From positions 1 through 34,037 of the forward strand of contig NZ_JAMQHN010000108.1 in assembly GCF_025993755.1 (NCBI RefSeq): a DNA stretch of 34,037 bases, in the 5' to 3' direction. Both the position numbers and the translations under genes were made by a program. This document shows, piece after piece, positions 1 through 34,037 of the stretch. Position 1 is the stretch's first letter; each line of letters opens with the position of its first letter. This DNA comes from Thermomonas sp. (GTDB taxonomy: Bacteria > Pseudomonadota > Gammaproteobacteria > Xanthomonadales > Xanthomonadaceae). Under the pieces are notes generated by a model that saw only the letters and a program-made list of their open reading frames with translations, made no database searches and was not told where the DNA came from.

Positions 1-887
1 AGCCGCATCACCTCGTCGGCGGTCTGCAGGGATTCGACCACCTGGCCGATCTCGCGCACCGCATCGGCGATCGAGGCGCCGCGCCCCAGCGCCAGGCCCA
101 GCCGGCGGTTGCGCGACAGGTCGCCGGTGCAGGTCAGCACGAGGTCGCCGAGGCCGGCGAGGCCCATCAGGGTTTCCGGCCGGCCGCCGAGGGCGATGTT
201 GAGGCGCAGCATCTCGTTGAGGCCGCGGGTGATCAGGCCGGCGCGGGCGTTCAGCCCCAGCCCCATGCCGTCGGCGACGCCGGTGGCCACCGCCAGCACG
301 TTCTTCATCGCGCCGCCCAGTTCGGCGCCGCGCATGTCGTTGCCGGTGTAGGCGCGGAACGCCGGGCCGTGCAGGACATCGGCGACCTTCCTCGAAAAAC
401 CATCGTCGTCCGAATGCACGGTCAGCGCGGTCGGCAGTCCCTGGGCGACTTCCTTCGCGAACGACGGCCCCGTCACCACCGCCAGCGGCACATCCGGCCC
501 GAGAATTTCCGCCGCGACTTCGTGCAGGAACCGCCCGCTGCCGGGTTCGAAACCCTTGGTCGCCCACGCCACGCCCGCGCGGCCGGGGCGCAGCGGCGCC
601 AGCGCACGCAGGGTTTCGGCGAAGGCATGCGAGGGCACCACCACCAGCACCCAGTCGACGCCGTCCAGCGCGCCGGCAAGATCGGTGGTTGCGCGCAGCC
701 CGTCCGGCAGCTTGATCTCCGGCAGGTAGCGGGTGTTGCCCGCGCCGGCGTCGATCGCTTCGATCATCGCCGGATCGCGGCCCCACAGGCGGGTCGGGTG
801 GCCGTGGCGGGCCGCCAGCGCCGCCAGCGCGGTGCCCCACGAGCCCGCGCCGAGAACCGCAAGTGGCGGTGTGTCGATGGTTTCCAT
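1..887 (-). CDS. gpsA: NAD(P)+-dependent glycerol-3-phosphate dehydrogenase, 3' end cut by window edge
   Basis: This enzyme reduces dihydroxyacetone phosphate to sn-glycerol-3-phosphate in the cytoplasm, the entry point of phospholipid synthesis. Read on the minus strand from the ATG at 885-887, it opens with [20 protein letters not shown], whose GAGSWG is the Rossmann dinucleotide-binding turn. Further family blocks follow: a [17 protein letters not shown] segment containing the catalytic-region lysine, and [14 protein letters not shown] with the downstream SRNRRLG. The frame is open to base 1, so about 295 residues are present and the last few tens are missing. It lies downstream of secB, as in many Gammaproteobacteria, separated by two strong hairpins, so it may be transcribed partly on its own. 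Family assignment is very secure. Confidence 0.95.
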
Positions 888-951
888 GCGCCAAGCCTAA
901 CCCGCACGCCGCGCAAAAGACACGCGCACGGCCCCCTCAAGGCGGAGCGTC

Positions 952-1009
952 CGCGCGGGCGTCACGGCGCCCGCGCGATGCGTGGTTGCCGTGCGGCGAT
1001 TCCGCACGG
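952..1009 (-). terminator. Two consecutive GC hairpins between secB and gpsA
   Basis: Bases 952-961 (CGCGCGGGCG) and 968-977 (CGCCCGCGCG) form a perfect 10-bp stem with a 6-base loop. Bases 989-996 (CCGTGCGG) and 1002-1009 (CCGCACGG) form a perfect 8-bp stem with a 5-base loop. Both lie just downstream of the secB stop on the minus strand. Neither has a following T run, so they may attenuate transcription or stabilise the secB 3' end rather than act as classic intrinsic terminators. Confidence 0.45.
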
Positions 1010-1018
1010 AGGATGCGA

Positions 1019-1537
1019 TCAGGCGTTGCCGGCGGGCGCGGCGCTAGCGAGGAAGCCGCCCTGCTGGCCTTGCTCGGCGCGCTGGCGCAGCGATTCGGCG
1101 TACAGCGCCTCGAAGTTGAGTGGCTGCATCGGGAACGGCGGGAAGCCGCCGGTCGTCACCAGCTGACCGATCGCGGCGGCAGCGTAGGGGTAGAGCATGC
1201 TCGGGCACTGGATGCCGAGCATCGCGTCCAGGGTCTGGTCGTCGAAACCGCTCAGGCCGAACACGCCGGCCTGCACCACTTCGGCCAGATAGGCGTTGTG
1301 CTCGTTGATGTTGCAGGTCAGGGTGATGCCGAGGCTGACCTCGAACGCGTTCTCGGCAAGCCGTTGCACCTTCTGGTTCAGCTTCATCTGCAGGTCGGGC
1401 TGGCCCTGCTCGTTGAACACCTGCGGCGCGTTGGGCGCTTCGAACGAGGCGTCCTTGAGGTAGAGCTTCTCGACCGTGAAGGTCGCTTGCGGCTGGCCAG
1501 CGGCCGGGGCGGCGCCGTTGAGGGTTTCGTCGGACAT
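1019..1537 (-). CDS. secB: Protein-export chaperone SecB
   Basis: SecB is a cytoplasmic tetrameric chaperone that keeps preproteins unfolded and hands them to SecA. The 172-residue product matches the family in length and content: [20 protein letters not shown] near the N-terminus, then [22 protein letters not shown], and the C-terminal block [20 protein letters not shown] followed by [21 protein letters not shown] chose the ATG at 1535-1537 because the family starts with MSDE-like sequence and a GGAG lies about seven bases upstream; the open frame continues upstream but with no SecB-like sequence. It sits between a rhodanese gene (148 bp upstream) and gpsA. The grxC gene commonly found between the rhodanese and secB genes in Gammaproteobacteria is absent here. 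Confidence 0.97.
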
Positions 1538-1685
1538 GGGGAACTCCAGGGATCGGCGGCGCGGCCGCGCGGACAGGACAAGAGGCGGATTATCGCATTG
1601 CGCGCGGCACTTTGCCCGGCGCTGCATCCGATCTGGGGGCAATGCCGCGGATCACAAGCCACGCGGTACGCCGCGAACCACCGGC

Positions 1686-2120
1686 TCAGCGACCTTTGAC
1701 CAGCGGCATGTCGGCGCCGCGCCAGGCCTGGATGCCGCCGTCGAGCACGCTGACCTGGGTGAAACCGGCCTTGCGCATGCGGCTGGCCGCGCCCTGTGCG
1801 GTCTGACCGGAATTGCAGACCAGCACCACCGGCAGCGCCTTGGCCGGCGCCAGTAGCTTGTTTTCCGGGTCGAACTGGCTGAGCTGGACGTTCTTCGAGC
1901 CGGCGATGTGGCCTTTCTCGAAATCGACGGGCACGCGCAGATCCACCACCAGCGCGTTCTCGCGATTCATCATGCCGACCAGCACGGACGGGCCGATCCG
2001 GCGGATGCCGCCCAGCCGCAGCGCGATTTCCACGCCGATCAGGGCGAGCGTGATCGCGATCAAGGCGATCGACAGCTGGGGATGACGGCCGGCGAAGGCG
2101 GCGATTTCGGCAAAGCTCAC
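1686..2120 (-). CDS. Membrane-anchored rhodanese-like sulfurtransferase (YibN type)
   Basis: This 144-residue protein has one predicted N-terminal transmembrane helix (about residues 16-36, LSIALIAITLALIGVEIAL) and then a single rhodanese domain. The domain shows VVDLRVPVDFEKGHIAGSKN and the active-site loop VLVCNSGQTA, with the persulfide-carrying cysteine at residue 102. It ends with a GGIQAWRGADMPLV block typical of the fold. The catalytic Cys is intact, so sulfur transfer is plausible, but the physiological acceptor is unknown. It resembles YibN, which lies upstream of the secB locus in enterobacteria, and the same neighbour relation is seen here. The loop CNSGQTA is the main catalytic evidence. 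The membrane topology is inferred from hydrophobicity only. Confidence 0.9.
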   Translation of the reverse strand: MSFAEIAAFAGRHPQLSIALIAITLALIGVEIALRLGGIRRIGPSVLVGMMNRENALVVDLRVPVDFEKGHIAGSKNVQLSQFDPENKLLAPAKALPVVLVCNSGQTAQGAASRMRKAGFTQVSVLDGGIQAWRGADMPLVKGR

Positions 2121-2193
2121 GTGGTTCGGCCCGGATTCGGCAAGGGCGGCAATTGTAGCCGCACGGCGCCTGCCGCGACGGACGGGGCGGCGC

Positions 2194-2613
2194 TCAGTCG
2201 CGAGGCCACAGGTCGGGCAGGCCGCTCATCTGCCACCACATCTTGCGTTCGGCGTCGTAGTGCCACTGTTCGCGGTAGCGCACCGTGCGCTCGGTCAGGT
2301 TGTACTTGTTGACCACGCCGATCTCGATCTCGCGCACCACGTCGCCGTTCTCCAGCACGCGGCTGCCCAGCTCGCGATAGCTGGAAATCTGGATCTGCTT
2401 GTAGCGGGAGAAATCGATGTCGGTCAGCGGATGTTCCTCGCGGACCTTGGGGTCGATCAGGTTCCAGGCGCCCTCGAAGTTGCCCCAGCGGATCGCCGCC
2501 GAATAATCGATCTGGTTGCGGTCCAGCGCGCCGGTCTTGCCGCCCGATTCCGGGCACCCCGCCAGAAGGACGAGGCAGCACAGCAGCAGGCAGCGGAACA
2601 GGAATCGAGCCAT
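2194..2613 (-). CDS. Small hypothetical lipoprotein
   Basis: The 139-residue product begins MARFLFRCLLLCCLVLLAGC, a short basic N-terminus, a hydrophobic core and a lipobox LAGC with the lipidated Cys at residue 20. The mature part is hydrophilic, with paired acidic/basic stretches and an aromatic C-terminal region (REQWHYDAERKMWWQMSGLP), and looks like a small alpha+beta domain of the NTF2-like or DUF4440-like kind, though I cannot prove that. The ATG at 2611-2613 is chosen because it places the signal peptide at the N-terminus; the upstream extension would bury it. No Asp follows the lipobox Cys (it is Pro), so outer-membrane sorting is expected. Its role is unknown. Similar small lipoproteins occur beside secB loci in Xanthomonadales, but that is recollection rather than something checked. 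Confidence 0.75.
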   Translation of the reverse strand: MARFLFRCLLLCCLVLLAGCPESGGKTGALDRNQIDYSAAIRWGNFEGAWNLIDPKVREEHPLTDIDFSRYKQIQISSYRELGSRVLENGDVVREIEIGVVNKYNLTERTVRYREQWHYDAERKMWWQMSGLPDLWPRD

Positions 2614-2675
2614 CGGTGCACTCCGCGGGTGTCGTTCCCGCATCCTACCTGTTTGAACCGGCGGCTGCGGCGACA

Positions 2676-3155
2676 TCACGATGCTTCGGCTTTGCCGATG
2701 GCGACATAGCGCCCGGAGAACGTCGCCGCCACGCCGCCGTCGGCCAGCAGGGTACGCGCGCGCAGGCGCGCCCCGGCGCGACCCTGGCGCGCCAGCGTGT
2801 CCACCAGCGCGGCGCGGTCGGCTGCGGTATCGAAACCCGCCTCGACCACGATGTCTTCGAACACCGGCTTGAGATAGCGGATCTGGCTGTCGGCCACGTA
2901 CACCTCGGCCGCCAGGTTGGCCTGTTCAAGCTCCAGCGTCACCAGGCCCCAGGCCGCGATGGTCATCAGGGACACCGTGCTGCCGCCGAACGCGCAGCCC
3001 TTGTCGTTGACGTTGGCATCGAGCGGTGCGCGCAGCCGCAGCAGGCCGTCGCGCCATTCCAGGATCTGCGGCCGCAGCGCGGCCACCGGCGGCATGCCGA
3101 GGAAGTGGCCGACGAGCGCCTCCATCGGCGCGGGGGATTTCGTGTTCGCGTCCAT
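2676..3155 (-). CDS. YiiD C-terminal-type hot-dog thioesterase
   Basis: The sequence looks like a single-domain hot-dog fold protein of the YiiD_C family, putative acyl-CoA/acyl-ACP thioesterases. Supporting segments are the N-terminal half EALVGHFLGMPPVAALRPQI, the central helix region NDKGCAFGGSTVSLMTIAAW, and the strand pair VADSQIRYLKPVFEDIVVEA. The ATG at 3153-3155 gives 159 residues, the usual size for a one-domain member; in E. coli YiiD the domain is fused to an N-acetyltransferase, which is missing here. Substrate is unknown. It is divergent from hemD with 44 bp between the starts. Confidence 0.8.
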   Translation of the reverse strand: MDANTKSPAPMEALVGHFLGMPPVAALRPQILEWRDGLLRLRAPLDANVNDKGCAFGGSTVSLMTIAAWGLVTLELEQANLAAEVYVADSQIRYLKPVFEDIVVEAGFDTAADRAALVDTLARQGRAGARLRARTLLADGGVAATFSGRYVAIGKAEAS

Positions 3156-3199
3156 GCCCACAGCCTGCCGCAAGCCGGCGGTTGTGCCAAGCTTTCGCA

Positions 3200-3964
3200 A
3201 TGCCCAAGCGCCACGTCATGCCTCCGCTGGCCGGCTGGATCGTCCTGTCGCTGCGTCCGCGCGGCCAGCACGGTGGCCTGCGCACGGCCACCGCCCGGGC
3301 CGGTGCACGGACGCTGGCGCTGTCGGTGCTGGCGATCCAGCCCATCGCCGACGCCACAGCGCGCCGCACTCTGGCTTCGGCGCTGGCAGCCGATCTGGTC
3401 GTGTTCACCAGCCCCAACGCGGTGCGGATGGCGGCCGCTTTGCGGCCCCTGCGCGCGCGCCGCGCACAGCGCTGGCTGGCGGTGGGCGAGGGAACCCGGC
3501 TTGCCCTGCAGCGGTTTGGCATCGCCGCACAGACGCCGGAACGCATGGACAGCGAGGGCCTGCTGGCGCTGCCGACGTTGGCGGAACTGCGCGGCAAGAC
3601 CCTGGGTCTGGTCAGCGGGTGCGGCGGGCGCGGCCTGCTGGAACCGGCGCTGCGCAAGCGCGGTGCGCAGGTCGTGCGCGCGGACGTCTATGAGCGCGTG
3701 GCCGTGCCGCTGGCGCCGGCCCGGCAGACCGCGCTGGAAACCGCGTTGCGGCAGCCGCGGCGGGTACTGCTGGCGCTGACCAGTGCCGAAGCCCTGGCGG
3801 GGCTGCTGGCGCAGGTCGAGTCGCCGGCCCTGAAAAAAACGGCCGTGGTCGCTGCCAGTCCCCGGCTGGCGCAACTGGCGCGCGCAAGCGGTTTCGCGCG
3901 CGTGGTCACCGCTGCCAGCGCGCGTCCGGCGGCGCTGCTGACTGCCGCGGTCGCGTTCCAATGA
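3200..3964 (+). CDS. hemD: Uroporphyrinogen-III synthase
   Basis: HemD closes and inverts ring D of hydroxymethylbilane to give uroporphyrinogen III, the branch point of heme and siroheme synthesis. The 254-residue product has the loose family pattern: GWIVLSLRPRGQHGGLRTAT at the N-terminus, an ADLVVFTSPNAVRMAA block matching the conserved (D)xxxxTSxNAV motif, a WLAVGEGTRLALQRFG segment, and RVLLALTSAEALAGLL near the C-terminus. I chose the ATG at 3200; one at 3218 is possible. In many Gammaproteobacteria hemD follows hemC; here it stands without hemC, though hemF lies about 1 kb downstream. HemD is poorly conserved, so the assignment rests on the motifs and length. Confidence 0.85.
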   Translation: MPKRHVMPPLAGWIVLSLRPRGQHGGLRTATARAGARTLALSVLAIQPIADATARRTLASALAADLVVFTSPNAVRMAAALRPLRARRAQRWLAVGEGTRLALQRFGIAAQTPERMDSEGLLALPTLAELRGKTLGLVSGCGGRGLLEPALRKRGAQVVRADVYERVAVPLAPARQTALETALRQPRRVLLALTSAEALAGLLAQVESPALKKTAVVAASPRLAQLARASGFARVVTAASARPAALLTAAVAFQ

Positions 3965-4076
3965 TGCGATCGCTCACTCCGTCGACAGGCGCGCGGACTT
4001 CCTCTTCGTCCTCCGCCTGCGCCCGTATTGCTGAAACGTGCAGGGCGCGCGGCGCTCTGCGCGGGGGCCAAAGGCC

Positions 4077-4919
4077 ATGATTCACGTAGTGCTGGCTGCC
4101 CTGTGCAGCGTGCTGGTGTCGGTGCTGCTCAAGCTGGCGCCGCGGCTGCGCTTCGGGGTCGGACAGGCGGTGGCGTGGAATTACGTGGCGACCACGGCGC
4201 TGACCCTGCTGATCCTGCAGCCGCCGCCGGCTTCGCTGCGCGACCCCGCGCTGCCGTGGCCCGCGCTGATTGCGCTCGGCGTGCTGCTGCCGACCATCTT
4301 TCTCGCGCTGGCCGCCTCGGTGCGCCATGCCGGCATCGTGCGCAGCGACGCGGCGATGCGGCTGTCGCTGCTGATCCCGCTGCTGGCGGCGTTCACCCTG
4401 TTCGGAGAAGCGCCGTCGCCGATGAAGCTGGCCGGCTGCGCGCTGGGGCTGGTGGCGCTGGGCTGCATGATCGCGCGTCGCTCCGCAGCGGCGTCGGCCG
4501 CGCCGCCGCTGTGGCGCTACCCGCTGCTGGTGTTCCTCGGCTTCGGCGTGATCGACGTGCTGTTCAAGCGCGTGGCGGCCGCTGGCGTGGCGCTGGGCAC
4601 GGCGCTGGCGGTCACCTTCGCGCTGGCGCTGCTGGTCGCCTTCCTCATCGAGCTGATGCGGCGGCAGCCGTTCAACGCGCGCAGCGCCGGCGCCGGGCTG
4701 CTGCTGGGCCTGTGCAACTTCGGCAATATCCTGTTCTACCTGCGCGCGCACCGCGCGCTGCCGGACAGTCCCTCGCTGGTGTTTGCCAGCATGAATCTCG
4801 GCGTGGTGGCGCTGGGCGCCTTGGTCGGGGTGCTGGCCTTCCGCGAGCGGCTGGGCCGCGCCGGCAGCCTCGGCGTGGCGCTGGCGCTGGTGGCCATCCT
4901 GATGTTGACCCGCGCTTGA
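4077..4919 (+). CDS. EamA/DMT-family membrane transporter
   Basis: The 280-residue product is almost entirely hydrophobic and can be divided into about ten transmembrane helices in two half-repeats, the layout of the drug/metabolite transporter superfamily. Helix ends carry typical short loops, for example FGEAPSPMKLAGCALGLVAL and FRERLGRAGSLGVALALVAI, which are the paired 'F-x-E-x-(8)-G' ends of the two EamA halves. The ATG at 4077 is favoured because the frame upstream of it is basic and not membrane-like. The substrate cannot be read from sequence. It lies between hemD and hemF in the same direction (53 bp before hemF), so co-transcription with hemF is possible, but a role in heme metabolism is not implied. 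Confidence 0.85.
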   Translation: MIHVVLAALCSVLVSVLLKLAPRLRFGVGQAVAWNYVATTALTLLILQPPPASLRDPALPWPALIALGVLLPTIFLALAASVRHAGIVRSDAAMRLSLLIPLLAAFTLFGEAPSPMKLAGCALGLVALGCMIARRSAAASAAPPLWRYPLLVFLGFGVIDVLFKRVAAAGVALGTALAVTFALALLVAFLIELMRRQPFNARSAGAGLLLGLCNFGNILFYLRAHRALPDSPSLVFASMNLGVVALGALVGVLAFRERLGRAGSLGVALALVAILMLTRA

Positions 4920-4972
4920 CGTCGATCAGGCATCGACCGGACGCGGGCAAGTGCGTTCCCTAAACTGTCCGC

Positions 4973-5890
4973 ATGAGCACGCATCCCGATTTCGACGCCG
5001 TCCGCGACTACCTGCGCAACCTGCAGGAGCGCATCTGTACCGCCATCGAAGCCGCCGACGGCGGCGCGCGGTTCCGCGAGGATCTGTGGCAGCGTCCGGA
5101 AGGCGGCGGTGGGCGCACCCGCGTGCTGCGCGACGGCGCGGTGTTCGAACAGGCCGGGATCGGGTTCTCGGATGTCTCGGGCACCCAGTTGCCGCCCTCG
5201 GCCACCGCGGCGCGGCCCGAGCTGGCCGGGGCCTCGTGGCGCGCGGTGGGCGTGTCGCTGGTGTTCCATCCGCGCAATCCCTACCTGCCGACCACCCACG
5301 CCAACGTCCGCCACTTCACCGCCCTGCGCGACGGCCAGACCGTGGCTTGGTGGTTCGGCGGCGGCTTCGACCTGACGCCGTTCTATCCGTTCGACGAGGA
5401 CGTGCGGCACTGGCACCTGGTGGCGCGCGCGCTGTGCGAGCCGTTCGGCGGGCAGGCGCGCTACGACGCGCACAAGAAGTGGTGCGACGACTATTTCTTC
5501 CTGAAGCACCGGGACGAAACCCGCGGCGTGGGCGGCTTGTTCTTCGACGACCTGCACGGCGACTTCGACGACTGCTTCGGCTACCTGCGCGCGGTTGGCG
5601 ATGGCTTCCTCGATGCCTATCTGCCGATTGTCGAGCGCCGCAAGCACACGCCGCATGGCGAGCGCGAGCGCCAGTTCCAGCTATACCGGCGCGGCCGCTA
5701 CGTGGAGTTCAACCTGGTGTTCGATCGCGGCACGCTGTTCGGTTTGCAATCCGGCGGGCGCACCGAGTCGATCCTGATGAGCCTGCCGCCGCTGGCGCGC
5801 TGGGAATACGGCTACGTGCCCGAGGCGGGCAGCGCCGAGGCGCGGCTGGCCGACTACCTGCGTCCGCGCGACTGGCTTTCCGGCAAGTAA
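4973..5890 (+). CDS. hemF: Oxygen-dependent coproporphyrinogen III oxidase
   Basis: HemF oxidatively decarboxylates two propionate side chains of coproporphyrinogen III to vinyl groups, using O2, to make protoporphyrinogen IX. The 305-residue length is that of the E. coli enzyme. Conserved blocks are all present: [40 protein letters not shown], the [17 protein letters not shown] segment, and [20 protein letters not shown] followed by [12 protein letters not shown]. The presence of the oxygen-dependent form indicates an organism that makes heme aerobically. The start MSTHPDF at 4973 fits the family N-terminus. A long imperfect hairpin begins 2 bp after its stop codon. Confidence 0.98.
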
Positions 5891-5891
5891 G

Positions 5892-5989
5892 GTGCCCGCA
5901 GGTTTCCCCCTGTAGCGAAATCAAGGAGGAAGCAGCGAGCGCAGCTTGCTGCCGGGGGACATTCGCGGAAGGGGGAAGCCTGCGGGCAC
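5892..5989. repeat. Long imperfect inverted repeat after hemF
   Basis: Arms 5892-5910 (GTGCCCGCAGGTTTCCCCC) and 5971-5989 (GGGGGAAGCCTGCGGGCAC) pair over 19 positions with one mismatch, which would be a G-U pair in RNA of one sense. Pairing continues inward (GCGAA at 5915-5919 with TTCGC at 5962-5966). A second nested hairpin, 5932-5940 with 5944-5952, sits in the apical part. The unit is about 98 nt and occupies the space between convergent hemF and arginase. It could be a terminator, a REP/MITE-like repeat or a structured RNA. Confidence 0.7.
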
Positions 5990-6009
5990 AACGCGACAAG
6001 TCCATTCGA

Positions 6010-6030
6010 CGTCGGCGCCGGGCGCCGACG
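6010..6030. terminator. Perfect GC hairpin between convergent genes
   Basis: Bases 6010-6018 (CGTCGGCGC) and 6022-6030 (GCGCCGACG) are perfect inverted repeats around a 3-base loop. The hairpin lies between the converging hemF and arginase genes, so a bidirectional terminator is the simplest reading, although no T run follows on either strand. Confidence 0.4.
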
Positions 6031-6072
6031 CTCAGGGCGAACGGTTTCCGGTTGACCCTGCCGGCGTGCTCG

Positions 6073-6996
6073 TCAATCCCGCACCAGGGTGGATTTTCCG
6101 AACAGGCTTTCCACCAGATCGACGGCCAGTTTCGCGGTCATGTTGCGGCGGTCGAGCGCCGGGTTGATCTCGACCAGGTCGAGCGAAGCCAGTCGGCCGC
6201 AGTCGGCGATCATCTCCATGATCAGCTGCGCTTCGCGATAGTTGACGCCGCCGGGAACGCGGGTGCCGGTACCGGGCGCGATCGGCGGATCGAGCATGTC
6301 GACGTCGAAGCTGACGTGCAGGTGGGTGTTTTCATCCATGCCGTCCAACGCGTCCTCCATCGAGCGGCGGATGCCGACCTCGTCGATGTAGCGCATGTCG
6401 TAGATGTCCAGACCCTGACTTTGCACCAGCCGCTTCTCTTCGGGATCGACCGAACGGATGCCGATCTGGCGGATCTGGTCCGGGGACAGCTGCGGCGCCG
6501 GGCCGCCCAGCGTGGTCAGCGATTCCGGGCCGAGGCCGCACAGGCAGGCCACCGGCATGCCGTGGATGTTGCCGCTGGGCGTGATCTCGCGGGTGTTGAA
6601 ATCGGCGTGGGCGTCCAGCCACAGCACCCGCAGGGCCTTGCCGGTGGCGCGGCAATGCGCGGCCACCGCCGAGATCGAGCCGATGGCGAGGCAGTGGTCG
6701 CCGCCCATCAGGATCGGCAGGCGTCCGGCCTGCAGCTCGCGGGCGCTGGCCTCGAACACGGCGCGGTTCCACGCCTCGACCTCGGGCAGGTGGCGGTAGC
6801 CATCGGACGGCGGGGTTTGCGGATTGGCCGGACCGCTGACGTCGCCGACATCGCGCACATCGACGCCGCGTCCGGCGATCGCCTTGACCAGACCGGCCAC
6901 GCGCAGCGCTTCCGGTCCCATCGAGGCCCCGCGCAGGGAGGCGCCGATATCGGTGGGCACGCCGAAGACGGAAACGGGGGGATAGCTGCGGGTCAT
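6073..6996 (-). CDS. rocF: Arginase
   Basis: Arginase hydrolyses L-arginine to ornithine and urea with a binuclear manganese centre. All three metal-binding signatures are visible in the 307-residue product: GGDHCLAIGS (His101), LDAHADFN (Asp128, His130, Asp132) and SFDVDMLDP (Asp231, Asp233). The loop SGNIHGMPVA, which lines the substrate pocket in arginases, favours arginase over agmatinase or formimidoylglutamase. The C-terminal NPALDRRNMTAKLAVDLVES is also typical. It starts 42 bp downstream of tRNA-Thr on the same strand. Another arginine-family enzyme, CtlX, is encoded about 9 kb away. The gene symbol is given by homology. Confidence 0.93.
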   Translation of the reverse strand: MTRSYPPVSVFGVPTDIGASLRGASMGPEALRVAGLVKAIAGRGVDVRDVGDVSGPANPQTPPSDGYRHLPEVEAWNRAVFEASARELQAGRLPILMGGDHCLAIGSISAVAAHCRATGKALRVLWLDAHADFNTREITPSGNIHGMPVACLCGLGPESLTTLGGPAPQLSPDQIRQIGIRSVDPEEKRLVQSQGLDIYDMRYIDEVGIRRSMEDALDGMDENTHLHVSFDVDMLDPPIAPGTGTRVPGGVNYREAQLIMEMIADCGRLASLDLVEINPALDRRNMTAKLAVDLVESLFGKSTLVRD

Positions 6997-7038
6997 TGCG
7001 AACTCCGGTCGTGGGGTCAGCGCGCGCGGGCACGGAGG

Positions 7039-7114
7039 TGGTGCCGCTTGTCCGAATCGAACGGACGACCTGCTGTTTACAAGGCAGCTGCTCTACCAAC
7101 TGAGCTAAAGCGGC
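7039..7114 (-). tRNA. tRNA-Thr (anticodon TGT)
   Basis: Read on the minus strand, the 76-nt gene folds into a full cloverleaf. The acceptor stem GCCGCTT pairs with AAGCGGC, the D arm is GCTC-AGTTGGTAGA-GC, and the T arm is GTCCG-TTCGATT-CGGAC. The anticodon loop is CTTGTAA, giving anticodon TGT (bases 7079-7081). The 3' CCA is encoded. The anticodon stem GCTGC/ACAGC has a C-A mismatch at its loop-closing position (31-39), where the E. coli counterpart has a pair. It lies between the SPOR-protein gene and arginase in the same orientation. Confidence 0.96.
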
Positions 7115-7158
7115 GCGAGCGGGGATTCTAGCAGGGGCTGCCGCGCCCGCCGCCCGCG

Positions 7159-7803
7159 TCACTGCATCAGCTTGCAGTCCAGCGCCTTCGATGGCGCGAT
7201 CTGCGCCACCCGCGCCTGGCCCATGCCGGTTGGCAGGCGCGCGTTGAGCCAGATCCGCGGCGCTCCGCTGCCGCGCGCCTCGACCATGGCCTCTATGCCC
7301 TTGCCGCGCAGTTCCTCGGCCCGCCGATGCGCGCCGGCTTCGCTGCTGAAACGGCCCAGCGCGATCCGGTTGGCCTGGTCGCCCGAGTTCATCACGAACA
7401 CGTCGTCGATGCCCTGCGCCTTGAGCTTGCCCGCCAGTTCGACCGCATCGGCGCGGCTGGGCTGCGCCGGCAGGAACACGTTCCAGCCGCTGGACGCGCC
7501 GGAGCGATCTTCGAAAGGTACGGCCTCCGCCCCGATCGCGACCAGCGCATCGCGGGCGCCGTTGCGTGCGGACGGTCCGGCGAATGGGCCGAAGCGCAGA
7601 CAGAGGCCGGCAGCTGCGTGCGCCGCCGCAGCAGACCCGGTCGCGGGCGTCGTCGCTGCAGGCCGCGCTTCTTCGAGCAACTGCAATTGCGGCGCATGCA
7701 GCGGCGCCGGCGTGGCCGCACGTGGGTGTGGCCCGACCGCCCACCACGCGGCGGCGCTCAGGTTCAGCATGACCAGGATGACGAGTGCGGCGCGCAGCAG
7801 CAT
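7159..7803 (-). CDS. SPOR-domain membrane protein
   Basis: The 214-residue protein has an N-terminal membrane anchor (about residues 4-23, RAALVILVMLNLSAAAWWAV), a low-complexity Ala/Pro/Thr linker to about residue 65, and a C-terminal SPOR-like region with the pattern CLRFGPFAGPSARNGARDAL, WNVFLPAQPSRADAVELAGK and IALGRFSSEAGAHRRAEELR. SPOR domains bind denuded peptidoglycan glycan strands, often at the division septum. It is the last gene of the plsY-birA-coaX run, 46 bp after coaX. A SPOR gene downstream of coaX is a common arrangement in Xanthomonadales as I recall. The exact cell-envelope role is not known. Confidence 0.82.
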   Translation of the reverse strand: MLLRAALVILVMLNLSAAAWWAVGPHPRAATPAPLHAPQLQLLEEARPAATTPATGSAAAAHAAAGLCLRFGPFAGPSARNGARDALVAIGAEAVPFEDRSGASSGWNVFLPAQPSRADAVELAGKLKAQGIDDVFVMNSGDQANRIALGRFSSEAGAHRRAEELRGKGIEAMVEARGSGAPRIWLNARLPTGMGQARVAQIAPSKALDCKLMQ

Positions 7804-7849
7804 CGCGACAGTTTAGCGAAGCAGGGGCCGGGCTGGCCGAAGTCGGCGG

Positions 7850-8566
7850 TCAGCCCAGGCGCAGCGCCCGCCAGCGCGCCAGACCGTTCAGGACGGCATC
7901 GGGCACCCATCGATGCTCGGGCAGGCGTGCGCGCAGCGGCTGCGCGCCGCCGCCGTGCAGGCACAGGGCCGGCGCGACGCCAAGGCGCTCCTGCGCCTGC
8001 CGCAGGCTCTGTTCGACCAGCGCCAGCGCGGCGCCTTCGCAGCCCGAGGCCAGCGCGTGATCGGTATCGTCGGCGAACGCCGCATACCGTCCGCCGGTTT
8101 CCGGGAGGTGCGGCGCCCGCGCGTGCAGGCTTGCCCGCATCAGCTCCGGCGCGGGCGCGATGCGTCCGCCCAGATGGCGGCCCGTCGCATCCACCAGATC
8201 CACGGTCAGCGCGGTGCCGACGCCGACCACCAGCAAGGGTTCGCGGCCGCACAGCCCGAGCATCGCCAGGAAACGATCGACGCCCAGATGCTCCGGCCGC
8301 GGGTAGGCGATCCGCAGCGGCCCGAGCGTCGGTTCGGTCCGCACCCGGTGCAGCCGCCGAAAGCGCTGCGCCAGCGCCAGCAGCAGTGCGATGGTGCGCT
8401 CCAGCGACGCCACGCTGGCCACGCAGACGACCTCGCCCTGTGGCAGGCCGGCCAGCCAGTCGTCGCGGTCGCAGGCCACCGCCGTCACCTCGCCCACGCC
8501 GCCGTCCGCGTCCAGCGCGGCCCACTTCAGGCGGGTGTTGCCCAGGTCGAACATCCAGAAGCTCAT
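7850..8566 (-). CDS. coaX: Type III pantothenate kinase
   Basis: CoaX phosphorylates pantothenate in the first committed step of coenzyme A synthesis. The 238-residue sequence starts MSFWMFDLGNTRLKWAAL, whose DxGNT(R) motif with Asp7 is the ASKHA-fold phosphate-binding element. Further family motifs are EHLGVDRFLAMLGLCG (the GxDR region) and VVGVGTALTVDLVDATGRHLGG (the GTAxTxD region that binds phosphate and the metal). Its start codon overlaps the birA stop in an ATGA arrangement (8563-8566), so translation is coupled. The pairing of birA and coaX is widespread; in some bacteria they are fused as BirA/CoaX. Confidence 0.95.
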   Translation of the reverse strand: MSFWMFDLGNTRLKWAALDADGGVGEVTAVACDRDDWLAGLPQGEVVCVASVASLERTIALLLALAQRFRRLHRVRTEPTLGPLRIAYPRPEHLGVDRFLAMLGLCGREPLLVVGVGTALTVDLVDATGRHLGGRIAPAPELMRASLHARAPHLPETGGRYAAFADDTDHALASGCEGAALALVEQSLRQAQERLGVAPALCLHGGGAQPLRARLPEHRWVPDAVLNGLARWRALRLG

Positions 8567-9549
8567 GCACGCACACTCACGTCGCCGGCGTGGATGCGGC
8601 GCTCATGGCCGTCGGCATCGCGCACGCGCAGCGCGCCGTCCGCGGCGATGCCCAGCGTCTGCGCGCTCCAGCGCTGCGCGTCCTCGTGCACCTCGACTGC
8701 GCGCCCGGCCAACGCGTCGAGCCGCTGGTAGCGCGTCAGGAACGGTTCCAGCCCTTCGCGTTCGAAGACATCCAGCGCCGGCAGCAGGTGCGCCAGCAGG
8801 GCTCCGGCCAGCGGACCGCGCGCCGGTGGCCAAGGCGCCAGACCGACGAGGTCGATCCACGGCTGGTCGATCGCCTGCGTGGATTCCGGCGGCATTCGCA
8901 CGTTCAATCCCAGCCCGACGACGGCCCGGCAGAGTCCGGCCGTTTCGCCGCCGCCTTCGACCAGCAGCCCACCGAGTTTGTGCAGCGCCTCACCCCGCGC
9001 CACGACCAGATCATTCGGCCATTTCAGGCGCACCGAACCGAAGCCCTGCGCATGCAGCGCCTCGCAGACGGCGACGCCGGCGGCCAGGCTCAGTCCGGCC
9101 AGCCGCGCCAGCCCGCCGTGAAACCCGCGCGCCAGCGACAGATAGACGTGCGCGGCCAGAGGTGAAGCCCACTGGCGTCCACGCCGCCCGCGGCCGCCGG
9201 TCTGGCGTTCGGCCAGCAGCACCGCGCAGCTGTGCGCCGGAGTGGCGCGTCGCAGCAGTTCGCTGTTGGTCGAATCGATCGACCAGAGCACGTCCAGTTC
9301 GGTCACGTCCTTGCGCAGCTCGACCGGCAGCGCCGCGCGGATTGCGTTGGCGTCGAGCAGGTCGAGCGGCTGTGCAAGCGAATAGCCCTCGCGCACATGG
9401 GCCCGGATGGCGACCCCGGCCTCGCGCAGCGCGACGATCCGTTTCCACACCGCAGCGCGGGTCAACCCCAGTTCGCGCGCCAGTGCGGTGCCGGCCACCG
9501 GCCCGTCGGCCAGCCGCAGCAGCAGGGCGCGCTCCTCGCCGGCGCTCAC
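8563..9549 (-). CDS. birA: Bifunctional biotin-protein ligase / biotin operon repressor
   Basis: BirA activates biotin to biotinoyl-AMP and attaches it to the biotin carrier of acetyl-CoA carboxylase. The 328-residue product has an N-terminal winged helix (GTALARELGLTRAAVWKRIV, about residues 19-45), so it may also repress biotin genes. The central catalytic domain follows: STNSELLRRA, the adenylate loop RQTGGRGRRGRQW, and LKWPNDLVV with the conserved Lys-Trp-Pro-Asn-Asp. A small SH3-like C-terminal domain closes it. I chose the GTG at 9547-9549 because it immediately precedes the helix-turn-helix and overlaps the plsY stop codon (GTGA, 9546-9549); the longer open frame upstream runs inside plsY. 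Confidence 0.94.
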   Translation of the reverse strand: MSAGEERALLLRLADGPVAGTALARELGLTRAAVWKRIVALREAGVAIRAHVREGYSLAQPLDLLDANAIRAALPVELRKDVTELDVLWSIDSTNSELLRRATPAHSCAVLLAERQTGGRGRRGRQWASPLAAHVYLSLARGFHGGLARLAGLSLAAGVAVCEALHAQGFGSVRLKWPNDLVVARGEALHKLGGLLVEGGGETAGLCRAVVGLGLNVRMPPESTQAIDQPWIDLVGLAPWPPARGPLAGALLAHLLPALDVFEREGLEPFLTRYQRLDALAGRAVEVHEDAQRWSAQTLGIAADGALRVRDADGHERRIHAGDVSVRA

Positions 9550-10178
9550 GAACGCGCCCGCCCGCGGCGCCAGAATCGCGCGCCTTCGAAGCGCAGTTCG
9601 CTGCCCTGCCACAGCCGCTGCAGGTTGGCGCGATGGGTGAAGGCGATGAACAGCGAAAACACGATGCAATAACCCAGCGGGCCGGCGTCCGGCGCCAGCA
9701 GCCAGGCCCACAGCGTCAGGCTGGCGGCGGCGATCACGGTCGCCAGCCCGACGTAGCCGCTGGCGACCAGCACCAGCGCCCACAGCCCGACCAGCAGCGG
9801 CACCACCAGCGGCCACAGCACCAGCAGGCCGCCAACGCCCGCGCCCGCACCCTTGCCGCCGCGGAAGCCGTGCCACAGTGGCCAGACGTGGCCGACCATC
9901 GCCGCCAGCAGCGCCGCCCACGCCCAGTCCGGCGCGAAGCGCAGCGCCAGCCATGCGGACAGCGCGCCCTTGCCGAGGTCGATGGCCACCGCGCCGAGCG
10001 CGAAGCGCAGCCCCTGGGTGCGAAACGCGTTGGTGCCGCCGGCGTTGCCGCTGCCTTGGGTGCGCACGTCCACCCCACGCAGCCGACCGAGCAGCAGGCT
10101 GCCCGACAGCGAGCCAAGCAGGTAGGCGGCCAGCAGGACGCCGAGGGCGAGTGCGGCGGGTGGAAGCGAAACGGGCAT
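9546..10178 (-). CDS. plsY: Acyl-phosphate:glycerol-3-phosphate acyltransferase
   Basis: PlsY is an integral membrane enzyme that transfers the acyl group from acyl-phosphate to the sn-1 position of glycerol-3-phosphate, making lysophosphatidic acid. The 210-residue product has about five to seven hydrophobic helices and the three cytoplasmic motifs of the family: GSGNAGGTNAFR (residues 42-53; the usual form is GSGNxGxTN), the HGFRGGKGAGAG glycine-rich motif that corresponds to the canonical GGKG, and the C-terminal FIAFTHRANLQRL. The start at 10178 gives the family N-terminus; an upstream in-frame ATG at 10226 is less likely. It overlaps birA by four bases and lies 57 bp downstream of a gene for a FakA-FakB fusion, which is predicted to make its substrate. 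Confidence 0.94.
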   Translation of the reverse strand: MPVSLPPAALALGVLLAAYLLGSLSGSLLLGRLRGVDVRTQGSGNAGGTNAFRTQGLRFALGAVAIDLGKGALSAWLALRFAPDWAWAALLAAMVGHVWPLWHGFRGGKGAGAGVGGLLVLWPLVVPLLVGLWALVLVASGYVGLATVIAAASLTLWAWLLAPDAGPLGYCIVFSLFIAFTHRANLQRLWQGSELRFEGARFWRRGRARS

Positions 10179-10235
10179 CGACGAATCCGCAAAACGGGCA
10201 GGGCGATGATACGCAGGCTCCGCCATCGCCGTCCG

Positions 10236-12059
10236 CTACGGCGCCGGCTGCAGTCCGGCCACCAGCGTGCCCGGGCCGGCATGGGCACCGATCGCCGGGC
10301 CGATGTCGACCAGATGCGCTTCATCGATCTCAAGCCGCGTCCGCAGCGCCGCCAGCAGGCGCTGGCCATCGGCCAGGGCATCGGCATGGCCGACGATCAA
10401 TCGCCAGCGCGCGGCGCCCTTCGCCCGTCGCGCCACGTAGCGGGCGAACGCCTCCGGTGCCTGCCGGCGTGCGAACAGGCCGCCCGCCACCTTGAGCACG
10501 CCGCGTTCGTGGATCGCCGCCACCGGGGTCAGCCCGCTCCAGCGCACCACCGGCCCGGCCCAGCGCGGGATGCGGCCGCCGCGCACCGCATGCGAGATGT
10601 CGCGCGCCATCGCGAAGGTCAGCGTCAGCGGCCGCAGGCGGATCAATTCCTCCTCGATCGCGGCCAGCGCGGCGCCCTGCGCCGCCAGCTCGCCGGCCCG
10701 CCACGCCAGCAGCGCCTGCCCGGCGGTGACGTGGCCGCTGTCGAAGCACAGCAGCGGCTTGCGCTGCCCGCGCGCCGCCGTCTCGGCCGACTGCAGGGTG
10801 CCCGAGAGCGGCCGCGACAGGCCGACGTAGACCGCGGCCGGCTGGCAGGCCAGCACGTGCTCGAAGGTGCGGCGGAAGTCGCCCGGCGGCGGCTGGCTGG
10901 TCCTGGGCAGGGTGCGGCTGGCGGCCATGCGGCGATAGAACTCGTCGACGCCCAGCCCGAGGCGGTCGAGGTAGTCGCGGCCGTCGAGGCTCACCCGCAC
11001 CGGCACCACGTGGATGTTGCAGCGCTCGGCCAGCGCGTCGGGCAGGTCGGAGGCGCTGTCGGTGATGACGGCGACCTGCGATGGCTGTTCGGTCGCGCGC
11101 TGCTGGCGCAGCATGTCGTCGGCCTTCATCGCCTGCAGCTGGCCGAATGCCGCAGCGGCATCGAACAGGCGCTGCGGCTGGCCGATGTGGCCGTGCACGC
11201 GCACCCGGCTGGCACTGCCGGCGACCACCAGCGAATCGGCCCCCTGCGCTTCCAGCGCGGCGCGCAGCGCGTCGCGGTCGATCGCCTGGCCGAGGAGCAG
11301 ACATTCGCTGCAGTAGCGGCGCTGGGGATCGACGGCCTCGTGCGCGTGTGCGCCGACGTGCACGTCGGGGGCCACGCTCGCCGCGAGCCCGCGCCCGGCG
11401 CGCAGCGCGCGCGGGCCGCTTGCCGCGTACTCGGCGATGCCCTCCAGCCACAGCACGAAGCCGCGGGCACCGGCGTCGACCACCCCGGCGCGCGCTAGCA
11501 CCGCCATCTGGCCGGTGGTGGCATCCAGCGCCGCCCGCGCCTGCGCCAGTCCGGCGTCGAACACTTCAGCCGGTGTGCCGGCTGCCTGCCGGGCGCGCTC
11601 CTCCAGCGCACGGGCGAAAGCCTCGATCACGGTCAGGATGGTGCCCTCGACCGGCCGTGCCAGTGCGGCCCGCGCGCTCACGGCACCGCGCCGCGCCGCC
11701 GCGACCAGGTCATCGACATCCAGCACCGGCCGCTGCCGGATGCGCTCGCCGAGACCGACCAGGAATTGCGCCATGATCGCGCCCGAGTTGCCGCGCGCGC
11801 CGTCGATCGCGTCCTCCCCGACCTGCGCCAGCAGTTCGTTGACGCGCCGGCTGCGCCGGCTCAGCGCGCCGTGCAGGATCGCACCCAGGGTCGAGGCGAG
11901 GTTGTTGCCGGTATCGCCGTCGGCGACCGGAAACACGTTGATGCGGTTGAGCTCGTCACTGGCGGCGATCACCCGCCGCGCGCCGACGATCAGCGCCCGC
12001 CGCAGCGCGGCAGCGGATACGGTGGAGGACAAAGGCGCAGCCAGCACGGCGTCACTCAT
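10236..12059 (-). CDS. Fused fatty acid kinase: FakA-like Dak2 domain plus FakB-like DegV domain
   Basis: Fatty acid kinases convert a fatty acid bound by FakB (DegV fold) into acyl-phosphate using the ATP-binding FakA (Dak2 fold). This 607-residue protein joins both. Residues 1-200 carry the Dak2 nucleotide site, NRINVFPVADGDTGNNL (metal-binding Asp cluster) and DGARGNSGAIMAQFL. A FakA-type middle part follows with YCSECLLLG (about residue 249) and RVRVHGHIGQPQRLF. From about residue 328 a DegV domain begins: VAVITDSASDLP, PRTSQPPPGDF, GLSRPLSGTLQSAE, and MARDISHAVRGGRIPRW. The start at 12057-12059 precedes the Dak2 domain directly. In Firmicutes FakA and FakB are separate polypeptides, so this is a natural fusion. 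Substrate preference is inferred only. Confidence 0.88.
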   Translation of the reverse strand: MSDAVLAAPLSSTVSAAALRRALIVGARRVIAASDELNRINVFPVADGDTGNNLASTLGAILHGALSRRSRRVNELLAQVGEDAIDGARGNSGAIMAQFLVGLGERIRQRPVLDVDDLVAAARRGAVSARAALARPVEGTILTVIEAFARALEERARQAAGTPAEVFDAGLAQARAALDATTGQMAVLARAGVVDAGARGFVLWLEGIAEYAASGPRALRAGRGLAASVAPDVHVGAHAHEAVDPQRRYCSECLLLGQAIDRDALRAALEAQGADSLVVAGSASRVRVHGHIGQPQRLFDAAAAFGQLQAMKADDMLRQQRATEQPSQVAVITDSASDLPDALAERCNIHVVPVRVSLDGRDYLDRLGLGVDEFYRRMAASRTLPRTSQPPPGDFRRTFEHVLACQPAAVYVGLSRPLSGTLQSAETAARGQRKPLLCFDSGHVTAGQALLAWRAGELAAQGAALAAIEEELIRLRPLTLTFAMARDISHAVRGGRIPRWAGPVVRWSGLTPVAAIHERGVLKVAGGLFARRQAPEAFARYVARRAKGAARWRLIVGHADALADGQRLLAALRTRLEIDEAHLVDIGPAIGAHAGPGTLVAGLQPAP

Positions 12060-12093
12060 GCAGAAAGTGTGCCGACCTGGGTGCAAACCCGCT

Positions 12094-12108
12094 TGCTGCA
12101 ATGCAGCA
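12094..12108. promoter_or_regulatory. 15-bp dyad in divergent promoter region
   Basis: TGCTGCAATGCAGCA is a perfect inverted repeat around a single central base. It lies in the 127-bp gap between the divergently transcribed fatty-acid-kinase fusion and the small secreted-protein/mtfA pair. A TATAGT hexamer (12130-12135) that could serve as a -10 box for the plus-strand genes lies just beyond it. The core CTGC-N3-GCAG resembles sites I associate with PhaR-type regulators, but that is weak. It is a candidate operator. Confidence 0.4.
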
Positions 12109-12186
12109 TCAACGTCGTGCGTTTCACGCTATAGTCCTTTGTGGAGTCGTGTCGATGTGACCCGGCCCACCGCCGCGGTGACCGCC

Positions 12187-12492
12187 ATGCGCCCACGCCA
12201 GACGCTTTGCCTGCTCGTCTTTCTCGCCCTGCTTGGCTTGGGCGGTCAGGCGGCTGCGCGCGAGCCGCAGCGCGTGGCTCCCGAAGCCAGCGACTCGGCT
12301 GACGCCGCCAGTGTGCAGGGCGAGCGTGGTTTCGAAGGCGACATCGACGGCGCGGTTGCGGCCTCGCACGCGGGGCAGCGCGCCGCCAGGCCCGCTGCGC
12401 GGACGGCGACTCCGGCACCGACACGGTCCAGCAGCGACGCCCGGATCCTGCCATCGCGTTTCCACAGCTTCCTGCCCGGCATGTTCCGCTGA
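12187..12492 (+). CDS. Small secreted protein of unknown function
   Basis: The 101-residue product begins MRPRQTLCLLVFLALLGLGG followed by QAAAR, a clear Sec signal peptide with an AxA-type cleavage site near residue 24. The mature part is polar, rich in Ala, Arg, Ser and Asp, and has no domain I recognise. A GTG at 12157 in the same frame would extend it by ten residues. The frame stops at 12492, only three bases before the GTG start of mtfA, so the two genes are very probably co-transcribed and translationally linked. The frame is part of a longer open frame antisense to the fatty-acid-kinase gene upstream, but the signal peptide argues that this portion is real. Confidence 0.6.
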   Translation: MRPRQTLCLLVFLALLGLGGQAAAREPQRVAPEASDSADAASVQGERGFEGDIDGAVAASHAGQRAARPAARTATPAPTRSSSDARILPSRFHSFLPGMFR

Positions 12493-12495
12493 CGC

Positions 12496-13248
12496 GTGAT
12501 CTGGCCGTTTTCGCGTCACCCGATTGCGCAAGCCCCGATCGATCCCGCCCGCCTTCGACAGGCGGGCGCCGGCCTGCCGTGGCTGCGTGGGCTGGACTCG
12601 GTGCGACTGGAGCGGCTGAACGCGCTTGCTGCGCGTTTCGTTTCCGAGAAAACGATCACCCCGGTGCACGATCTGCAGTTGAACGAAGTCCAGCGGCTGC
12701 GGCTGGCCCTGCTGTGCTGTTTGCCGCTGCTGGAATTCGGCGGCGATGGCCTGCGCGGCTGGAGCGAGCTGATCGTCTATCCGGGCGCTTTTCGCGTCCG
12801 CCACCAGCGGTTCGACGACCACGGCGTTGCGCACGAAGACGTGGAGGATCTCGCCGGCGAGGCCTGGGAGCGCGGTCCGGTGATCCTGTCCTGGGCCGAT
12901 GTGCGCGCCGACATTGCCGAGCCGTTCGAGGGCTACTGCGTGGCGGTGCACGAGATCGCGCACAAGCTTGATGCGCTGGACGGCGGTATGGACGGCACCC
13001 CGCCGTTGCCGCAGGCGTGGCGCAGGCAGTGGGTGTCCGATTTCCAGCGCGCCTTCGATGCGCTGTGCGCGCAGGTCGATGCCGGACGCGAAACCGCCAT
13101 CGACCCCTACGCCGGCGAATCGCCGGAAGAGTTCTTCGCGGTGTGCAGCGAATACCATTTCTCCGCGCCCGCGCTCCTGCACGCGGCGTGCCCCGCCGTG
13201 GCCGCCCACCTGGCGCGCTTCTACGGCGCGCCGCCCTTCGCGCACTGA
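12496..13248 (+). CDS. mtfA: MtfA-family zinc metallopeptidase (Mlc titration factor)
   Basis: MtfA is a cytoplasmic peptidase of family M90 that in E. coli also binds and sequesters the repressor Mlc, tuning glucose uptake. The 250-residue protein has the zinc motif HEIAHKLDALDGG (His152, Glu153, His156) and the downstream GESPEEFFAVCSEYHF segment, whose glutamate is the third zinc ligand in this family. The N-terminal half contains the conserved LLEFGGDGLRGWSELIVYPG and WADVRADIAEPFEGYCVAVH. The start is a GTG, three bases after the preceding gene. It converges on phoQ with only 3 bp between stop codons. Whether this organism has an Mlc partner is not visible here. Confidence 0.92.
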   Translation: MIWPFSRHPIAQAPIDPARLRQAGAGLPWLRGLDSVRLERLNALAARFVSEKTITPVHDLQLNEVQRLRLALLCCLPLLEFGGDGLRGWSELIVYPGAFRVRHQRFDDHGVAHEDVEDLAGEAWERGPVILSWADVRADIAEPFEGYCVAVHEIAHKLDALDGGMDGTPPLPQAWRRQWVSDFQRAFDALCAQVDAGRETAIDPYAGESPEEFFAVCSEYHFSAPALLHAACPAVAAHLARFYGAPPFAH

Positions 13249-13251
13249 CGC

Positions 13252-14703
13252 TCACGGTCCGCCCGGAAGTTCGACCTCGAAACGCGCGCCGCCGCGCTCT
13301 TCGGAACGCCCGACCCGCAGTTCGCCGCGGTAGGCGCGGATGATGTCCTGCACGATGGCCAGACCGATGCCGTGGCCCTGCACGCGCTCGTCGCCGCGCA
13401 CGCCGCGCTGCAGCACCCTGGCGATCTTGTCTTCGGCGATGCCGGGGCCGTCGTCTTCCACCACGATGCGCAGTCCGGGCCGGCGCCCGGCGATCGGAGC
13501 GACTTCGGTGATCGTCAGCAGCACGCGGGCCTGCGCCCACTTGAAGGCGTTTTCCAGCAGGTTGCCGAGCAGCTCCTGCAGGTCGCCGACTTCGCCGTGG
13601 AAGCGCGCTTCGGGCGCGATCTCGAATTCGCACAGCACGCCGCGTCCGGCGTAGACCTTTTCCAGCCCGACCACGATCTGCTCGGCGTAAGGCTCGATCT
13701 CGATCGGCGCCGCGTACAGCGCGTGCCCGGTGCGCGCCGCGCGGGCGAGCTGGTAGGAGACGAGGTCGCTCATCCGCCGCACCTGCGCGTCCACTTCCTG
13801 CCGCAGTTCGGCCTCGCTTCCTTCCGCGTCCAGCCGCGCGCGCAGCACCGCCAGCGGCGTCTTCAGGCTGTGGGCGAGATCGGCCATGGTGTTGCGCTGG
13901 TGCTCGAGGTTTTCGCGCTCGCTCTGGATGAAGGCGTTGATGCTCTCGGTCAGGGGCTCCAGCTCGCGCGGATGGGCCTCGCTCATGCCCGCGGCGGAAC
14001 CGGCCTGCACGCGTTTGAGTTCGTCGATCACGTCGCGCAGCGGCCGCAGGCTCCAGCCCAGGACCACGGTCTGCAACAGCAGCAGCACGGCGCCGGCGCC
14101 GCCGAGATAGCCCCACAGCGCCGCCCGGAAGGTGGCCATCTGGTCGGCCAGGGCGGACGCGTCTTCGAGGACATAGACGGTATAGGGAATTTCCTTGTCG
14201 CCGTTGGCGCTGATCCATGCCAGCCCGTAGCCGTAGCGATAGACCATGCCCTGGTCGCCGTTGATCCGGGTCATCGGCAGCGGGCCGTCGAACTGGCGGG
14301 TGCCGGGGGCGAGCAGGGGGCCCTGCGGCAGCCGGGGACCCTGCGCCGAATCCGATTCCCAGTGCACGGACTGGAGCACGATCTGCGCGTACAGGCCGCT
14401 GCCGGGGCGCATGAAGCGCGGGTCGGGTGCGACCCAGGGGGGGATCACGCTGCCGTCGCGCGCGAAGTCACTGCCGGCATAGGCCAAGGCATAGCTGTGC
14501 AGGCGCTCGCGCAGCCCGTTTTCCGCGGTGTTCTGGAAGGCGTGGTCGAGCGCGAAGCCGGCCAGCGCGAGAAAGGCGATCAGGCCGAAGCTGGCGGCCC
14601 ACAGCTGGCGGGAGCGCAGCGAACGCGGTTGGGCGATCCGCAGCCGGCGCCGGCGTGGCGGCGTGGCCTCAGGATCGGGCAGTGCGGCAGCCATGCCCGG
14701 CAC
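13252..14703 (-). CDS. phoQ: PhoQ-like sensor histidine kinase
   Basis: This is the membrane sensor of a two-component pair. Two transmembrane helices (about residues 33-53 and 195-217) frame a periplasmic sensor domain of roughly 140 residues with several acidic stretches. After a short HAMP-like region the kinase core shows the H-box DLAHSLKTPLAVLRARL (phosphorylated His278), the N-box LLGNLLENAFKWA, and ATP-binding G-boxes DDGPGIAEDKI and GHGIGLAIV. The ATG at 14703 is used, with 14694 as an alternative. It follows phoP by 27 bp on the same strand. PhoQ senses divalent cations and antimicrobial peptides in other bacteria; the name here rests on domain layout and neighbour order, so the stimulus is uncertain. 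Confidence 0.85.
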   Translation of the reverse strand: MPGMAAALPDPEATPPRRRRLRIAQPRSLRSRQLWAASFGLIAFLALAGFALDHAFQNTAENGLRERLHSYALAYAGSDFARDGSVIPPWVAPDPRFMRPGSGLYAQIVLQSVHWESDSAQGPRLPQGPLLAPGTRQFDGPLPMTRINGDQGMVYRYGYGLAWISANGDKEIPYTVYVLEDASALADQMATFRAALWGYLGGAGAVLLLLQTVVLGWSLRPLRDVIDELKRVQAGSAAGMSEAHPRELEPLTESINAFIQSERENLEHQRNTMADLAHSLKTPLAVLRARLDAEGSEAELRQEVDAQVRRMSDLVSYQLARAARTGHALYAAPIEIEPYAEQIVVGLEKVYAGRGVLCEFEIAPEARFHGEVGDLQELLGNLLENAFKWAQARVLLTITEVAPIAGRRPGLRIVVEDDGPGIAEDKIARVLQRGVRGDERVQGHGIGLAIVQDIIRAYRGELRVGRSEERGGARFEVELPGGP

Positions 14704-14730
14704 CGACCCTGCGCTTGATGCGTCCGCAGG

Positions 14731-15414
14731 TCATTCGCCGCTGCGGGCGATCGCGAACCGGTAGCCGCGGCCGCGCACGGTTTCGATCGGCTTGAGGGTG
14801 CCGTCCGGATCGAGCTTCTTGCGCAAGCGGCCGATGAAGACTTCCAGCACGTTGGAATCGCGGTCGAAGTCCTGCTGGTAGATGTGCTCGGTCAGGTCGG
14901 CCTTCGAGACCAGCTCGCCGGCGTGCATCATCAGGTATTCGAGCACCTTGTACTCGTAGCTGGTCAAGTCGACATTGGCGCCGTTCACGCTGACCGTCTG
15001 CGCGGCCAGGTCCAGCAGCACCGGCCCGCATTCCAGGCTTGGCTTGCTCCAGCCGGCGGCGCGGCGCACCAGCGCGTTGAGCCGCGCCAGCAGTTCCTCG
15101 ACGTGGAAAGGCTTGACCAGATAATCGTCGGCGCCCTGGCGCAGGCCCTCGACCTTGTCCTGCCAGCTCGAACGCGCGGTCAGGATCAGCACCGGGAATT
15201 TCTTGCCTTCGCTGCGCAGCGCCTTGATCAGGTCGATGCCGCTCATCCGGGGCAGGCCCAGATCGATGATGCCGAGGTCGAACGGCACCTCGCGGCCCAT
15301 GTACAGGCCTTCCTCGCCATCCTGCGCCGCGTCCACCGCGAAGCCTTCGCGCTTGAGGCGCGCGGCCAGAGTTTCGCGCAACGGCGCTTCGTCTTCCACC
15401 AGAAGGATACGCAT
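14731..15414 (-). CDS. phoP: PhoP-like OmpR-family response regulator
   Basis: The 227-residue protein has a receiver domain starting MRILLVEDEAPLRETLAARL, with the acidic pair Glu8/Asp9, the phosphoacceptor Asp51 in DLGIIDLGLPRMSG, the conserved Thr in ILTARSS and Lys in YLVKPFH. A C-terminal winged-helix domain follows, with TSYEYKVLEYLMMHAGELVS and the wing IETVRGRGYRFA. It is a phosphorylation-controlled DNA-binding regulator whose partner kinase is encoded 27 bp downstream. The start at 15412-15414 fits the family N-terminus; a longer frame upstream is not conserved in character. It lies 41 bp after a periplasmic PepSY-type protein gene, so all three probably form one operon. A TGTTTA-type PhoP box was not found. 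Confidence 0.92.
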   Translation of the reverse strand: MRILLVEDEAPLRETLAARLKREGFAVDAAQDGEEGLYMGREVPFDLGIIDLGLPRMSGIDLIKALRSEGKKFPVLILTARSSWQDKVEGLRQGADDYLVKPFHVEELLARLNALVRRAAGWSKPSLECGPVLLDLAAQTVSVNGANVDLTSYEYKVLEYLMMHAGELVSKADLTEHIYQQDFDRDSNVLEVFIGRLRKKLDPDGTLKPIETVRGRGYRFAIARSGE

Positions 15415-15431
15415 GCCAGCTCCCCGAATGG

Positions 15432-15450
15432 CGCGCCGCCCGGCGGCGCG
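15432..15450 (-). terminator. GC hairpin between the PepSY-like gene and phoP
   Basis: Bases 15432-15440 (CGCGCCGCC) and 15442-15450 (GGCGGCGCG) are perfect inverted repeats around one base. The hairpin lies directly after the PepSY-like stop codon and before the phoP start on the minus strand. It has no T run, so it may lower read-through into phoP or protect the upstream transcript end. Confidence 0.35.
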
Positions 15451-15455
15451 ATCAA

Positions 15456-15869
15456 TCAATTGTCGTCGTCGTCACCGCGCTGCGGCTGGGCCGACCGGCG
15501 GTCCCCGCTGCGCGAATCCTGCATGTATTCCCGCACCCGGCCGCGGTCGTCGACCACCTTGACCCGATGCATGTCGCGGCCGTCGTACTGCACGCGCTCG
15601 ACCGAAAGCACTTCGCCGCGGGTGTCCCGCTCGATCCGGCGAACTGCGTCGGACGCGCTGTCGCGGCGCTGCTGGCGGCGCAGGAAGTCCTCGTTCGCGC
15701 CTTGCTGCGATGGCGCCTGTTGCTGCGGCTGCATCCACGGCGGCGGTTGGCCGCGGTCGCCGTTGCGGGCCTGCGGATACGGCGGTGCCTGCTGTGCCAG
15801 CGCGGCCGGCACCGCACCCAGCAGGGCGAGGGCGACGAAGCTCGACAGGGCGCGTGGACGGCAGGACAT
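15456..15869 (-). CDS. Secreted PepSY-like protein
   Basis: The 137-residue product has a signal peptide (MSCRPRALSSFVALALLGAV, then PAALAQQ with a likely cut after ALA), a Gln/Pro-rich linker, and one PepSY-like module of the form AVRRIERDTRGEVLSVERVQ then HRVKVVDDRGRVREYMQD. It ends in a short acidic tail (DDDDN). PepSY modules are thought to inhibit or modulate peptidases or sense envelope status. The start at 15867-15869 gives an intact signal peptide. Its position ahead of phoP-phoQ suggests it feeds into or is controlled by that two-component system, as similar clusters in other Xanthomonadales do, but that link is inferred. Confidence 0.78.
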   Translation of the reverse strand: MSCRPRALSSFVALALLGAVPAALAQQAPPYPQARNGDRGQPPPWMQPQQQAPSQQGANEDFLRRQQRRDSASDAVRRIERDTRGEVLSVERVQYDGRDMHRVKVVDDRGRVREYMQDSRSGDRRSAQPQRGDDDDN

Positions 15870-15997
15870 GGGTTGCGTGTATCCAGAATCTTGGTGCGGG
15901 GCCATTCTTGGCGCCGCGGAGTGAATCCGCCCTGAAGTCTAGCGCAGGCCATGACCCGCCATTCAGGTCGGTGCGAAGCGTATTCGTGATGCCGGTC

Positions 15998-16895
15998 TCA
16001 GAAAATCTCGCTCACGCAGCAGCGCAGCGAGCCGCCGGCCGCCTCGATGGCGTCCAGTTCAACGGTTTCCACGCGGAAGCCGGCGTCTTCCAGCACCCTG
16101 CGATGCGCGGGCGCCAGCGCACGGCCGGCGCCCGCGCTCATCCACGCCACGTCGTCACTGACCGCGATGCAGTTGCCGACGAAGGCCGCGTGCTCGGCCT
16201 CGCTGCACAGCACCGCGTGCGGGGCGTACAGCGCGGCGATGGTCTCGGCGACGGACGGCTCGGCGAAGCCCTTCGGGCAGGCCACCACGGCGCGGCCGGC
16301 CAGCACCGCCAGCACCACGTTGGTGTGGTACTCGCCGGGCGCCAGATCGAACAGCAGCGTCGCGCGCAGGCCGAAGGCCGCGTGCATCAGGCGGGCGCCG
16401 TCCTCGTCGCAGCGCTCGGACAGGCCGCAGAAACCGAGGCCGCGGGCGCGGTCGATCACCAGAGAGCCGGTCAGCTCGCAGGGATGCGTCTGAGCATCCA
16501 GCGCGACCTCCTCATAGCCCAGCACGTCGCGGAAAAACCCGCGGATGTCGTCGCGCGCGGCCTCGCGCCGGCGCACTTCGTGGCGCATGCGGCCGACGAT
16601 GGCGCAGCCGGCGGTGGTGCCGTATACGTTGTTGGGAAACAGCGCGTCTGGCGTGTCCTGGCGGCCGGCAAAGCAGATCGCCGGCACCTGCGCGGACAGC
16701 GCGCGGTGCAGGTCGCGGTGCTGCTGCGAGGCGCGAACCGGGTCGAACGCCGCCGCGTCGGCCATGTAGGTGTTGTCCTGCGCCGACTGCTCGGCGAGCG
16801 CAAAGCCGTCGGGTGCGATCAGGAATACGGCGCGCGCGGTGGCCGGGCCGAAGTCGGTGGGCGTCTGCCGGAACAGTTCGGAAAAGGCTGCGGCA

Positions 16896-16909
<14 letters not shown>
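15998..16909 (-). CDS. ctlX: CtlX-type citrulline/arginine deiminase-related hydrolase
   Basis: The 303-residue protein belongs to the amidinotransferase/arginine deiminase fold. It shows QDNTYMADAAAFDP, the FPNNVYGTTAG substrate loop, GEYHTNVVLAVLAGRAVVAC with the active-site His, and the C-terminal GGSLRCCVSEIF with the catalytic Cys (Cys297 by position after Leu-Arg). This is the pattern of CtlX, annotated as a citrulline-utilisation hydrolase, rather than of classic arginine deiminase ArcA, which is about 400 residues. The start overlaps the dusA stop by 14 bases. Together with the arginase encoded upstream in the window it points to arginine/citrulline catabolism. The exact substrate is uncertain. 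Confidence 0.86.
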
Positions 16910-17906
<997 letters not shown>

Positions 17907-17983
17907 AGCCGCGCATTGTACGGAGCACAGGCGGGTGCGATGCGAGACAATGCGCCATTCGCTACGCCACGACCTTCGCCAAG

Positions 17984-20593
17984 ATGAACACCCGCTACCG
18001 CAAACGCCTGCCCAGAACCGACCTGGACTTTTTCGACGCCCGCGCGGCGGTTGAGGCAATCAAGCCCGGCGCCTGGGGCGGCCTGCCCTACACCGCACGG
18101 GTGCACGCCGAGAACATCGTGCGCAAGGCCGAGCCGGCGCGGATCGACGATTTCCTGACGCAGCTGATCGAACGCCGCCGCGACATGGACTTTCCGTGGT
18201 TCCCGGCGCGGGTGGTGTGCCATGACATCCTCGGCCAGACCGCGCTGGTGGATCTGGCGGGGCTGCGCGAGGCGATTGCCGCACAGGGCGGCGATCCGGC
18301 GCAGGTCAATCCAGTCGTGCCGGTGCAGTTGATCGTGGACCACTCGCTGGCGGTGGAAGCGCCCGGCTTCGACAAGGAGGCGTTCGCGAAAAACCGCGCC
18401 ATTGAAGACCGTCGCAACGCCGACCGCTTCGACTTCATCGAATGGACGCGGCTGGCGTTCGACAACGTGGACGTGATCCCGGCCGGCAACGGGATCATGC
18501 ATCAGATCAATCTGGAAAAAATGTCGCCGGTGGTCTACGTCCGCGATGGCGTGGCGTTCCCCGACACCTGCGTCGGCACCGATTCACACACGCCGCACGT
18601 GGACGCGCTGGGGGTGATTGCCGTCGGCGTGGGCGGGCTGGAAGCGGAAAGCGTGATGCTGGGCAATCCGTCGTGGATGCGCCTGCCCGACATCGTCGCG
18701 GTGGAACTGACCGGCAAACCGGGCGCGGGCATCACCGCCACCGACGTGGTGCTGGCGCTGACCGAATTCCTGCGCCAGCAGAAGGTAGTCGGTGCGTATC
18801 TGGAGTTCCGCGGCGAAGGTGCCGCTGCGCTGACGATTGGCGATCGCGCCACCATTTCCAACATGGCCCCGGAATACGGCGCCACCGCAGCGCTGTTTTT
18901 CATCGACGACAACACCCTCGATTACCTGCGCCTGACCGGGCGCGACGATGCGCAGGTGGCGCTGGTCGAAACCTACGCCCGACACTGCGGCTTCTGGGCC
19001 GACGATCTGCGCGACGCGCAGTACGAGCGCACCCTGCATTTCGATCTGTCCAGTGTCACGCGCACGCTGGCCGGCCCCAGCAATCCGCATCGGCGCCTGC
19101 CGGTGACGGCGCTGGCCGAACGCGGCATCGCCGACGAGGCCAAGCTCGACGCCGCGCAGCGGGACGAGGCGCGCGGCCTGATCCCCGATGGCGCCGTCAT
19201 CATCGCCGCCATCACCTCCTGCACCAACACCTCCAACCCGCGCAACGTGATCGCCGCCGCACTGCTGGCGCGCAACGCCAACGCGCGCGGGCTGACCCGC
19301 AAACCGTGGGTGAAGACCTCGCTGGCGCCCGGCTCGAAAGCGGTGCAGCTGTATCTGGAAGAAGCGAACCTGCTGCCCGAGCTCGAACAGCTGGGCTTCG
19401 GCATCGTCGGTTTCGCCTGCACCACCTGCAACGGCATGAGCGGCGCGCTGGATCCGGTGATCCAGAAGGAAGTGATCGAGCGCGACCTGTACGTGACGGC
19501 GGTGCTGTCGGGCAACCGCAATTTCGACGGCCGCATCCACCCCTACGCCAAGCAGGCGTTCCTGGCCTCGCCACCGCTGGTGATCGCCTACGCCATCGCC
19601 GGCACGGTGCGCTTCGACATCGAAAAGGACGTGCTGGGCCTCGACCACGACGGCCATCCCGTGCGGCTGAAGGACATCTGGCCCGGCGATGCCGAAATCG
19701 ACGCGGTGGTACGCGCCAGCGTCAAGCCGGAACAGTTCCGCCGCATCTACGAGCCGATGTTCGCCACGCGCGCCAAAACCAGCGCCAAGCCGCTGTACGA
19801 CTGGCGCCCGATGAGCACCTACATCCGCAACCCGCCGTACTGGGAAGGCGCGCTGGCCGGCGAGCGCACGCTGACGCACATGCGCCCGCTGGCGGTGCTG
19901 GGCGACAACATCACCACCGACCACCTGTCGCCGAGCAATGCGATCCTGCCGACCAGCGCCGCCGGCGAATATCTGGCGAAGATGGGCCTGCCGGAAGAGG
20001 ACTTCAATTCCTACGCCACTCACCGCGGCGACCACCTGACCGCGCAGCGCGCCACCTTCGCCAACCCCAAGCTCATCAACGAAATGGCGGTGGTGGACGG
20101 CGAGGTGAAGCAGGGCTCGCTGGCCCGCGTCGAACCGGAAGGCGAGGTGATGCGCATGTGGGAGGCGATCGAAACCTACATGCAGCGCAGGCAGCCGCTG
20201 TGCATCATCGCCGGCGCCGATTACGGCCAGGGCTCATCGCGCGACTGGGCGGCCAAGGGCGTGCGGCTGGCCGGCGTGGAAGCCATCGTCGCCGAAGGGT
20301 TCGAGCGCATCCATCGCCAGAATCTGGTCGGCATGGGCGTGCTGCCGCTGCAGTTCCAGCCCGGCACCACCCGCAAGACCCTGGCCATCGACGGCAGCGA
20401 AACCTTCAGCGTGCGCGGCACGCCCGCCCCCGGCGGCGCGCTGACGCTGCTGGTCGAACGCCGCAACGGCGAGCAGGTCGAAGTTCCCGTCACCTGCCGG
20501 CTGGATTCCGACGACGACGTGACGACCTACCAGGCCGGCGGCATCCTGCCGCGCTTCGCGCAGGATTTCATCGCGGCGAAAGCGGCGGCGTGA
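17984..20593 (+). CDS. acnD: Fe/S-dependent 2-methylcitrate/2-methylisocitrate dehydratase AcnD
   Basis: AcnD is the aconitase-family enzyme of the 2-methylcitrate cycle that dehydrates 2-methylcitrate during propionate breakdown; it works with PrpF. The 869-residue protein has the family start MNTRYRKRLPRTDLDFFDAR, the TDSHTPHVDALGVIAVGVGG block, and the 4Fe-4S cysteines Cys413 (SCTNTSNP), Cys479 and Cys482 (ACTTCNGMSG). The C-terminal swivel domain has GADYGQGSSRDWAAKG. Length and N-terminus fit AcnD rather than AcnA, and prpF and prpD lie about 9 kb downstream. Normally acnD and prpF are adjacent; here a restriction island separates them, and prpB/prpC are not upstream. It could have residual aconitase activity on citrate. 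Confidence 0.92.
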   Translation: MNTRYRKRLPRTDLDFFDARAAVEAIKPGAWGGLPYTARVHAENIVRKAEPARIDDFLTQLIERRRDMDFPWFPARVVCHDILGQTALVDLAGLREAIAAQGGDPAQVNPVVPVQLIVDHSLAVEAPGFDKEAFAKNRAIEDRRNADRFDFIEWTRLAFDNVDVIPAGNGIMHQINLEKMSPVVYVRDGVAFPDTCVGTDSHTPHVDALGVIAVGVGGLEAESVMLGNPSWMRLPDIVAVELTGKPGAGITATDVVLALTEFLRQQKVVGAYLEFRGEGAAALTIGDRATISNMAPEYGATAALFFIDDNTLDYLRLTGRDDAQVALVETYARHCGFWADDLRDAQYERTLHFDLSSVTRTLAGPSNPHRRLPVTALAERGIADEAKLDAAQRDEARGLIPDGAVIIAAITSCTNTSNPRNVIAAALLARNANARGLTRKPWVKTSLAPGSKAVQLYLEEANLLPELEQLGFGIVGFACTTCNGMSGALDPVIQKEVIERDLYVTAVLSGNRNFDGRIHPYAKQAFLASPPLVIAYAIAGTVRFDIEKDVLGLDHDGHPVRLKDIWPGDAEIDAVVRASVKPEQFRRIYEPMFATRAKTSAKPLYDWRPMSTYIRNPPYWEGALAGERTLTHMRPLAVLGDNITTDHLSPSNAILPTSAAGEYLAKMGLPEEDFNSYATHRGDHLTAQRATFANPKLINEMAVVDGEVKQGSLARVEPEGEVMRMWEAIETYMQRRQPLCIIAGADYGQGSSRDWAAKGVRLAGVEAIVAEGFERIHRQNLVGMGVLPLQFQPGTTRKTLAIDGSETFSVRGTPAPGGALTLLVERRNGEQVEVPVTCRLDSDDDVTTYQAGGILPRFAQDFIAAKAAA

Positions 20594-20595
20594 TG

Positions 20596-20710
20596 TTCCT
20601 TCTCCCCGCTGCGCGGGGAGGTGTTCCCGAGCGGCTGCGGCCTGCGCCGGGTCGAATTTTCCTTCTCCCCGCTGCGCGGGGAGAAGAGCCTGCCCCCGCG
20701 AAGGCGGGGG
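20596..20710. repeat. REP-like hairpin repeats downstream of acnD
   Basis: A 25-bp unit occurs at 20596-20620 and again at 20659-20683, identical over its length. Each copy folds as CTCCCCGC-TGC-GCGGGGAG; in the second copy the stem extends to 11 bp (CTTCTCCCCGC with GCGGGGAGAAG, 20662-20686). A third hairpin, CCCCCGC (20693-20699) with GCGGGGG (20704-20710), follows at once, and then a GGCCCGAAGGGCGGATGAGG tail. Such elements are scattered through Xanthomonadales chromosomes as intergenic repeats. Here they probably also terminate acnD transcription and mark the left edge of the inserted island. Confidence 0.75.
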
Positions 20711-20768
20711 GGCCCGAAGGGCGGATGAGGGGGCGCTTGCGCACCATTCCCGGTCGGCGCACACTTCA

Positions 20769-20785
20769 ATGGCAAACTTTGCCAT
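20769..20785. promoter_or_regulatory. Perfect 17-bp operator dyad before parD
   Basis: ATGGCAAA-C-TTTGCCAT is an exact inverted repeat of two 8-base arms around one base. It ends just before a GGAG ribosome-binding site (20786-20789) and 11 bases before the parD start. ParD-type ribbon-helix-helix antitoxins bind such dyads to autorepress their own operon, so this is the likely operator. Its position also argues against the upstream ATG at 20769 as a start. Confidence 0.7.
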
Positions 20786-20795
20786 AGGAGCCGAC

Positions 20796-21035
20796 ATGGC
20801 CACCATGAACATCTCCCTGCCCGACGAGCTCAAGCAGTTCGTCGACCAGCAGGTCGCCGCAGGCGCCTACGGCTCCAGCAGCGAATTCCTGCGCGAGTTG
20901 ATTCGCAAACAGCGCGACGTGGAAAAACTGCGCCAAATGCTGCTGGATGGCGCCAATTCCGGGCCGGCCACGCCAATGGAACCGGATTTCTTCGACAAGA
21001 TGCGCGAACGCGCCCATGCAAGGACTGCCGGCTAG
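20796..21035 (+). CDS. parD: ParD-family antitoxin
   Basis: The 79-residue product begins MATMNISLPDELKQFVDQQV, the ribbon-helix-helix strand and first helix of ParD/CopG-type antitoxins, followed by YGSSSEFLRELIRKQRDVEK. The C-terminal part (MEPDFFDKMRERAHAR) would bind and neutralise the toxin. The ATG at 20796 is chosen because GGAG lies 7-10 bases upstream and because the earlier in-frame ATG (20769) sits inside the operator dyad. The stop codon overlaps the toxin start in TAGTG (21033-21037), ensuring coupled translation. It sits at the left edge of the restriction island, a common place for a stabilising toxin-antitoxin pair. Confidence 0.92.
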   Translation: MATMNISLPDELKQFVDQQVAAGAYGSSSEFLRELIRKQRDVEKLRQMLLDGANSGPATPMEPDFFDKMRERAHARTAG

Positions 21036-21355
21036 TGAAGCCGCTGCAATGGCATCCGCTCGCGAGGCTTGATGCCGATGAAGCTGCGGACTGGAACGCC
21101 GCACAAGGCGGTTTGGCGTTGGAACTCCGATTCATTCAGTCCCTGGACACCGCCATTGCACAGGTCGCCGACCAGCCCGGCATGGGAGCACCACGCTATG
21201 CCGATGTGTTGAAACTGCGCGGCCTGCGCTTCTGGCCGCTCAAGGGTTTCCCGTACCTGGTCTTCTATCTGGAACGCAACGCGCACATCGACATCTGGCG
21301 CGTGCTGCACGCGCAGCGCGACATTCCGGTGTGGATGGGGGAGAGTCTCGAATGA
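21035..21355 (+). CDS. parE: ParE-family toxin
   Basis: The 106-residue protein has the RelE/ParE fold pattern: WHPLARLDADEAADWNAAQG helix, LELRFIQSLDTAIAQVADQP second helix, then the strand region LKLRGLRFWPLKGFPYLVFY and the terminal strand HIDIWRVLHAQRD. ParE members poison DNA gyrase, and close RelE members cleave mRNA; the sequence alone does not decide which, though the ParD partner favours ParE. The start is a GTG overlapping the antitoxin stop. Its stop codon overlaps a further ATG (21352), the start of a 20-codon frame. It precedes hsdR by 80 bp on the same strand. Confidence 0.9.
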   Translation: MKPLQWHPLARLDADEAADWNAAQGGLALELRFIQSLDTAIAQVADQPGMGAPRYADVLKLRGLRFWPLKGFPYLVFYLERNAHIDIWRVLHAQRDIPVWMGESLE

Positions 21356-21414
21356 GCCGGCACAATGACAACGACCGCCTCGACGCCGACACTCCACCCT
21401 TCAACGTGCGATAG
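21352..21414 (+). CDS. Possible 20-residue ORF coupled to parE
   Basis: An ATG overlapping the parE stop codon (ATGA, 21352-21355) opens a 20-codon frame, MSRHNDNDRLDADTPPFNVR, ending in TAG at 21412-21414. The peptide is polar and has no recognisable motif. The overlap suggests possible coupled translation, but short frames of this kind arise by chance, so a coding role is doubtful. Confidence 0.18.
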   Translation: MSRHNDNDRLDADTPPFNVR

Positions 21415-21435
21415 CCACACGAGACAAGCGCCCCC

Positions 21436-24400
21436 ATGCGTATCAGGGAAAGCACCATCGAGCAGGAGTTGATCGAGAAACTCGGCGAGCTCAAGTACGT
21501 TCTGCGCCCGGACATCCACGACCGCGCGGCGCTGGAACGCAACTTCCGCGAGAAATTCGAGGCCCTGAACCGTGTCCGCCTGACGGATGCAGAGTTCCAG
21601 CGCCTTCTTGAGGAAATTGTCACCCCCGACGTGTTCAAGGCCGCGCAAGTCCTGCGCCATCGCAACGCCTTCACCCGCGACGACGGCACGCCGCTCAACT
21701 ACACGCTGGTGAACATCAACGACTGGTGCAAGAACGATTTCGAGGTCGCCAGCCAGCTGCGCATCAACACCGACTACAGCCACCACCGCTACGACGTGAT
21801 CCTGTTGATCAACGGTGTGCCCATCGTGCAGATCGAGCTGAAGACACTGGGCATCAACCCGCGCCGCGCCATCGAGCAGATCGTCGAGTACAAGAACGAT
21901 GTCGGCAACGGCTACACGCGCACCCTGTTGTGCTTCATCCAGCTGTTCATCGTCAGCAACCGCGACTCCACCTACTACTTCGCCAACAACAACGCGCGGC
22001 ATTTCAGCTTCAACGCCGACGAGCGCTTCCTGCCCATCTACCAGTACGCCGCGCCGGACAACGGCAAGATCACCGGCCTGGACGCCTTTGCCGATGCCTT
22101 CCTGCCCAAGTGCACGCTCGGGCAGATGGTCAGCCGCTACATGGTGCTGGTGGCCAGCGAGCAGAAGCTGTTGATGATGCGGCCCTACCAGATCTACGCG
22201 GTCAAGAACATCGTCGAGTGCATCGACAAGAACCTCGGCAACGGCTACATCTGGCACACCACCGGCAGCGGCAAAACGCTCACCAGCTTCAAGGCCTCGA
22301 CCCTGCTCAAGGCCAATCCCGCCATCGAGAAATGCCTGTTCGTGGTGGACCGCAAAGATCTGGATCGCCAGACCCGCGAGGAGTTCAACCGATTCCAGGA
22401 GGGCTGCGTCGAGGAGAACACCAATACCGGTGCCCTCGTGCGTCGCATGCTGTCGGATGATGCCGCCGACAAGGTCATCGTCTGCACCATCCAGAAGCTC
22501 GGCCTGGCGCTGGACGAGAACAGCAAGCGCAACAGGAGCCGCGAGAAGCACGGTCTGGTCAGCCACGCCGAACAGCTCGAAGCCCTGCGCGACAAGCGCA
22601 TCGTCTTCATCTTCGACGAATGCCACCGCTCGCAGTTCGGCGACAACCATCAGGCCATCAAGGAATTCTTCCCCAGGGCCCAGCTGTTCGGCTTCACCGG
22701 CACGCCGATCTTCGAGGAAAACGCCAGCTACAAGCGCATCGAGGGCGACGAACAGACGTTCAAGACCACCGAAGACCTGTTCCAGCAGTCGCTGCACGAA
22801 TACACCATCACCCACGCCATCGAGGACAGGAATGTCCTGCGTTTCCACGTCGAGTATTACAAGCCCGACGGAAAGAACGCCCCCAAGCACGGCGAAACGC
22901 TGGCCAAGCGCGCCGTGGTCGATGCCATTCTCGCCAAGCACGATGCCGCCACCGGCGGACGCCGCTTCAACGCCCTCCTCGCCACCGCGTCCATCAACGA
23001 TGCCATCGAGTATTTCGAGCTGTTCAAGGCCGCGCAGGCGGAAAAGCAACGGACCGAGCCGGATTGGCAACCGCTTAACATCGCTGCCGTGTTCTCGCCG
23101 CCGGCCGATGTCAGCGCCGATGTGCGCCAGCTGCAGGAAGACCTGCCGCAGGAACTGGAAGACAACAAGAAGGACCCGGACGCCAAGAAAGCCGCGCTGA
23201 AGGCCATCATCGCCGACTACAACGCGCGCTTTTCCACCAACCACCGCATCGAGGAGTTCGACGCCTACTACCAGGACGTTCAGCAGCGCATCAAGGATCA
23301 GCAGTTCCCCAACGCCGATCTGCCGATGAAAGGCCGAGAGAAGCTGGATATCACCATCGTCGTGGACATGCTGCTCACCGGCTTCGACAGCAAGTATCTC
23401 AACACCTTGTACGTGGACAAGAACCTCAGGCACCACGGCCTGATCCAGGCGTTTTCCCGTACCAACCGCGTGCTCAACGACACGAAACCCTACGGCAACA
23501 TCCTCGACTTCCGTGGCCAGCAATCGGCGGTGGATGCCGCCATCGCGCTGTTCTCCGGCGCCAAGGCCGACAAGGCGCGCGAAATCTGGTTGGTGGACAC
23601 CGCGCCGGTGGTCATCGACAAGCTGAAAGAGGCGCGAGCCAACCTCGACAGCTTCCTCGCCTCGCAGGGGCTGGGCGGCAAGCCCGAGGACATTGCCAAC
23701 CTCAAGGGCACAGCGGCCAAGGTCGCCTTCGTCAAGCACTTCAAGGACGTGCAGAAGCTGCAGACCCAGCTCGACCAGTACACCGACCTGACCGCCGAGC
23801 AGCAGGCGCAGATCGAGGCCATCCTGCCCAAGGACGAACTGCGCAGCTTCCGCGGCCAATACCTGCAAAAAGCCGAGGAACTGCGCGCCGACCAGAAGAA
23901 ACCGGGCAATCTGGACGAAGCCACCCGCAACGAGGTCGAACAGCTCGATTTCGAGTTCGTGCTGTTCGCTTCCAGCACCATCGATTACGACTACATCATG
24001 AAGCTGATCGCCGACTACTCGGGCAAGGCGCCGGGCAAGGCCAGCATGAGCCGCGATCAGTTGATCGGCCTGATCGCCTCCGACGCCAAGTTCATGGGCG
24101 AGCGCGAAGACATCAGCGAATACGTGCGCGGTCTGAAGGCGGGCGAAGGCCTGAGCGAAGACGCCATCCGCGCCGGCTACGAAAAGTTCAAGGCCGACAA
24201 GGCCGCGCAGGACATGGCCGCGCTGTCCGCAAAGCACGGCCTGCTGGTGGCGGAGGTGCAGGCCTTCGTGGACGGGATTCTTGCCCGCCGCATCTTCGAT
24301 GGTGAACAGCTCACCGAACTGCTTGCGCCGCTCAACCTTGGCTGGAAGGCGCGCGCGCAGGCCGAACTGGCGCTGATGCGCGACCTGCTGCCGCTGCTGA

Positions 24401-24459
24401 AGAAGCGGGCGGGTGGTCGGGAGATCGCCGGGCTCAAGGCCTATGAGGATGCGCAGTGA
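21436..24459 (+). CDS. hsdR: Type I restriction enzyme, R (restriction) subunit
   Basis: HsdR is the motor and nuclease subunit that translocates DNA past an unmethylated site and cuts it. The 1007-residue protein resembles EcoR124I HsdR (type IC). The N-terminal nuclease domain shows YDVILLINGVPIVQIELKT, the PD-(D/E)xK pattern with Asp120, Glu134 and Lys136. The superfamily-2 helicase part has Walker A TTGSGKT (275-281), the DEAD-like DECH box (394-397), FTGTP (420-424), and the QAFSRTNR motif VI. A helical C-terminal domain follows. All key residues are intact. It opens a run hsdR-hsdS-prrC-like-rhuM-hsdM, and its stop overlaps the hsdS start in TGATG. The ribosome-binding site is weak. Confidence 0.97.
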   Translation: MRIRESTIEQELIEKLGELKYVLRPDIHDRAALERNFREKFEALNRVRLTDAEFQRLLEEIVTPDVFKAAQVLRHRNAFTRDDGTPLNYTLVNINDWCKNDFEVASQLRINTDYSHHRYDVILLINGVPIVQIELKTLGINPRRAIEQIVEYKNDVGNGYTRTLLCFIQLFIVSNRDSTYYFANNNARHFSFNADERFLPIYQYAAPDNGKITGLDAFADAFLPKCTLGQMVSRYMVLVASEQKLLMMRPYQIYAVKNIVECIDKNLGNGYIWHTTGSGKTLTSFKASTLLKANPAIEKCLFVVDRKDLDRQTREEFNRFQEGCVEENTNTGALVRRMLSDDAADKVIVCTIQKLGLALDENSKRNRSREKHGLVSHAEQLEALRDKRIVFIFDECHRSQFGDNHQAIKEFFPRAQLFGFTGTPIFEENASYKRIEGDEQTFKTTEDLFQQSLHEYTITHAIEDRNVLRFHVEYYKPDGKNAPKHGETLAKRAVVDAILAKHDAATGGRRFNALLATASINDAIEYFELFKAAQAEKQRTEPDWQPLNIAAVFSPPADVSADVRQLQEDLPQELEDNKKDPDAKKAALKAIIADYNARFSTNHRIEEFDAYYQDVQQRIKDQQFPNADLPMKGREKLDITIVVDMLLTGFDSKYLNTLYVDKNLRHHGLIQAFSRTNRVLNDTKPYGNILDFRGQQSAVDAAIALFSGAKADKAREIWLVDTAPVVIDKLKEARANLDSFLASQGLGGKPEDIANLKGTAAKVAFVKHFKDVQKLQTQLDQYTDLTAEQQAQIEAILPKDELRSFRGQYLQKAEELRADQKKPGNLDEATRNEVEQLDFEFVLFASSTIDYDYIMKLIADYSGKAPGKASMSRDQLIGLIASDAKFMGEREDISEYVRGLKAGEGLSEDAIRAGYEKFKADKAAQDMAALSAKHGLLVAEVQAFVDGILARRIFDGEQLTELLAPLNLGWKARAQAELALMRDLLPLLKKRAGGREIAGLKAYEDAQ

Positions 24460-25730
24460 TGGCGAGGAAGGGCGATAAGGCGACTGTGCCGAAGGTGCGG
24501 TTCCCGGAGTTTGTGGGTGCTCAGAATTGGAGCGTCACGCCGATGGGGAGCTTGTATGCCTTCATGCGGAACAACTTGCTCTCTCGAGACAAGCTGAACT
24601 ACGAGCGCGGAGTAGCCAAGAACATTCATTACGGCGACATCCACACCAAGTTTCAGGCGCTATTCGACATCACCAGAGAGCGCGTCCCGTTCATCAATGA
24701 AAGCGAGTTAGTACCCGGTGCAGATTCTGATGATTACTGCGTTGAAGGAGATCTGATTTTTGCGGATGCCTCCGAAGATATGCGCGATGTTGGCAAGTGC
24801 ATCGAGGTCGTTCGATTGGCTGGTGAGCGCTTACTGTCGGGACAGCACACGATCTTGGCGCGTCGGAAAGATGACGCCTTAGTCATCGGGTTTGGCGGGC
24901 ATTTGTTTCGATCCGGCCTGATTCGTTCGGGGATCGAGAAAGAGGCGCAAGGAACGAAGGTCTACCAAATTTCTTCATCGCGTCTTGGTGGCATCGACAT
25001 CACGTACCCGAGCGACAAGGGCGAGCAACAAAAAATCGCCGATTGCCTGACCTCGCTGGAGGAGGTGATCGCCGCGCAGGGCCGGAAAGTGGACGCGTTG
25101 AAGGCCCACAAACGCGGCCTGATGCAGCAACTCTTCCCCCGCGAAGGCGAAACCCGCCCCCGCCTCCGCTTCCCCGAGTTCCGCGATGCGCCGGAGTGGG
25201 AAGTTAGCGAGCTTGTGAATGTCTGTGAAGTGCTAAATAACCGGCGTGTTCCAATTGCTGGTGGAGAAAGGCGAGCCGGACCTTATCCATACTACGGTGC
25301 AAGTGGAGTAGTTGATTACGTTGATAACTTTATCTTCGACGAACGTCTTCTCTTGGTTGGAGAAGATGGCGCAAAGTGGGGGGCATTTGAGGCAACTGCC
25401 TTCATCGTAGATGGAAAGTATTGGGTGAACAACCATGCACACGTTTTGAGGCCAACAATCGTTATCGATACTCTTCTGGAAAATTATCTAACCATGATTG
25501 ATCTGGCTGGATATGTTTCGGGGCATGCGCCGCCGAAATTGACACTGGCCAAACTGAAGAGCATTCCCATTTTGTTTCCTGCATCTAAGTTGGAACAACA
25601 ACGTATCGCCGACTGCCTCTCCTCCCTCGACACCCAAATCGCCGCCGAGGCCAACCAGCTCGCCGCCCTCAAGATCCACAAGCAGGGCCTGATGCAGCAG
25701 TTGTTTCCGACGCAGGGGCCTAGTCAATGA
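24459..25730 (+). CDS. hsdS: Type I restriction-modification specificity subunit
   Basis: HsdS recognises the bipartite DNA target and holds two HsdM subunits. The 423-residue protein has two target-recognition domains (about residues 20-185 and 245-375), each followed by a near-identical conserved spacer: residues 189-227 begin EQQKIADCLTSLEE and residues 379-417 begin EQQRIADCLSSLDT, both ending in GLMQQLFP. The spacers act as a coiled-coil ruler between the two half-sites. A short motif (VRFPEF / LRFPEF) precedes each recognition domain. The second recognition domain in particular is visibly AT-richer than the spacers, suggesting that it was acquired by recombination. An ATG at 24459 is used; a GTG at 24456 is possible. 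Confidence 0.95.
   Translation: MARKGDKATVPKVRFPEFVGAQNWSVTPMGSLYAFMRNNLLSRDKLNYERGVAKNIHYGDIHTKFQALFDITRERVPFINESELVPGADSDDYCVEGDLIFADASEDMRDVGKCIEVVRLAGERLLSGQHTILARRKDDALVIGFGGHLFRSGLIRSGIEKEAQGTKVYQISSSRLGGIDITYPSDKGEQQKIADCLTSLEEVIAAQGRKVDALKAHKRGLMQQLFPREGETRPRLRFPEFRDAPEWEVSELVNVCEVLNNRRVPIAGGERRAGPYPYYGASGVVDYVDNFIFDERLLLVGEDGAKWGAFEATAFIVDGKYWVNNHAHVLRPTIVIDTLLENYLTMIDLAGYVSGHAPPKLTLAKLKSIPILFPASKLEQQRIADCLSSLDTQIAAEANQLAALKIHKQGLMQQLFPTQGPSQ
25023..25139 (+). repeat. HsdS conserved spacer repeat, copy 1
   Basis: This stretch encodes the first conserved spacer of HsdS (residues 189-227). It matches copy 2 closely at protein level. The two GC-rich spacers flank the AT-richer recognition domains and are natural points for domain exchange by homologous recombination. 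Confidence 0.7.
25593..25709 (+). repeat. HsdS conserved spacer repeat, copy 2
   Basis: This stretch encodes the second conserved spacer of HsdS (residues 379-417), 190 residues after the first. Both end in the same Gly-Leu-Met-Gln-Gln-Leu-Phe-Pro sequence. Confidence 0.7.
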
Positions 25731-26809
25731 CGCTCGACGAGATTGCCGCTGCTCTGAAGAATGATGATGCGCGCATCATCATTGCGTACGCCTTCAACGC
25801 CACTGGCAAGACGCAACTGTGCGTGTCATACAAGAATGCAACGAAGAACGATGACGGAAGCCATACTGGCGTTTATTACAACGCCTATAGCGAGGATCTT
25901 TTTGTATGGAACAACGATGAGGAAAATGCTGGCGAGAGCATCCGGCTCAACGTATTGCCAAGTAGCTTGAGCAGATTTCACACGCTGCTAACAGAAGACA
26001 ACATCCGCGACAAGCTTAAGCCCTACAAGCCTAAGTACGGATTTGCGCTGAATTTCAATGAATCCGATCCGGAGAAGGGTATCGAGTCGATTTCTTTCTT
26101 TGTTCCGAACCAGAATCCTGACGAAGACCAGAAGTCGATCAAAATCTCACGCGGCGAAGAGCGGATTTTCGTCTGGTGTTTCTTCCTTGCATTGTTCGAA
26201 GTTGAAGGATGGGCGGACAGACAATCCAGTCACTTCTTTATCGATGATCCGGTATCCAGCCTGGACGATCACAATATCTTCGTCACGGCAGCGACACTGT
26301 TCGATCTTATCGAGAGCCAGTACGACAAGCGCAAGATTATTGTCACAACGCATCACATGGGCTTGTTCTCCGTCCTGAGTGACTGGCTCACAAAAGGCGA
26401 GAAGAAGGATAAGTTCAAGAAAGCCACGAAGCTGTACATCCTTAGCTCGAAATCGGGCTCTCTCGAACTAGAAAGCTGCCGACAGGATGTGTTTCTGTAC
26501 CATCTCCGCATCCTGCAGCAGTTGGCTATTGCGCGCCAGGCGAAGGATGTTCGCGCATATCACTTTGTGCTGCTTCGGCAGGTGCTGGAAAACGTGGCGT
26601 CGTTCCTTGGTGTCGGCCAGTTCAGCTACGTGCTCAGTCAGATAGGCATTGACGACCCCAGTCGCTCGGCCGATATAGTTAATGCCTTATCCCACAAGAA
26701 GATCTATTACTACGAATCGGACATGGTTGTTCCGGATAACTTGGAAATCTTTAACGAAGTGATGGATGGGCTCCTTGGCAAGTTCAACTTCGTACTGCAT
26801 GCGGAGTGA
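25727..26809 (+). CDS. PrrC-like anticodon nuclease (ABC-ATPase plus ribonuclease domain)
   Basis: PrrC is a latent tRNA-Lys anticodon nuclease that is held silent by a type IC restriction enzyme and released when a phage disables that enzyme. This 360-residue protein (PrrC is about 396) has the PrrC-type N-terminus with a Walker A of unusual form, YAFNATGKT (20-29 region, Ala in place of the first Gly), then VYYNAYSEDLFVWNNDEEN. The ABC signature is ISRGEE (140-145), Walker B is FFIDDP (170-175), the D-loop is SSLD and the switch His is in TTHH (207-210). In the C-terminal part, Arg284, Glu288 and His323 match the order and near-spacing of the PrrC catalytic triad (Arg320, Glu324, His356). 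It overlaps hsdS by four bases (ATGA), as expected for a linked guard. The gene is visibly AT-richer than its neighbours. The tRNA target is not known. Confidence 0.82.
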   Translation: MTLDEIAAALKNDDARIIIAYAFNATGKTQLCVSYKNATKNDDGSHTGVYYNAYSEDLFVWNNDEENAGESIRLNVLPSSLSRFHTLLTEDNIRDKLKPYKPKYGFALNFNESDPEKGIESISFFVPNQNPDEDQKSIKISRGEERIFVWCFFLALFEVEGWADRQSSHFFIDDPVSSLDDHNIFVTAATLFDLIESQYDKRKIIVTTHHMGLFSVLSDWLTKGEKKDKFKKATKLYILSSKSGSLELESCRQDVFLYHLRILQQLAIARQAKDVRAYHFVLLRQVLENVASFLGVGQFSYVLSQIGIDDPSRSADIVNALSHKKIYYYESDMVVPDNLEIFNEVMDGLLGKFNFVLHAE

Positions 26810-26812
26810 TGC

Positions 26813-27823
26813 ATGAGCAACCTGATCCTCTACACCACCGAGGACGGCCACAGCCGCATCCAGCTGCGCGTCGATAGCCAGACGGTCTGGCTGACGCAGG
26901 CGGAGATGGCGGAGCTGTTCGACGTCTCCACCGACAACATCAGCCTGCATCTGAAAAACATCTTTTCAGACAAGGAGTTGGAACCTGAACGAACTACCGA
27001 GGAATCCTCGGTGGTTCAACGGGAGGGCGGGCGCGAGGTGCGCCGACCGGTCACGCTCTACAACCTCGACGCCATCTTGGCCGTGGGCTACCGGGTGCGT
27101 TCCCCGCGCGGCGTTCAGTTCCGCCGCTGGGCCACCACCGCGCTCGGAGAATACCTGCTCAAGGGCTTCGTCATGGACGACGAGCGCCTGAAGAACCCGG
27201 ATGGCCGTCCGGACCACTTCGACGAGATGCTGGCGCGCATCCGCGACATCCGCGCCTCAGAGAAACGCTTCTACCAGAAGGTGCGCGACCTGTTCGCCCT
27301 GAGCGTGGACTACGACAAGACCGACCGCGCCACGCAGGCCTTCTTCGCCACCGTGCAGAACCTGCTGCTCTATGCGGTGACCAGGCAGACCGCCGCCGAG
27401 CTCATCATGGCGCGCGCCAACCCGGACGACCCGCATTTCGGCCTGCGTGCATGGAGCGGCGGACGGGTACGCAAGCAGGACATCCTGATCGCCAAGAACT
27501 ACCTGAGCATCGATGAGATCGACACCCTCAACCGTCTGGTGACGATCTTCCTGGAGACCGCGGAATTGCGGACCAAGAACCGCCAGGAGATTCCCATGCG
27601 CTTCTGGATGGAGAATGTGGGCCAGATCATCAGTTCCAACGGCTTTCCTTTGCTGGCCAATGCCGGCTCCGTCAGCCACGCGCAGATGGAGGCGGAAACG
27701 AACACGCGCTACCTCGCCTTCGACGAACAGCGCAAACAGCAGGAAGCGCGGGCCGCCGATGCCGCCGACGAGGCCGAACTGGCCGCCATCGAAAACAAGA
27801 TCAAACGACGCTTGAAACCATGA
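26813..27823 (+). CDS. rhuM: RhuM-family protein
   Basis: The 336-residue protein belongs to the RhuM family, named for a Salmonella pathogenicity-island gene and often found inside type I restriction loci. Visible features are an N-terminal DNA-binding-like part, QTVWLTQAEMAELFDVSTDN and SLHLKNIFSDKELEP, and REGGREVRRPVTLYNLDAIL, then a GYRVRSPRGVQFRRWATTAL block. The middle region contains KRFYQKVRDLFALSVDYDKT, and the C-terminus is a charged helix rich in Ala/Glu. The biochemical function is unknown; the N-terminal part resembles a phage antirepressor-type helix-turn-helix. It lies 3 bp after the PrrC-like gene and its stop overlaps the hsdM start (ATGA). It returns to the high GC of the chromosome. 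Confidence 0.88.
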   Translation: MSNLILYTTEDGHSRIQLRVDSQTVWLTQAEMAELFDVSTDNISLHLKNIFSDKELEPERTTEESSVVQREGGREVRRPVTLYNLDAILAVGYRVRSPRGVQFRRWATTALGEYLLKGFVMDDERLKNPDGRPDHFDEMLARIRDIRASEKRFYQKVRDLFALSVDYDKTDRATQAFFATVQNLLLYAVTRQTAAELIMARANPDDPHFGLRAWSGGRVRKQDILIAKNYLSIDEIDTLNRLVTIFLETAELRTKNRQEIPMRFWMENVGQIISSNGFPLLANAGSVSHAQMEAETNTRYLAFDEQRKQQEARAADAADEAELAAIENKIKRRLKP

Positions 27824-29439
27824 CCGAAGACGACCAGAAACAACTCGGCAAGACCCTGTGGGCCATCGCCGATCAGCTGCGCGGCAGCATGAACGCGGAC
27901 GACTTCCGCGATTACATGCTGTCGTTCCTGTTCCTGCGCTACCTGTCGGACAACTACGAGGCGGCGGCGAGGAAGGAGCTGGGATCGGACTATCCCGACC
28001 CGGCAGCCATCGGCAACGGCGGCAAGACGCCGCTGTCGATGTGGTATGCCGCCAATCCGGACGACGTGGAGCAATTCGAGCGCCAGATGCGCCGCAAGGT
28101 GCACTACGTCATCAAGCCCGAATTTTTGTGGGGCAACATCGTCCATCTGGCGAAAACCCAGAGCGACACGCTGCTCAATACGCTGCAGAAGGGCTTCAAG
28201 TACATCGAGGAGGAGTCGTTCGAGAGCAAGTTCCAGGGCTTGTTCTCGGAAATCAACCTTGCCTCGGACAAGCTGGGGCGCAATTACGAGAGCCGCAACG
28301 CCAAGCTGTGCGCGGTCATCAGCGAAATCGCGCGTGGCATGGCGCTGTTTTCCACCGGCAGCGATACCCTGGGCGATGCCTATGAATACCTGATCGGCCA
28401 GTTCGCCGCCGGTTCCGGCAAGAAGGCCGGCGAGTTCTACACGCCACAGCAGATTTCCAACATCCTGTCCGCCATCGTGACGCTGGATAGCCAGGAACCG
28501 AAAACCGGCCCACGCGGGTCGCTTTCCAGCGTGCTCGATTTTGCCTGCGGGTCCGGCTCGTTGCTGCTCAACATCCGCCACCGCATGAAGGACGCCGGCG
28601 GCAATATCGGCAAGATCGTCGGGCAGGAGTACAACGTCACCACCTACAACCTGGCGCGCATGAACATGCTGTTGCACGGGGTGAAGGACACCGAGTTCGA
28701 GATTTTCCACGGCGACACGCTGAAGAACGACTGGGACTGGCTGCGCGAAACCAACCCGGCGAGAAAGCCGCGATTCGATGCGGTGGTCGCCAACCCGCCT
28801 TTCAGCTATCGCTGGGAGCCGGGCGAGGCGATGGCGCAGGACCCGCGCTTCAAGAACCACGGCGTGGCGCCGAAGAGCGCGGCCGATTTCGCCTTCCTGC
28901 TCCACGGCCTGCATTACCTGAAAGATGACGGCGTGATGGCCATCATCCTGCCGCACGGCGTGTTGTTTCGCGGAGGCAAGGAAGCGGACATCCGCCGCAA
29001 GCTGCTCGACGACGGGCATATCGACACGGTGATCGGCCTTCCAGCCAACCTGTTCTACTCCACCGGCATTCCGGTGTGCATTCTGGTGTTGAAGAAATGC
29101 AAGAAGCCGGACGACGTGCTGTTCATCAACGCCGCCGAGCACTTCACCAAGGGCAAGCGCCAGAACCAGCTGAGCGATGCGCACATCGAGCGCATCGTCT
29201 CAACGTATCGCAACCGCACGGAGCAGGAACGCTATTCCCGCCGTGTGCCGATGCGGGAGATCATCGAAAACGATTACAACCTGAACATCTCCCGCTATGT
29301 CAGCACGGCGGAGGCGGAGCAGGAAATCGACCTCGCGGCGGTGCATGCAGACTTGACGGCGATTGAAACGGAGATCGCCAAGGCAAAGAAACGGCACAAC
29401 GCTTTCCTTGAAGAACTGGGATTGAAGCCGCTGCCTTGA
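27820..29439 (+). CDS. hsdM: Type I restriction-modification N6-adenine methyltransferase subunit
   Basis: HsdM methylates adenine in the target recognised by HsdS and protects host DNA. The 539-residue product has the HsdM_N helical domain (MTEDDQKQLGKTLWAIADQL onward), the hinge GEFYTPQQISNILSAI (about 204-219), the S-adenosylmethionine motif I DFACGSGSLLLNI (240-252) and the catalytic motif IV NPPF (325-328). It also carries VGQEYNVTTYNLARMNMLLHG and a C-terminal coiled coil for HsdS contact. All catalytic residues are intact, so modification should be active. In this locus hsdM is last, after rhuM, whereas common orders place M next to S. Its start overlaps rhuM by 4 bases. Confidence 0.97.
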   Translation: MTEDDQKQLGKTLWAIADQLRGSMNADDFRDYMLSFLFLRYLSDNYEAAARKELGSDYPDPAAIGNGGKTPLSMWYAANPDDVEQFERQMRRKVHYVIKPEFLWGNIVHLAKTQSDTLLNTLQKGFKYIEEESFESKFQGLFSEINLASDKLGRNYESRNAKLCAVISEIARGMALFSTGSDTLGDAYEYLIGQFAAGSGKKAGEFYTPQQISNILSAIVTLDSQEPKTGPRGSLSSVLDFACGSGSLLLNIRHRMKDAGGNIGKIVGQEYNVTTYNLARMNMLLHGVKDTEFEIFHGDTLKNDWDWLRETNPARKPRFDAVVANPPFSYRWEPGEAMAQDPRFKNHGVAPKSAADFAFLLHGLHYLKDDGVMAIILPHGVLFRGGKEADIRRKLLDDGHIDTVIGLPANLFYSTGIPVCILVLKKCKKPDDVLFINAAEHFTKGKRQNQLSDAHIERIVSTYRNRTEQERYSRRVPMREIIENDYNLNISRYVSTAEAEQEIDLAAVHADLTAIETEIAKAKKRHNAFLEELGLKPLP

Positions 29440-29481
29440 ACTGGCCCCACGGTCGGCTGCCTCCGTCAATTTTTCTGCCAG

Positions 29482-29510
29482 TTGAACCGGGCTAAACTTC
29501 ACGGTAGTCC
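29482..29510 (+). promoter_or_regulatory. Possible promoter for prpF-prpD
   Basis: A TTGAAC hexamer (29482-29487) followed after 17 bases by TAGTCC (29505-29510) could be a weak sigma-70 promoter; TAAACT at 29493-29498 is an alternative -10. The genes prpF and prpD are cut off from acnD by the inserted island and therefore need either their own promoter or read-through from hsdM. The match is weak. Confidence 0.25.
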
Positions 29511-29547
29511 GGCCAGCCAGGTCGGTGATGTTTCGAGACACGATTTC

Positions 29548-30729
29548 ATGGCCCACGCCCCCCAACGCCGCATCCCCGCCACCTACATGCGCGGCGGCAC
29601 GTCGAAAGGCGTGTTCTTCCGGCTGGAAGACCTGCCCGAGGCCGCGCGCGTGCCCGGCCCGGCGCGCGATGCGCTGTTGATGCGGGTGATCGGTTCGCCC
29701 GATCCCTACGGCAAGCACACCGACGGCATGGGCGGTGCCACTTCCAGCACGTCCAAGTGCGTCATCATCGCGCCCGCGTCCGTGCCCGACCACGACGTGG
29801 ACTATCTGTACGGGCAGGTCAGCATCGACACCGGCTTCGTGGATTGGTCGGGCAACTGCGGCAACCTGTCTACGGCGGTGGGGTCGTTCGCGGTCGCCAA
29901 CGGCTTCATTCCGGCGGAGCGCATTCCGCACAACGGCAGCGTGACGGTGCGGGTGTGGCAGGCCAATATCGGCAAGACCATCCTGGTGCATGTGCCGATT
30001 GCCGATGGACAGGTGCAGGAAACCGGCGATTTCGAGCTGGATGGCGTCACGTTCCCGGCGGCGGAGATCGTGCTGGAGTTCCTCGATCCGTCGGACGACG
30101 ACGATGCGGGTGGCTCGATGTTTCCGACCGGCAATTTGATCGACGATCTCGACGTGCCCGGCGTCGGCACGCTGAAAGCGACGATGATTACCGCCGGCAT
30201 TCCGACCGTGTTCGTGAACGCCGCCGACCTCGGCTACGACGGCACGGAATTGCAGCCGGCGATCAACGAGGACAGGGCCGCGCTGGCCAGGCTCGAAGCC
30301 ATCCGCGTGGCCGGCGCGCTGCGCATGGGCCTGATCCGCACGCCGGAAGAAGCCGCCACCCGCCAGCACACGCCGAAGGTGGCGTACGTCGCGCCGCCGA
30401 AGGATTACGCCGCGTCCAGCGGCAAGCGCATCGCCGCAGGCGACATCGACATCAACGTGCGCGCGATGTCGATGGGCAAGCTGCACCACGCGATGATGGG
30501 CACCGCCTCGGTTGCCATCGCCACCGCGGCGGCGGTGCCGGGCACACTGGTGAATCTCGCGGCGGGCGGCGGAACGCGCGATGCCGTGCGCTTCGGCCAT
30601 CCGTCCGGCACGCTGCGCGTGGGCGCATCGGTCGAGCAGCGCGACGGGCAATGGACGGTGACGCGCGCGGTGATGTCGCGCTCCGCGCGCGTGCTGATGG
30701 AAGGCCGGGTGCGCGTGCCGCAGGACTGA
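29548..30729 (+). CDS. prpF: 2-methylaconitate cis-trans isomerase
   Basis: PrpF is the AcnD accessory protein of the 2-methylcitrate cycle; it isomerises 2-methyl-trans-aconitate to the cis form. The 393-residue protein has the DAP-epimerase-like fold pattern of the PrpF/DUF453 family: PATYMRGGTSKGVFF near the N-terminus, SPDPYGKHTDGMGGATSSTS, and the FVDWSGNCGNLSTAVGSFA block with the family's conserved Cys. The second half has MITAGIPTVFVNAADLGYDG, MSMGKLHHAMMGTASVAIAT and FGHPSGTLRVGASVE. The ATG at 29548 matches the family start; an in-frame ATG at 29482 would add an unlikely leader. It is normally adjacent to acnD, but here about 9 kb of restriction island lies between them. Confidence 0.94.
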   Translation: MAHAPQRRIPATYMRGGTSKGVFFRLEDLPEAARVPGPARDALLMRVIGSPDPYGKHTDGMGGATSSTSKCVIIAPASVPDHDVDYLYGQVSIDTGFVDWSGNCGNLSTAVGSFAVANGFIPAERIPHNGSVTVRVWQANIGKTILVHVPIADGQVQETGDFELDGVTFPAAEIVLEFLDPSDDDDAGGSMFPTGNLIDDLDVPGVGTLKATMITAGIPTVFVNAADLGYDGTELQPAINEDRAALARLEAIRVAGALRMGLIRTPEEAATRQHTPKVAYVAPPKDYAASSGKRIAAGDIDINVRAMSMGKLHHAMMGTASVAIATAAAVPGTLVNLAAGGGTRDAVRFGHPSGTLRVGASVEQRDGQWTVTRAVMSRSARVLMEGRVRVPQD

Positions 30730-30864
30730 GTCTGCGCGCGCTTCCCTGGCGGCGGTTGATCCACGTCAACGAAACCCGATACGGCGGCCGGCTTCACGCG
30801 CATTTCCGAAGCCCGGCGTAGCGTGGCTTGCGAAAATGCAATCCGGTTTTGCAAGAGCGCCCGC

Positions 30865-32301
30865 ATGTCTTCTTTCAACGACAATGTCCGTCCCGACTGG
30901 GACGAGGTGATCGTCCGCATCGTCGATTACGTCCGCGACTTCGAGCCGCAGACCGACCTCGCCTGGCGCACCGCGCGCCACATGCTGATCGACTCGCTCG
31001 GTTGCGCGCTGGAAGCGCTGGAATATCCGGCCTGCACCAAGCTGCTCGGGCCGCTGGTGGAAGGCGCCAGCCTGCCCGGCGGCGCGCGCGTGCCGGGCAC
31101 GTCCTACGAGCTCGATCCGGTCAAGGCCGCGTTCGACATCGGCGCGACGATCCGCTGGCTGGACTACAACGACACCTGGCTGGCCGCCGAGTGGGGGCAT
31201 CCGTCTGACAACCTCGGCGCGATCCTCGCGGTGGCCGATTGGCTGGCGCGCAAGGGCCACCCGCTGACGATGCGCCAGGTGCTCGAATGCGCGATCAAGG
31301 CGCACGAAATCCAGGGCGTGATCGCGCTGAAGAATTCGTTCAACCAGGTCGGACTGGACCATGTGGCGCTGGTCAAGCTGGCCTCGACTGCGGTGGCCGG
31401 AAAGCTGCTCGGCCTGACCCGCGAGCAGTCGCTGGCGGCGCTGTCGCAGGTATTCGTCGACGGCCAGTCGCTGCGCACCTATCGCCACGCGCCCAACACC
31501 GGCTCGCGCAAGAGCTGGGCGGCGGGCGACGCCTGCTCGCGCGCGGTGCGGCTGGCGCTGATGGCGCAGACCGGCGAGATGGGCTATCCGGGCGCGCTGA
31601 CTGCGCCGGCGTGGGGTTTCTACGACGTGTCTTTCCAGGGCCGCCCGTTCCGCTTCGAGCGCGACTTCGGCAGCTACGTGATCGAGAACGTGCTGTTCAA
31701 GATCAGCTACCCGGCCGAGTTCCATTCGCAAAGCGCGGTCGAGGCGGCGATGACCCTGCACCAGCGGTTCCAGGAGCTGGGCCGCAGCGTTGAAGACGTC
31801 GAGAAGATCGTGATCCGCACCCACGCCGCCTGCGTGCGCATCATCGACAAGCAGGGCCCGCTGGACAATCCGGCCGACCGCGACCACTGCATCCAGTACA
31901 TGGTCGCGGTGCCGCTGATCTTCGGCCGCCTGACCGCCGCCGACTACGAGGACGGTGTTGCTGCCGATCCGCGCATCGACGCGCTGCGCGCGAAGATCCG
32001 CTGCGTCGAAGACCCCGACTTCACCGCCGACTACCACGACCCGGACAAGCGCTCGATCGCCAACGGCCTGAACGTCACCTTCAAGGACGGCACCAAGCTT
32101 GATGAAGTGCTGGTCGAATACCCGATCGGCCACCGCCGCCGCCGCGCCGAAGGCATCCCGCTGCTGGAGGCCAAGTTCCGCCGCAACCTCGCCCGCCGCT
32201 TCGACGAGGCGCGCCAGCAGCGGATCCTCGACGTGGCGCTGGATCAGGCCAGGCTGGAAGCGATGCCGGTGCAGGACTTCATGGCGCTGTTCGTGGCCTG
32301 A
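30865..32301 (+). CDS. prpD: 2-methylcitrate dehydratase
   Basis: PrpD (MmgE/PrpD fold) dehydrates 2-methylcitrate to 2-methyl-cis-aconitate without an iron-sulfur cluster. The 478-residue product is close to the E. coli length of 483. It shows RTARHMLIDSLGCALEALEY, ATIRWLDYNDTWLAAEWGHPSDNLGAIL in two adjacent parts, KAHEIQGVIALKNSFNQVGL, SWAAGDACSRAVRLALMAQT and FKISYPAEFHSQSAVEAA. Having both AcnD-PrpF and PrpD gives two parallel routes for the same step. It starts 135 bp after prpF. The last 75 bases including the stop, plus at least 6 more, are repeated after the next gene, which implies an insertion at this 3' end; the copy within prpD itself is intact. Confidence 0.95.
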   Translation: MSSFNDNVRPDWDEVIVRIVDYVRDFEPQTDLAWRTARHMLIDSLGCALEALEYPACTKLLGPLVEGASLPGGARVPGTSYELDPVKAAFDIGATIRWLDYNDTWLAAEWGHPSDNLGAILAVADWLARKGHPLTMRQVLECAIKAHEIQGVIALKNSFNQVGLDHVALVKLASTAVAGKLLGLTREQSLAALSQVFVDGQSLRTYRHAPNTGSRKSWAAGDACSRAVRLALMAQTGEMGYPGALTAPAWGFYDVSFQGRPFRFERDFGSYVIENVLFKISYPAEFHSQSAVEAAMTLHQRFQELGRSVEDVEKIVIRTHAACVRIIDKQGPLDNPADRDHCIQYMVAVPLIFGRLTAADYEDGVAADPRIDALRAKIRCVEDPDFTADYHDPDKRSIANGLNVTFKDGTKLDEVLVEYPIGHRRRRAEGIPLLEAKFRRNLARRFDEARQQRILDVALDQARLEAMPVQDFMALFVA

Positions 32302-32306
32302 GGGCG
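32226..32306 (+). repeat. Direct repeat of prpD 3' end, proximal copy
   Basis: This is the functional 3' end of prpD (the last 25 codons, the stop and the following AGGGCG part). It matches 33957-34037 at 80 of 81 positions; the one difference (G at 32235, C at 33966) is synonymous for Val. Together the copies bracket the ATPase gene. Confidence 0.9.
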
Positions 32307-32320
32307 GGTGATGGGCCCGC

Positions 32321-32343
32321 GGCGCCCGCGACCGGCGGGCGCC
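32321..32343 (+). terminator. Hairpin after prpD
   Basis: Bases 32321-32329 (GGCGCCCGC) and 32335-32343 (GCGGGCGCC) form a perfect 9-bp stem around a 5-base loop, 19 bases after the prpD stop. No T run follows, so terminator function is plausible but not certain. Confidence 0.45.
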
Positions 32344-32618
32344 AGTCCGGCCTCCGGATCGATCTCCTTCCCCAACGCAGCGACAGTCAACCGCGCCGGG
32401 GCTGGATCGAGCGCACGCACGACGCCATTCCCGAACGCGCCGGGACGTTGAGATGACAGCAGGGACGGGGCCTGTGGACACCGCTCCGTTCCCGATCCGA
32501 AGTCCGCATCCCCCCGCCTTTCCGGGGGCAACGCGCTGACGCCGTCTGTTCGAATTCCCCCCGCTGCGGGTTTTGATTCTTTCGTTTAGCGGAAGTTTTT
32601 CTTTCATTCTGCAACCCC

Positions 32619-32656
32619 TGATTCTTGCAATCAGCGGGCACTGATTCTTACAATCA
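32619..32656 (+). promoter_or_regulatory. Two tandem 15-bp dyads before the ATPase gene
   Basis: TGATTCTTGCAATCA (32619-32633) and TGATTCTTACAATCA (32642-32656) differ at one base and lie 23 bp apart from start to start. Each is itself an inverted repeat in its outer five bases (TGATT/AATCA). The half TGATTCTT occurs a third time at 32574. The second copy ends 4 bases before the ATG at 32661, so a bound protein would block both promoter clearance and translation. This looks like an operator array, perhaps for autoregulation. Confidence 0.6.
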
Positions 32657-32660
32657 GCCG

Positions 32661-33908
32661 ATGCCGGAAACTGCCCTTTACCCCCGCCAGGCCGCGCCGC
32701 TGCTGCGCGAAGCGCTGACCGATTCGCCGGTGGTGCTGGTGCATGGGCCGCGCCAATGCGGCAAGTCCACGCTGGCAAGGATGGTGGGCGAGCCGCTGGG
32801 CCATGCCTATCTGAGCTTCGATGATGAAACGACGCGCGCCGCTGCCGAGGCCGACCCGGTGGGTTTCGTGGATCGCCTGCCGCAGCGTGTGATTCTGGAT
32901 GAGGTGCAGCGGGTGCCGACGCTGTTCGACACGCTCAAGCACGCGGTGGATCACAGACGCACACCGGGTCGTTTCCTGCTGACGGGTTCGGCCAATGTCC
33001 TGCTGCTGCCCCGCCTGGCCGATTCCATGGCCGGGCGCATGTCGGTGCTGCGCCTGCATCCCTTGGCGCAGTGTGAGCTGGCCGGGCGAACGGGGACGTT
33101 CCTGGATCGGCTGTTCGCCGCCGACTTCAAGGCCCGGCGCAGCCAGCGGCTGGGTGGACGACTGGTCGACGCCGTCGTCGCAGGTGGCTATCCCGCCGCG
33201 CTGGCACGGACCAGCGCACGGCGACGCGTGGCCTGGTACCGCGACTACATCGAAGCGCTGGTGCAGCGCGATGTACGCGACATCAGCCATATCCATTCGT
33301 TGGAGGCCCTGCCGCGTCTGCTGAAGGCGGCGGCGGCGCAAACCGCGCAGCTGTTCAACGCCAGCGACCTCGCGGCCCCCTTTCAGCTCAGCCGCCCCAC
33401 AATCGCCGATTACGTGACCCTGCTGGAACGGGTCTTCCTGCTGGAACGCCTGCCGCCTTGGTACAGCAACCGCATCAGCCGCCTGGTCAAGACGCCCAAG
33501 CTGCATCTGGGCGATACCGGCCTGGCCTGCGCGCTGCTGGGCGTGGATGCAGCCGCTCTGGCCGATGACCGGGCGCTGTTCGGCCACCTGCTGGAAACCT
33601 TCGTGTTCCAGGAACTGCGCCGACAGGAAAGCGGCGGCGACACGGGCATGGCGTTCTTCCACTATCGCGACCGCGAGGGGGTGGAAGTGGATGTCGTGAT
33701 CGAGCGCGGCGCACGTGCTCTGGCCGGCGTGGAGGTCAAGGCGGCGGCCAGCGTCACCGAGCGCGATTTTCGAGGTTTGGCCAAGCTGCGCGATGCGACC
33801 GGCAAACGCTTCATGGCGGGTGTGGTGCTGTACGACGGCGAGGCCGCGCTGGGATTCGGCGATCGCCTGTTCGCCGTACCCATCCGGGCACTGTGGCAGA
33901 CGGCGTGA
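32661..33908 (+). CDS. AAA_14/DUF4143 ATPase
   Basis: The 415-residue protein is of the COG1373 type. It has an N-terminal AAA+ domain with Walker A HGPRQCGKS (28-36), Walker B RVILDEVQ (76-82, Asp80/Glu81) and sensor-like FLLTGSANVLLLPRLADSMA. The C-terminal DUF4143 part has YRDYIEALVQRDVRDIS, a winged-helix-like LSRPTIADYVTLLERVFLLE, and then a PD-(D/E)xK-like pattern: VEVDVVIERG (Asp344) and AGVEVKAAAS (Glu358, Lys360). Function is unknown in this widespread, patchily distributed family. The ATG at 32661 lies right after the dyads; an upstream in-frame ATG at 32625 would lie inside them. The gene is alone between two copies of the prpD 3' end, which suggests that it moved here as a unit. 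Confidence 0.85.
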   Translation: MPETALYPRQAAPLLREALTDSPVVLVHGPRQCGKSTLARMVGEPLGHAYLSFDDETTRAAAEADPVGFVDRLPQRVILDEVQRVPTLFDTLKHAVDHRRTPGRFLLTGSANVLLLPRLADSMAGRMSVLRLHPLAQCELAGRTGTFLDRLFAADFKARRSQRLGGRLVDAVVAGGYPAALARTSARRRVAWYRDYIEALVQRDVRDISHIHSLEALPRLLKAAAAQTAQLFNASDLAAPFQLSRPTIADYVTLLERVFLLERLPPWYSNRISRLVKTPKLHLGDTGLACALLGVDAAALADDRALFGHLLETFVFQELRRQESGGDTGMAFFHYRDREGVEVDVVIERGARALAGVEVKAAASVTERDFRGLAKLRDATGKRFMAGVVLYDGEAALGFGDRLFAVPIRALWQTA

Positions 33909-33933
33909 TGCCGTCGATGCCGGAGAACGGGAC

Positions 33934-34032
33934 ATGAGGCCCCTCCGATTGAAAACCCTCGACGTCGCGCTGGATCAGGCCAGGCTGGAAGCGATGCCGG
34001 TGCAGGACTTCATGGCGCTGTTCGTGGCCTGA
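33934..34032 (+). pseudogene. Duplicated prpD 3' fragment forming a 32-codon frame
   Basis: An ATG at 33934, 8 bases after a GGAG (33922-33925), opens a frame of MRPLRLKT followed by the last 24 residues of PrpD in the correct frame, ending at the same stop. It is a partial copy of prpD without its active site. The frame could be translated by chance or could be a side effect of how the insertion rebuilt the gene end. It is not an independent gene on present evidence. Confidence 0.6.
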
Positions 34033-34037
34033 GGGCG
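33957..34037 (+). repeat. Direct repeat of prpD 3' end, distal copy
   Basis: This copy matches 32226-32306 at 80 of 81 positions and runs to the window edge, so its true right end is unknown. The distance from repeat to repeat is 1731 bp. The left border is sharp: matching begins at CCTCGACGT and the bases before it are unrelated to prpD. Confidence 0.9.

Follow-up and report, generated by a model that had tools for sequence, protein, structure and literature searches.

Duplicated or displaced gene ends beside incoming DNA have been described before and ascribed to recombination. After conjugation in E. coli, according to the excerpted account of that study, 56 of 60 Lac− clones carried a duplicated lacZ end, ascribed to a single crossover, and 4 of the 60 resembled homology-facilitated illegitimate recombination; in the 14 clones that were sequenced, the lacZ-end duplications measured 109–950 bp (PMC3240628). 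At T6SS/Rhs loci, the excerpt of a second study likewise ascribes displaced 3′ ends to homology-facilitated illegitimate recombination (PMC5361080). Repeats flank 10–18% of variable segments in E. coli, S. aureus and S. pyogenes in the available portion of a third (PMC2884548), rates not directly comparable with those given below because the repeats there start at 5 bp and 66–94% are shorter than 30 bp. DUF4143, a name borne by the protein considered here, occurs in a single paper of the literature searched, in one table row (PMC4406477).

The window analysed here, a stretch of 34,037 bp, is the entire contig G000:C98 of a 207-contig draft, and carries the following features:

30865–32301, plus strand: prpD (2-methylcitrate dehydratase), intact, with NF006943 and TIGR02330 far above cut-off
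32226–32306, plus strand: 81-bp repeat, copy 1, comprising 24 prpD codons, the stop and 5 bases, from self-comparison of the sequence
32307–32568, no strand assigned: interval from the prpD end to the array, with GC-rich hairpins just 3′ of prpD
32569–32660, plus strand: four arrayed 23-bp units abutting the ATG, of which the last two (32618–32637 and 32641–32660) are strong
32625–32654, plus strand: sigma-70-like promoter TTGCAA-18-TACAAT within the last two array units, as read from the sequence
32661–33908, plus strand: AAA_14/DUF4143 ATPase, 415 aa, with an AAA core, a winged-helix-like region and a PD-(D/E)xK-like domain (E312, D344, E358, K360)
33957–34037, plus strand: 81-bp repeat, copy 2 (prpD end), truncated where the contig stops, from self-comparison of the sequence

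In our reading the repeat was left by one-sided recombination, or else by a tandem duplication, rather than by an ATPase-driven element, and we lean, with a little over even confidence, towards a horizontally acquired one-gene ATPase unit that arrived by recombination anchored in the prpD end.

The first-pass annotation had reported that the prpD end recurs at 80/81 identity after the ATPase gene, and self-comparison confirms that this repeat is real: positions 32226–32306 and 33957–34037 are 80/81 identical at a spacing of 1731. Its reported content stands as to the stop codon and shrinks from 25 codons to 24 whole ones and from 6 downstream bases to 5. The sole mismatch (G at 32235, C at 33966) gives GTG or GTC, Val in both and thus synonymous as claimed, and is followed by 71 identical bases. 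The repeat is far beyond chance, because the runner-up direct repeat within 30000–34037 is merely 32 bp at 75% identity. Among the genome contigs searched, a 28-mer taken from it, allowing up to 3 mismatches, found just the two known sites, and a 148-base probe found both known copies and one weak 42-base match elsewhere; some short contigs that read as N may conceal a third copy. Congener G016 has the C variant, and the six others compared have G; because the copies differ at one base, donor and resident prpD ends are indistinguishable in the window. Copy 2 stops exactly at the contig end, its right border lying beyond the contig, which makes 81 bp the minimum length of the repeat.

The earlier claim of an insertion at the prpD end is supported by gene order in relatives: in two congeners, G019 and G016 (loci L023 and L024), the gene next to prpD is an SDR gene in convergent orientation, and G021 also has the SDR gene, about 0.5 kb past prpD. 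In the source genome, residues 1–281 of the 290 of SDR, without the last residues, are encoded at a contig end (C31). Given the prpD–SDR adjacency in congeners and the truncation of SDR at the end of C31, at least 1.65 kb therefore interrupts the old neighbourhood. As to the proposed check for an empty site, G019 and G016 show the two genes side by side, with intergenic DNA too diverged for base-exact borders and the right border off the contig. Among 28 ends of 14 contigs, including C31 and that of the window (C98), overlaps amounted to a single 28-bp match. The hairpins just after prpD are no stronger than in shuffled sequence. A search of 198 family genomes for the source of the prpD-to-array stretch, together with part of the array, gave only short GC-rich matches outside the genome itself, in 14 other genomes, with query spans of 28–59 bases and E of 4.8e-5 or weaker.

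The ATPase scores 92.7 bits with PF13173 (cut-off 27) and 159.7 with PF13635 (cut-off 28.1); we take COG1373 to be the label for such AAA_14/DUF4143 ATPases. Across 36 sequences, G29 P30 R31 Q32, G34 K35, T37 L38 and D80 E81 are invariant, G29–L38 and D80 E81 being Walker A and B residues. In the C-terminal domain, E312, D344 and K360 are invariant and E358 is kept in at least 90%, and the predicted structure runs H304–324, E330–337, E342–349, E353–359, H367–383 and E384–391 (fold and motif read by eye); conserved residues and model together suggest the PD-(D/E)xK-like C-terminus proposed earlier. The best Foldseek matches of the model are two archaeal AAA+ ATPases, SSO1545 (2FNA, E 3.0e-8) and PABY2304 (2QEN, E 1.4e-6), with 17% identity, a TM-score of 0.44 on the query and an rmsd of 7.9 for the former and 13%, 0.42 and 9.6 for the latter. 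A Pfam scan of the five further ORFs (at least 80 aa) of the unit matched no family, and among these and the ATPase no recombinase or transposase of known family was found, in agreement with the reported absence of an integrase or transposase. Relatives of the ATPase occur in 394 plasmid records, all below 60% identity, and in 9 phage records at up to 32% identity; in viral contigs, a search with the protein gave 0 loci and a search with the alignment gave 3. One viral-contig locus (L289) has a 76-bp flanking repeat and was excluded from every count.

The array is a recurrent property of this ATPase family. A 22/23-bp array stands next to the start codon in 73 of 117 family rows, compared with 3 of 197 ordinary ORFs, and it is one-sided, downstream periodicity being present in 1 of 96. 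In the genome contigs searched, the strong unit (up to 3 mismatches) has two sites, both in this array. A transcript from the array promoter would begin on the ATG or right beside it and hence be leaderless; the promoter layout that was scored had been picked after viewing the sequences, and its enrichment is descriptive. To judge by where the array lies, by its periodicity and by co-diversification, the ATPase is probably a repressor of the promoter in front of it, its winged helix binding the 22/23-bp array, which makes the array a probable self-operator for a protein that combines winged-helix and PD-(D/E)xK-like domains. An array beside the start of such an ATPase appears new against the literature searched, in searches not aimed at the array itself. 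At one relative's locus (L079), units resembling the array lie in both flanking repeats.

Flanking copies of neighbouring gene ends, which the first-pass annotation had proposed to seek around other copies of the ATPase, were found in 15 of 113 testable rows, compared with 5 of 141 ordinary ORFs, and their lengths vary widely. The window has intact prpD on one side and the gene-end copy on the other, an anatomy that recurs at five loci of relatives: leuS, an lptE 5′ fragment, the ATPase and lptE follow one another in L062; an hsdR 5′ fragment, the ATPase and hsdR in L087 and L124 (hsdR running off the end of the stretch in L124); and L140 (a DUF6933 gene) and L229 (a small ORF) are one-sided in the same way. 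RhuM, an unrelated accessory family used as a control, has flanking gene-end copies of the same anatomy in 5 of 28 rows (Fisher p = 0.55 against 15/113), for example an hsdR end, RhuM and a copy of the hsdR 3′ end (L274), or hsdS, RhuM and a copy of the hsdS 3′ end (L275). The proposal that the ATPase is a mobility factor is left unsupported by this control, in which such copies are at least as frequent. Identities were confirmed for LptE, leucyl-tRNA synthetase, ApbA, DUF6933, SDR, HsdR and HsdS; the small gene of L276 matched no Pfam family, and a tRNA gene looked for in the L094 repeats was not found. By eye, an ORF inside the upstream repeat of L083, a relative's locus, resembles a transposase-type one. 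Differing codons in copy pairs elsewhere are synonymous or otherwise in ratios of 20:10, 8:7, 3:4, 6:4 and 6:4, a picture too mixed to say that synonymous differences predominate in most pairs.

The sole locus that could be polarised is L062. Its lptE copies are identical at 121 of 139 positions (87.1%), no closer to each other than to congeners (83.1–90.6%), and at the 18 differing sites the congener majority sides with the fragment at 9 and with the longer copy at 6, with 3 undecided. On these figures the two copies look like diverged alleles rather than a regenerated target sequence, as the earlier idea would have it. The 60 columns upstream of the lptE start point the other way, giving the fragment no advantage: there the longer copy is closer to 4 of 5 congeners and equal for one. 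In translation the fragment contains a stop and has a 67% match to intact LptE, which the congeners match at 82–86%; decay would give the lower match as well. Among the five lptE congeners, leuS lies directly upstream in L233 and L236 and is absent from the stretch examined of the other three, and the ATPase is absent from all five loci examined.

Under the recombination account, an incoming single-gene ATPase unit with its own iterated operator and promoter would have come to separate prpD from the SDR gene. Donor DNA bearing both a prpD end and the ATPase would cross over with the resident prpD, either as a small circularised molecule integrating through a single crossover or with one end homologous and the other illegitimate. 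Intact prpD would then remain to one side and a displaced copy of its end to the other, a duplication that would be a by-product and requires nothing of the ATPase. We infer such a route for the source genome. The alternative named by the first-pass annotation itself, a duplication made by recombination, fits better than its preferred mobility factor, and target duplications made by the ATPase were dropped after the RhuM control and the lptE comparison. A tandem duplication or assembly-graph loop of the 1731-bp unit (prpD end plus ATPase), with copy 2 beginning another unit, is a possibility we take seriously while thinking it unlikely. The contig ends 71 identical bases past the mismatch, much as if an assembler had stopped at its first shared k-mer; in L217 the pre-ATPase stretch recurs after the ATPase, along with some of the array and the opening bases of the gene; and 80/81 identity is equally compatible with a tandem or a long target duplication. 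An insertion would nevertheless still be needed for the prpD–SDR break, and the examined stretches of L062, L087, L124, L140 and L229 hold no second ATPase. A second array may precede the gene fragments at these five loci, where the best self-match is 0.33–0.40, in L124 and L229 not below the array itself.

An ATPase-driven reading is disfavoured because RhuM shows a like rate and anatomy and the lptE copies look diverged. In its full form the unit would be a one-gene mobile element whose winged helix binds the array and whose PD-(D/E)xK domain cuts, integration into gene ends leaving long, variable target duplications. Conserved nuclease-like residues, an array that might serve as a cis site, recurrent duplications around relatives and the array-like units in both L079 repeats would suit it; we nonetheless consider it improbable in view of the RhuM duplications, the widely varying repeat lengths, lptE copies in L062 that are not sister-like and the one-sidedness of the array. 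Decidedly speculative is a variant in which AAA_14/DUF4143 ATPases are selfish one-gene units that recognise the array, repress their own leaderless promoter and nick there, promoting capture and recombination into gene ends and so enriching duplications. Integrative elements can carry a replacement gene end, and a classical element with a recombinase might have integrated at the prpD end and since shed everything except a single cargo gene; as the scan of the unit's ORFs brought up no recombinase family, we give this very little credence.

Copied gene ends flanking a single accessory gene should not be taken as proof of a new mobile element, because a matched control family gives the same signal. 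For a large and almost unstudied ATPase family, the repeated cis units at the promoter of the gene itself offer a concrete handle, testable in the laboratory.

The recombination account places the window beside the systems described at the outset. As in the excerpted account of the lacZ clones, an insert lies between direct copies of one gene end; those clones came from a laboratory construct, and the repeat in the window measures 81 bp or more (PMC3240628). As at the T6SS/Rhs loci, in the part of that study drawn on here, an incoming module leaves a displaced gene end further downstream, but there the gene end was swapped for a different one, whereas both copies in the window encode the same residues (PMC5361080).

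The 3′ end of prpD is present twice, as direct copies that agree at 80 of 81 bases, 1731 bases apart and on either side of the ATPase gene:

30865–32301, +, prpD
32226–32306, +, first copy of the prpD end
32569–32660, array of four units of degenerate direct repeats, adjoining the ATPase start and overlapping promoter-like sequence
32661–33908, +, ATPase gene (AAA_14/DUF4143)
33957–34037, +, second copy of the prpD end

The repeat comprises 24 prpD codons, the stop codon and 5 further bases, a correction of the codon and base counts in the first-pass annotation, whose 80/81 identity over 81 bp holds; the sole difference is GTG/GTC. Because the window is the whole of contig C98, from a 207-contig draft, the second copy is truncated by the contig end, which falls 71 identical bases past the mismatch. 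A third copy was absent from the contigs searched, some short ones of which consist of N, bar one weak 42-base match. Contigs C13 and C14 of the same genome share a 28-bp stretch at their ends, in opposite orientation.

That material was inserted at the prpD end, as had been proposed, is supported by congeners. In G019 and G016 (L023 and L024), a convergent SDR gene follows prpD directly, 3′ end first, and in G021 (L025) it likewise follows, around 0.5 kb on. In five other congeners prpF comes next (L026, L028–L031), with the order prpD, prpF, SDR gene in L026 and L031. The window's genome has its SDR gene at the extreme end of contig C31 (residues 1–281 of 290), and in L023 the point matching this break is 126 bases from the prpD stop. 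Given this neighbourhood in L023, L024 and C31, the 1650 bases between the copies, or a longer stretch, sit in an old, narrow gap. Congeners also differ in gene order: prpD may come after acnD, in some cases with prpF behind it, or prpF may precede prpD. In the window, a type I restriction-modification operon (hsdR, hsdS, an AAA_13-like gene, RhuM and hsdM; 21436–29439) lies between acnD and prpF, and a 28-bp palindrome-like sequence occurs twice at 20593–20683, directly after acnD and before that operon.

Gene-end duplications, suggested earlier as something to look for at other copies of the ATPase, were found. By blastn (same strand, 1.5 kb each side, E ≤ 1e-6), flanking direct repeats occur in 15 of 113 testable rows of ATPase relatives (118 less the window and 4 with short flanks; L088 and L129 are one locus), compared with 5 of 141 ordinary ORFs, each with 250 codons or more and from a locus longer than 6 kb (Fisher P = 0.005). 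Listed locus by locus, around half have clean gene-end anatomy:

L062: lptE 5′ fragment, ATPase, longer lptE
L087, L124: hsdR 5′ fragment, ATPase, longer hsdR
L140: 5′ fragment, ATPase, longer DUF6933 gene
L229: 5′ fragment, ATPase, longer version of a small ORF
L125: hsdR-like as well, in a more complicated arrangement
L078: ApbA gene 5′ of the ATPase, part of ApbA 3′ of it, reaching the contig end
L056: ETF-alpha end and an AbiEi-like piece (AbiEi by eye)
L227: what looks like the 3′ end of a single gene (monooxygenase-like by eye) in three copies, one upstream and two downstream (86–189 and 792–925 bases); possibly an insertion hot spot
L079, L167: repeats in several copies within the stretch
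L217: own array repeated; beyond the gene come another array unit and the opening bases of an ATPase
L083: transposase-like ORF (by eye)
L094, L063: flanking repeat, without assignable anatomy

The L094 repeat (154 bp; 7665–7818 and 9429–9582) starts tRNA-Leu-like by eye; ARAGORN finds no tRNA inside either copy and places an intact tRNA-Leu at 13104–13188. In L079, both flanking repeats (491–670 and 2333–2506) contain array-like units.

RhuM, an unrelated accessory family also encoded in the window, has flanking repeats too, at 5 of the 28 loci open to the test (29 taken from the places listed, 1 at a contig edge):

L274: copied hsdR 3′ end, anatomy as at prpD
L275: copied hsdS 3′ end, anatomy as at prpD
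L276: 5′ fragment of a small gene, antitoxin-like by eye and matching no Pfam family, anatomy as at prpD
L281: copied gene end at greater distance
L283: complex

The RhuM rate is higher than that of ordinary ORFs (P = 0.012) and similar to that of the ATPase (P = 0.55), in a comparison that draws on few RhuM loci and on many draft genomes in both samples, and in which the control family could be mobile too. The footprint is thus not peculiar to the ATPase, and the suggestion that this protein is a mobility factor does not follow from the repeat.

The protein carries AAA_14 and DUF4143 domains. Its structure model (pLDDT 88.8, pTM 0.90) has an AAA core, then a helix-turn-helix region with short strands, which we read as a probable winged helix, and a C-terminal helix-strand-strand-strand-helix-strand fold, which we read as PD-(D/E)xK-like; across 36 sequences E312, D344 and K360 never vary and E358 hardly does. 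Foldseek ranks the archaeal ATPases 2FNA and 2QEN highest, and the best solved chain by sequence search has E = 0.21.

The part of the locus worth pursuing is the array. Over the 110 bases 5′ of the ATPase, mean self-match is 0.399 and 0.322 at periods of 23 and 22, and 0.230–0.264 at other lags within 20–26. Shuffling gives P < 0.01 in 73 of 117 ATPase rows (window counted), against 3 of 197 regions upstream of ordinary ORFs, 3 of 29 upstream of RhuM and 1 of 96 downstream of the ATPase. The last two window units contain TTGCAA and, after a spacer of 18 bases, TACAAT; as the latter stops 6 bases short of the ATG, a transcript would be leaderless. This layout, defined after the sequences were seen, is enriched yet confined to a minority of rows (20 of 115, versus 27 of 2300 shuffles). 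Unit similarity climbs with ATPase identity (r = 0.60 over 103 rows, versus 0.13–0.16 further upstream), although shared descent alone could yield the same correlation. The strong unit, at up to 3 mismatches, occurs only at its two window places in the genome contigs searched. The simplest function for the array would be as operator of the ATPase's own gene.

We favour reading the prpD-end duplication as a by-product of recombination; tandem duplication is a close rival. Which copy is native can be asked at L062, where the lptE fragment and longer copy agree at 121 of 139 positions; the window copies, with one difference, are blind to such polarisation. Against five congeners the fragment is 83.5–90.6% identical and the longer copy 83.1–88.3%, and at the 18 differing sites the congener majority sides with the fragment at 9 and with the longer copy at 6, and is undecided at 3. 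From these sequences the copies look like alleles of two lineages rather than sisters of which the fragment is decaying. However, over the 60 columns that precede the start codon the longer copy resembles the congeners as closely as the fragment does, or more so, and as a protein the fragment matches less well and contains a stop.

Published excerpts describe comparable duplications. Of 60 Lac− clones obtained after Escherichia coli conjugation, 56 carried the end of lacZ in duplicate (109–950 bp in 14 sequenced clones), credited to a recircularised molecule integrating by single crossover, whereas the remaining 4 resembled homology-facilitated illegitimate recombination (PMC3240628, in part). 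Elsewhere, repeats, mostly shorter than 30 bp, are reported to flank 10–18% of variable segments in three species (excerpt of PMC2884548), and displaced 3′ ends at T6SS and Rhs loci are put down to homology-facilitated illegitimate recombination (excerpt of PMC5361080).
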